Origin: [Clostridium] symbiosum
Lineage (GTDB): Bacteria > Bacillota > Clostridia > Lachnospirales > Lachnospiraceae
Direction of reading: 5' to 3'
DNA length: 41,413 nt
NCBI GenBank assembly: GCA_021769625.1
Contig: JAETSN010000035.1
Location: 1-41,413 of the forward strand
Shown: piece after piece, positions 1 to 41,413 of the stretch
Layout: each line of letters starts with the position of its first letter
Position numbering within the stretch: position 1 is the first letter of the stretch
Program-made: the position numbers and the translations under genes
Notes under the pieces: model-generated
Told to the model about the DNA's origin: nothing
Databases searched by the model: none
Seen by the model: the letters and a program-made list of their open reading frames with translations, nothing else

Positions 1-1
1 A

Positions 2-103
2 GTGATAGTAGGAGGGGTGACGAAACCCTGGAGAAATGAAGAAGGCTTTGTCATTATGGGAATGAGGTATTTTCTGTTGAATTCAGACAGCCTGGAATTT
101 TGA
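2..103 (+). CDS. C-terminal tail of an unidentified protein, cut by the window edge
   Basis: The frame starting at base 2 is open from the window edge to a TGA at 101-103 and gives about 33 residues ending in ..LLNSDSLEF. No start codon or ribosome binding site can be judged because the 5' end lies outside. The composition is protein-like, but I do not recognise a family. The same frame continues after the stop into the small reading frame at 122-340, so the two could be pieces of one broken gene. The evidence is weak. Confidence 0.3.
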   Translation: MIVGGVTKPWRNEEGFVIMGMRYFLLNSDSLEF

Positions 104-121
104 TATGCCAGAAAGCAAAAA

Positions 122-340
122 ATGGTGCGCAATAAACATAATACCCCCGGGGTTATCAAGTATCCGTTCTGGCAGATGACAGCGGAGAATCCGAAGGCAG
201 TTTATGCCTGTATCAATTATGGAGAAGCGTACTGTCCGAAGGAGGTAGAAGAGCGGACCATATGCATAGACGGGGACATTGGGGATATACTCTGCCGATG
301 TGATAATGATGGGAACCATGGACTTTCTCTTGAGTCCTAA
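122..340 (+). CDS. small hypothetical protein, possibly a gene remnant
   Basis: This 72-residue reading frame has protein-like composition in its middle (YPFWQMTAENPKAVYACINY, then a Cys-containing stretch with ICIDGDIGDILCRC). It has four Cys residues. There is no good ribosome binding site before the ATG, and an in-frame TGA lies 19 bases upstream. It could be the 3' piece of a decayed gene sharing its frame with the fragment ending at 103. I do not recognise the family. It lies 3' to 3' with the decayed resistance module on the other strand, in a region that shows other signs of gene decay. Confidence 0.3.
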   Translation: MVRNKHNTPGVIKYPFWQMTAENPKAVYACINYGEAYCPKEVEERTICIDGDIGDILCRCDNDGNHGLSLES

Positions 341-356
341 TAGTCTGGAATTGTAA

Positions 357-381
357 ATCCCCGGAGAAATACCCCGGGGAT
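357..381 (-). terminator. hairpin behind the truncated permease
   Basis: ATCCCCGG (357-364) and CCGGGGAT (374-381) form a perfect 8-bp stem with a 9-base loop. On the minus strand the stem is followed by only a short T-containing stretch (TTTACAATT), so it is a weak intrinsic terminator candidate for the ABC module ending at 407. Confidence 0.35.
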
Positions 382-406
382 AGTAAAATTGCAGGCAGCC
401 GACTCT

Positions 407-640
407 TCACCTCAGATCCCTCGTCTCCGCATGGCAGATGGAAATGCATACGGACAGCACGGCGAGGATCATCAATAAAGCATAGAACGGTATGCTGCCC
501 GCCAGTGTGGCGTCCCCGATGTTGCCTTGGGTCAGCGCGGCGATGATGACGGATGTCACGATGGCGGTTATGCAGGCGGCCTTCCAGATATATTTTTTGA
601 TATTGTTTTTCTTCCATTCAAGCCTGATGAGTTTCAGCAT
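407..640 (-). pseudogene. truncated lantibiotic/bacitracin-type ABC permease
   Basis: The N-terminus MLKLIRLEWKKNNIKKY followed by one membrane segment is typical of BcrB/SpaE-like permeases of lantibiotic-immunity or bacitracin-export ABC transporters. Those proteins are usually around 230-250 residues with six membrane segments. Here the frame stops after 77 residues and two predicted helices, and nothing downstream restores the rest. The gene overlaps the ATPase start-to-stop by 23 bases, as in an intact operon. I infer a 3'-truncated, non-functional permease. A small functional membrane protein is possible but less likely. Confidence 0.6.
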
Positions 641-1556
641 CGCAGTTCACCTCCGCAGTTAATTTTAAAAAGTAGTCTTCCAGTGTCTCCGTTTTCCGCC
701 CGAGGGCAGTCACTGGAACGTCGTTCAGCACCAGTGTTCTGGACAGTTCCTGCAAATTGACACCTGTGTCATATATGCGGATCTGCCCATCCTCCAGGAT
801 CCTGAAGTTGTCGAGAGACAGTTTTTCGTGCAGAACATAGGCGGCGTGCCTTAAATCCGGCGCCGACAGTTCGATATAGTCGAGATTCATCTCCCGGATC
901 TCCCTGATGCCGATCTCCTGCAGGAGCCTGCCCCCGCTGATCACGCCGATGGTGCCCGCGATGGGCTCAATTTCGGAGAGGATGTGGGTGGAGATCATGA
1001 CGGTGGTGCCGTACTCCGTGCAGAGCGTCCGAAACAGGTTGCGGATCAGCTGCATGCCTGCGGGATCAAGCCCGTTTGTGGGTTCGTCCAGGATCAGCAG
1101 TTCCGGTCTGCAGAGGATGGCGCGGGCGATGCCGAGCCGCTCTTTCATACCGAGGGAATAGGTTTTCACGGGTTTCGCTGCCGCGTCTGTCAGCTCCAGC
1201 ATATCCAGGGCCTCCTCGATACTGCCGTGGTGGTAATAGCCCATGTACTCCGTGTGGAGCAGCAGGTTTTCGTAGCCGCTCAAGTGATCGTAGAAGACGG
1301 GGAATTCGATGATGCTTCCCATGCGTTTCAAAAGATCCACGGATTTCGGCGTCAGGGCCTCCCCGAAGAGTTCGATGCTGCCGAAGGTGGGTTTCCAGAG
1401 GTTTGTGATCATTTTCATGACCGTGGTCTTGCCCGCGCCGTTGGGGCCCAGAAATCCGTAGATTTCTCCCTTTTTGATATGGAGATTTACATCTTTCACA
1501 AGATTTTTGCCGCCGATGGTTTTGGTCAGGTGGGCTGTCTGTAAAATATATGGCAT
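618..1556 (-). CDS. ABC transporter ATP-binding protein, BcrA/SpaF type
   Basis: This is an ATPase for a lantibiotic-immunity or bacitracin-export ABC transporter. Walker A GPNGAGKT is at residues 37-44, the signature YSLGMKERLGIA starts near 133, Walker B LLILDEP is at 153-159, and the switch His is H191. The roughly 90-residue C-terminal extension is typical of the BcrA class. The length (312) is normal. A good ribosome binding site (AAGGAGG) precedes the ATG at 1556. The partner permease overlaps its 3' end but is truncated, and the upstream sensor kinase is also a fragment. The ATPase may therefore be an orphan or may work with a permease elsewhere. The upstream promoter carries a response-regulator-like direct repeat. 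Confidence 0.88.
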   Translation of the reverse strand: MPYILQTAHLTKTIGGKNLVKDVNLHIKKGEIYGFLGPNGAGKTTVMKMITNLWKPTFGSIELFGEALTPKSVDLLKRMGSIIEFPVFYDHLSGYENLLLHTEYMGYYHHGSIEEALDMLELTDAAAKPVKTYSLGMKERLGIARAILCRPELLILDEPTNGLDPAGMQLIRNLFRTLCTEYGTTVMISTHILSEIEPIAGTIGVISGGRLLQEIGIREIREMNLDYIELSAPDLRHAAYVLHEKLSLDNFRILEDGQIRIYDTGVNLQELSRTLVLNDVPVTALGRKTETLEDYFLKLTAEVNCDAETHQA

Positions 1557-1599
1557 GTTTTCTGCCTCCTTTCAGGGAATTTCCTGTTCCCTGATCTCT

Positions 1600-1643
1600 A
1601 TTGTAGCGGCATGGGTTTTCAAAACTGTTGCACAAATCTTACA
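1600..1643 (-). promoter_or_regulatory. probable promoter and response-regulator site of the BcrA-type ATPase
   Basis: Read on the minus strand there is TGTAAG (1638-1643), five bases, TGCAAC (1627-1632), then a -10 like TACAAT (1600-1605). The 11-base period of the two half sites is what OmpR-family response regulators such as BceR recognise. No good -35 hexamer is present, which fits an activated promoter. A CAGGGAA/TTCCCTG hairpin (1573-1593) lies in the leader. Confidence 0.4.
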
Positions 1644-1716
1644 AATTTCTTTCGCGGGATTTTTTCGCGGGAGGGATCTGACGGCGATGTCATCGGATGA
1701 TCACGGCGCTTCTTTT

Positions 1717-2145
1717 TCATACGGCTGCCTTTTGGGTGGCATCCTGCCCGGAGGGAGAGTCCGATAAACCGGGGCAGAGGGGCAGGCGGAGTGTGAAAAC
1801 GGTCCTGACATAGGGGGTGCTTTCCAAAAGGATATCGCCGCCCAGCTGACGCGCCAGATTTCTGGCGATGGTGAGCCCGAGGCCGTTTCCCTGTATGCTG
1901 CGGTTTCTGGAATCCTCCATGGTAAAGAGGCGGTCAAACACGGTTTCGGCAAAGGCTTTGTCGATGCCCTGTCCTTTGTCGATGATATCGACGGATACAC
2001 AGCCCTCCTCCATCCGGAGGAAAAGTCCGATATACTTTCCCGCCGCACCGTAGCGGATCACATTGGAGATCAGGGCGCCCAGCCCGAGCCCCAGCGCCTT
2101 GTCGCTCTCGGTGTCCTTTGCGGAGATGATGATTGGAGGTTTTTC
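1717..2145 (-). pseudogene. C-terminal fragment of a sensor histidine kinase
   Basis: The frame is open from a TAA at 2146-2148 to the stop at 1717 and encodes only a HATPase catalytic domain. It has the N box (LISNVIRYG), G1 (IIDKGQGI), F box (VFDRLFTMEDSRN) and G2 (GNGLGLTIA). The dimerisation domain with the phospho-accepting His, and any sensor part, are missing, and no plausible start exists. The sequence resembles the small kinases found next to bacitracin/lantibiotic ABC transporters, which fits its place just upstream of the BcrA-type ATPase in the same direction. A 5' deletion probably removed the rest together with the response regulator gene. Confidence 0.7.
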
Positions 2146-2156
2146 TTAAATTTTCC

Positions 2157-2185
2157 TTGACAACAGTCTGTAATCGGACTATACT
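2157..2185 (+). promoter_or_regulatory. promoter of the MarR-MATE operon
   Basis: A perfect -35 TTGACA (2157-2162) and a -10 TATACT (2180-2185) are separated by 17 bases. The promoter sits about 100 bases before the marR start and overlaps the first of two palindromic operators. Confidence 0.8.
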
Positions 2186-2207
2186 ATAAAAAGTCTGATT
2201 ACGGACT
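2165..2207 (+). promoter_or_regulatory. tandem MarR-type operators
   Basis: Two 16-bp palindromes of the form AGTC-N8-GACT lie at 2165-2180 and 2192-2207, centres 27 bp apart. Together they also form a larger near-perfect inverted repeat (16 of 18 positions in each arm). The first fills the -35/-10 spacer; the second lies just after the -10. The arrangement is what is expected for autorepression by the MarR protein encoded next. Confidence 0.7.
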
Positions 2208-2287
2208 GTTTGTTTTCCGGGAGCAGGAAGAGGTTTGTCTGTGCCGTCGGCAGCGGCATGACAGGAAAAGTGAAAAGAGGCGGAGCC

Positions 2288-2755
2288 ATGGAATCTGGGG
2301 CATTGGATGCGAGATTAAGACAGTATAACGATATCACAAAGGAGAACGACAAACTCTACCGGGGCGCCGCGAAAAAATATGGTCTTTCCGAGTGTGAGTT
2401 CTGGATCTTGTATTATCTGCGTTCGGGGTACGGGGAGCCGATGCAGAGCGTGATCTGCAACAGTTTTTATCTGCCGAAGCAGTCGATCCATTCCGCACTG
2501 AAAAAACTGGAGGCGGAAGGATATCTTGTGCTGACTGCAGGCGGCAACCGGCGCAGCAAAGGGATCTTGCTGACTTCGGAGGGGAAAAGGATCTGCGCAG
2601 AGACGGTGGATCATGTCATAGAAGCGGAGATGGGCGCACTGGGCAGTTTATCGGAGGAAGAACAGGAGGAATTTATGAATTTATACAACAGATATACAGG
2701 GCAGTTTAAATTGAATATGCGGGGAATTCCGGAAAAAGGAGGTAATATAACATGA
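2288..2755 (+). CDS. MarR family transcriptional regulator
   Basis: A winged-helix MarR repressor of about 155 residues, probably controlling its own operon with the MATE exporter. The recognition region reads ..NSFYLPKQSIHSALKKLEAEGYL.. and is followed by the basic wing around GGNRRSKGILLT. I chose the ATG at 2288 because it has GAGGCGGAG before it; the frame extends upstream to a TTG at 2210, but that extension would run into the second operator and has no binding site. The stop overlaps the MATE start by four bases (ATGA), indicating translational coupling. Two AGTC-N8-GACT palindromes in the promoter are its likely targets. The ligand is unknown. Confidence 0.85.
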   Translation: MESGALDARLRQYNDITKENDKLYRGAAKKYGLSECEFWILYYLRSGYGEPMQSVICNSFYLPKQSIHSALKKLEAEGYLVLTAGGNRRSKGILLTSEGKRICAETVDHVIEAEMGALGSLSEEEQEEFMNLYNRYTGQFKLNMRGIPEKGGNIT

Positions 2756-4284
2756 GAATACAGTTATCGGAACATTTTACCTATAAGAAATTATTGTTTT
2801 TTTCTTTTCCGACCATTGCGATGATGATATTTACTTCCATTTACAGCATCGTAGATGGTTTTTTTGTATCCAATTATGTCGGTAAGACGGCTTTTGCGGC
2901 GGTCAATCTGATCATGCCCTACCTGATGATACAGGGATGTTTCGGGTTTATGATCGGCACGGGCGGCGGCGCTCTCGTGGCGAAAACCCTGGGGGAGAAG
3001 AAGAAGGAGACGGCAAACCGCTATTTTACGATGCTGGCCTGCTTTACGGTAGTTCTTGGTGTGCTGATATCGGTGATCAGCATTCTCTTTATGCGTCCTA
3101 TCGTCCGGTTTCTGGGGGCGGAGGGAGCGATGATACAGGATTGTATGACTTACGGCATCATTATGAGCGCTTTTAACGCGGCTTTTATGCTCCAGTATTT
3201 TTTCCAGAGCTTTTTTGTGGTGGCGGAGAAGCCGAATCTGGGATTTGGGATCACAGTGGCGGCGGGGCTGACGAATATTATTCTGGATGCGCTGTTTATC
3301 GCGGTATTCCGCTTTGGCGTGGAGGGCGCAGCCATCGCTTCCGGGATCGGACAGTGTGTGGGCGGCGTGCTGCCGCTATTCTATTTCGCGCGTAAGCAGG
3401 AGGGAGCGGAAGATCGTGTAAGAGACTGCAGGGCGGACAGGATACCAGGGGAGAGAGTGAAAGAGGATGCGGGCAGGGTGCTTTCGGAGGATGAGAACGG
3501 ACGGCTTCCCGCGGACAAGGCATATTTGGAGGATGAGAACAGACGGCGTTCTGCGGTCGGGAAGCCGCAGAAAAAATATCCGGGGAAGCATCTGTTTCGG
3601 AACACAAGCCTTCTGCAGCTTACCAGAACAAAAATGGAAGCCGGGACTTTGTTAAAGGCCTGCGGAAACGGATCCTCCGAGCTGATGAGCAATATTTCTG
3701 CGTCCATTGTGGGGATGCTCTACAATTTTCAGTTGATGAAATATGCAGGGGAAAACGGCATTGCCGCCTACGGCGTGGTGATGTATACACAGATGATCTT
3801 TTTTGCGATCTACATCGGTTATGCGGTGGGTACATCGCCTATTGTCAGCTACCATTACGGTGCGGGAAACCATGGGGAGATGAAGAGCCTTCTGAAAAAA
3901 AGCCTGCTGCTGATGGGGGGAACGGGTATTGTCATGATGCTGCTTGCCCAGTGGAGCGCCTCCGTGCTCTCGGGCATTTTTGTGGGATATGATGAGGAGC
4001 TGCTTGCGATCACGGAGCATGCCTTTGTGATCTTTGCCTGTTCCTATCTGCTCTCGGGCATCAATATTTATGCTTCATCGTTCTTTACGGCGCTGAACAA
4101 CGGCGCGGTCTCGGCGGTGGTCTCCTTTATGAGGACGCTCGTTTTCCAGACGGGAGCGGTATTGATCCTGCCCCTGATACTCGGGATCGACGGTATCTGG
4201 TGGGCGGTCACGGTGTCGGAGGTGATGGCGTGTCTGATCTCGAGCGCTTTTCTTGTGGCGAAGAGGAAGAAATATCATTATTGA
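2752..4284 (+). CDS. MATE family multidrug efflux protein with a hydrophilic insertion
   Basis: A 12-helix cation-coupled exporter of the MATE family, acting in the cytoplasmic membrane. The start (ATG 2752) overlaps the marR stop and is preceded by AAAGGAGGT. Typical MATE features are the first-helix region ..TIAMMIFTSIYSIVDGFFVSNYVG.. and the repeated half after residue 295. Family members are about 440-460 residues; this one has 510 because of a charged insertion at about residues 215-278, in the loop between the two six-helix halves. The insertion contains repeated EDENGR/EDENRR units encoded by an imperfect 42-bp duplication. Function as a drug or metabolite exporter under MarR control is likely; the substrate cannot be told. 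Confidence 0.88.
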   Translation: MRIQLSEHFTYKKLLFFSFPTIAMMIFTSIYSIVDGFFVSNYVGKTAFAAVNLIMPYLMIQGCFGFMIGTGGGALVAKTLGEKKKETANRYFTMLACFTVVLGVLISVISILFMRPIVRFLGAEGAMIQDCMTYGIIMSAFNAAFMLQYFFQSFFVVAEKPNLGFGITVAAGLTNIILDALFIAVFRFGVEGAAIASGIGQCVGGVLPLFYFARKQEGAEDRVRDCRADRIPGERVKEDAGRVLSEDENGRLPADKAYLEDENRRRSAVGKPQKKYPGKHLFRNTSLLQLTRTKMEAGTLLKACGNGSSELMSNISASIVGMLYNFQLMKYAGENGIAAYGVVMYTQMIFFAIYIGYAVGTSPIVSYHYGAGNHGEMKSLLKKSLLLMGGTGIVMMLLAQWSASVLSGIFVGYDEELLAITEHAFVIFACSYLLSGINIYASSFFTALNNGAVSAVVSFMRTLVFQTGAVLILPLILGIDGIWWAVTVSEVMACLISSAFLVAKRKKYHY

Positions 4285-4311
4285 GTACCGGGAAGCACTT
4301 GAATAAATGGG

Positions 4312-4360
4312 ACCGATGGTATAGACTGGTTTCAGTCGGAACTATCGGTTTCTTTCGTTG
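4312..4360 (+). terminator. probable terminator of the MarR-MATE operon
   Basis: A 17-position stem with two mismatches and some G-U pairs (4312-4328 against 4333-4349) is followed by TTTCTTTCG. It sits 28 bases after the MATE stop. Confidence 0.45.
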
Positions 4361-4444
4361 GCGTATTGATAAGTACCATATGCCGGCCAGGAAGTCGGTG
4401 CGGAAAAATTTAAAGCAGAAACATATTTGTGAGGAGAAAAGATA

Positions 4445-5302
4445 TTGATATTAAGACAAAAGGAACAGATCAAAGCGGCATTTTTTGATATAGACGGAAC
4501 GCTGGCGGAAATGAGAAGCCATGCCATACCGGACAGCACGAGGGAGGCGATCCGCAGGCTGCGGGAGAAGGGGATATGCTGTGTGCTCTCTACGGGGCGG
4601 CATCCTATGGAAGTGGAGGAGGAGAACATTCTGCCGGGACTGTCCTTTGACGGCGGGATCTGGCTGACCGGGCAGTACTGTGAACTGCATGGGAAGTGCA
4701 TTTTGCAGAATTGTTTTACAGGGAAACAGCTTGGCGTCCTGAAAGAATTTCTGAGCAGATGCGGCAGAAGCTGTATCTTTCTGGAGAAGGACGCCATGTA
4801 CTGCAATCTGGAGGATGAGCGGATCAGGAAGGAACAGGAAAAAATCGGCACGGCGGTGCCGCCGGTACGGGATCTGGATGGATTGGAGACGCGGGAGATA
4901 TTGCAGGCGGTGCCCTTTATCGATGGGGAGGAAGAGCGGGAACTTACAGCGCTTCTGCCGGAATGTAAGCTGACAAGGTGGGGCGAGGGCGTCGTGGACT
5001 TTCTGCCGCCGGGCGGCGGGAAGGAACAGGGCATCCTTGCGGCCTGTAAGGCGCTGGGAATCACGCCGGCACAGGTGATCGCCTTCGGGGATGCGGAAAA
5101 TGATGTTGACATGCTGCATCTTGCCGGGATCGGGGTGGCGATGGGGAACGGGGAGCCGAAGGCAAAGGAAGCGGCTGACTATGTGACGGACCGGATCGAG
5201 AAGGATGGAATCTGGAAGGCGCTGGTGAAGTTTGGAATGATTGAGGCCGGGACAGTTTGTGTCCCGGGAGAGGAGGAGATACGGTATGGCAGACAAAACT
5301 GA
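4445..5302 (+). CDS. HAD superfamily Cof-type sugar phosphatase
   Basis: A Cof/YbjI-type haloacid dehalogenase hydrolase that probably removes phosphate from sugar phosphates or nucleotides in the cytoplasm. Motif I FFDIDGTL places the nucleophile at D15 and the acid/base at D17; motif II is the Ser/Thr in LSTGR; motif III is about K193 (GGGKEQG); motif IV is GDAENDVD at 215-222. The length of 285 is normal for the family. The start is a TTG at 4445 with GAGGAG about eight bases before it; no in-frame ATG gives all the motif I context. Its 3' end overlaps the next gene by 17 bases, so the two are co-transcribed. The substrate is unknown. Confidence 0.85.
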   Translation: MILRQKEQIKAAFFDIDGTLAEMRSHAIPDSTREAIRRLREKGICCVLSTGRHPMEVEEENILPGLSFDGGIWLTGQYCELHGKCILQNCFTGKQLGVLKEFLSRCGRSCIFLEKDAMYCNLEDERIRKEQEKIGTAVPPVRDLDGLETREILQAVPFIDGEEERELTALLPECKLTRWGEGVVDFLPPGGGKEQGILAACKALGITPAQVIAFGDAENDVDMLHLAGIGVAMGNGEPKAKEAADYVTDRIEKDGIWKALVKFGMIEAGTVCVPGEEEIRYGRQN

Positions 5303-6437
5303 TCAGAGTAATAAAAGCCTTCCCCTGTTTGAGATGCCTTTTGGCAGACGGGTGGAAGAGGGATGGAAAAACTTTTTGAAGGGGGAGGCGGAACTTAGGC
5401 AGCTGATCGATGAGAGGGCGGACAGCGAGGAGATCGGAGAACAGCTTGAGATCCTGCTGTGCCCCGTCTTTACGAGGGTCTATGCGGAGGTCGGGTTCCA
5501 CGAGGGGAAATATGACCTGATCCTGAATCTGGAGGGCGACTGGTCCAGATTATTTCCGCTGACCTATTTTATGAAGCGGGCGCCGGAGGAAGTGCTGGAG
5601 CACTGGAATATCCTTGTGGGCAGACAGGCGCGGGATGAAAAAAGCGCGGATTTTCAGCTCAGGATAGAGGAGGAGCTGGTCAGTGCGGATGATTTTCGGG
5701 TCTGGACGGCATGGAACGGGAAGGAGGCGGAGGTATCCGTTTACTGTCAAAAGCTGCTGCCGCTCTTGGCGGAGCGGGAGAGCAATGCCTACTGGATCGT
5801 CTATACGATGCTGGATTACGCGATGGGGGAACTGACGGAGATGAAATATATCTCAAAGCTGGAACTTCTGCATGCCCCCAGAGAGGAGAGGGGTCTGATG
5901 CTCTCGGAACTCCTCGGCCATTTTATGGAGCATCTTTCGTTGAGCAGAGAGGAACTGTTTGATCCGGATCACTACTGTAGTTTATATACTGGCTATCAGA
6001 TGAAACCGGATGAGGAGGCGGAGGACGGGCTGCGAAAAGATGTGTATGCGGGTTCCTCGGGTTTTCTTCCGCTCTTAAACGAATTCTGGCGCGGAGAGAG
6101 CCGCGTGATGGATGCTTTTCATGAGGACGGCATCGCGGCCGGGTATTTCTGTTATCCGCTGTATGGTTTTCAGGGGGAGGACAGAGGCGCGAAGATCCTT
6201 GATTTCCGTGATGAGGCAGCGGATCGGATAGAGGAGATCGTGGGGAAGAAAAGCTTTGCTTATATCGGCGGCGCTTCCGGGATCTATTACGGTTATCTGG
6301 ATTTTATCGCGTGGGATCTGAAGGCGGTTCTGGATGCGGCTGTCCTGGTGTTTAGAGATTCCGGGATAGACTGGGCGATGTTTCACAGCTTCAGGCAGGA
6401 TGCGGACGGGATCACGCTGTTTGAGAAAAAGGCATGA
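5286..6437 (+). CDS. conserved hypothetical protein of 383 residues
   Basis: I do not recognise this family. The protein is acidic and soluble, with no signal peptide or membrane segment. The sequence is mixed alpha/beta in appearance, with a Trp-rich part near residues 80-160 (LEGDWSRLFPLTYFMKR, LEHWNILVGRQ) and a Gly/Tyr motif YIGGASGIYYGYLDFIAWD near the C-terminus. I chose the ATG at 5286 because it follows GAGGAGGAG; the frame stays open further upstream inside the phosphatase gene. It overlaps the HAD gene by 17 bases, so the pair is probably one operon. The repeated acidic stretches and absence of catalytic motifs allow no functional guess. Confidence 0.7.
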   Translation: MADKTDQSNKSLPLFEMPFGRRVEEGWKNFLKGEAELRQLIDERADSEEIGEQLEILLCPVFTRVYAEVGFHEGKYDLILNLEGDWSRLFPLTYFMKRAPEEVLEHWNILVGRQARDEKSADFQLRIEEELVSADDFRVWTAWNGKEAEVSVYCQKLLPLLAERESNAYWIVYTMLDYAMGELTEMKYISKLELLHAPREERGLMLSELLGHFMEHLSLSREELFDPDHYCSLYTGYQMKPDEEAEDGLRKDVYAGSSGFLPLLNEFWRGESRVMDAFHEDGIAAGYFCYPLYGFQGEDRGAKILDFRDEAADRIEEIVGKKSFAYIGGASGIYYGYLDFIAWDLKAVLDAAVLVFRDSGIDWAMFHSFRQDADGITLFEKKA

Positions 6438-6486
6438 CCGTTTCAGGCGGAAGGATGCTTCGGGGAATTTTAATTATGGTACAGGC

Positions 6487-6515
6487 TTGACAGAAATTCA
6501 TAGATAATATATGCT
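6487..6515 (+). promoter_or_regulatory. probable promoter of the AAA-ATPase/nuclease gene
   Basis: A perfect TTGACA (6487-6492) and TATGCT (6510-6515) with 17-base spacing lie 31 bases before the ATG. A further TATAAT at 6519-6524 has no matching -35. Confidence 0.5.
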
Positions 6516-6545
6516 GTATATAATAAAAACTGGGAGGTATAATCC

Positions 6546-8123
6546 ATGGGGATTTATCTGAATCCGGAAAATGATGCTTTTTGGAAAGCAGTCCGCTCCG
6601 AAATTTATGTAGATAAAACAGGGTTGATCGCATATACAAATAAATTTATAGATACAGAGCAACAGTATATCTGCGTCAGCAGGCCGCGCCGGTTCGGGAA
6701 ATCCATGGCGCTGGGCATGCTTGCCGCCTACTATAGCTGCGGCTGTGATTCGGCTGAGTTGTTTAAAGGTTACAGGATAGAGCAGGAGGAAAGTTTTCGG
6801 GAGCATTTGAACAGGTATGATGTGATCTATCTGAACATGCAGAGGTTTCTGATACGGGCGAAAGATCAGAAGATGACGGAATATTTGGAGCGGGTCGTCA
6901 TCGATGAGATCAGGGAAGTGTACGGCGATCTGTTTTCGGAGCGGGAGACGGTGCTGGCGGCGGTACTGGAGCGTATTTATGTAAAGACGAAGAAAAAGTT
7001 TATCTTCCTGATCGACGAGTGGGACAGTGTGATGCGGGAGAGGCAGGATTCGGAGGAGATGCAGAAGCAGTATCTCGATTTCCTGCGCGATCTTTTGAAG
7101 GATCAGCCCTATGTGGCGCTCGCCTATATGACGGGGATACTTCCCGTTAAAAAGTATGGGGTCCACTCCGCCCTGAATATGTTTACGGAATACTCGATGA
7201 CGGATCAGGATGTATTTGAAGAATATACAGGCTTTACAGAGACGGAAGTAAGAGAATTGTGCGGCAGATATGGGATGGATTTTGAAGAGACATGTGATTG
7301 GTATGACGGATACGTGTTTACGGAATTTCGGCATATCTATAACCCGAGGTCCGTGGTGGAGGCGATGCGCCGTCACAGATTCTCCAACTACTGGACATCC
7401 ACAGAAACCTATGATGCTTTGAAAACTTATATGGACATGGATTTTGACGGGCTTAGGGCGGATATCGTGCAGATGCTCGGCGGTGGGCGCGTTTCGATAA
7501 ATACGCGCAGTTTTCAGAACGATATGCGCAACTTTAAGACGAAGGATGATGTTCTGACCTTGCTGATCCATCTGGGTTATCTAGCCTATGATTCCGAAAC
7601 GAAGGAGGCATTTATCCCGAACAGGGAGATCATTGAAGAATTTGAAAATGCCATGAGCGTCGGCGGCTGGCAGGAGATCATGCGCATTTTGAAGGAATCC
7701 GATAAACTTCTGGAAGATACGCTTGCGGGCGACGAGGAGAGCGTGGCGAGAGCACTGGATAAGGCGCACACGGAGGCGGCTTCCATTCTGGCTTACAACG
7801 ATGAAAATTCTCTCGGATGCGCTGTAGGGCTCGCCTACTACAGCGCGAGGAAAGATTATAAGCTGATCCGGGAGATGCCGTCAGGGCACGGGTTTGCGGA
7901 CATTGTGTTTTTGCCGCTTCCCCACACGGGAAAGCCGGCGATGGTGGTGGAGCTGAAATACGGGAAAACGGCTAAGGAGGCTGTACGACAGATAAAGGAC
8001 AGGGGATACACACAGGCGTTTGAGGGGTATGCCGGTGAGATCTTGCTGGTGGGGATAAACTATGACAGGGAGCGTGCGGATAAGCCGCATAGCTGTGTGA
8101 TAGAGAGGATGGAAATTCGGTGA
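6546..8123 (+). CDS. AAA-ATPase-like protein with C-terminal PD-(D/E)XK nuclease domain
   Basis: This matches the large family in which an AAA-ATPase-like domain (Pfam AAA-ATPase_like) is joined to a PD-(D/E)XK nuclease-like domain. The N-terminal MGIYLNPENDAFWKAVRSEIYVDKTGLI is the family hallmark. A shortened P-loop RPRRFGKS lies at residues 46-53 and Walker B FIFLIDEWD at 152-160. The nuclease-like core has D452 and the E469-L-K471 pair. The length (525) is usual. The family is often present in many copies per genome in Bacteroidetes and Clostridia, and its biological role is unsettled. GGGAGGT before the ATG supports the start. It is a single-gene unit with its own promoter. Confidence 0.85.
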   Translation: MGIYLNPENDAFWKAVRSEIYVDKTGLIAYTNKFIDTEQQYICVSRPRRFGKSMALGMLAAYYSCGCDSAELFKGYRIEQEESFREHLNRYDVIYLNMQRFLIRAKDQKMTEYLERVVIDEIREVYGDLFSERETVLAAVLERIYVKTKKKFIFLIDEWDSVMRERQDSEEMQKQYLDFLRDLLKDQPYVALAYMTGILPVKKYGVHSALNMFTEYSMTDQDVFEEYTGFTETEVRELCGRYGMDFEETCDWYDGYVFTEFRHIYNPRSVVEAMRRHRFSNYWTSTETYDALKTYMDMDFDGLRADIVQMLGGGRVSINTRSFQNDMRNFKTKDDVLTLLIHLGYLAYDSETKEAFIPNREIIEEFENAMSVGGWQEIMRILKESDKLLEDTLAGDEESVARALDKAHTEAASILAYNDENSLGCAVGLAYYSARKDYKLIREMPSGHGFADIVFLPLPHTGKPAMVVELKYGKTAKEAVRQIKDRGYTQAFEGYAGEILLVGINYDRERADKPHSCVIERMEIR

Positions 8124-8127
8124 TATC

Positions 8128-10587
8128 CTACTCCCCGCTCCGTATCCTGTCGATCAGGCTCTCCCGGTGCATCCGTCTGTTCATGATGCCGGTGATCAGA
8201 AGCTGGCCGGCGATCAGAAAGGCGGCAAGGCCGATGGTCTCCCAGAGGGGATAGCGGTACTTCCATACGCCTAACATGCGGTGGTTCTTTGCCCATAGAA
8301 AGACCAGATAGCCGAACAGGTTTCCGACTGTCACCGAGATAAAGAGCGTGCCGGCGGTAAAATAAAGTCCCTCCCCGGCGAGCATTTTTCTGAGCTGCCT
8401 GTCGGAGAGCCCGACAGCCTGCAGGATGCCCAGTTCCTTTTTCCTCGTGACAATGCCGGTGATCATCGTGTTGATGAGATTGATGCAGCCGATGAGGCCC
8501 ACCATGATCAGGAGCACATACATCGGAAGCTTTACGAGGATAAGGCTCAATCTGCCCAGTTCCATCTCTTCATCCATGGAATAAAGATCAAAACGGTCAT
8601 TTTCCGCGGCAATTTCCTGCAGAGCGGTTTTTACGTTCTCATATCCGGACCGGTCCGCATAGATATACAGATCGCAGGTGGTGTCATATTGAAGGGGAAG
8701 TTTTGCCCACAGTTCCTCCGGAATCACAAAACAGCCATAGTCATTTTCCGTCTTTACGACGGCAGAGATCGTGACTGTAAACGGGATTTGTCTATCGCCG
8801 TCGTACAGCGTGACGGGCAGGGATTCGCCGACGGAGAGTCCCGCCTCGTCCCACAGCCAGTCGGAAGTGAAGATGGCCCCGTTTTCGGCGAGCATTTTAT
8901 CGTAGTCCAGATCTCCGTATAGCACATCCTTTCGGAGGCTTTCCACCTCCGCACGGGAGATGGGTGCGATGTTTTTTCTTTCCTCGGCAAAATAGGGGAT
9001 GGAGGGATCGGCGTCAAGCAGTATATAGCCGTCCCTCTTGATCGTTGTCACGCCGGCAATACTGCGGATCTTCTCTAACAGATCCTCATCAAACAGATTT
9101 TTTGTCTGCAACACATCAAAATTGTTTTCCGGATATTCCTTATCGTCCCAGCGGCAATTAAACGACAGCCTGAAATCGCCTTCCGGCAGTGTGGCTCTGG
9201 CGATATTTTCCGCAGCCATGCTGTTCAGCACAGCGGAGAAGCTTATAAACAGAACGCAGCTGAGCCCCATGGTCATCATCGTGACAAAGGTGCGTTTCCT
9301 GTTTCTGAAAAGGTTGGCGCACGCGAGCCGGAACAGGCCGATATTGCGGTGTCCTTTCCGGATGCCGCCGCAGGATGCGCTTTCCTGATAGCGCAGAGCT
9401 TCCACGGGAGAGATCTTTCCCGCCATATGAAGGGGCTTGTGCAGGGAAATCCGCACGGTGAGCAGTATGGCGAGGATGATGATGACAAAAGCGGGCAGGG
9501 AAAACATGTGGAGCTCCCCCATGGCAAAAGCGGTGGGCACGCTCTCGACGATATAGTCCCCTATGGCAGGCAGCGCGGCAGCAGGGACGGCATAGCCGAG
9601 CAGCATACCGGGCGGGATGGCAATGGCGGACAGCTTCATGCTCTCCGCGAGAAGGAGCTTTTTCACCTGTTTTTTGGAGGCGCCCAACGCTTTCAGCCTG
9701 CCTAGCTCCTGTATGTCCGTGATCACGCTGACATAGTAAATGCTGTAGATCACAAGAGCGGAGAAAAACAGGATGATCAGGCTGACGGCGGCGACCACGG
9801 CAGTTGTCTCGGCGCTGAGTGCAGTCATGGTGGACAGGTATTGTGTGCTTAAGGAAATGTCATTTTCCCCGCAGCCGATATCTGTTGCGACCGCTTTGAT
9901 CTTTTCCTCCATTTCGTCATAAGGCAGGCTCTCTTCGCCGTATACCCGGACAAAAGCGTTATACTGTCCGCTTTCGGAAACGGGGTACTCCCGCACCAGA
10001 GCTTTGGAAATAACAGCGCTGCAGGCAATGCGGCTGTCGTTTAAATTCGTGCCGGGAAAGTCCGTCTGGGATGTCAGGCCGCAGATCGTAAATTCTCTGG
10101 TCTGTATGAGCCCTCTGCCGCCCACGCGGAAAGGGATCGTGATCTTACCGCCCACTGTCGGTTCTGCGCCCATCCGCTCAAAAAATGCCGGCGGGCCGCA
10201 GATTTCATTCGCTTTTTCGGGGAAATACCCTTGGGCCAGATTGCCTGTGCCCTGATAAATTCCCTCTTTGTAAGAAGTTTTGTAAAGCAACATGCCGTCC
10301 ATATTGTCAGATATGACTAAGGCAAAGGGGAGGACGGCGTCAAGCGCCTCCACATCCAGATGGTGTGCCAGTTGTTCCAACTGTTTTTCCGATACGCCCT
10401 GAAAAAGGGCATGATGATTGCCCGCCGCGACGGCCTGTTTACGGCTGATGTCAATAACGCCCAGACCGCCGCTGACAAGCCCCGTCAACAGGGCGGCGGT
10501 CAGCATGATGGCGGCCGCAGTCAGGACGGAACGGCTTTTATAGTAAGTGATCCTGCTCTTCGCAAGGGATTTGATCGTCTGATTCAT
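8128..10587 (-). CDS. ABC transporter permease with two FtsX/MacB domains
   Basis: A large 819-residue permease of the antimicrobial-peptide or lipoprotein exporter class. The N-terminal helix (about 20-45) is followed by an extracellular domain. FtsX domain 1 with three helices lies at about 265-395, ending in [10 protein letters not shown] second N-terminal-type helix at about 435-460 leads to another extracellular domain, and FtsX domain 2 lies at about 690-810 with the coupling segment [19 protein letters not shown]. The ATG follows AAGGAG and lies 23 bases after the ATPase gene. Neighbouring two-component genes suggest a role in resistance to, or sensing of, a cell-envelope-active peptide. 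The substrate is inferred only from context. Confidence 0.87.
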
Positions 10588-10610
10588 GTGAACTCCTTTC
10601 TGCCTGATTT

Positions 10611-11276
10611 TCAGATAAGCCTTCCGTCCTCTAACATGACAGTTCTGTCAGCCATCTGTGCGATGTCTTCATTGTGGGTGATCACGACCAGTGTCTGTCC
10701 GTATTTTTTAGCGGAGAGTTTTAACAGGGAGATCACTTCATCCCCGGTCCTGGTATCCAGATTGCCGGTCGGTTCATCCGCCAGAATGACGGAAGGTTTT
10801 GCGGCGATGGCGCGGGCGATGGCGGTGCGCTGCTGCTGTCCGCCGGAGAGGGTGTTGGGCAGGGAGTTGGTCTTGGATTCCATATCCAGCGTCCTTAAAA
10901 TATCGCGGACAAAGGGTTCATCCGCCTTTTTTCCGTCCAATCCCAGCGGCAGAACGATATTTTCCCATACATTTAGGGAGGGGATCAGGTTGAAAGCCTG
11001 AAAGACAAAACCGATCCGGCGCCGGCGCAGAACGGCGAGTTTCGCTTCGGAGAGCCCCGCAATATTTTTTCCGTCCATCAGGATCTCGCCCGAGGTCGGA
11101 TATTCCAGAGCGCCGAGGAGATGGAGCAGTGTGGATTTGCCGCTGCCGGATTTTCCGACGATCGTCACAAATTCTCCCTGTTTGATCTCCAGGTTTACAT
11201 GATCCACGGCTTTGACAAGATTTTCCCCGCTGCCGTAAAATTTGCAGAGATCTTTTGTTTTCAGAATTGGTGTCAT
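10611..11276 (-). CDS. ABC transporter ATP-binding protein, MacB/LolD type
   Basis: The 221-residue ATPase partner of the FtsX-type permease. Walker [10 protein letters not shown] is at 41-49, the Q-loop Gln at 93, signature LSGGQQQR at 143-150 and Walker B VILADEP at 163-169. I chose the ATG at 11276 ([10 protein letters not shown]) because this is where family homology begins and GAAAGGA precedes it; the frame runs further upstream but into a palindromic element. It is the first gene of a two-gene operon. Its mRNA leader would contain the whole element at 11341-11527 if transcription starts near the response-regulator site at 11574-11590. Confidence 0.9.
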
Positions 11277-11340
11277 AAAAGTGATCGTATCCTTTCTTTT
11301 GCTTGTGGTTTCTGGTGCGTGCTGTTTTAAGTTGATGAGG

Positions 11341-11527
11341 GCGGACGCCGGTAAGAACATAAAATACTTCGTCGCCACGCTCTCGCCGGCTCTGTTTTTC
11401 AAGAGCCTGTGAAAGAACGCAGCGGACACGTAAGGCGCTAAAATACATGTGAAATTTTCACATTTGCCTAAGTGCCGGCGTTTTTCAAAGGGCTCCTTAA
11501 GTATTTTATGTTCTTACCGGCTGGCCG
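11341..11527 (-). repeat. long palindromic element, copy A
   Basis: A perfect 22-bp inverted repeat (11348-11369 against 11499-11520) encloses further hairpins, including ATGTGAAATTTTCACAT at 11447-11463 and GGCTCT/AGAGCC at 11388-11406. Short motifs shared with copies B and C are GGACGCC near the left end, AACGCAGCGG (11417-11426), TGCCGGCGTTT (11473-11483) and CCGG-CTGG at the right end. The arm sequence itself is unrelated to those of B and C. It lies in the probable 5' leader of the ABC operon; the strand given follows that transcript. No reading frame is convincing inside it. Confidence 0.7.
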
Positions 11528-11573
11528 AGGTGTTAACTAATGGTATTGCTTTACTATAGTTTAATATCCGATT

Positions 11574-11590
11574 CTTACAGGAGGCTTACA
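11574..11590 (-). promoter_or_regulatory. candidate response-regulator binding site for the ABC operon
   Basis: CTTACA occurs at 11574-11579 and 11585-11590, exactly 11 bases apart, which read on the minus strand is TGTAAG-N5-TGTAAG. OmpR-family regulators bind such direct repeats. A -10-like TATAGT follows 15 bases downstream on the minus strand. The neighbouring OmpR-type regulator at 14016-14723 is the obvious candidate. Confidence 0.45.
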
Positions 11591-11592
11591 AA

Positions 11593-11661
11593 ATGAAAAT
11601 TTTTTTGGATTTGATGAGGCAATCGGTTGAAAAGATCAACATATATGAGTTGAATTGTTGA
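11593..11661 (+). CDS. possible 22-residue peptide reading frame
   Basis: AGGAGG at 11579-11584 stands eight bases before an ATG that opens a 22-codon frame, MKIFLDLMRQSVEKINIYEL followed by Asn-Cys. The spacing is ideal. However, the AGGAGG lies between the two CTTACA half sites, so it may be coincidence. If real, it could be a leader or signal peptide next to a peptide-type ABC transporter and a two-component system. No promoter is clear. Confidence 0.2.
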   Translation: MKIFLDLMRQSVEKINIYELNC

Positions 11662-11681
11662 TAAATTCAACTAATTATAAT
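11648..11681 (+). promoter_or_regulatory. operator and -10 of the MarR-GNAT gene
   Basis: A perfect 9-bp inverted repeat AGTTGAATT (11648-11656) and AATTCAACT (11664-11672) with a 7-base spacer lies directly before a consensus -10 TATAAT (11676-11681). It covers the -35 region, as expected for a MarR autorepressor site. Confidence 0.55.
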
Positions 11682-11782
11682 AAAATGGTTGACTAAGGAA
11701 ACAGTTTGGAGAGATATGGCAGGGAAAACAAAGATTTTTCATTGCTGTTAAGCTCAAATGAGATGAAGGGAGTGTGTGTTTT

Positions 11783-12709
11783 ATGATAAGAAAGGATATC
11801 GTGACAGAAATACGGGGGTTTAATCGGTTTTATACCAATATTCTGGGGCTTTTGGATCAGCATATTATTGCATCCGGCTATTCGCTGACGGAGGCGAGGA
11901 TCTTATATGAGATCGGCAAAACGGATGTCTGCACGGCGAATCAGTTATGTTCGGTTCTGGATATTGACCGCAGTTATATGAGTAAGATCGTCAATAAATT
12001 CGAAAAAGCGGGATTGATCAGCCGTAAAGCCAGCGAGGCAGACAGTCGTAACATTGAGATCCATATGACGGAAAAAGGGATGGCGGTCTTTCGCGAGTTG
12101 AATGACCATGCTGATCAGCAGATCGAAGATCTGATCTCGGGGTTTGATATGGAGGAGTGCGAAAAACTGATCGGCGGCATACGCACCGTCAAAAAATATT
12201 TTTCAAGAGCGACAAAAAACATAGAGATCCGCCCTTACCGGGAGGAGGATATCACTTATGTGATAGACAGACAGTTGTCGTTATATGAATCCGAACGGCA
12301 ATTTACAACGGAGATCTGGAAAAACTATCTGACGCAGGGAGTCATCGCCCTTGTGGAAAAGTTCGATCCGGGGAAAGACTGTATGCTGATCCTGGAATGT
12401 GACAATAATCCTTCCGGCTGTATCGCGATAACCCACACCGAAGAGCGGACGGCACAGTTGAGATATTTCTTTCTGGAGCCGGAACTGCGGGGGCTGGGAG
12501 CGGGGACGAGCCTGTTGAACGCCGCACTGGATTTCTGCCGGGAAAAGAACTATGCCCGTGTTTTCCTGTGGACGGTGAGCGCCCAGGAATCGGCGAGGGC
12601 ATTATACAAAAAAGCCGGTTTTGAGATGACCGAAACCGCCCCGAACGAAAGCTGGGGAGTCCCGGTGCTGGAGGAAAAGTGGGAGCTGGATCTGTCCGAA
12701 GACCGTTAG
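11783..12709 (+). CDS. MarR regulator fused to a GNAT acetyltransferase
   Basis: A two-domain protein of 308 residues. Residues 1-140 are a MarR winged helix (recognition region DIDRSYMSKIVNKFEKAGLI, wing SEADSRNIEIHMTEKG). Residues 148-305 are an N-acetyltransferase with the acetyl-CoA loop RGLGAG at 236-241 and the end motif ESARALYKKAGF. The ATG at 11783 follows AAGGGAG; a GTG at 11774 is possible. MarR-GNAT fusions are known in bacteria, but what they acetylate is generally not established. It stands alone, opposite in direction to the ABC and two-component genes on both sides, and has an inverted-repeat operator over its promoter. Confidence 0.87.
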   Translation: MIRKDIVTEIRGFNRFYTNILGLLDQHIIASGYSLTEARILYEIGKTDVCTANQLCSVLDIDRSYMSKIVNKFEKAGLISRKASEADSRNIEIHMTEKGMAVFRELNDHADQQIEDLISGFDMEECEKLIGGIRTVKKYFSRATKNIEIRPYREEDITYVIDRQLSLYESERQFTTEIWKNYLTQGVIALVEKFDPGKDCMLILECDNNPSGCIAITHTEERTAQLRYFFLEPELRGLGAGTSLLNAALDFCREKNYARVFLWTVSAQESARALYKKAGFEMTETAPNESWGVPVLEEKWELDLSEDR

Positions 12710-12716
12710 GCGCAGA

Positions 12717-13925
12717 TCAAAGGGGAAGCTGTACCACGAAGATGCTGCCCTGTACCGCGGCGGCTTTTACGGACAGCGTGCCGCCCTGATCCTCCAGGAT
12801 CTTCCGGGCGAGATAGAGGCCCACGCCGGAGCCCTCGGACTGCCGGACGATCCGGCTTCTTCCCCGGTAAAACCGGCGGAAGATCTGGTTATATTCTTCT
12901 TTCGGAATGCCGATGCCCTGATCCTCGATTTCCAGACGGACAAAACTGCAGAGTTTTTGGATCCGGACCCGGACGAAACTGCCCGCCGGGGAATATTTTA
13001 CGGCGTTGTCCAAAAGGTTGAAGAGTGCTTCCGCCGTCCATTTTTCATCGAGAAACAGGGTGATATCCGGAAAAGATTCCGTTTCGATGGAGATCTGCTT
13101 TGCCGCCGCCTTGTCATAGACTCCGTTGACGGCTTTTACCAGAATTTCCGTCAGGGACGTCCTCTCGGGTTTTGGGCGGATCATGGCGGTCTCCAGACGG
13201 GAGATGTTGAGCAGGGAAGCCGTGAGGGTTTCCAGTTTTTCAAGCTGGAAGTGGCAACGCGTCAGGAATTCTTCGGATTCCGCCGGGGTGTCTGCCTCCA
13301 GATAAAGGGAAAAACAGGTTTTCAGCGCGCTGAGCGGCGTTTTGATCTGATGAGAGATGTCCGTGACAAGGGTTTTCGTGTGGTCCTTTTCTTCCGCGAG
13401 GGCTTCCGTTTTGAGACGAAGTTTCTGCACAAGCTGCACAAAGGTATCCGCGAAGACATCCTGTCTGGCAGGGAAGAGAGTTTCCCTCTGTTCCAGAAAG
13501 CTGTAGTCGTCGTCGAGACAGCGTTCCAGAAGGGAGAGCAGCCTGGCCTCCTGCGCTTTCTGTTGTTTTTTCCAGTGATAAAACGGAAAAAGCGAGACGG
13601 AAGAAACTGCAATAAACAGTATAAAAAATACACTGAAAAAGACGGCTGTATTTTGAAGATAAAGGCGGAAATAGGCATCTTCGCTGTAGCCGTAACGGGC
13701 AAGGAGCAGTTCCCCGGCGACCCGGCTATCTTCCCCGTGATCCTGCAGCGCATCCAGAAAGGCGGGTTCCACCTCGGGAAAAGAGGAGATGACGCCGCCT
13801 GCCAGCCTTTGGACAGTATGCAGTTCGCTGTAGGAGACATGTCGGGTAAAGATAAGGAGGAAAGCGATAAAAATAACGGCGGCTGCCGTCTGCAGGATAA
13901 TATGGAAGATAAGAGATTTTTTCAT
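12717..13925 (-). CDS. sensor histidine kinase
   Basis: A 402-residue membrane kinase, second gene of a two-component pair. Helices at about 8-27 and 92-115 flank a 65-residue extracellular loop. The dimerisation domain has the phospho-accepting H192 in TDISHQIKTPLSAL. The catalytic domain has an N box (NLLDNAVKYS), G1 (EDQGIGI), an F box (IFRRFYRG) and G2 (GSGVGLYLA). I chose the ATG at 13925 (MKKSLIF), preceded by GGAG; an upstream ATG at 14003 would add a non-homologous hydrophilic leader. The short extracellular loop suggests sensing within or at the membrane, possibly through the neighbouring ABC transporter, as in Bce-like systems. That link is inference. Confidence 0.88.
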   Translation of the reverse strand: MKKSLIFHIILQTAAAVIFIAFLLIFTRHVSYSELHTVQRLAGGVISSFPEVEPAFLDALQDHGEDSRVAGELLLARYGYSEDAYFRLYLQNTAVFFSVFFILFIAVSSVSLFPFYHWKKQQKAQEARLLSLLERCLDDDYSFLEQRETLFPARQDVFADTFVQLVQKLRLKTEALAEEKDHTKTLVTDISHQIKTPLSALKTCFSLYLEADTPAESEEFLTRCHFQLEKLETLTASLLNISRLETAMIRPKPERTSLTEILVKAVNGVYDKAAAKQISIETESFPDITLFLDEKWTAEALFNLLDNAVKYSPAGSFVRVRIQKLCSFVRLEIEDQGIGIPKEEYNQIFRRFYRGRSRIVRQSEGSGVGLYLARKILEDQGGTLSVKAAAVQGSIFVVQLPL

Positions 13926-14015
13926 GGTCTGCTCCGTTTTTGTCTGATTTTGATTTGATGGGGGTACGGTATATTTCTTGTGCAAATCCGTGCGCATCCC
14001 CAAAAGGGTTTATAG

Positions 14016-14723
14016 CTAACGGCAAATATTTTTATCGTTTATTATAGTTTCCCAGATATAACCAAGCCCCCGCACGTTTTTCAGATAGACGGGATGGGCG
14101 GGATCATCCTCGATCTTTTCCCGCAGGCGGCGTATGTTGACAGCCAGCGTATTCTCGTCCACGAAATTTCCGTCCACATCCCAGACGGCTTCTAAAAGCC
14201 GGTTTTTGGACAGGATCTGTCCGGGATTGTGCATAAAGCAGGCGAGCAGTTTTTGCTCGTTGGCGGTCAGGTTCAGGTAGATGCCGTTCTTTTTTGTCCG
14301 GTTTTCTTTTGTCAGCAGTTCGATGGAGCCGGAACGGATGCTGTCCGCGGCACCTGCAGGCGGAAGGCGCCGCATCATGGCGTTCACCTTGGAGAGCAGC
14401 ACCGTGAGGGAGAAGGGCTTTGCGATATAGTCGTCTGCGCCCGCCTCATAACCTTTTATCATATCGGCTTCCGTGTCATAGGCAGTCAGAAAAAGAAAAA
14501 GCACATCGCTCTCCTCCCGGATTCGGCGGCAAAAATCAAGCCCGCTCCCGTCTGGCAGGTCGATATCGCACAGGATCAGGGGGATGTTCTGCTCCCGGTA
14601 AAAAGATAAGGCGGTTTCGATATCTTCCGCCGCATATACGCGGTAGCCTTCCTTTGAGAGCTTGAGGCTGACGGCGCGACACAGGCTCTCGTCATCTTCC
14701 AGTAACAGGATGTTGGTGTTCAT
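14016..14723 (-). CDS. OmpR family response regulator
   Basis: A 235-residue regulator: receiver domain at 1-115 with acidic pocket E9/D10/D11, phospho-acceptor D53 (LCDIDLPDG) and Lys in YIAKPF, then an OmpR-type winged helix at about 135-228 (..LTANEQKLLACFMHNPGQILSKNRL..). It is 90 bases upstream of its kinase. Direct repeats with 11-bp period before both ABC ATPase genes in this window are possible targets. No such repeat is visible before the regulator gene itself. Confidence 0.9.
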   Translation of the reverse strand: MNTNILLLEDDESLCRAVSLKLSKEGYRVYAAEDIETALSFYREQNIPLILCDIDLPDGSGLDFCRRIREESDVLFLFLTAYDTEADMIKGYEAGADDYIAKPFSLTVLLSKVNAMMRRLPPAGAADSIRSGSIELLTKENRTKKNGIYLNLTANEQKLLACFMHNPGQILSKNRLLEAVWDVDGNFVDENTLAVNIRRLREKIEDDPAHPVYLKNVRGLGYIWETIINDKNICR

Positions 14724-14765
14724 ATAAGTTCCTCTTATTCAAGTCGCTGCGCGACGGCACTGAAG

Positions 14766-14858
14766 GGTAAAGTCACTTCGGCGCACACATGATGAGAGAA
14801 ACTTTCATTCGGAAGAGCACTCATGAAAGTTCCTCTCGTGCGCCTTTGCGACTTTACC
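14766..14858. other. 93-base long imperfect hairpin
   Basis: Nested complementary segments: GGTAAAGTC (14766-14774) with GACTTTACC (14850-14858), GCGCAC (14781-14786) with GTGCGC (14838-14843), GAGAG with CTCTC, and AACTTTCAT (14800-14808) with ATGAAAGTT (14823-14831). A smaller palindrome GTCGC-TGC-GCGAC lies just outside at 14743-14755. It lies between the iclR stop and the response regulator start, with no T-tract on either strand, so it is not a classical terminator. It may be a divergent relative of the long palindromic elements. Confidence 0.5.
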
Positions 14859-14880
14859 GGTGGTATTTTTCGGTCAGTAT

Positions 14881-15663
14881 TTACAGGAGATAACTGCTGT
14901 CGTGAATGTGGAATTCCTCAAAGTAATGCTCGGCGTCGCTGCGGCTTTTCGCCAGCAGGTCCCGGATGCGGGAAAGCGCCTGCTCCGAGGCGCGAAACTG
15001 CGGGACGCAGACGCTGAGGGCGGCGATCACCTTATCCTGATGACACAGAGGCACCGCGATACAGCAGATCTCCTCGGTCAGCTCGGCCCATTCGTAGGCA
15101 AATCCCGTTTTCCGGGTTTCCTCCAGTTCCCGGTAAAGGCTTTCCGGATCCGGCAGCGTATTTTCCGTATAGCGTTTCCAGGGCTCCGGATACATGGCAA
15201 AAATCTCCTCTTTGCTGTGCATTGACAGGAGCGCCTTGCCGATGCCGGTACAGTAGGCGGGCAGACGCTGGCCGATATGAGAGCGCAGCATGATCGGATT
15301 GGGCGCTTCCTTTTTGGCGATGTAGAGAATGCTGCTGCCGGTCAGGATACCAAGATGGCAGGTCTCCTGACATTCGCTGACAATTCCGTCCATCAGGCCG
15401 TTTATATAATCGTATACAGGCCTTGTGCTTGTGTAGGCGCTGCCGATGAGAAATGCCTGCTGCCCGATCAGATAGCGCTGGGAAGCGTTGTCGAGACGAA
15501 GATATCCCCGGCTTTCCATCGTGTGCAGAATGGGGAACAGGCTGCTTTTCGGCGCGTCCAGATATCTTGAAATTTCCGACATAGTACAGCCGGAGCGTTT
15601 TTGTGCCAATAATTCCAGAATGTCCAGCACTCTGGAGGTGGAGCGGTGCTCGGTGTTGTTCAT
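14881..15663 (-). CDS. IclR family transcriptional regulator
   Basis: A 260-residue IclR-type regulator: N-terminal winged helix at about 1-70 (..TMSEISRYLDAPKSSLFPILHTMESRGYL..) and C-terminal effector domain at about 80-255 (..HLGILTGSSILYIAKKE.., ..AYCTGIGKALLS.., ..CCIAVPLCHQDKVIAALSV..). IclR members such as KdgR control 2-keto-3-deoxygluconate metabolism in other bacteria. Here the ten-base palindrome GAACTTGTTC occurs both in its own promoter region and in the promoter region of the aldolase/kinase operon at 17 kb. I infer it regulates itself and that operon, with a keto-deoxy sugar acid or related compound as ligand. GGAG precedes the ATG. Confidence 0.87.
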   Translation of the reverse strand: MNNTEHRSTSRVLDILELLAQKRSGCTMSEISRYLDAPKSSLFPILHTMESRGYLRLDNASQRYLIGQQAFLIGSAYTSTRPVYDYINGLMDGIVSECQETCHLGILTGSSILYIAKKEAPNPIMLRSHIGQRLPAYCTGIGKALLSMHSKEEIFAMYPEPWKRYTENTLPDPESLYRELEETRKTGFAYEWAELTEEICCIAVPLCHQDKVIAALSVCVPQFRASEQALSRIRDLLAKSRSDAEHYFEEFHIHDSSYLL

Positions 15664-15797
15664 ATGGGTCTCCTGTTTTGTTTTTTCCGATGGGAAGTGT
15701 CACACTGTTTTGAGTTTGCGGAAAGAATCCCGTGAGGGGATCTGCCCGCTTTTTTACCTTATAGGAAAGTCCATCGTCAGACGGACATGAAATCGGT

Positions 15798-15827
15798 AAG
15801 GCGAACTTGTCCGAGGTGAACTTGTTC
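15798..15827 (-). promoter_or_regulatory. candidate IclR operator before iclR
   Basis: The inverted repeat GGCGAAC/GTTCGCC contains GAACTTGTCC (15803-15812) and the perfect palindrome GAACTTGTTC (15818-15827), 15 bases apart. It sits directly after the -10 of the iclR promoter. On the plus strand the same hairpin is followed by TTTTTATT and could be misread as a terminator, but no plus-strand gene lies upstream. Confidence 0.55.
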
Positions 15828-15835
15828 GCCTTTTT

Positions 15836-15864
15836 ATTGTAACAGCATCGGGAGTGGGAGACAA
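15836..15864 (-). promoter_or_regulatory. promoter of the iclR gene
   Basis: On the minus strand TTGTCT (15859-15864), 17 bases, TACAAT (15836-15841). Transcription would start next to the GAACTTGTTC operator, giving a leader of about 165 bases. Confidence 0.6.
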
Positions 15865-15895
15865 GCCCCGCTTTTATATGCACACGGTTGATATT

Positions 15896-16534
15896 TTAGA
15901 ATGACAGGACCAGCAATACACAGATGACAAGGATCAGCAGGGCAGCCAGCAGGACGCCGAAGCGGAACTGCGCTTTCCCCGGACTGCGGGAGGGCTCGAT
16001 CAGCCCCGAACGCCGAAGCGTCGTGATGACAGGTTTATACAGCAGCAGAGTGAGCGCCGCATTCAGCCCGCCCTTGATCAGGTTGAAAGGCAGAAAGGCG
16101 GAAAACAGGAGTTCGGCTGCGGCCTCCCTTGAGATGCCCATGTAGATCGGCGCGATCAGATAATTCCAGAACAGCATGGCTGTGGCCTGACAGCAGACGC
16201 CCAAAATGAGCCCGGATATGGCGCCGGATAATCTGCGTTTCTTTTTATAGAGGAAGGCGGCAGGGCAGGCGAAGCAGCAGCTTGAAAGGATGTTCATGAT
16301 ACAGCCGAGTATGCCCGTTCCGCTGATCGTAAACATCTGGACCACGGATACGATCAGGGTAATGACAAGTGAAGTGAAGGGACCGAAGATCAGCCCGCCG
16401 ATGACGATGATAACGTCTTTGGGATCATACTTTAAAAAGAGTATGAGCGGGATGCGTCCGAAGGCGGCCGCGGCGTAGGCAAGCGCGCATAACATGCCTG
16501 TTGTTGTGAGTTTCTTTGTTTTGTTTTTATCCAT
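15896..16534 (-). CDS. ribU: riboflavin ECF transporter substrate-binding protein RibU
   Basis: A 212-residue integral membrane protein with about six helices, matching the S component of the energy-coupling-factor riboflavin importer. The N-terminus (KKLTTTGMLCALAYAAAAFG) and the LKYDPKDVIIVIGGLIFGP segment are family typical. Assignment is strengthened by an FMN riboswitch in the leader on the same strand. It would use EcfA/A'/T energising subunits encoded elsewhere. GGAGGT precedes the ATG and directly follows the T-tract of a terminator, so ligand-dependent termination would silence the gene. Confidence 0.92.
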   Translation of the reverse strand: MDKNKTKKLTTTGMLCALAYAAAAFGRIPLILFLKYDPKDVIIVIGGLIFGPFTSLVITLIVSVVQMFTISGTGILGCIMNILSSCCFACPAAFLYKKKRRLSGAISGLILGVCCQATAMLFWNYLIAPIYMGISREAAAELLFSAFLPFNLIKGGLNAALTLLLYKPVITTLRRSGLIEPSRSPGKAQFRFGVLLAALLILVICVLLVLSF

Positions 16535-16548
16535 CTGGATACCTCCTT

Positions 16549-16589
16549 AAAAAAATAAACACCCGAAAGAGCTTTTGCTCCCGGGTGTT
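16549..16589 (-). terminator. terminator in the ribU leader (riboswitch expression platform)
   Basis: On the minus strand ACACCCGGGAGC pairs around AAAAG with GCTCTTTCGGGTGT, followed by TTATTTTTTT, just before the ribU ribosome binding site. This is the off-state terminator expected for an FMN riboswitch. Confidence 0.85.
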
Positions 16590-16680
16590 GTTTTCCTAAG
16601 GTGTATGGAAGATGCCGGCAGGGCGCTTTGATAAAAGAGAGTGCATAAACAAAAGCCAGATCATATCTGACATCCTCAAT

Positions 16681-16826
16681 ACACCTTCTTTAATCCGGAC
16701 TTTACCGTCGGTTCCGGAATTTCACCGGACCCCGTGCTCTCGCACCCGCGGACTGTCACCGCCGATCGGGAATTCCTGTTTCCTGGACGCTGCCGCGCGG
16801 AAAAGGTCACCCTGCCCTGAAGACAT
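16681..16826 (-). promoter_or_regulatory. FMN riboswitch (RFN element)
   Basis: On the minus strand all conserved RFN blocks are readable in order: CTTCAGGGCAGGGTGA, AATTCCCGATCGGCGGTGAC, AGTCCGCG, GGTGAAATTCCGGAACCGAC, GGTAAAGTCCGGAT and closing AAAGAAGG pairing with the first CTTC. It binds flavin mononucleotide and controls the ribU gene through the downstream terminator. Confidence 0.95.
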
Positions 16827-16972
16827 TTTGTTATTCAGTTGTTGTCATTCTTTGATCAGATCGATGTCTATCATATTTACGCCGATGACATTCAACAGTG
16901 CTTTTAAAGAGAAATATATGTCAATAACTGATCGCCATATTCATCGCCGCGCTCGATGCTGTTAACGTATTT

Positions 16973-17002
16973 ATTATAGCATGGTGAAAATACAAATTGC
17001 AA
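16973..17002 (-). promoter_or_regulatory. promoter of the FMN riboswitch-ribU transcript
   Basis: On the minus strand TTGCAA (16997-17002), 18 bases, TATAAT (16973-16978). The start would be about 140 bases before the riboswitch, leaving an unexplained leader segment (16827-16966) in which I see no convincing gene. Confidence 0.7.
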
Positions 17003-17057
17003 TAGCTTCTCATTTTAGTTTTACAGAATAAAACGCTATGTACCGGCATAATAGCGC

Positions 17058-17086
17058 TTGACAGATATGGGATTATCTGATAGGTT
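17058..17086 (+). promoter_or_regulatory. promoter of the aldolase-kinase operon
   Basis: TTGACA (17058-17063) with a weak -10 TAGGTT (17081-17086) at 17 bases. The palindromic operator follows some 20 bases downstream. Confidence 0.5.
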
Positions 17087-17105
17087 ATAGATAGAAACGT
17101 TCCAA

Positions 17106-17132
17106 TATAAGAACTTGTTCTTATATAAGAAC
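17106..17132 (+). promoter_or_regulatory. candidate IclR operator of the aldolase-kinase operon
   Basis: A perfect palindrome of TATAAGAAC (17106-17114), TT and GTTCTTATA (17117-17125) is followed by a third half site TATAAGAAC (17124-17132). Its centre GAACTTGTTC (17111-17120) is identical to the palindrome in the iclR promoter region. Placed after the promoter, it would act as a repressor block. Confidence 0.6.
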
Positions 17133-17163
17133 AAAGCTGAAAAAAGGAAAGGAGAAATGGGGT

Positions 17164-17826
17164 ATGACACCAACGAGAGAACAGATCATTCAGAATGTGT
17201 ACGACAATAAGCTGATCGCTATTGTCCGGGGGATGGAGCCGGAGTACTGCGTGAAGCTGGCGGAGGCGCTCTGCGAGGGCGGCATCAACATGGTGGAGAT
17301 CACATTCAACCAGAGGAGCACGGATCATTTCAGGGCGACGACCGATGCCATCCGCGCTATCAGCGAACAGCTTCCGGACAGGGTGATGGTCGGAGCGGGC
17401 ACAGTGCTGACGAAGGAACAGGTGGATCTGGCAAAAGAGGCGGGGGCACTCTATATCATCACGCCTTCCACCAACCCGGATGTGATCCGCTACGCGAAAG
17501 AGCAGGGGCTTGTGACGATGCCCGGCGCCATGACGCCGTCCGAGATCGAGACAGCCTATGAGGCGGGCGCGGATTTTGTGAAGATCTTCCCGGTGGGCAA
17601 TCTGGGGTCGGCTTACATCAAGGCGGTGAAAGCGCCGATGAGCCACATTCCCGTGCTGGCAGTGGGGGGAGTGAACGAGAAGAATATTGCTGAATTTATC
17701 CGGGCAGGCGCTATCGGCGCCGGCGTGGGCGGCAATCTGGTGAACGCGGAGTGGATCAGGAACGGCGAGTTCGATAAGATCACGGCGCTGGCACGTGAGT
17801 TTGTGACAAACGCGAAAAACGCATAA
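17164..17826 (+). CDS. 2-keto-3-deoxy-6-phosphogalactonate-type aldolase (KHG/KDPG aldolase family)
   Basis: A class I aldolase of 220 residues that splits 2-keto-3-deoxy-6-phospho sugar acids to pyruvate and glyceraldehyde 3-phosphate. The catalytic E45 lies in VEITF and the Schiff-base K140 in FVKIFP; GAGTVLT is at 77-83. Where Eda proteins have VT(F/L)RT with an Arg that contacts substrate, this protein has ITFNQ, like the Asn of DgoA (VEIPLNS). With the kinase next to it and galactonate dehydratase beyond, I infer a DgoA-like function. AAAGGAGAAAT precedes the ATG. First gene of a probable operon; the 195-base gap to the kinase holds no clear gene. Confidence 0.88.
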   Translation: MTPTREQIIQNVYDNKLIAIVRGMEPEYCVKLAEALCEGGINMVEITFNQRSTDHFRATTDAIRAISEQLPDRVMVGAGTVLTKEQVDLAKEAGALYIITPSTNPDVIRYAKEQGLVTMPGAMTPSEIETAYEAGADFVKIFPVGNLGSAYIKAVKAPMSHIPVLAVGGVNEKNIAEFIRAGAIGAGVGGNLVNAEWIRNGEFDKITALAREFVTNAKNA

Positions 17827-18021
17827 ATACAGCAGAACTGAAAACAGTGGAAGTCTGTACAGTGCACAAGACTATTAAGGATAACTGAATCAAACGTGAA
17901 GTTATTTGTTGCTTTCCGATCTGCATAAGCAGATTGAGAAGGTTTTCATTGCTGAAGATATGTCTTCTTATATTGTGTGTTGGAAAGATGGACACGGAAC
18001 TATCAATTAGGAGGGTTTAAA

Positions 18022-19044
18022 ATGTCAAAAGTAGTATGTTTCGGTGAGATCATGATGCGTCTGAATCCGGAAGGATATCAGAGATTTGTGCAGGCGGGAA
18101 GGTTTGAGGCTTCCTACGCGGGCGGTGAGGCGAACGTTTCCGTGTCCCTTGTGAACTACGGAAATGAGGCGTCCTTTGTGACGAAGCTTCCCGACAACGA
18201 TATCGCCCAGAGCGCGGTCAATTCCCTGCGCCAGTTCGGCGTGGACACAAGCGATATTGTGAAGGGAGGTCCCCGTCTGGGCATTTATTTTGTGGAGAAG
18301 GGAGCTTCCCAGCGTCCTTCCAAGGTGATCTATGACCGCGCGGGTTCTTCCATCGCGCTGGCGAAACGGGAAGATTTCAACTGGGATAAGATCTTTGAGG
18401 GGGCGGACTGGTTCCACTTTACCGGTATCACACCGGCTCTCGGCGGCGAGAATCCTGAGATCTGTTTAGATGCCTGCAAGGCGGCGAAAGAGAAAGGGAT
18501 CAAGATCAGCTGCGATCTGAATTTCCGCAAGAAACTCTGGACCAGCGAGCAGGCAGGAAAAGTGATGGGCGAGCTGATGCCTTATGTGGATGTCTGCATC
18601 GCCAACGAGGAGGATGCGGCGGACGTGTTCGGCATCCATGCGGAAGGCACCGACATCAACACCGGCAAGATCAGCCGTGAGGGCTATATCGGCGTGGCAA
18701 AACAGCTCTCCGAGCGTTTCGGCTGCGAGTATGTGGCGATCACTCTGCGCGGCAGCATTTCTGCGACCGACAACAAGTGGGCGGGAATGCTCTACAAGGA
18801 CGGGCAGGCCTGCTTCTCGCCGGAATATCTGGTACATATCGTGGACCGTGTGGGCGGCGGCGATTCCTTCGGCGGCGGCCTGATCCATGCGTTGAGAAAA
18901 GGCATGAGCCAGCAGGATGCGATCAACTTCGCGGTGGCGGCTTCCTGCTTAAAGCATACCATCGAGCATGACTTCAACCTGGTATCGGAGGCGGAAGTCC
19001 TCTCCCTCGCGGGCGGCAACGCGTCCGGGCGTGTGCAGAGATAA
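18022..19044 (+). CDS. PfkB family 2-keto-3-deoxy sugar acid kinase
   Basis: A 340-residue ribokinase-fold enzyme expected to phosphorylate 2-keto-3-deoxygalactonate or -gluconate at C6. The N-terminal signature GEIMMRLNPEGYQRFVQA..GGEANVSV marks the KDG kinase group. The C-terminal DRVGGGDSFGGG motif carries the catalytic D281. The ATG at 18022 follows AGGAGGG; an upstream in-frame ATG at 17977 lacks a binding site. Together with the DgoA-like aldolase and the convergent galactonate dehydratase it completes the DeLey-Doudoroff route. It ends in SGRVQR, as the second kinase at 30710 ends in GARVQR, which suggests the two are paralogues of one subgroup. Confidence 0.87.
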   Translation: MSKVVCFGEIMMRLNPEGYQRFVQAGRFEASYAGGEANVSVSLVNYGNEASFVTKLPDNDIAQSAVNSLRQFGVDTSDIVKGGPRLGIYFVEKGASQRPSKVIYDRAGSSIALAKREDFNWDKIFEGADWFHFTGITPALGGENPEICLDACKAAKEKGIKISCDLNFRKKLWTSEQAGKVMGELMPYVDVCIANEEDAADVFGIHAEGTDINTGKISREGYIGVAKQLSERFGCEYVAITLRGSISATDNKWAGMLYKDGQACFSPEYLVHIVDRVGGGDSFGGGLIHALRKGMSQQDAINFAVAASCLKHTIEHDFNLVSEAEVLSLAGGNASGRVQR

Positions 19045-19052
19045 GACGAGGC

Positions 19053-19094
19053 AAAAAAGGATCCGGGGGAACAGATATCTCCCGGATCCTTTTC
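19053..19094. terminator. bidirectional terminator between the kinase and dgoD
   Basis: AAAAGGATCCGGG pairs with CCCGGATCCTTTT; the plus strand ends in TTTTC and the minus strand in TTTTTTG. It serves the convergent kinase and dgoD genes. Confidence 0.8.
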
Positions 19095-19139
19095 TATATT
19101 GGGAAAGTTACTGAAGTTTTCAATCTGCAGGGCAAAAGC

Positions 19140-20288
19140 TTACCACTCCGCGATAGACCCGTCCTCGTGCCTCCACACAGGGTTCTTCCAGTTGTGGTTC
19201 ACTTTGGCTTCTTCCAGAACCAGTTCTTTATTCACATCCACGCCGAGTCCGGGCAGTTTAGGCAGGTTTACATAACCGTCGATGAACTCGAAATCTTCCT
19301 TGTTGTTTACATAATCCAGAACGCTCTTGCCCACGTTGTAGTGGATGCCCATGCTCTGTTCCTGGATCACTGCGTTGTAGCAGGTTGCGTCCACGTTCAG
19401 GCAGCTTGCCAGCGCGATAGGGCCTAAGGGACAGTGGGGCGCTAACGCCACATCGTAGGCTTCCGCCATGGCGCCGATCTTCTTCACTTCGGTAAGGCCG
19501 CCGGCATGGCTTAGATCAGGCTGGATGATATCCACGCCGCCCCTCTGCAGAAGGCGTTTAAAATCATATTTGCTGAAAAGGCGTTCGCCTGTGGCGATAG
19601 GGATATTGCAGGCTGCGGCGATCTCAGGGAAGTATTCCATGTTTTCACACAGTACGGGTTCCTCGATGAACATCGGATCAAATTCTTCCAGCTTCTTGGC
19701 AAGGATCTTAGCCATAGGTTTATGCACACGGCCGTGGAAATCGATGGCGATGCCGAAATACTTACCGCAGGATTCACGGATCGCTGCCACACGCTCCAGT
19801 ACGGCATCGATCTTATCGTAGGAATCCACCATCTGCAGTTCTTCGGTGGCATTCATCTTGATGGCTTTAAAACCTGCGTTTTTCTTTTCCAGAGCGGCGG
19901 CGCCCACATCGCTGGGGCGGTCTCCGCCGATCCAGCTGTACACTTTCATCTTTGTATGACAGGCGCCTCCCATCAGCTCGTACACAGGTACGCCGAGAGC
20001 CTTGCCCTTGATATCCCAGAGGGCCTGGTCGATGCCGGAGATCGCGCTCATCAAAACGCCGCCGCCCCTGTAGAAGCCCGCGCGGTACAGGGTGCTCCAG
20101 ATATCCTCTATCTTTGACGGATCCGCGCCGATCAGATAATCCTTCATCTCCTGCACACAGGCGAGAACGGTGCTGCAGTGGCCTTCCAGAACGGGTTCGC
20201 CCCAGCCGGTGATGCCTTCATCGGTGATGATCTCCACAAAACCCCAGCGGGGACGGACGGTGTAGGTGTTTACTTGGGTAATTTTCAT
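19140..20288 (-). CDS. dgoD: D-galactonate dehydratase
   Basis: An enolase-superfamily enzyme of 382 residues converting D-galactonate to 2-keto-3-deoxygalactonate. It aligns with E. coli DgoD end to end without gaps as far as I can recall that sequence: metal ligands D183, E209 and E235, catalytic H185 and H285, and E310 fall at the same numbers, and both end in WRHED-(x)2-(I/V)AEW. The start [10 protein letters not shown] at 20288 has AAGGAGG before it; the frame extends about 90 codons upstream into AT-rich DNA with no binding site, which is not coding. It is convergent with the kinase and divergent from the symporter. A TATAAT promoter lies about 160 bases upstream. Confidence 0.93.
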
Positions 20289-20448
20289 AATAGACAGCCT
20301 CCTTATAAATAGAATGGTTAAAAATGAAAAAAATATTAAAAAAAGGATAAAAGTTGATAGACAAACAAAGACGAAAATGTCAATTTCAGGATAACATAAA
20401 AAGGAAATCAACATAATATACTTTGTCTGAAAATAATAATTTAGAATA

Positions 20449-20476
20449 ATTATATAACATTGATGGACAAAAGCAA
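20449..20476 (-). promoter_or_regulatory. probable dgoD promoter
   Basis: On the minus strand TTGCTT (20471-20476), 16 bases, TATAAT (20449-20454). It leaves a leader of about 155 bases. The surrounding AT-rich stretch 20289-20560 has several GACAAA-type repeats (for example GGACAAAA at 20465 and 20479) and no gene. Confidence 0.5.
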
Positions 20477-20560
20477 TAGGACAAAATGCACAAAATAGGA
20501 GATGAAAATTGTGCATAACATAAAAAAATAACCTTGAAAGAAAAGAAAAAACAAATCTGA

Positions 20561-20589
20561 TTGACAAATATGTGAATGGATGTTAGATT
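20561..20589 (+). promoter_or_regulatory. promoter of the symporter operon
   Basis: TTGACA (20561-20566), 17 bases, TAGATT (20584-20589). The start would be near 20596, immediately before the paired TTGGTT motifs. Confidence 0.55.
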
Positions 20590-20600
20590 TATTTTATGCT

Positions 20601-20642
20601 GAAATTGGTTAGACAACTTGTACAGAAATTGGTTGTCAACCA
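20601..20642 (+). promoter_or_regulatory. candidate FadR/UxuR-type operator between dgoD and the symporter
   Basis: GAAATTGGTT occurs at 20601-20610 and 20625-20634. The second is part of the palindrome TGGTTG-T-CAACCA (20630-20642). This resembles the AATTGGT..ACCAATT sites of FadR-subfamily GntR regulators such as UxuR and LldR. Between them, CAACTTGTAC (20613-20622) matches the IclR palindrome at eight of ten positions. The likely regulators are the GntR protein at 27030 and the IclR protein at 14881. Confidence 0.5.
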
Positions 20643-20748
20643 TAACCATTTTTTCGCATGGCTGTATCCGCCCGGAGAATGCGGCGGACCGGTATGCGGA
20701 AAACATGGAATACACACAATACTAATTTTATAGGAGGAGGGATTTACT

Positions 20749-22236
20749 ATGTTAGATTCCAGGTATGTGCCGCTGTTTGTCGGCGGCTTTCTCGCCTACA
20801 TCTGTATTATGATCCTGGTAGGCGTGTTATCAACGAGGGGAAAAACCAATGGCTCTAACTTCCTGACAGGAGGTGCGAATCTGGGCTTCTTCCTCATCTT
20901 CTGTACTGTGGGCGCGACAATGATCGGTACGGGTTCTTCCATGGGCGCTATCGCCAACGGCTATAACGGCGGTTGGGCAGGCGCTATCTATGGACTGGGT
21001 GCATGTACAGGTATTCTTTCCATGCTGATGTTCGTCAAGATCCGTGACAAGAATTTCCTGACCATGTCGGAGGAGGCGCAGTATTATTACGGCGGTAAAA
21101 AGATCATCCGTCAGACCATGGGCTTTATGATGTTTGTGGTTGAGATCATCTGGCTCGGGAATCATATGAACGGCGGTTCCAAGTATCTCGCTTACATCAC
21201 AGGTCTTGACAACGTGATCTGTAAGGTTATCACAGTGCTGGCGTTCGCGGTTTACGTATTTATCGGCGGCTACCTTGCAGTGGTAGTGACAGACGCGGTG
21301 CAGTTCTGTGTTATCGTTGCAGGCTTCGCGCTGATCGCAATCAAGGCAATCCCCGCAGCGGGCGGCTATGCGAATATTGCAGCTACTTTTGAATCGGTCG
21401 GCAAACCCGGCGCTATGGGCTTCTACGGTCTGGCACAGTACGGCATAATGCCTGCCATCGCATTGGTTCTGTCCACTTACATGGGCGTTATCGGTACACC
21501 GACGCACCGTACACGTATCTATACTTCTGCGAATGAAGGCACGGCGCGCAAGGCATTTTTGACATCCGGCATCATGCTGTTCTTCTGGAGCTTTGTGACA
21601 GCTATCATCGGTATGAGCGCATTCACCATCGCAAACGGCCAGGGTGTGACACTGGAATCTGCAGACTATGCATTCTCCTTCATGGCAACTCACGTACTCG
21701 GTCCTGTATTCGGTCTGGTACTGATGATCGCAGGCTTGTCCGCGACTATGTCCTCCGGTGACTCCGATGCCATCTCCGGCATCACGATCCTGCTGACTGA
21801 CGTATATCCGAGCGTGACAGGCAAGACCATCAAAGAGGAAGATTATCCGAAGTACTCCAGGATCGCTCTGGTAGTGACGCTGGGTGTTGCTTTCCTGATC
21901 ACACTGCTTGTGAACGACGTTATTACATATATCCAGAAGGTGGTAGGATCCCTCCTTCCCGGCCTTGCGATCTGTATGTTCATGGGCCGTTTCTGGAAAC
22001 GTGCTACCTGGCAGGGCGGCATGGCCTGCATCATTTCCGGTACAGGTTTCGGTATTCTTTATCTGCTGATTCCGGCGCTCAGCGGCTGGGTAGATTCCAC
22101 ACTCGGCGGCGCAGCTGTTCCGGCGACGATCATTTCCCTGATCTGCGGCGTAGTGGTAAGCCTTGTTACGCCGGTTGACAATACACCGGATGATGAACGT
22201 GTGAAAGCTGTATTTGACGCACGTGCTGGTAAGTAA
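20749..22236 (+). CDS. sodium:solute symporter (SSS family)
   Basis: A 495-residue membrane protein with about 13 helices, starting MLDSRYVPLFVGGFLAYICIM, with the helix-1 and helix-8 type segments TVGATMIGTGSSMGAI and MIAGLSATMSSGDSDAISG that form the sodium site in SSS transporters. GGAGGAGGG precedes the ATG. It heads a long co-directional run of sugar-acid and amino-acid type enzymes, so the transported substrate is probably the compound they degrade: a sugar acid or an N-acylated amino sugar acid. This is inference from context; the sequence alone shows only the family. A hairpin with a short T-tail follows at 22333. Confidence 0.88.
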   Translation: MLDSRYVPLFVGGFLAYICIMILVGVLSTRGKTNGSNFLTGGANLGFFLIFCTVGATMIGTGSSMGAIANGYNGGWAGAIYGLGACTGILSMLMFVKIRDKNFLTMSEEAQYYYGGKKIIRQTMGFMMFVVEIIWLGNHMNGGSKYLAYITGLDNVICKVITVLAFAVYVFIGGYLAVVVTDAVQFCVIVAGFALIAIKAIPAAGGYANIAATFESVGKPGAMGFYGLAQYGIMPAIALVLSTYMGVIGTPTHRTRIYTSANEGTARKAFLTSGIMLFFWSFVTAIIGMSAFTIANGQGVTLESADYAFSFMATHVLGPVFGLVLMIAGLSATMSSGDSDAISGITILLTDVYPSVTGKTIKEEDYPKYSRIALVVTLGVAFLITLLVNDVITYIQKVVGSLLPGLAICMFMGRFWKRATWQGGMACIISGTGFGILYLLIPALSGWVDSTLGGAAVPATIISLICGVVVSLVTPVDNTPDDERVKAVFDARAGK

Positions 22237-22332
22237 ACTTTTTGACCGGCATGTCCGATGAAACAGGATCATGAAAGAGGGCTTCCGTATTTAGCGGAGC
22301 TGAAAACAGAATAATAGAAGTAAATACCATAT

Positions 22333-22369
22333 AAACGGGGGTGGAGGCTTTCTTCATCCCCGTTTTACA
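22333..22369 (+). terminator. weak terminator after the symporter
   Basis: AAACGGGG pairs with CCCCGTTT around GTGGAGGCTTTCTTCAT, then TTACAATTA. The short T-tail suggests partial termination and lower expression of the downstream enzymes. A second hairpin (GCAGCAGGCA with TGCATGCTGC, one mismatch) lies at about 22391-22416. Confidence 0.45.
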
Positions 22370-22458
22370 ATTACAGGTTCGCGCAAAAGCGCAGCAGGCA
22401 TTTGAGTGCATGCTGCCGAAGCAGTGCACGGCAGTTATAGATAGGAAAGGAAAAAGCG

Positions 22459-24066
22459 ATGGGCACAATATTATTAAGAAACGGCATTGTTTATGACGGA
22501 TTGGGAAATCCGGGTGTTGCCGGAGATGTGTTGATAAAAGACGATAAGATTGAAAAAACAGGCTCTCTGGGGGACACACAGGCAGATCAGGTGATCGATG
22601 TGGAAGGAAAAGTGATCTGTCCCGGTTTTGTGGATATCCACAGACATTGTGACGCCAAGCCTTTGAACGATCCTGCTTTCGGAAGGCGGGAACTGGCACA
22701 GGGCATCACGACAACTGTGGCGGGGAATTGCGGTATTTCCCTGACGCCCTGCCCCGAGGGGGATGCAGGCGCCAGAGAGATGTATGATTTTGACGAGGCG
22801 GTGATGGGACCGATGGAGCTGGGACTGCCAAGGAGTTACGGGGAATATCTGGAGGCGCTTGAGAAGGCGCCGCTGGCAGTCAATTTTGCGGCGATGGTCG
22901 GCACAGGCGCCGTAAAGATCACGGTGAAAGGATTTGCGGATACGCCGTTTACGAAAGAAGAGCTGGACGAAGCGAGAGCGCTGATCGAGGATGCGATGAA
23001 GCGCGGGGCGCCAGGGGTGTCGCTGGGGATCATGTATCTGCCGGAATGCTATTCCAGTACGGATGAGTTCGCCTATATTCTGGAACCCGTGGGAAGGTAC
23101 GGGCGCGTGATCGCCACCCACATCCGGGGCGAGGGCGACAGCATGGTGGAGAGCATAAAGGAAGTGCTCGAGATCGCAAAGAAAGCGGGATGTGCGCTGG
23201 AAGTCAGCCATTTTAAGAGCTGCGGCGTACATAACTGGAAAAAACAGATCCATGAAGCCATCGCGCTGATCGAGAAGGCGAGAGCGGAAGGGCAGGATGT
23301 GACCTGCGACTTCTATCCCTACGAGGGCGGCAGTACGGCGCTGACCACGATGCTGCCTCCGGTATTTGTGGCGGGCGATATGACGAAAGCATTAGAGCGC
23401 CTCGGCACGCCGGAGGGTGTGGAGGAGTTCCGGGAGAGCAGCAGAAAGCCCTATGACGACTGGGACAATTTCTGCGTGACTTTGGGATGGGAACGTATTA
23501 TAATCAGTGGTGTGACAGAGGACAAATTCAAACCCATGCTGGGCATGACGGTGACGGATGCTGCAGAGAAGTTCGGCTATGCTGATCCGGAGGCGCTGGC
23601 GGCGGATCTGATGCACGAGGAGAACGGCAAGACAGCCATCATCAATATGAGCATGTGTCAGGAGGATATCGACACGGTGGCGAAGCTTCCGTATTCTAAT
23701 GTCATCTCCGATGCGATCTACGCGGCGACAGATACGCCCCATCCGCGGATGTACGGCGCTTTCCCGAAAGTGATCCGGGAATATGTGGGAGAGCGGGGGC
23801 TCTACACGCTGGAGGAAGCGATCCATAAAATGACGGGGCTTCCGGCGGCGCGGATGAAACTGACGGGCAGAGGCGTGCTGAAAGAGGGCAGTTTCGCGGA
23901 TGTGCTGGTGTTTGACCCGAAGCGTTTTACGGACCATGCGACATTCCAGGATCCGGCGCAGATGGCGACCGGCGTGGATTACCTGTTCGTGAACGGTAAG
24001 CTGACGATCCGGCAGGATGAATGGGTGGACGAGGCTCATAACGGGGCGCTGCTGCTGGCGGAGTGA
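22459..24066 (+). CDS. amidohydrolase, N-acyl-D-amino acid deacylase type
   Basis: A 535-residue zinc amidohydrolase of the D-aminoacylase family, which removes acyl groups from the nitrogen of D-configured amino acids. Visible metal ligands match those of the family: H61-x-H63 in FVDIHRHCD, C91 in GNCGIS, H221 in THIRGEG, H251 in SHFKSCG and D418 in ISDAIYAATDTPHPR. The last motif has Ala where SDG is more usual. AGGAAAGG precedes the ATG. Neighbouring symporter, RidA and D-threonine aldolase-type genes suggest the freed amine goes to a D-amino acid or 2-amino sugar acid lyase. D-glucosaminate released from N-acetylglucosaminate is my leading guess; a simple N-acyl-D-amino acid is the alternative. 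Confidence 0.88.
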   Translation: MGTILLRNGIVYDGLGNPGVAGDVLIKDDKIEKTGSLGDTQADQVIDVEGKVICPGFVDIHRHCDAKPLNDPAFGRRELAQGITTTVAGNCGISLTPCPEGDAGAREMYDFDEAVMGPMELGLPRSYGEYLEALEKAPLAVNFAAMVGTGAVKITVKGFADTPFTKEELDEARALIEDAMKRGAPGVSLGIMYLPECYSSTDEFAYILEPVGRYGRVIATHIRGEGDSMVESIKEVLEIAKKAGCALEVSHFKSCGVHNWKKQIHEAIALIEKARAEGQDVTCDFYPYEGGSTALTTMLPPVFVAGDMTKALERLGTPEGVEEFRESSRKPYDDWDNFCVTLGWERIIISGVTEDKFKPMLGMTVTDAAEKFGYADPEALAADLMHEENGKTAIINMSMCQEDIDTVAKLPYSNVISDAIYAATDTPHPRMYGAFPKVIREYVGERGLYTLEEAIHKMTGLPAARMKLTGRGVLKEGSFADVLVFDPKRFTDHATFQDPAQMATGVDYLFVNGKLTIRQDEWVDEAHNGALLLAE

Positions 24067-24149
24067 CCGGGCTGGTAAAGGTAATATTTCGTTTATAAGC
24101 AGCCGCCAGACAGAAAAGATTTAGAATAAGACAAGAGGGAGAAAAATTC

Positions 24150-25286
24150 ATGGCAGAAGCAAGAACTTTGGACGAGATTAAACTGGATAATGCCTACAAG
24201 TTCGGCGCAGGGCGTTATATTCAGCAGACGGGAGCGCTGGAAACGGTGGCGGAGGAAGTGCTGCGTCTCGGAAGAAAGCCTTTTATCATCGCGGGGCCGC
24301 GGGCTCTGGAGGCGACGGAGGGCAGGATCGAGAAGGCGCTGAAGGAGGCGGGCATCGAGTACGAGCTGTCCGTTTATCCGGGGCAGAATACTTATGAGAA
24401 AGCAAGGGAACATGCGGCGAAGGCGCTTGGGGCAGGGTGTGATGTGATCATGGGCGTGGGCGGCGGAAGGATCATGGACCAGTCCAAAGCGGCGGCTTAT
24501 TTCGGAGGGACAGCGATTTCCCTGCCGAAGGGACATATGCCGGTGGTGCAGGTACCTACCAGCATCGCCACCTGTGCGGCGTTTGCCCCCTTAAGTGTGA
24601 TGTATACGGAGGAAGGGGCATCTCTGGGAAGTCTGCGCCATAACTTTGAAGTGGATGCGGTCATTGTGGATATGGATGTGATCGCAAAGGAACCGCCCCG
24701 ATATGTGGCGAGCGGTATTCTGGACGGTATGTCCAAGATGGTGGAGATGCAGAACGGGCACGACCATATTGATATCGAAGAGTTTGATGTGGGCCTTGTG
24801 ACAGCCTTCACGCTGGCGAAGTACACAATGGAAACCTATAAAAACCGCGGGATGCAGGCAGTGCAGGATGTGGCGGAGAAAAAGCTGACCAAGGCGGTGG
24901 AGGATATCGCTTATCTGAATATTGCGGTGGCGGGCATCATCAGCGGCTGCAGCAAGGGATTCGGGCAGACGGCGTTGGGACACGAGTGCTATGAGTTGAT
25001 CCGCACACATTTTACACAGGAAGCGAAGGACTTTATCCACGGTGAGATCGTTGCCGTGGGGCAGTGCATGCAGCTTTCCTTCAACGGACAGGAGGACCAG
25101 ATCCCGGCGCTCCGGGAGATGATGAAGACCTTCCATATGCCGATGACGCTGAAAGATATCGGTATCGAGCCCACGGAGGAAAACGTGGAGAAGCTCTATC
25201 AGGATCTGTACCACAGCCCCTTTGTGAAGGACTGTCCGGAGGAGGCGGAGCGCCTGCGGAAAGCCATGAAATGGCTGACACAGTAA
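24150..25286 (+). CDS. iron-containing alcohol dehydrogenase, glycerol dehydrogenase type
   Basis: A 378-residue NAD-dependent polyol or hydroxy-acid dehydrogenase of the GldA group. The nucleotide-binding GVGGGRIMD is at 102-110. Metal ligands D192 (ILDGMSK), H278 (LGHECYELI) and H297 (IHGEIVAVG) align with those of glycerol dehydrogenase. The segment SIATCAAFAPLSVMYTEEG resembles the GldA active-site loop with changes, so the substrate is probably not glycerol. Its place between the deacylase and RidA genes suggests it oxidises or reduces a related polyol, amino sugar or sugar acid. GAGGGAG precedes the ATG. Confidence 0.85.
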   Translation: MAEARTLDEIKLDNAYKFGAGRYIQQTGALETVAEEVLRLGRKPFIIAGPRALEATEGRIEKALKEAGIEYELSVYPGQNTYEKAREHAAKALGAGCDVIMGVGGGRIMDQSKAAAYFGGTAISLPKGHMPVVQVPTSIATCAAFAPLSVMYTEEGASLGSLRHNFEVDAVIVDMDVIAKEPPRYVASGILDGMSKMVEMQNGHDHIDIEEFDVGLVTAFTLAKYTMETYKNRGMQAVQDVAEKKLTKAVEDIAYLNIAVAGIISGCSKGFGQTALGHECYELIRTHFTQEAKDFIHGEIVAVGQCMQLSFNGQEDQIPALREMMKTFHMPMTLKDIGIEPTEENVEKLYQDLYHSPFVKDCPEEAERLRKAMKWLTQ

Positions 25287-25376
25287 AAAACGGCCGGACC
25301 GTGAGGTAAAGCCGTTTGCTGCGGCCGGATTAAGAGAAGCCGCAATATCATAATATATCATCAGGAGGATGGAACA

Positions 25377-25838
25377 ATGGACGTATATGCTAAATTAAAA
25401 GAAATGGGGATCACACTGCCGGAGCCTCCGGCAAAAGGCGGAATCTACACGCCGGTCATGGAGTTCGGCGATAAGCTGCTCTACTGTAGCGGCTGCGGCC
25501 CTGCCATCGGCAGTGAAAATGTGATAGGCAAGGTCGGAAAGGACCTGACGCTGGAAGAGGGACAGAAGGCGGCTTACAATTGCGTATTGAACCTTCTGGC
25601 AAACCTGGATGCAAAGCTGGGGGATCTCAACAAGATCAAACGGTTCGTGAAGGTGCTGGGTTTCGTGCACAGCGCGGATGATTTTACACAGCAGCCTCAG
25701 GTGATTAACGGCGGATCCCAGCTGATCCTGGATCTGTTCGGAGAGGAGAAGGGGCTTCCCGCCCGCACGGCGATCGGAACGAATGCAACGCCGGGCGGTA
25801 TTGCAGTGGAGATTGAGGTACTGGTGGAATATGAATGA
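25377..25838 (+). CDS. RidA/YjgF family enamine-imine deaminase
   Basis: A 153-residue Rid protein, forming trimers in known members, that hydrolyses reactive enamine or imine intermediates released by PLP enzymes. The substrate-binding Arg is R130 in LPARTAIGT, and the C-terminal GGIAVEIEVLVEYE strand is typical. AGGAGG precedes the ATG. Its stop is followed almost directly by the PLP enzyme at 25842. A PLP dehydratase of this type makes just the 2-amino-enol or imine species that Rid proteins clear, so the pairing makes functional sense. Confidence 0.9.
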   Translation: MDVYAKLKEMGITLPEPPAKGGIYTPVMEFGDKLLYCSGCGPAIGSENVIGKVGKDLTLEEGQKAAYNCVLNLLANLDAKLGDLNKIKRFVKVLGFVHSADDFTQQPQVINGGSQLILDLFGEEKGLPARTAIGTNATPGGIAVEIEVLVEYE

Positions 25839-25841
25839 TCT

Positions 25842-26972
25842 GTGGGAAAGGATATGGTTACAGATATGACATATGCATTTGAGGGGCAGGATGCTGTGAT
25901 ATCTCCTCAGCTTGTATATTATAAGGATATCATAGCTGACAATATAAAAAAGATGATCGGGATCGCCGGGGGCGCAGAGCGCCTCTGGCCCCATGTAAAA
26001 ACCCACAAGATGATCGAAGTCGTAAAGATGATGATGGCGGAGGGCATTGATAAATTCAAATGCGCCACCGTCGCCGAGGCGGAGATGTGCGGGGAGGCGA
26101 AGGCGGCGAAAGTGACTCTCGCCTATCCTCTTGTGGGACCGAATATCGCGCGCTTTCTGCGTTTGATGGAGAGCTATCCGGAGACGGAGTTTTTCGCGGT
26201 GTCCGATTGTACCAAACAGGTGGAGCTGATCGGGAAAGCAGCCACAGAAAAGGGTGTATCCGTCAATCTGCTGATGGATGTGGATACGGGACAGCACAGG
26301 ACGGGCGCAGCACTCGACAAAGTGGAGGAATATTATCAGGCGTGGGCAGGCATACCGGGAATCGTGATGCGGGGACTGCATTGCTACGACGGACACCGGC
26401 ATGAGTCGGATATAGAAGTTCGAAACCGCGAGGTGACGGCGGTGGATGAACAGATAGCGAAGATCAAGGGAAGGCTGCAGGAGGCAGGGTATGACTGCGG
26501 CATCCTGATCATGGGGGGGACGCCCTCTTTCCCGTGCCATCAGAAGCTGAATCAGGAATACTTAAGTCCGGGAACCTGCATCATTCAGGATGCGGGTTAC
26601 GAGGCGGCTTACCGGGATCTGGATTTTGTGCCCGGTGCGGCAGTGTTGACCAGAGTAGTCAGCGTGCCCGGCAACAATACTTTTACACTGGATATGGGCA
26701 CCAAAGCGGTGGCGACCGATCCGAATCCGGAGAGAGCCGTGCTCGTGGGGATGGAATATGCGAAGACAGTGCTGCAGAATGAAGAGCACTGGGTAGTGGA
26801 AGTGCCGGCGGAGCATGCAGGAGATATCCCGGAGGTGGGAACGGTCCTGTTCGCGATTCCGATGCATGTCTGCCCTACCAGCGCGCTGTATCCGGAGGTG
26901 CCGGTGGTATCCGGCGGGAAACTCGCAGACTGGTGGCAGGTGACGGCGAGGAACAGGAAGATCACGATCTGA
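25842..26972 (+). CDS. D-threonine aldolase / D-serine dehydratase-type PLP enzyme
   Basis: A fold-type III PLP enzyme of up to 376 residues: alanine-racemase-like barrel with the PLP Lys K53 in HVKTHK, then a C-terminal D-serine dehydratase-like domain with the metal-binding pair H342 and C344 in MHVCPTSALYPEV. Family members cleave or dehydrate beta-hydroxy D-amino acids with PLP and a divalent metal. Starts at 25842 (GTG), 25854 or 25866 are possible; GGAAAGG before 25866 favours the later ones. The gene follows ridA by three bases. D-glucosaminate has the right D-2-amino-3-hydroxy acid arrangement and would give 2-keto-3-deoxygluconate plus ammonia, feeding the kinase and aldolase downstream. 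D-threonine, D-serine or 3-hydroxyaspartate are alternatives. Confidence 0.85.
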   Translation: MGKDMVTDMTYAFEGQDAVISPQLVYYKDIIADNIKKMIGIAGGAERLWPHVKTHKMIEVVKMMMAEGIDKFKCATVAEAEMCGEAKAAKVTLAYPLVGPNIARFLRLMESYPETEFFAVSDCTKQVELIGKAATEKGVSVNLLMDVDTGQHRTGAALDKVEEYYQAWAGIPGIVMRGLHCYDGHRHESDIEVRNREVTAVDEQIAKIKGRLQEAGYDCGILIMGGTPSFPCHQKLNQEYLSPGTCIIQDAGYEAAYRDLDFVPGAAVLTRVVSVPGNNTFTLDMGTKAVATDPNPERAVLVGMEYAKTVLQNEEHWVVEVPAEHAGDIPEVGTVLFAIPMHVCPTSALYPEVPVVSGGKLADWWQVTARNRKITI

Positions 26973-27029
26973 CAGGAGCGGATCGTTGAAGGTATGTGCA
27001 GCAGTATGTAAGGCAGAGGTGAAGAGGAT

Positions 27030-27734
27030 TTGAACGGAGCAGCGACATTAACGGAACAGATACTGGACGAGTTGATAGAATATATCAGGGAAAATCGTCT
27101 GCAGCCGGGTGACCGTTTGGGCACCGAGATAGAGATGGCAAAGCGTCTGGGCGTAAGCCGCGGGACGATCCGCGGCGCTATCAAGATTCTGGTGGCAAGA
27201 AATGTGCTGGAAGTGCGGCAGGGTTCCGGAACCTATCTGGCGGATGGAAATACGCCGCCGGTGGGAGATCCTCTGGGGCTGGAACTGATCCCGAATCAGT
27301 TTAAGCTGACCTGGGATCTGCACCAGATAAGGATGATGCTGGAGCCGGAGATCGCCTATATGGCGGCGAAAAATATGACGGAAGAGCAGCTTGACAGACT
27401 GCGGGAAATGTGCAATGAGATGGAAAGCCTTTCGGCGCAGAGGAAGGAGAGGGCTCTCGTCGATGTGGAGTTTCATGTCTGCCTGGCGGAGAGCTGCGGG
27501 AATCTGGTGATGCCGAAACTGATACCGGTGCTGCGTCAGGGGGTGGAACTGTTTATCAAGTACACCCACAGGGAGGCGACGCCGGAGTCGGTGGCAAAGC
27601 ACCGCGATATTCTGGAAGCCCTTGAAGCCCGTGATCCGCAGTGGGCGAAGGATATGATGCTGATGCATCTGACATACAACAGCCAGGAGCTCAGGAGGGA
27701 AGCGATCCGGAGAGGGGTTATGTATGATGTGTGA
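27030..27734 (+). CDS. GntR family regulator, FadR subfamily
   Basis: A 234-residue regulator: N-terminal winged helix (LQPGDRLGTEIEMAKRLGVS, RGTIRGAIKILVARNVLEVRQ, GSGTYLAD) and an all-helical FCD effector domain from about residue 90. The FCD metal site fits VEFHVCLAESCGN and the later KHRDILEALEARD. The start is a TTG at 27030 with AGAGGTGA seven bases before it. In this subfamily ligands are usually sugar acids, hydroxy acids or keto acids. The TGGTTG-T-CAACCA palindrome before the symporter is a plausible target. It sits inside the operon it probably controls, just before a long palindromic element. Confidence 0.87.
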   Translation: MNGAATLTEQILDELIEYIRENRLQPGDRLGTEIEMAKRLGVSRGTIRGAIKILVARNVLEVRQGSGTYLADGNTPPVGDPLGLELIPNQFKLTWDLHQIRMMLEPEIAYMAAKNMTEEQLDRLREMCNEMESLSAQRKERALVDVEFHVCLAESCGNLVMPKLIPVLRQGVELFIKYTHREATPESVAKHRDILEALEARDPQWAKDMMLMHLTYNSQELRREAIRRGVMYDV

Positions 27735-27737
27735 GTA

Positions 27738-27874
27738 CCGGACGCCCGGCGGGAAATATCCCTGCCGCAACACGCTTGCGCTCCGGGCGAAACGCAGCGG
27801 ATGCTAAGCTCGAAAATACCTCGCTAAGCACCGGCGTTTAGCAGGGTTGCGGCAGGGATATTTCCCGCCGGGCT
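27738..27874 (+). repeat. long palindromic element, copy B
   Basis: A perfect 28-bp inverted repeat, 27744-27771 against 27846-27873, encloses ACGCTTGCGCTCC, AACGCAGCGG (27791-27800), a shorter inner stem (TGCTAAGC/GCTAAGCA) and CACCGGCGTTT. GGACGCC and CCGGGCTG lie at the two ends as in copies A and C. It fills most of the 227-base gap between the gntR stop and the dehydratase. No T-tract follows. Confidence 0.75.
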
Positions 27875-27961
27875 GAGCATGGTATGAACTGAATCATCAG
27901 ATCAATAAAATTATTATCAAACAGGAAGGAAAAATGAGGTTAATAAGGCAGGAGGAAAGCT

Positions 27962-29746
27962 ATGTATAAGAGTCAGGAGATAAGGAAGATTGCGCCGGAG
28001 ATGGATCCCCTGAGAATGGGGATGGGTTGGAAGGTGGATGATCTCGGAAAGCCCCAGATCATCGTGGAGAGTACATACGGAAACAGCCATCCGGGTTCCG
28101 GCCATCTGAACACTTTTGTGGAGGAAGCGGTCAGGGGAGTGGATGACAACGGTGGAAAAGCCGCGCGCTACTTTGCGACGGACATGTGCGACGGTATGGC
28201 GCAGGGACATGACGGCATCAATTATTCCCTGGCGCACCGGGATGCGATCGTCAATCTGGTGGAGGCGCAGATCGGTGCGACCACATTTGACGGCGGCGTT
28301 TTTGTGGCAAGCTGTGATAAGGCGATGCCCGCGATGCTGATGAGCATCGGCAGAAACAGGGAGATGAGTGCCATCGTGGTGACAGGGGGCGTGATGGAGG
28401 CTACCGTTGTCACACCGGAATATGTGGAGAACGATCCGGCGTGCAAGATCAATGAACTTTTGACGCTGGAGCAGATCGGAAAATTCAGCGCGCAGTTTGA
28501 GAGGGGGGAGATCCCCGAAGAACAGCTTACCTATTATAAGCAGCATGCCTGCCCGAGCTGCGGCGCATGTTCCTTTATGGGAACGGCATCCACGATGCAG
28601 ATCATGGCGGAGGCACTTGGCCTGATGCTGCCGGGGACGGCGCTGATGCCCGCCACGGCGCCGGAGCTGAAGGAAGCGGCCTACAAAGCGGGAAAACAGT
28701 TGATGGAACTGGTGAAGAAGGGAATCAAGGCCGGCGATATCGTGACCATGAAGAGCTTTGAGAACGCGATCATGGTGCATGCGGCGATTTCCGGCTCCAC
28801 CAATGCGGTGATGCATATTCCGGCTATCGCCCATGAATTCGGATTTGAGATCGATGCGGACACTTTCGACAGACTGCACAGGGGGGCGCATTATCTGTTG
28901 AATATCCGTCCCGCGGGCGACTGGCCGGCGCAGTATTTCTATTATGCGGGCGGCGTGCCGAGAGTGATGGAGGAGATTAAAGAAGTGCTGCATCTGGATG
29001 TGATGACCGTGACGGGCAAGACGTTAGGGGAAAATCTGGAGGAGATGAAGCGGAACGGCTTCTATGAGCACTGCGACGAGATACTGAAAGAAAAGAGCAA
29101 AGTGATCGGCAAGGAGATCAGGAGCACGGATATCATCCGCGACTTTGACCATGCATTGGGAATGGACGGAAGCATCGCGATCCTGCGGGGCAATCTGGCG
29201 CCGGAGGGCGCTGTGATCAAGCATACGGCGTGCCCGAAAGTGATGTTTAAGGCGAAACTGAACGCGAAGCCTTTCGACAGCGAGGAAGAGGCGATCGATG
29301 CTGTGTTAAAGAAAAAGATCAAACCCGGCGACGCGATCTTTATCCGCTACGAGGGACCGAGAGGAACCGGCATGCCGGAGATGTTCTATACCGGCGAGGC
29401 GATCTGTTCCGATCCGGAACTTGCGGCAAGCGTGGCGCTGATCACGGACGGAAGGTTTTCCGGCGCTTCCAGGGGTCCGGTGGTGGGGCACGTTTCTCCC
29501 GAGGCGGCGGCAGGCGGTCCTATCGCGCTTGTGGAAGAGGGAGATATCATTGAACTGGATGTGGAGGCGAGAAAGCTGGCGATCATCGGCGTAAAAGGAC
29601 AGGAGATGTCCGAGGCGGAAGTGGCTGCGGTGCTGGAAGAGCGGAAGAAGAATTGGAAAGGGTTTACTTCCAAGTATGATAAAGGACTCCTGAAACTGTA
29701 TGCGCAGCATGCGGTCAGCGCGATGAGGGGGGCTTATATGGATTAG
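27962..29746 (+). CDS. sugar acid dehydratase of the IlvD/Edd family
   Basis: A 594-residue iron-sulfur dehydratase removing water from a sugar acid to give a 2-keto-3-deoxy acid. Likely cluster ligands are C76 in TDMCDGMAQG, C118 in SCDKAMPA and C203 in GACSFMGTAST. The first-Cys motif of IlvD (PCN.H) is replaced by HPGSGHL, and the MCDG Cys as in Edd is present, so the protein is closer to 6-phosphogluconate or sugar acid dehydratases than to the branched-chain enzyme. Context (unphosphorylated substrate uptake, KDG kinase and Eda downstream) suggests D-gluconate or a similar aldonate as substrate. AGGAGG precedes the ATG. Long palindromic elements flank the gene on both sides. Confidence 0.88.
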   Translation: MYKSQEIRKIAPEMDPLRMGMGWKVDDLGKPQIIVESTYGNSHPGSGHLNTFVEEAVRGVDDNGGKAARYFATDMCDGMAQGHDGINYSLAHRDAIVNLVEAQIGATTFDGGVFVASCDKAMPAMLMSIGRNREMSAIVVTGGVMEATVVTPEYVENDPACKINELLTLEQIGKFSAQFERGEIPEEQLTYYKQHACPSCGACSFMGTASTMQIMAEALGLMLPGTALMPATAPELKEAAYKAGKQLMELVKKGIKAGDIVTMKSFENAIMVHAAISGSTNAVMHIPAIAHEFGFEIDADTFDRLHRGAHYLLNIRPAGDWPAQYFYYAGGVPRVMEEIKEVLHLDVMTVTGKTLGENLEEMKRNGFYEHCDEILKEKSKVIGKEIRSTDIIRDFDHALGMDGSIAILRGNLAPEGAVIKHTACPKVMFKAKLNAKPFDSEEEAIDAVLKKKIKPGDAIFIRYEGPRGTGMPEMFYTGEAICSDPELAASVALITDGRFSGASRGPVVGHVSPEAAAGGPIALVEEGDIIELDVEARKLAIIGVKGQEMSEAEVAAVLEERKKNWKGFTSKYDKGLLKLYAQHAVSAMRGAYMD

Positions 29747-29761
29747 GAGGGGTGAAAAACC

Positions 29762-29951
29762 CGGACGCCCGGAGGGAAAATATCCCTTCTGCAACGCGCT
29801 TGCGCTCCGAAGCAAACGCAGCGGTACTAGGCTCGCATGTGAAGTTTAGATTTTCTTAGGCGGTGTATTTTGGCGCCTTAGAAAATCTCTTCACATTAGC
29901 TAATGTGCCGGCGTTTTGCAGGGTTGCGTCAGGGATATTTTCCCTCCGGGC
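29762..29951 (+). repeat. long palindromic element, copy C
   Basis: Outer arms 29767-29795 and 29923-29951 pair at 26 of 29 positions. Inside are GCG-CTTG-CGC, AACGCAGCGG (29815-29824), an inner two-part stem (ATGTGAAG with CTTCACAT; 29848-29862 with 29874-29888 at 14 of 15 positions), the palindrome ACATTAGCTAATGT, and TGCCGGCGTTTT. Ends are GGACGCC and CCGGGCTGG. It starts 15 bases after the dehydratase stop and fills most of the 307-base gap before eda. The remainder (29952-30053) is AT-rich with a TATAAT at 30028 but no good -35. Confidence 0.75.
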
Positions 29952-30053
29952 TGGTATCGGCTGGATTACGGTGGTTATCGCGAGACGAATATTAATTGAT
30001 AAATTTATAATTTATATAACAGGCTAATATAATAATAGAAAAGAGGAAAAGGT

Positions 30054-30686
30054 ATGAGCAAGCAGATGGAAGAGAAGATTGCGGAGCTGAAGGTGGTTCC
30101 GGTGGTGGTGTTGGAGGATGCGAAGGATGCGGCTCCTTTGGCGAAGGCTCTGTGTGAGGGCGGGCTGCCCTGTGCGGAGGTGACGTTCAGGACGGCGGCG
30201 GCGAAGGACAGCATCAAGGCGATGACGGACGCGTATCCCGATATGCTGGTGGGCGCAGGTACTGTTTTGACGACAGAGCAGGTGGACAGCGCCGTGGAAG
30301 CAGGCGCGAAGTTTATCGTAAGCCCCGGCTTTGATCCGGAGATCGTGGATTACTGTCTGGAGAAAGAGATTCCGGTGTTCCCCGGCTGTATCACACCCTC
30401 CGAGGTGGCGCAGGCGGTGAAGAGAGGGCTCAGGGTGGTAAAATTTTTCCCGGCAGAACAGTTTGGCGGCGTTGCGACGATCAAAGCGCTCTCCGCGCCC
30501 TATGTGGGACTGAAATTTATGCCTACCGGCGGTGTCAGCGCGAAGAATCTGAAAGAGTATCTGGCATGTAAGCCGATCGTGGCGTGCGGCGGAAGCTGGA
30601 TGGTGAAGAAGGATCTGATCGAGGCGGGCGATTTTGAGAAGATAAAAGAGCTGACGAAGGAAGCGGTGGCGCTGGCAAACGAATAA
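30054..30686 (+). CDS. eda: 2-keto-3-deoxy-6-phosphogluconate aldolase
   Basis: A 210-residue class I aldolase splitting KDPG into pyruvate and glyceraldehyde 3-phosphate. Residues match Eda at a constant offset of three: E42 and R46 in AEVTFRT, T70 in GAGT, and the Schiff-base K130 in VVKFFPAEQFGG. It differs from the aldolase at 17164, which has Asn in place of the Arg. Length is normal. GAGGAAAAGG precedes the ATG. It is followed after 23 bases by a KDG kinase, forming the gluco branch of the island. Confidence 0.92.
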   Translation: MSKQMEEKIAELKVVPVVVLEDAKDAAPLAKALCEGGLPCAEVTFRTAAAKDSIKAMTDAYPDMLVGAGTVLTTEQVDSAVEAGAKFIVSPGFDPEIVDYCLEKEIPVFPGCITPSEVAQAVKRGLRVVKFFPAEQFGGVATIKALSAPYVGLKFMPTGGVSAKNLKEYLACKPIVACGGSWMVKKDLIEAGDFEKIKELTKEAVALANE

Positions 30687-30709
30687 TATGATTTAGCAGG
30701 AGGATGGGT

Positions 30710-31807
30710 ATGGATTTGAATTTGAGGCCGGCAGGCGAATGCAGGTATGATGCGGTTTCTCTGGGCGAAGTTATGCTGCGGCTGGATCCGGGAGAGGGAA
30801 GGATCCGGACGGCGAGGCAGTTTCGTGCCTGGGAAGGCGGCGGAGAGTACAATGTGGTGCGTGGTCTGCGCAGATGTTTCGGCATGAAGACCGGGGTGAT
30901 CACTGCTTTTGCGGACAATGAAGTGGGTATGCTGATGGAGGATTTCATTCTGCAGGGCGGTGTGGATACCTCCCTGATCAAGTGGATGAAGACGGACGGT
31001 ATCGGGCGCGTGTGCAGAAACGGCATCAATTTTACGGAGCGGGGTTTTGGTATCCGTGGGGCGGTGGGATGTTCCGACAGGGCGAATACCGCGATCTCCA
31101 AGGCAAAACCGGAAGATTTTGATTTCGATTATATTTTCGGCGAGCTGGGCGCACGCTGGCTCCATACGGGCGGCATCTATGCGGCACTTTCCGAGCAGTC
31201 CTGTGAGACGATCCTTGCGGCGATCAAGACGGCGAAGAAGTACGGTACGGTGGTTTCTTATGACCTGAACTATCGTCCTTCCATGTGGAGCGCCATCGGC
31301 GGAAAGGAAAAAGCGCAGGAAGTCAATAAAGAAGTCGCGAAATATGTGGATGTGATGATCGGAAATGAGGAGGACTTTACGGCCTGCCTTGGATTTGAGA
31401 TCGAAGGGAACGACGAAAACCTGAAAGAGCTTAATCTGGACGGTTACAAGAAGATGATCAACGAAGCTGCAAAGACTTATCCGAATTTTAAGGCGGTTGC
31501 GACCACACTTCGCGAAGTAAAGACGGCTACGGTCAATGACTGGAGCGCGATCTGCTGGGCGGACGGGGAGATCTACAAGGCGAAGGATTACAAAGGGCTG
31601 GAGATCATGGACCGTGTGGGCGGCGGCGATTCCTTTGCATCCGGGCTGATCTACGGACTGATGACGACAGGGGATGCGGAACTGGCAGTCAATTACGGCG
31701 CGGCGCACGGCGCACTGGCGATGACGACACCGGGCGATACGACGATGGCGAGCAAAAAGGAAGTGGAAGCCATCATGGGCGGCGCGGGCGCGAGAGTGCA
31801 GAGATAG
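30710..31807 (+). CDS. kdgK: PfkB family 2-keto-3-deoxygluconate kinase
   Basis: A 365-residue ribokinase-fold kinase making KDPG for the adjacent aldolase. The signature SLGEVMLRLDPGEGRIRTARQF..GGGEYNV and the C-terminal DRVGGGDSFASG with catalytic D307 mark the KDG kinase group. The ATG at 30710 stands six bases after AGGAGG; the ATG at 30704 directly touches it and is less likely. The C-terminus GARVQR resembles the end of the first kinase (SGRVQR). Last gene of the run, ended by a strong terminator. Confidence 0.88.
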   Translation: MDLNLRPAGECRYDAVSLGEVMLRLDPGEGRIRTARQFRAWEGGGEYNVVRGLRRCFGMKTGVITAFADNEVGMLMEDFILQGGVDTSLIKWMKTDGIGRVCRNGINFTERGFGIRGAVGCSDRANTAISKAKPEDFDFDYIFGELGARWLHTGGIYAALSEQSCETILAAIKTAKKYGTVVSYDLNYRPSMWSAIGGKEKAQEVNKEVAKYVDVMIGNEEDFTACLGFEIEGNDENLKELNLDGYKKMINEAAKTYPNFKAVATTLREVKTATVNDWSAICWADGEIYKAKDYKGLEIMDRVGGGDSFASGLIYGLMTTGDAELAVNYGAAHGALAMTTPGDTTMASKKEVEAIMGGAGARVQR

Positions 31808-31866
31808 AAGAACCGACAGCCAGGCGCAAGGATTGAAGGCTTTCTGCGGCAGTAAAAAAGTATAAC

Positions 31867-31909
31867 AAAAAGAGAAGGGCGGACATGGATTTTGCACCTT
31901 CTCTTTTTT
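31867..31909 (+). terminator. terminator of the sugar-acid operon
   Basis: AAAAAGAGAAGG (31867-31878) pairs with CCTTCTCTTTTT (31897-31908), ending in a T-tract. Confidence 0.85.
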
Positions 31910-31913
31910 GGTC

Positions 31914-31997
31914 AGCATAAGCCTGCTTGCAGGCGTTGGTTAGCATAAGCCTGCTTGCAGGCGTTGGTTAGCATAAGCCTGCTTGCAGGCGTTGGTT
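31914..31997. repeat. three identical 28-bp tandem repeats
   Basis: Units 31914-31941, 31942-31969 and 31970-31997 are identical and directly joined. Each starts AGCATAA and contains GCCTG-CTTG-CAGGC, a small hairpin with a CUUG tetraloop. They fill the space between the operon terminator and the yerC stop. There are no spacers, so this is not a CRISPR array. Confidence 0.95.
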
Positions 31998-31998
31998 T

Positions 31999-32298
31999 TT
32001 ATAGATTTTTTTCATTTTCCAGGCGTTTAAAAATGAGTTCATAGCCATCGTTGCCATAGTGCAGGGAACGGTTTACCCTGCTGATGGTAGCGGTGGAAGC
32101 GCCTGTTTTTTCTGAAATCTCCAGATAAGTTTTGTTGTTCCGCAGCATTGCTGCCACGTCAAAACGTTGGGAGAGAGATAATAGTTCATTCACAGTGCAT
32201 AAATCTTCAAAAAAATTATAACATTCTTCTTTTGATCTAAGCTGCAGAACTGCGTCAAAGAGATAGTCTACAGCATCGTTTTTTAATTTGTTGTTCAT
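31999..32298 (-). CDS. yerC: YerC/YecD family TrpR-like DNA-binding protein
   Basis: A small helical DNA-binding protein of the TrpR superfamily, about 99 residues from the ATG at 32298 (MNNKLKNDAVDYLFDAVLQL) or 106 from the ATG at 32319. The helix-turn-helix is LSLSQRFDVAAMLRNNKTYLEISEKTGASTATISRVNRSL in two pieces, with GNDGYELIFKRL after it, typical of YerC. Neither start has a strong ribosome binding site. The family is widespread in Firmicutes and its regulon is not well known. The gene is convergent with the sugar-acid operon; its stop lies next to the 28-bp repeats. Confidence 0.88.
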   Translation of the reverse strand: MNNKLKNDAVDYLFDAVLQLRSKEECYNFFEDLCTVNELLSLSQRFDVAAMLRNNKTYLEISEKTGASTATISRVNRSLHYGNDGYELIFKRLENEKNL

Positions 32299-32418
32299 TG
32301 TATTCACACTTTCATGCAATAAAATTGTAAAGTCCTAAACTGTCTTTATTCTAGCATACGGGGAGGGGATTCGTAAAGGATAATTTCCCAGAAAATTTAA
32401 AAATTTGTATAAAATATC

Positions 32419-32447
32419 TTGTCATCTAGTAATGAAAACTATATACT
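32419..32447 (+). promoter_or_regulatory. promoter before the attenuator-like hairpin
   Basis: TTGTCA (32419-32424), 17 bases, TATACT (32442-32447). Transcription would start near 32454, about 16 bases before the strong hairpin at 32470. Confidence 0.65.
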
Positions 32448-32469
32448 ATAAGAGAGCAGTGCGAAAAAG

Positions 32470-32526
32470 TGTAAGGATAAGTTTTCGTCATGCTTGCATG
32501 GAAGAAAACTTATCCTTACATTTTTT
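32470..32526 (+). terminator. leader terminator / attenuator of the DUF1836 gene
   Basis: A perfect 17-bp stem (32470-32486 with 32504-32520) is capped by CATG-CTTG-CATG and followed by six T. Because it follows a good promoter by a few bases, RNA from that promoter would be a terminated piece of about 73 bases unless read-through occurs. A second small hairpin GGGCG-AA-CGCCC follows at 32531-32542. On the minus strand the stem is followed by ACTTTTTC, so it could also stop minus-strand RNA. Confidence 0.75.
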
Positions 32527-32603
32527 CATAGGGCGAACGCCCGGTAATGAGGGAAATCGGAGATTTTCCGAATGGACACTGCCACCACAGGAGGAATATG
32601 CAG

Positions 32604-33236
32604 ATGACGATAGATATGCATGACTTGCTTAACAGTATCATACAGAGCCTGGACAGAACAGAACATATCCGACCGGAGGAGCTGCCGAATATCGAACTGT
32701 ATATGGATCAGGTGACGACTTTTATGGAGCAGCGCCTGAAAACGGCGAGCCGCAATCCGGAGGATGATAAGATCATGACGAAGACCATGATCAATAATTA
32801 TGTGAAAAACCATCTGATGCCGCCTCCGGATAAAAAGAAATATTCCAGGGAGCATATGCTGCTTCTGATCTTTATCTACTATTTTAAAGGGTTTATGTCG
32901 ATCGGGGATATCCAGACGCTGATGGAGCCTCTGACGGAACGGTATTTCGGGGCCGATAAAGAATTTAAACTGGAAGATATTTACAGGGAAGTCTTCAGCA
33001 TGGAAAAAGATGAGATCGATGTGCTGAAAAAAGATGTGATCAAGAAATTTCGAAAAGCCGAGAGTACTTTTGAGGGGGCCCCGGAGGAGGGGCGGGAATT
33101 TTTAAAGATGTTTTCGTTTATCTGCCAGTTATGTTTTGATGTGTATCTGAAGAAGATGATGATCGAGAAGATGATAGACAATATATCGGAGCTGGAAGGG
33201 CAGAAGGGATCAGAGAAGCATAAAAAAGAAAAATAG
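32604..33236 (+). CDS. DUF1836 domain-containing protein
   Basis: A protein of about 210 residues that matches the DUF1836 family, with the strongly conserved block RPEELPNIELYMDQVTTFME, ..DDKIMTKTMINNYVKN.., LMPPPDKKKYSREHMLLLIFIYYFK. The middle resembles a MerR-like winged-helix (TKTMINNYVKNHLMPPPDKKKYSREH), so a DNA-binding or sporulation-related role has been suggested for such proteins; none is firmly known to me. AGGAGG lies nine bases before the ATG at 32604 and three before the one at 32598. The C-terminal 30 residues are highly charged. The leader has a terminator-like hairpin, so expression is probably conditional. Confidence 0.85.
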   Translation: MTIDMHDLLNSIIQSLDRTEHIRPEELPNIELYMDQVTTFMEQRLKTASRNPEDDKIMTKTMINNYVKNHLMPPPDKKKYSREHMLLLIFIYYFKGFMSIGDIQTLMEPLTERYFGADKEFKLEDIYREVFSMEKDEIDVLKKDVIKKFRKAESTFEGAPEEGREFLKMFSFICQLCFDVYLKKMMIEKMIDNISELEGQKGSEKHKKEK

Positions 33237-33361
33237 TTTTTCTGTTGTCCATCCGCTGTTGTTACAATTTTTAAACTATCCAGAATATATACTGCATGGG
33301 AGGATAAAAGTTACAGACAAATTTATTTGCAGAAAATAGGGGTAGAGAACAATAATAGTGG

Positions 33362-34150
33362 ATGAAAACAATATTAGTGGATAACGAACCACTAATGAGG
33401 CGGAAACTGGAAGAGATGGTGGGAGACATCCGTGAAGTTGACGTTATAGGAAGTTTTGGAAGTTCAAAGGATGCGTACGAATATGCAGAGAAGAATGCAG
33501 TGGAATTTGCAATTTTAGATACTGAGATGCCCGAAATAGACGGTTTGGATTTAGGGGAAAAGTTAAAAGGCATTCGTCCGGGGATCGTGCTGATCTATAC
33601 AACAAAAGACTGTGAGCGGCTTGCGGAAATGATAAGAATGAAAGCTGATTATTGTATTTTGAAGCCATATGACCAGTATGATATTGAAGATGCCGCAAAG
33701 CGGGCCATGCTGCTGTGCAGACGGCAGAAAAAGCACCTGACGGTTCAGATGTTTGGCCGGTTTGATGTATTTCTGGATGGAGAGGTTATTTATTTTAAGA
33801 ACGCTAAGTCGAAAGAATTGCTTGCCCTGTGTATGGACAGGTGTGGCGGTAATGTATCTATGGAAGAAGTGATCGATAAATTGTGGCCGGAGAGGGCTTA
33901 TGATGAAAAAGTAAAAAGGCTTTACAGAAAAGCGGTCATGAATCTGCGGGGAACACTGAAAGAAAATGGAGTTGCAGAACTTTTCCAGACAGCAAGGGGA
34001 AGCTGTCATATCAGTAAAGATGAGGTAGAGTGCGATTATTACGCATATATGGTAGAGCCTGAGAAAAATGAGAAGATGTTTCATGGCGATTACCTGTTTG
34101 ACTACAGCTGGGGTGAAGAGACACTGGCAAATCTGATGAATGCATATTAA
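33362..34150 (+). CDS. response regulator with SARP-like winged-helix domain
   Basis: A 262-residue regulator: receiver domain at 1-120 with phospho-acceptor D53 in ILDTEMPEIDG and Lys in CILKPYD, then a winged-helix/BTAD-like output domain from about 128 (MFGRFDVFLDGEVIYFKNAKSKELLALCM, ..VIDKLWPERAYDEKVKRLYRKAVMNLRGTL..). This layout is found in clostridial regulators close to the SARP/OmpR group. No kinase gene is adjacent, so it is an orphan here. The ribosome binding site is weak. The gene is followed after 32 bases by a DUF3810 protein, and the two may be co-transcribed. Confidence 0.85.
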   Translation: MKTILVDNEPLMRRKLEEMVGDIREVDVIGSFGSSKDAYEYAEKNAVEFAILDTEMPEIDGLDLGEKLKGIRPGIVLIYTTKDCERLAEMIRMKADYCILKPYDQYDIEDAAKRAMLLCRRQKKHLTVQMFGRFDVFLDGEVIYFKNAKSKELLALCMDRCGGNVSMEEVIDKLWPERAYDEKVKRLYRKAVMNLRGTLKENGVAELFQTARGSCHISKDEVECDYYAYMVEPEKNEKMFHGDYLFDYSWGEETLANLMNAY

Positions 34151-34182
34151 AAATTTGCATATGCTATGTTATGGCGGTGTAA

Positions 34183-35367
34183 ATGAAAAAAAGAAAAAAC
34201 CGGTTTCTGCTCGGGATCTATGTATTGGTGGTTGTAATGAATGTGCTGTCATGGTGCAGCAGTGGTTATGCCGATAAAGTTCGTCGGAGCATATTTGGTG
34301 TGATGCAATATATACAGGGGCATATCAGCAGTCTGTTTCCGTTTTCGCTGGGAGAAATTTTGCTGATCCTGGCAGTGGTGTTGACTGCGGGGGCATTTGT
34401 TCTGGCCGTCCTTTTGCTGATAAGGCAGGCGAAAGGTATCCTGAAGGGAAAAGGCAGCATCGCGGACAGCGGGCCTGAAAGAAAAGAAGCATGTGAAAAA
34501 AAGGCATGGATCGTCCGGTTCACAGGGGGGTATTTCTACAGCCTGCTGTGGATCATCGGCATTGTCTCTGTTATTATGTCGGTCAACTGCTTTGCTCTAT
34601 ATCACTGCAGCAGTTTTCAGGAAAATTATATGCCGGGAGAAGAGCGTGAGTATCATATACGGGAACTGGCGCTTGTCAGGGATCATGTGGTGCGGCAGTG
34701 CAATGAACTGGCGGAACTGATGGAGCGGGATGAGGACGGATATATTGTTTATAAGGAAGATATCGGAAAGCAGGCCGTTTCGGAGATGGAGAGGCTCGGA
34801 GAGGAGTATCCGCTGCTGGGTGGCTATTATCCTGTGCCGAAAAAATTCACGTTTTCCGGTTTTTTCAGCCAGCAGTATATCATGGGATACTATTTTCCGT
34901 TTTCCATGGAGGCGAACTATAACGGGACGATGTACATTGCCAATGTGCCGTCGACCCTCTGTCATGAGCTGTCCCATGTGAAGGGATTTATTTATGAGGA
35001 TGACGCGAATTTCATCGGATATCTCGCCTGCATATCTTCGGAGGATGCCTTCTTCCGCTACAGCGGTTATCTGAGTGTGCTGGATTATTTAAACAGAGAC
35101 CTGTATGAAAGTCTGGGGAGATCCAGGGAAGCTTATCTGGCCTATGAGGCATGCAGTCCGCTGGTGGAAAGCGATAATATTTTTCTGACAAGGCAGGCGT
35201 GGGAGGAAGTGGAGAGCAGGGCCGTGATCGATACGGAGATCGTAAAACAGGCATCCCGCAGTTTTTTGGAGACCAATCTGCAGGTGAACGGCATAGAAGA
35301 AGGGATAGCAAGCTATGGAGATGTGGTGGAAAAGCTTCTGATCTATTATGACGGAGAGTTGTATTGA
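34183..35367 (+). CDS. DUF3810 membrane protein with a zinc metallopeptidase motif
   Basis: A 394-residue protein of the DUF3810 family. Helices at about 8-25, 56-80 and 113-140 are followed by a large domain with HELSH at 261-265 in TLCHELSHVKGFIYEDDANF, and E272 as a probable third ligand: a gluzincin-like zinc site. A peptidase role is likely from the motif, but substrates are unknown to me. It lies between an orphan response regulator and a DUF2974 lipase-like gene whose reading frame overlaps its end. The start codon follows GGCGGTG weakly. Confidence 0.83.
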   Translation: MKKRKNRFLLGIYVLVVVMNVLSWCSSGYADKVRRSIFGVMQYIQGHISSLFPFSLGEILLILAVVLTAGAFVLAVLLLIRQAKGILKGKGSIADSGPERKEACEKKAWIVRFTGGYFYSLLWIIGIVSVIMSVNCFALYHCSSFQENYMPGEEREYHIRELALVRDHVVRQCNELAELMERDEDGYIVYKEDIGKQAVSEMERLGEEYPLLGGYYPVPKKFTFSGFFSQQYIMGYYFPFSMEANYNGTMYIANVPSTLCHELSHVKGFIYEDDANFIGYLACISSEDAFFRYSGYLSVLDYLNRDLYESLGRSREAYLAYEACSPLVESDNIFLTRQAWEEVESRAVIDTEIVKQASRSFLETNLQVNGIEEGIASYGDVVEKLLIYYDGELY

Positions 35368-35470
35368 GGGGCGGCAGAAAAATGAACGGCCGGGCCGGAA
35401 GCTGTTGAAGAGGATAGAAACTGTCCGGAAGATGGACCTGCAGAGAACGGAAGGAAACAGATCAACCAAA

Positions 35471-36646
35471 ATGGGAAATATCATAGATTATGTAAACTGC
35501 TTTCAATATACCTTTGCTGAGAAAGATTTCAGTGATGTAGATTCTCTGGTATTATGTCAACTCAGCTATCTGAAAATGAAGGAACTGGTTCCCGGTCTGG
35601 AGGAAGGACAGGAATTTGTATCTTTTGAAAAAGTCGCGGGGAGGGAACATGCGGAACAGGTCTTTGCGGATGAGAGATACCGGGAGGACAATCAGAAGCT
35701 GGCGGAAGCCATTCTAAAGAGCAGGCGTTTTGCAGATCTTGCGCTGAACTATTATATCGATATTCTGGACAAGGAGATGGAGGTACAGTTTTCGGCGGTC
35801 ACTTTTCTGGCGGGGAAGGACGCGGCCGGAAAAGAGATCTATTATATCGCCTATCGGGGGACAGATGAAAATCTGGTGGGGTGGAAGGAAGATTTTACGC
35901 TGGCTTTCTCGGAACCTGTGGTGGGACAGCTCTATGCGTCGAGGTATATGCGGAAGGCGGCGGGACATCTGCCGGAGGATTTTTATATGGGCGGCCATTC
36001 CAAAGGGGGGAATCTGGCTGTTTTTGCGGCGATGAGCAGCTCCGCGGCGCTGCAGGAGCGCATTTTGCAGGTGTACAGCCATGACGGGCCGGGTTTTAAA
36101 CCGCAGGTGATGGAGCGCTATGAATATGGCAGGGTAGAGGATAAGGTGAAAAAGATCCTGCCGGGGTCGTCGCTGGTGGGAATGCTTTTGGAACGCGGGA
36201 GTTCCTATAATGTGGTGGAGAGCAGCTCCTACGGTCTCTGGCAGCATAATCCCTACACATGGATCGTGGATCCGGAAAACGGGGAATTTCAGCCGATGGA
36301 GGATCTGAAAAACGGTGCAAAGCTTATGGATAATGCCGTGACAGACTGGATCATCGGTCTGGATGATGAGCAGGTGAGCCGGTTTTCCGACGTGCTGTTC
36401 AGGGTGCTCGCGGCGTCGGAGGCGGATAATCTGATCGATTTTAAGGCGGACTGGAAAAAAAGCCTGACGGGGATCCTGCAGGAACTGCGGGAAGTGGACG
36501 ATGATACAAAAGGTGAGGTGGAAGAGATCATAAAAGAATTGTTTGAGATCACCGGGCAGATGACGAAGAAGGAGATCCACAGCAGGATTCTGGAGGGCAT
36601 TCAGGGAATACAGGAAAAATTTACTCGAAAAAGAAAAGAAAAATGA
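35471..36646 (+). CDS. DUF2974 (Mbeg1-like) alpha/beta hydrolase
   Basis: A 391-residue protein of the DUF2974 family, with a lipase-like alpha/beta hydrolase fold. AYRGTDENLVGWKEDF at 128-143 and the nucleophile elbow GGHSKGG at 174-180 (S177) are as in class 3 lipases, and SHDGPGF follows. The family start MGNIIDYV at 35471 decided the call; the frame is open upstream to 35348 overlapping the previous gene, and an ATG at 35432 is the other option. The C-terminal 100 residues are charged and helical. The substrate is unknown. It precedes the tRNA gene. Confidence 0.85.
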   Translation: MGNIIDYVNCFQYTFAEKDFSDVDSLVLCQLSYLKMKELVPGLEEGQEFVSFEKVAGREHAEQVFADERYREDNQKLAEAILKSRRFADLALNYYIDILDKEMEVQFSAVTFLAGKDAAGKEIYYIAYRGTDENLVGWKEDFTLAFSEPVVGQLYASRYMRKAAGHLPEDFYMGGHSKGGNLAVFAAMSSSAALQERILQVYSHDGPGFKPQVMERYEYGRVEDKVKKILPGSSLVGMLLERGSSYNVVESSSYGLWQHNPYTWIVDPENGEFQPMEDLKNGAKLMDNAVTDWIIGLDDEQVSRFSDVLFRVLAASEADNLIDFKADWKKSLTGILQELREVDDDTKGEVEEIIKELFEITGQMTKKEIHSRILEGIQGIQEKFTRKRKEK

Positions 36647-36655
36647 AATTGGGTA

Positions 36656-36684
36656 TTGACAACTATAAAGCAAATGTGTAAAAT
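36656..36684 (+). promoter_or_regulatory. promoter of tRNA-Leu
   Basis: TTGACA (36656-36661), 17 bases, TAAAAT (36679-36684), 16 bases before the tRNA. Confidence 0.75.
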
Positions 36685-36700
36685 AATATTTGTTCGGTTC

Positions 36701-36784
36701 GCAGAAGTGGCGGAATTGGCAGACGCGCAGGCTTCAGGTGCCTGTTGTAGCAATACAGTGAGGGTTCAAGTCCCTTCTTCTGCA
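36701..36784 (+). tRNA. tRNA-Leu (anticodon CAG)
   Basis: Acceptor GCAGAAG pairs with CTTCTGC and the discriminator base is A at 36784. The anticodon stem CAGGC/GCCTG encloses TTCAGGT with CAG at 36735-36737. A long variable arm (TTGTAGCAATACAGTGA region) marks a class II tRNA, and the T loop GGTTCAAGTCC is canonical. The 3' CCA is not encoded. Confidence 0.95.
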
Positions 36785-36785
36785 T

Positions 36786-36820
36786 AAAAAAAGAATCCTG
36801 TTTTCCAGGATTCTTTTTTT
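36786..36820. terminator. terminator after tRNA-Leu
   Basis: AAGAATCCTG and CAGGATTCTT pair around TTTTC, flanked by A and T tracts on each side, so it can work in both directions and also ends the DUF4317 transcript. Confidence 0.88.
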
Positions 36821-36852
36821 ATGCGCGTGCGTCCGGATGAGATAAGTCAGCG

Positions 36853-36903
36853 AGCTGACGGGCGCCCGGCGCGCGTGCAGGGAAAGAGAAACCTTCCCTG
36901 CAC
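36853..36903. other. GC-rich hairpins between the tRNA terminator and the DUF4317 gene
   Basis: GTGCAGGGAA (36875-36884) pairs with TTCCCTGCAC (36894-36903), and GGGCGCCC/GTCCGG-type motifs precede it. No T-tract follows. The CCCGG and GTCCGG motifs recall the ends of the long palindromic elements, so it may be a degraded relative, but the core motifs are absent. Confidence 0.3.
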
Positions 36904-36924
36904 GATCATGAGCACGGGTTAACC

Positions 36925-38190
36925 TCAGACTTCTGTGGGCACCCCGTTCAGATTGATCTGTTCGTCCTCCTCCACGGGGATGATCAGGCATTTTCTGCCG
37001 TCGATCATTTCGGACTTGATCAGCGCCGCTCTTTCCGGTTTTACCCGAAGGATCACATCACAGCGTTCCTCGGGGGGAGTACCTTCATCCGGCGCATCCG
37101 CGATCTCAGGGGCGGGAAATGTTTTTTCCGCCAGTTCTTTCTGGAGCTGTTGTACCTGAAGCCTTAAATGTTCTTCCTCTTTTTTTCTGGCATTTTTCTC
37201 CAGCGCTTTCTCGTCGATCAGGTTCTGCAGGATGGGAGGCTCTGATTCAAATTCCCGGGAAATGCCCTCCTTAATATGTTCCGCGGCTTCGCCGATGATA
37301 TGATGTTCGGTGAGCACCTCGTCGACCAGTTCGTCTGTCAAAAGTACAGGCGTCTGTTCCTCATATATTTCATCTTCGTCGGGGCAGGAGATTTCCTGAA
37401 AACTTTCCTGAAGCTGCAGGAGCACTTCCTCGCCGTCGTCCCTCACCGGCGCGAGAGCCTGCTTTACAATGGAAGAAAAGGCCTGCTGCTGTTCTGCGGC
37501 GGTGCGTTTGCTGCCGCAGCCCAGGACATTTTCCACAAAGTCCGGGCGGGAATCTTTGGCATCCTTTATGTAGTAGATTAACGAATGTATGTCGCTGCTT
37601 CTGTCAGAGAAAGCGGGGAAGATGAATCCGGTATCCGGAGCGCCTACCACCCAGTCCCGAATCCGGGCACCGATGCGGTTTTCATCTTCCCGATAGCCGA
37701 GCCCCGGTTTGGAGAGGGTGACGGGACAGATAGCGCAGAGCAGATAGTCGTAAACCTCTTCGGATTCATCCAGCTTCATCCCGTCGCTTGTCCTGGTGAT
37801 GATGTCGTAGGCGTCTTTAAAAAGCAGGATCAGATAATTGCCCGCATAGTCGTAATGCTCGATGATGAGATCGTAGAAACGGTCCAGCAGTTCCGCGTTT
37901 TTGAGGCCGCTTTCCTTAATCCCCATCAGAAACTGCTGTCTGCCGCCGGCCGCTTCTTCCTCGACCGGAAATTCCAGCTGCAGCAGATTGTTGCCGATAC
38001 TGCCGGAGAGGCATTTCCTGGAGAGGTCAAGGTACTTGTAAAATTCCTCGTCATCCAGATTCAGAAAAGTTTCCGAGAGGGTCAGCACCTTATTTTTATT
38101 GCCGTCCACATAGCAGCCGCAGAGCTTTGTGATGGAACAGTCGGTTTTGTTCAGTCTTTTTTTGAGTTCCAGTATGTCTTTTTTTGTCAT
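36925..38190 (-). CDS. DUF4317 family protein
   Basis: A 421-residue cytoplasmic protein matching DUF4317, a family common in clostridia. The start MTKKDILELKKRLNKTDCSITKLCGCYVDGNKNKV is the family hallmark, with Cys residues at 18, 24 and 26. The middle part (..YDIITRTSDGMKLDESEEVYDYLLCAICPVTLSKPGLGY..) is also typical. A coiled coil at about 330-365 precedes an acidic linker and a short C-terminal domain. No function is known to me. It is a single-gene unit on the minus strand, ended by the bidirectional terminator at 36786. Confidence 0.85.
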   Translation of the reverse strand: MTKKDILELKKRLNKTDCSITKLCGCYVDGNKNKVLTLSETFLNLDDEEFYKYLDLSRKCLSGSIGNNLLQLEFPVEEEAAGGRQQFLMGIKESGLKNAELLDRFYDLIIEHYDYAGNYLILLFKDAYDIITRTSDGMKLDESEEVYDYLLCAICPVTLSKPGLGYREDENRIGARIRDWVVGAPDTGFIFPAFSDRSSDIHSLIYYIKDAKDSRPDFVENVLGCGSKRTAAEQQQAFSSIVKQALAPVRDDGEEVLLQLQESFQEISCPDEDEIYEEQTPVLLTDELVDEVLTEHHIIGEAAEHIKEGISREFESEPPILQNLIDEKALEKNARKKEEEHLRLQVQQLQKELAEKTFPAPEIADAPDEGTPPEERCDVILRVKPERAALIKSEMIDGRKCLIIPVEEDEQINLNGVPTEV

Positions 38191-38338
38191 AATGATCCGT
38201 CCTTTTTTCAGAATAATAAAAGCCTTTTTATTTTAACATACTTTGTCGAAAAAAAGTAATAGATTCTTCGCGGAAAAAGTTGTATGATAAACATAACCTT
38301 TATGGAAAAATAAGTCAGAAAGAAAGGAAAAACGAAAC

Positions 38339-39400
38339 ATGAAAAGATGGAAAACAAAAATTTGCAGCATGGTGCTGGCGTCTGCCATGGCGGCAGGGCT
38401 TTTTATGGGAACCTCTCTGGATGCGGAGGCGACGGCGGATGTTCCTGTGGTGAGGAGCGTTTACACGAATGAACCGGTGACGGCGGCCCAGGCTACCCTG
38501 CGCCCGATCGCGGTGATGATGCCTACAGATAAGGTGGCGCAGCCCTCCTACGGGATCGGCAGTGCGGATGTGCTGTATGAGATCATGGAGGAAGGGAACA
38601 TTTCCCGGCAGATGGCGATCATCTCCAACTGGCAGGGACTGCCCCAGATCGGCAACCTCAGAAGCTGCAGGCTCTACTATATTCCGGCGGCGAAGGAATG
38701 GGATCCGATCCTGATCCATTTCGGCGGTGTGTTCTATATGCAGGGAACCATCGATGCGCCGGATATGAACAATCTTTCCGGTACATACGAATACGGCGTG
38801 GGCGGCGCAACACCGGGTTCGGGATATTTTTATCGCACACAGAACCGCAAGGCGCCCCATAACGCTTATATTTCCGCGGATGGTATACAGAAAGCCTGCG
38901 CGCAGCTCGGCTATCAGCTGACAGTCCGCGAAGGATATTATAACAGCAAACATTTTACTTTTGCGGAAGGCGTGAATACGCTGGATCAGTACGGCGGGCA
39001 GGCGGCGACGGCGAATGTGATCGACCTGTCGAAAGTATTCAGCTATACAAAGAGTTCCCTGACATATGATCCGGTCTCCGGCCTGTATCTGAAGAGTCTC
39101 CACGGGGCGCCCCAGAAGGACGGTCTGACAGGACAGCAGATCGCTTTTGCCAACGTGATCGTGCAGAACACCACATGGGCGCCGCTGGATGCAAAGGGCT
39201 ATCTGAACTTCCAGATGATCGACAATCTGCAGGACGGCTACTATTTCACAAAGGGAAAAGCCATCCACATCAGATGGGCAAAGACCAGCGATTATACGCC
39301 GACCAAGTACTATGACGACAACGGAAACGAGATACAGCTGAATACCGGCAAGACCTATATCGCGGTAGCGCAGGCGGGAAAACAGGTGGCATTCCACTAA
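38339..39400 (+). CDS. secreted DUF3048-type protein (YerB-like)
   Basis: A 353-residue exported protein. An N-terminal signal peptide (basic MKRWKTK, hydrophobic 8-28, probable cleavage after about residue 31, AEA) lacks a lipobox. The body matches the DUF3048/YerB group: PIAVMMPTDKVAQPSYGIGSADVLYEIMEEGNISRQMAII and NLRSCRLYYIPAAKEWDPILIHFGG. YerB-type proteins are extracytoplasmic and of unknown function; they lie near cell-wall genes in some species. AAGGAAAAA precedes the ATG. It stands first in a co-directional group of three envelope-linked genes. Confidence 0.85.
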   Translation: MKRWKTKICSMVLASAMAAGLFMGTSLDAEATADVPVVRSVYTNEPVTAAQATLRPIAVMMPTDKVAQPSYGIGSADVLYEIMEEGNISRQMAIISNWQGLPQIGNLRSCRLYYIPAAKEWDPILIHFGGVFYMQGTIDAPDMNNLSGTYEYGVGGATPGSGYFYRTQNRKAPHNAYISADGIQKACAQLGYQLTVREGYYNSKHFTFAEGVNTLDQYGGQAATANVIDLSKVFSYTKSSLTYDPVSGLYLKSLHGAPQKDGLTGQQIAFANVIVQNTTWAPLDAKGYLNFQMIDNLQDGYYFTKGKAIHIRWAKTSDYTPTKYYDDNGNEIQLNTGKTYIAVAQAGKQVAFH

Positions 39401-39418
39401 AACAGCAGGAGCCCGATT

Positions 39419-40402
39419 ATGATCTTTAAATGTAAAAACTGCGGCGGCAATGTAGTTTATCATCCGGACAAAAAGAAGATGTATTGTCCGCACTGTGACG
39501 GGATGGATACGGAAGATGAGATCAGATCATCCCAGATAGCGGAATGCGCAAACTGCGGGGCACCCTTGGAGGTGTCCCGCTATACGTCTGCATGTAAATG
39601 CGGGCATTGCGGCTGCTATATGATATTGGAAGAGCGGGTGGAGGGAGAAAAGACACCCCATCTGATACTGCCTTTCCAGATTTCTAAGGAGAAGGCGGTG
39701 AAACTGCTGGAAAAAGAATTTCAGAACAGGTATTATGCGCCCGCCACTTTTCTTTCCGCGGCGACTTTGGAAGGGATGGAGGGCATCTATGTACCGTTTT
39801 TCCTGTATGATTATCTGGCAGATTTTGACTACGCGGGCATCGGTACGAAGGTGAGGAGCTGGCGGCGGGGCAATACGGAGTATGTGGAGACTTCGTGGTT
39901 TCAGGTGGAGCGCAATCTGGAGATCGATTTTGACCGGATCCCGGTGGATGCCTCCATCAATATGGACGATGCCATGATGGATCTTTTGGAGCCATTTGAC
40001 CAGAAGGCGCTGGAAAAATTTCAGACAAAGTATATGTCGGGATTTCAGGGGGAGATATTCAGCGAAGGGCTGATGGATTTAGAACCCAGGGCGCAGGAGA
40101 AGGCGCGGAAGGATTCGGAGGAACTGCTGCGGGAGACGCTTTCGGGTTATACCACGCTGCATGCGGACAGGAAGCATCTGAATCTGCAGCGGCAGACGGC
40201 GGAATACGCGCTGCTGCCCGTGTGGGTATATTATTACAGCTATCGCGGAAAAAAATATACATATTATGTAAATGGACAGAGCGGCAAGGTGCTGGGAAAG
40301 ACGCCGGTTTCCAAAGGGAAGATGCTCGCCTGCGGCGGCGGCCTCTGGATGCTTCTTTTTGCGATCATGATGGTCGGCAAGATGATACTGGAGGTGCTCT
40401 GA
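39419..40402 (+). CDS. zinc-ribbon protein with a C-terminal membrane anchor
   Basis: A 327-residue protein with two zinc ribbons at the N-terminus: C5/C8 with C23/C26, and C43/C46 with C61/C64 (C59 and C66 lie next to them). A beta-rich domain of about 200 residues follows, ending in KYTYYVNGQSGKVLGKTP. A C-terminal helix lies at about 300-323. I know the architecture as a clostridial protein often annotated as TFIIB-like zinc ribbon, without assigned function. CAGGAG stands 10 bases before the ATG. The next gene starts one base after its stop, and that gene encodes a TPM-domain membrane protein, so they probably act together at the membrane. Confidence 0.82.
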   Translation: MIFKCKNCGGNVVYHPDKKKMYCPHCDGMDTEDEIRSSQIAECANCGAPLEVSRYTSACKCGHCGCYMILEERVEGEKTPHLILPFQISKEKAVKLLEKEFQNRYYAPATFLSAATLEGMEGIYVPFFLYDYLADFDYAGIGTKVRSWRRGNTEYVETSWFQVERNLEIDFDRIPVDASINMDDAMMDLLEPFDQKALEKFQTKYMSGFQGEIFSEGLMDLEPRAQEKARKDSEELLRETLSGYTTLHADRKHLNLQRQTAEYALLPVWVYYYSYRGKKYTYYVNGQSGKVLGKTPVSKGKMLACGGGLWMLLFAIMMVGKMILEVL

Positions 40403-40403
40403 G

Positions 40404-41288
40404 ATGAAAGGATTTTTGAGAAGATTTAAGGCCTGCTTTATCATACTCGGAGTGCTGCTCATCCTCTGGTGTCTGCTGCTCGGCGTGCACAGTGCGGCGG
40501 GCAGATTGAAAAACGGCAGCAGGCAGAATGCGGAGTGTACAACGGAGGAGCGTGTGTTCGATGAGGCGGATGTGCTGACGGACAAAGAGGAGGAGAAGCT
40601 GCGGAAGCTGATCGCTAAGAGGGAGAGGCAGACGGGCTGCGACATCGTGCTGGTGACGCTGAATGAATCGCTCAAAGAGTACGCTTATGACCGGCAGGAG
40701 TATGTGGCTTATGACAAGTTTGTCATGGTCTATGCGGATGATTTTTATGACGAGCATCTGTTCGGATATGATAAGCCGCAGGGGAACGGCGTATTGTTCC
40801 TGGATAATCTGTACCGGGAGGACGACGGCTGGGCATACAGCTGGCTGTGTACGACCGGGAAGGCGGAAGGGAAATATACCGGAAGTATGATAGACCATCT
40901 GATGGAGAAGAGCTACCGGCGGAGCAAGATCAGCCCCTATTATGGATACAGAGCTTATGTAAACCAGTTTTATCATGACATGAACGGATTCGGATGGTTC
41001 AGCATCAATATTTCGGTGCCGCTCCTTCTCTTAATCTCCTTTTTGCTGGCTGCCGTAGTGGTGGGTTTTAACGGCGGTTCCAAATCGGGGGAGAAGACAA
41101 CGAATGCAACGACTTATGTCAGGAACGGAAGGGCGAAGGTGAATCACAAGGAAGACCGGTTTATCCGGAAGGCGGTCACGCAGCATAAGATCCAGAGCAG
41201 CAGCGGCGGAAGCGGAAGCGGCGGCGGAGGAGGACATCACACTTCGCGGAGCGGGGTTTCCCACGGAGGCGGGGGACACAGGCATTGA
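40404..41288 (+). CDS. TPM domain membrane protein with Gly/Ser/His tail
   Basis: A 294-residue protein: N-terminal membrane helix at about 10-31, TPM domain at about 50-190 (VFDEADVLTDKEEEKLRKLIAKRERQTGCDIVLVTL), a second helix at about 205-222, and a low-complexity tail from 265 rich in Gly, Ser and His (GGGGGHH, HGGGGHRH). TPM_phosphatase-domain proteins of this layout occur widely and include proteins linked to photosystem repair and membrane quality control; the function here is unknown. The His-rich tail could bind metal. It is coupled to the preceding zinc-ribbon gene (one base between stop and start). Confidence 0.83.
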   Translation: MKGFLRRFKACFIILGVLLILWCLLLGVHSAAGRLKNGSRQNAECTTEERVFDEADVLTDKEEEKLRKLIAKRERQTGCDIVLVTLNESLKEYAYDRQEYVAYDKFVMVYADDFYDEHLFGYDKPQGNGVLFLDNLYREDDGWAYSWLCTTGKAEGKYTGSMIDHLMEKSYRRSKISPYYGYRAYVNQFYHDMNGFGWFSINISVPLLLLISFLLAAVVVGFNGGSKSGEKTTNATTYVRNGRAKVNHKEDRFIRKAVTQHKIQSSSGGSGSGGGGGHHTSRSGVSHGGGGHRH

Positions 41289-41316
41289 GGAGAGGGCGGC
41301 GGGCTGCGCCATGCGG

Positions 41317-41367
41317 CATCCGTGAAAATGCTGCGCATTTCCCCGGATGTGTGGCTGTCGCCACATA
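41317..41367 (+). other. double hairpin after the TPM gene
   Basis: CATCCG (41317-41322) with CGGATG (41344-41349) encloses AAATGC/GCATTT; then GTGGC-TGTC-GCCAC (41351-41364) is followed by an A-tract rather than a T-tract. It is structured, but it is not a normal intrinsic terminator on either strand. The last 45 bases of the window hold nothing I can identify. Confidence 0.4.
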
Positions 41368-41413
41368 AAAAAAGACATTACTATACGTCATTGCGTGTAA
41401 ACACGCATTCCGC

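Follow-up and report, generated by a model that had tools for sequence, protein, structure and literature searches.

Gene content of the locus

The window analysed here is a whole stretch of 41,413 nt, positions 1-41,413 of the forward strand of contig JAETSN010000035.1 from [Clostridium] symbiosum (GCA_021769625.1). All of the genes named in the original prediction of an amino sugar acid route (a symporter, a deacylase, RidA, a PLP enzyme, Eda and a PfkB kinase) are present, and all lie on the forward strand. The cluster opens with an OngIT-clade sodium symporter of the SSS family (20749..22236, +; PF00474; 34-41% identity to OngIT-type transporters) and a D-aminoacylase-like N-deacylase with subtype V ligands, assigned by phmmer and by its residues (22459..24066, +). 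These are followed by a RidA/YjgF-type protein (25377..25838, +; PF14588, PF01042), a member of a family that hydrolyses imines and enamines, and by a fold-type III PLP enzyme with an H-x-C metal site (25842..26972, +; PF01168 and PF14031, residues and tree). The cluster ends with Eda2, an Eda KDPG/KHG aldolase (30054..30686, +; TIGR01182 269 bits, over cut-off), and KdgK2, a PfkB kinase of the KDG type (30704..31807, +; PF00294; NF041633 282 bits, below cut-off).

Six further genes were absent from the original prediction. Within the cluster are a GldA-like, Fe-containing alcohol dehydrogenase (Fe-ADH; 24150..25286, +; PF00465), a GntR/FCD regulator (27030..27734, +; PF00392 and PF07729) and a probable IlvD/EDD-family sugar acid dehydratase (27962..29746, +; PF00920 and PF24877, under the NCBIfam IlvD cut-offs). 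The IlvD-family gene and the Fe-ADH gene, both kept in loci L074-L077, have no place in the route originally drawn. Directly upstream lie EdaA, an Eda-family (KDPG/KDPGal) aldolase (17164..17826, +; PF01081 147 bits; TIGR01182 182 bits, over cut-off), KdgK1, a PfkB kinase of the KDG/KDGal type (18022..19044, +; 222 bits with NF041332 and 570 bits with NF041633, each under its cut-off), and the D-galactonate dehydratase DgoD (19140..20288, -; NF010624 647 bits against a cut-off of 311; start codon taken from the translation).

A profile search found a single D-ser_dehydrat domain in the whole genome, and its only two PF01081 aldolases both fall inside the window, flanking the PLP gene on either side, so that their co-location is more than would be expected by chance. 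Two members of the DHDPS-type KDG aldolase family occur in the genome, none of them within the window. Scans for promoters (19 versus 14.2 in shuffles, sd 4.1) and terminators (9 versus 12.9, sd 3.4) gave no clear excess.

Comparison with known systems

The original prediction likened the route to marine oxidative chitin use, and the same logic has indeed already been published as the ong (oxidised N-acetylglucosamine utilisation) pathway of Pseudoalteromonas prydzensis ACAM 620 (PMC9537276). The function sets are the same: an SSS symporter, a D-aminoacylase-fold deacylase, a fold-type III PLP deaminase, RidA and a KDG kinase. Compared with the ong clusters of P. shioyasakiensis (L069) and P. 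piscicida (L070), rather than that of ACAM 620 itself, identities are 35-38% for the symporter, 29-32% for the deacylase (43% over a 118-residue C-terminal piece), 22-23% for the PLP enzyme and 20-24% for the kinases, and the window RidA gives no BLAST match to either OngD at E<=1. An ong cluster has been defined as one in which four or more homologues of the ACAM 620 ong genes occur together, each with E<1e-5 and more than 30% identity (PMC9537276); judged on L069 and L070, the window holds fewer than four. Orthology with the whole ong cluster was rejected, on identities and residues, and retained for the transporter only. The window also differs in adding Eda, DgoD, IlvD and Fe-ADH, and in its Lachnospiraceae-like host, the ong hosts being Gammaproteobacteria. 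Its genome has no match to an OngA-type GH20 or an AA10 LPMO, so that the substrate would come from elsewhere.

The transporter provides the closest link. In a tree of 25 rows the window symporter forms a joint clade with OngIT-type transporters (support 100/100), which places it among them. At E<=1e-40 it matches 10 of 72,556 plasmid records, every one within an ong-type cluster; at E<=1e-10 there are 49 records, and among the best 30 of these 49 the next match after the 10 has 26% identity (1e-20). OngB, OngC and OngD accompany the symporter in nine of the ten fetched plasmid stretches, while the tenth (L177), which ends at the end of its record, carries OngD, the symporter, DgoK and an aldolase. 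A class-wide search for further OngIT-clade transporters gave matches at E<=1e-30 in four of 391 genomes, the three others being only 28-32% identical.

An ong-type cluster of Klebsiella (L176) has in common with the window the transporter clade, RidA, an aminoacylase and a PLP deaminase, and differs in its OngC- and OngB-type enzymes and RpiR regulator. It possesses DgoK and a KDPGal aldolase, much as L080, L092 and L094 possess DgoK and an aldolase. The D-glucosaminate-6-phosphate route of Salmonella likewise turns an amino sugar acid into a KDG-type intermediate. That route, encoded by DgaE/DgaF, uses the phosphorylated acid as substrate and a different PLP fold.

The PLP enzyme and the deacylase

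As predicted, K53 and the H342/C344 pair of the PLP enzyme are conserved, being invariant in 14 aligned rows. The original assignment spanned D-threonine aldolase and D-serine dehydratase, and the metal pair favours the latter half: it is H-x-C, as in chicken D-serine dehydratase (3anu), and not the H-x-D of the four aldolases compared, which makes it of the dehydratase type. The PLP lysine and H-x-C site thus place the protein with D-serine-dehydratase-type fold III enzymes and outside the H-x-D group of D-threonine and 3-hydroxy-D-aspartate aldolases; D-threonine aldolase function was rejected as first choice on this site. Nor does the enzyme belong to the OngC clade, since its identity to OngC is 22-23% and, in a quick tree, a branch with SH-aLRT 100 separates it from the two OngC rows. 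We propose that it is a 2-amino-2-deoxyaldonate ammonia-lyase.

The deacylase was expected to have all of its metal ligands, and H61/H63, C91, H221, H251, K253, D418 and R430 are invariant in 13 aligned rows, in alignment with the ligands and catalytic residues given for OngB and D-aminoacylases (PMC12017989). With its Cys/His/His site (C91, H221, H251), catalytic Asp (D418) and HxH motif (H61/H63), it is a subtype V D-aminoacylase-like amidohydrolase. It belongs to the same fold family as the GlcNAc1A deacetylase PpOngB and has the Cys/His/His site and catalytic Asp in common with it, whereas the sugar-pocket residues S290, S292, A193, A256 and G348 of the latter are replaced by Gly, Thr, Met, Cys and Met. 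Neither serine of the pair S290 and S292 is therefore retained, and in PpOngB (PDB 9kb1) the S292T change alone leaves 1.3% of kcat/Km (PMC12017989). The column of PpOngB Q298 falls within an insertion of the window protein, where no alignment is safe. The motif YPYxASSST is kept in 9/9 OngB rows from ong-type loci, several of which are identical or near-identical and one of which (L178) is a short frame; the window deacylase reads YPYEGGST, followed by an insertion. By phmmer the window protein scores higher with AfDam (260 bits) than with PpOngB (215 bits). Having no OngB pocket, the deacylase does not back N-acetyl-D-glucosaminate, originally given as an example, as the specific substrate.

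Gene neighbourhoods of PLP orthologues

The window PLP gene belongs to a branch with tryptophan at position 49 (Trp49), found in gut-type Clostridia, Treponema and other Spirochaetes, and a Fusobacteriaceae MAG. Genes consuming 2-keto-3-deoxy sugar acids (KDG-type genes, occurring as PfkB kinase plus Eda, DgoK plus Eda, or HpcH/HpaI aldolase, and counted wherever Eda, DgoK or HpcH/HpaI aldolase lies no more than 8 kb from the PLP gene) are present at 12 of 45 non-redundant Trp49 loci, where densities in 80 family genomes predict 0.27. The enrichment persists when the window lineage is left out (9/42; 0.24 expected). It also persists without the five loci that have DgoD nearby (8/40; 0.23 expected), which speaks against the view that these genes simply accompany DgoD. 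Only 2 of the 80 family genomes have DgoK, yet it adjoins the PLP gene together with Eda in L080, L092 and L094, where neither DgoD nor IlvD was detected within 8 kb. Positive loci occupy five places of the PLP tree and require 6 parsimony changes, although some forks are weak.

Orthologous clusters regularly lacking Eda and KdgK had been named in advance as evidence against the route, and here the outcome was divided: Eda, DgoK and HpcH are all missing within 8 kb at 33 of the 45 Trp49 loci, of which 18 are truncated, lying on stretches shorter than 15 kb. KDG-type genes were found at 0/33 loci with Arg or Val at position 49 and at 0/13 paralogous PLP loci, the latter a weak contrast (Fisher P 0.05). 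M19 dipeptidase accompanies 23 and GntP 21 of the Arg/Val49 loci; Arg49 relatives with both occur in Bacteroidota, Verrucomicrobia and Planctomycetes.

Eda2 and KdgK2, originally taken as the pair serving the route, are present in the window but missing after IlvD in two near relatives, L075 and the Petralouisia muris locus L076, which keep the upstream pair, and their standing as the decisive pair is weakened accordingly. Homologues of EdaA (beside the cluster) and KdgK1 are found in L074-L077 and L088, and DgoD adjoins the cluster in these loci as in the window. L077 reads EdaA-KdgK1-DgoD-SSS-DACYL-RidA-PLP-IlvD-FeADH in a single direction, and this compact order weakens the idea of IlvD-Eda-KdgK as a wholly separate module, as do L049, L088, L080, L092 and L094, where KDG-type genes lie close to the PLP gene and IlvD is absent.

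Proposed pathway and alternative explanations

Taken as a whole, the cluster probably serves to take up an acylated amino sugar acid, strip off its acyl group and nitrogen, and feed the remainder into sugar metabolism. Sequence and neighbourhood comparison support import of the substrate by the OngIT-clade symporter. This substrate would be an N-acyl-2-amino-2-deoxyaldonate, either N-acetylglucosaminate or N-acetylgalactosaminate, which differ in configuration at C4. The D-aminoacylase-like enzyme would remove the acyl group, and the PLP/metal enzyme would eliminate water between C2 and C3, giving an enamine/imine whose hydrolysis, helped by RidA, would yield KDG or KDGal plus ammonia. Comparison likewise supports a PLP step that ends in such a 2-keto-3-deoxyhexonate and its consumption by KDG/KDGal kinase and Eda-type aldolase; the end products would be pyruvate and glyceraldehyde 3-phosphate. 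Aldonates without an amino group, namely galactonate and another hexonate, probably reach the same kinase and aldolase by way of DgoD and the IlvD-family enzyme, which would make the whole an aldonate and amino-aldonate utilisation island.

We consider it reasonably likely, judging from sequence, that this cluster and the ong pathway are non-orthologous counterparts. The transporter clade and the recurrent KDG/KDGal-consuming genes lend comparative support to the core of the original route, as do the gene order of L077, the DgoK and KDPGal aldolase of Klebsiella ong-type clusters and the H-x-C site. Against it stand the deacylase pocket, the low identity of the PLP enzyme and kinases to OngC and KdgK, the loss of Eda2 and KdgK2 in L075 and L076, the many Trp49 loci and all Arg/Val49 loci without KDG-type genes, the other contexts of several Trp49 loci (MupG/PTS; BadF, SIS and sugar ABC), the unaccounted-for IlvD and Fe-ADH and the genome without GH20 or AA10 LPMO matches; moreover, in the window lineage and L088 the neighbouring DgoD alone could explain the kinase and aldolase. 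That last point, the D-aminoacylase-like pocket, the higher phmmer score with AfDam and the Trp49 loci lacking KDG-type genes would suit an ordinary D-amino-acid route, in which the PLP enzyme dehydrates the D-serine, D-threonine or related D-3-hydroxy amino acid that the deacylase has set free, RidA clears a 2-aminoacrylate-type intermediate, and Eda, the kinases, DgoD and IlvD form an independent neighbouring aldonate module. OngC itself accepts D-serine and D-threonine (PMC9537276), and paralogous PLP loci pair a deacylase or M20 with RidA in the absence of KDG-type genes. We nonetheless regard this route as unlikely, given the OngIT-clade transporter, the enrichment of unrelated KDG/KDGal-consuming systems at several places in the tree, even without DgoD, and the DgoK and Eda of L080, L092 and L094. 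Less likely still is that the deacylase, PLP enzyme and RidA serve amino acids or derivatives released from glycan or peptidoglycan, the KDG-type neighbours merely reflecting a general glycan-degradation island. MupG, PTS and a SIS gene (GKRP_SIS_N), which we take to be MurQ-like, do occur in L065, L102 and L108, BadF and SIS in L066, L096, L104 and L067, and a heparinase-like gene in L064, but the transporter and the recurring DgoK, Eda and HpcH would be left unexplained.

Within the favoured ong-like reading, and not to be added to it, a galacto version would convert N-acetyl-D-galactosaminate, for example from oxidised mucin GalNAc, to 2-keto-3-deoxygalactonate. The adjoining DgoD of the window, L074-L077 and L088 and the DgoK of L080, L092 and L094 point this way. 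However, Klebsiella ong-type clusters combine DgoK and KDPGal aldolase with an OngB in which the Gln and the serine motif of PpOngB are kept; DgoK is thus no proof of a galacto substrate. Among single-function models, moreover, the PfkB kinases score best with bifunctional KDG/KDGal kinases. On balance this version seems less likely than not. A broader reading, which we offer tentatively and as a whole hold to be somewhat doubtful, is that Trp49 PLP enzymes are a distinct 2-amino-2-deoxyaldonate ammonia-lyase family, in a clade other than OngC, brought together several times over with unrelated partners, among them deacylases (D-aminoacylase-like, M20), transporters and enzymes that consume KDG or KDGal. 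The window substrate may then be N-acetylgalactosaminate, and the Arg49 relatives with GntP and M19 would share this chemistry and rely on a transporter of the gluconate type.

Biological significance

The logic of the route is known from the ong pathway (PMC9537276); what appears to be new is its probable execution by mostly different enzymes in a gut anaerobe. If true, oxidised amino sugar catabolism extends from Gammaproteobacteria to gut anaerobes, and the pathway has been assembled more than once, from different enzymes. Annotations would also be corrected, as the records examined give relatives of these enzymes the names D-aminoacylase and D-TA family. Finally, the cluster makes acylated amino sugar acids a candidate nutrient in animal guts; inflammation or diet may be the source of oxidised sugars there.

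Gene content and conservation of the cluster

The cluster lies on contig C2 (the window; 41,413 bases) of a 4.08-Mb genome in 145 contigs, and it is both real and conserved. On the forward strand, it encodes, in order, an SSS symporter, a D-aminoacylase-like enzyme, an Fe-ADH, RidA, a PLP enzyme, a GntR regulator, an IlvD/EDD dehydratase, an Eda-family aldolase (Eda2; 30054-30686), and a PfkB kinase (KdgK2; 30704-31807). The original prediction, which invoked the D-glucosaminate dehydratase of Pseudomonas, assigned its residues correctly, and the genes it named are all present, but its list was incomplete. The nearest named relatives point to the Lachnospiraceae as the host family: the PLP enzyme shares 72% identity with that of a Lachnospiraceae MAG and 70% with that of Petralouisia muris. 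The host presumably belongs to this family and leads an anaerobic life. Flanking the IlvD/EDD gene is a related pair of palindromic intergenic elements (27744-27873 and 29767-29951), with arms of 28-29 nt that are 100% and 90% complementary; the pair may represent a repeat of the REP-like or small mobile kind.

Upstream of the cluster are a second Eda-family aldolase (EdaA; 17164-17826, forward strand), a KDG/KDGal-type kinase (KdgK1; 18022-19044, forward strand), and the galactonate dehydratase DgoD (19140-20288, reverse strand), where KDG is 2-keto-3-deoxygluconate and KDGal its galacto counterpart. With an IclR regulator, these form a De Ley-Doudoroff-type galactonate module (14881-20288). 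In the stretch 15896-16828 (reverse strand), an FMN riboswitch (RF00050, 84 bits) precedes an ECF riboflavin-type S component.

Relationship to the ong pathway

The proposed route, uptake and deacylation of an N-acylated 2-amino sugar acid, matches a pathway already published for Pseudoalteromonas (PMC9537276). The ong cluster of Pseudoalteromonas prydzensis is described there as encoding OngIT (an SSS symporter), OngB (a deacetylase of D-aminoacylase fold), OngC (a fold-type III PLP deaminase), OngD (a RidA protein, whose requirement was shown genetically), and KdgK, with OngB and OngC converting N-acetylglucosaminate to KDG, ammonia, and acetate. Among 14,675 genomes, the complete pathway was reported only from Gammaproteobacteria and one Betaproteobacterium, and the word Firmicutes is absent from that paper's main text; for Aeromonas, attempts at confirming the route reportedly failed (PMC11653859). 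Using the Pseudoalteromonas clusters L069 and L070 as yardsticks in place of strain ACAM 620, identities were 35-38% for the symporter, 29-32% for the deacylase (one 118-residue C-terminal piece reached 43%), 22-23% for the PLP enzyme, and 20-24% for the kinases, while the window's RidA had no match to OngD of either cluster. Measured in this way, the window cluster falls short of the four genes above 30% identity that define an ong cluster in PMC9537276, and it was rejected as one. In a quick PLP tree (90 rows), a support-100 branch separates the two OngC rows from the window's branch.

Of all single lines of evidence, the transporter connects the cluster most strongly with an N-acetylaldosaminate substrate. 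A careful tree was built from 25 rows, 23 of them different. Seven PLP-linked symporters from Clostridia and Spirochaetes group there with the window symporter in one clade (100/99), adjacent to the ten ong symporters (93/93); together, these are split from the seven remaining rows, three own-genome paralogues among them, at 100/100. A tblastn search of 72,556 plasmid records with the window symporter returned ten at E<=1e-40 (Pseudoalteromonas 4, Vibrio 3, Klebsiella 3), and OngB, OngC, and OngD adjoin the symporter in nine of the ten fetched stretches; the tenth, Klebsiella locus L177, is truncated by the record end and shows OngD, the symporter, DgoK, and an aldolase. At E<=1e-10 there were 49 records, and among the 30 listed the eleventh had fallen to 26% identity (1e-20). 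Two limits apply: plasmid records sample diversity narrowly, and the PLP-linked symporters had been selected by way of the PLP gene. Among 391 genomes of the class, no close symporter relative was found outside the host's own genome.

The window deacylase keeps the catalytic set of OngB, with a different pocket. Specifically, OngB S290, S292, A193, A256, and G348 align with Gly, Thr, Met, Cys, and Met, respectively, and the Q298 column falls within an insertion. The serine motif is kept in all nine OngB rows from ten ong-type loci (several rows identical or nearly so). PMC12017989, which describes the OngB pocket, gives the D-aminoacylases AfDam and BbDam a Thr at position 292 and bulkier hydrophobic residues at the remaining sites, a pattern that the window enzyme resembles.

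Sugar acid genes beside relatives of the PLP gene

Enzymes of the Eda, DgoK, and HpcH/HpaI families use 2-keto-3-deoxy sugar acids as substrates; DgoK has no relationship to the PfkB kinases, nor HpcH to Eda. A PLP-alignment scan of genome contigs confirmed at least 565 relatives, the best 80 of which were kept; the window, L049, L050, L052, L053, L061-L068, L072, L073, and L163-L173 were added, and removal of 15 near-duplicates left 91 loci: 45 with Trp at position 49 of the PLP enzyme (the window among them), 33 with Arg or Val there, and 13 paralogues (22-27% identity). Neighbours were called by family match for representatives and by BLAST for the remainder. Within 8 kb of the PLP gene, 12 of the 45 Trp49 loci carry at least one of these families (Eda 8, DgoK 3, HpcH/HpaI 4). 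Background density came from 80 genomes of the family, including the host's own (234 Mb; 68 Eda over the cut-off, 28 HpcH above 60 bits, 4 DgoK), and predicts 0.27 such loci (Poisson P ~2e-16). Leaving out the window and loci L075 and L077 gives 9/42 against 0.24 (P ~7e-12). As DgoD alone could account for a kinase and aldolase, the five DgoD-bearing Trp49 loci (window, L075, L077, L088, L100) were also excluded, leaving 8/40 against 0.23 (P ~2e-10); all three P values are rough, because the density comes from one family while the loci extend to further phyla, different methods were used to score background and loci, and the loci are non-independent. The positive loci occupy five places in the PLP tree (six parsimony changes; several forks have support below 90). 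Over the same distance, these families were found in 0/33 Arg/Val49 loci (Fisher P 0.0009) and 0/13 paralogous loci (P 0.05). Put simply, the Trp49 branch is predicted, at least in part, to yield a 2-keto-3-deoxy sugar acid. RidA lies within 8 kb in 31/45 Trp49 and 28/33 Arg/Val49 loci.

Arg/Val49 loci (L072, L073, L119-L151) present a module of RidA, the PLP enzyme, a gluconate-type GntP transporter, and an M19 membrane dipeptidase (M19 in 23/33, GntP in 21/33, both in 18/33), hosted by Bacteroidota, Verrucomicrobia, and Planctomycetes, with examples on a Parabacteroides plasmid (L072) and in an Akkermansia MAG (L129). At the paralogous locus L163, a DgoD-like gene stands 66 bp away, with RidA and a deacylase.

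Candidate substrates and alternative routes

The original prediction closed the route with Eda2 and KdgK2, which are present in the window but were not seen after IlvD in the close relatives L075 and L076. Both of these keep KdgK1, EdaA, and DgoD; L074, whose PLP enzyme is 88% identical to the window's, has both pairs; and L077 reads EdaA-KdgK1-DgoD-SSS-deacylase-RidA-PLP-IlvD-FeADH in a single direction. EdaA/KdgK1 is therefore the more conserved partner. DgoD, present in the PLP locus of L088 as well, points to a kinase and aldolase used in common for galactonate and the amino sugar acid. The DgoD context favours a galacto substrate but is not decisive, since Klebsiella ong-type clusters (L176, L177, L178), in which DgoK and a KDPGal aldolase replace KdgK, carry an OngB with the PpOngB motif. 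IlvD and Fe-ADH, kept in L074-L077, might tentatively serve a further aldonate.

For the Trp49 branch as a whole, the PLP enzyme may instead belong to a plain D-serine or D-threonine route. By the original prediction, orthologous clusters regularly lacking Eda and KdgK would speak against a sugar acid; the record is mixed, with Eda/DgoK/HpcH genes at 12 Trp49 loci and none found nearby at 33, of which 18 had less than 15 kb of the ~17-kb stretch and 15 most or all of it. Several loci lie in other sugar contexts, which, with those 33, lend the D-amino acid route some probability. For example, at L065 (8671-16273), L102, and L108, the deacylase, PLP enzyme, and RidA sit directly inside a cluster of MupG, PTS, and MurQ-like SIS genes, which might connect them with the recovery of MurNAc or peptidoglycan. 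A BadF-type kinase and SIS protein accompany the PLP gene at L066, L096, L104, and L067, sugar ABC transporter genes at L066, L096, L104, and L105, and a heparinase-like gene at L064. Moreover, OngC itself accepts D-serine and D-threonine (PMC9537276), so broad specificity is likely.

Two Oscillospiraceae strains (one of them weakly; PMC12050419) and two Lachnospiraceae species (PMC10989990) are listed as metabolizing or using D-glucosaminic acid, in passages that name no gene for it. Among the open-licence papers listed, no title or abstract opening reports a route of this kind from Clostridia or Spirochaetes. Taken as a whole, the predicted chemistry is of the known ong type, with largely different enzymes and a different host group, and an acylated amino sugar acid is the likely substrate class. 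As the host genome (an estimated 96.6% complete) gave no GH20 or AA10 LPMO match, the organism would consume released acids rather than oxidize chitin itself.
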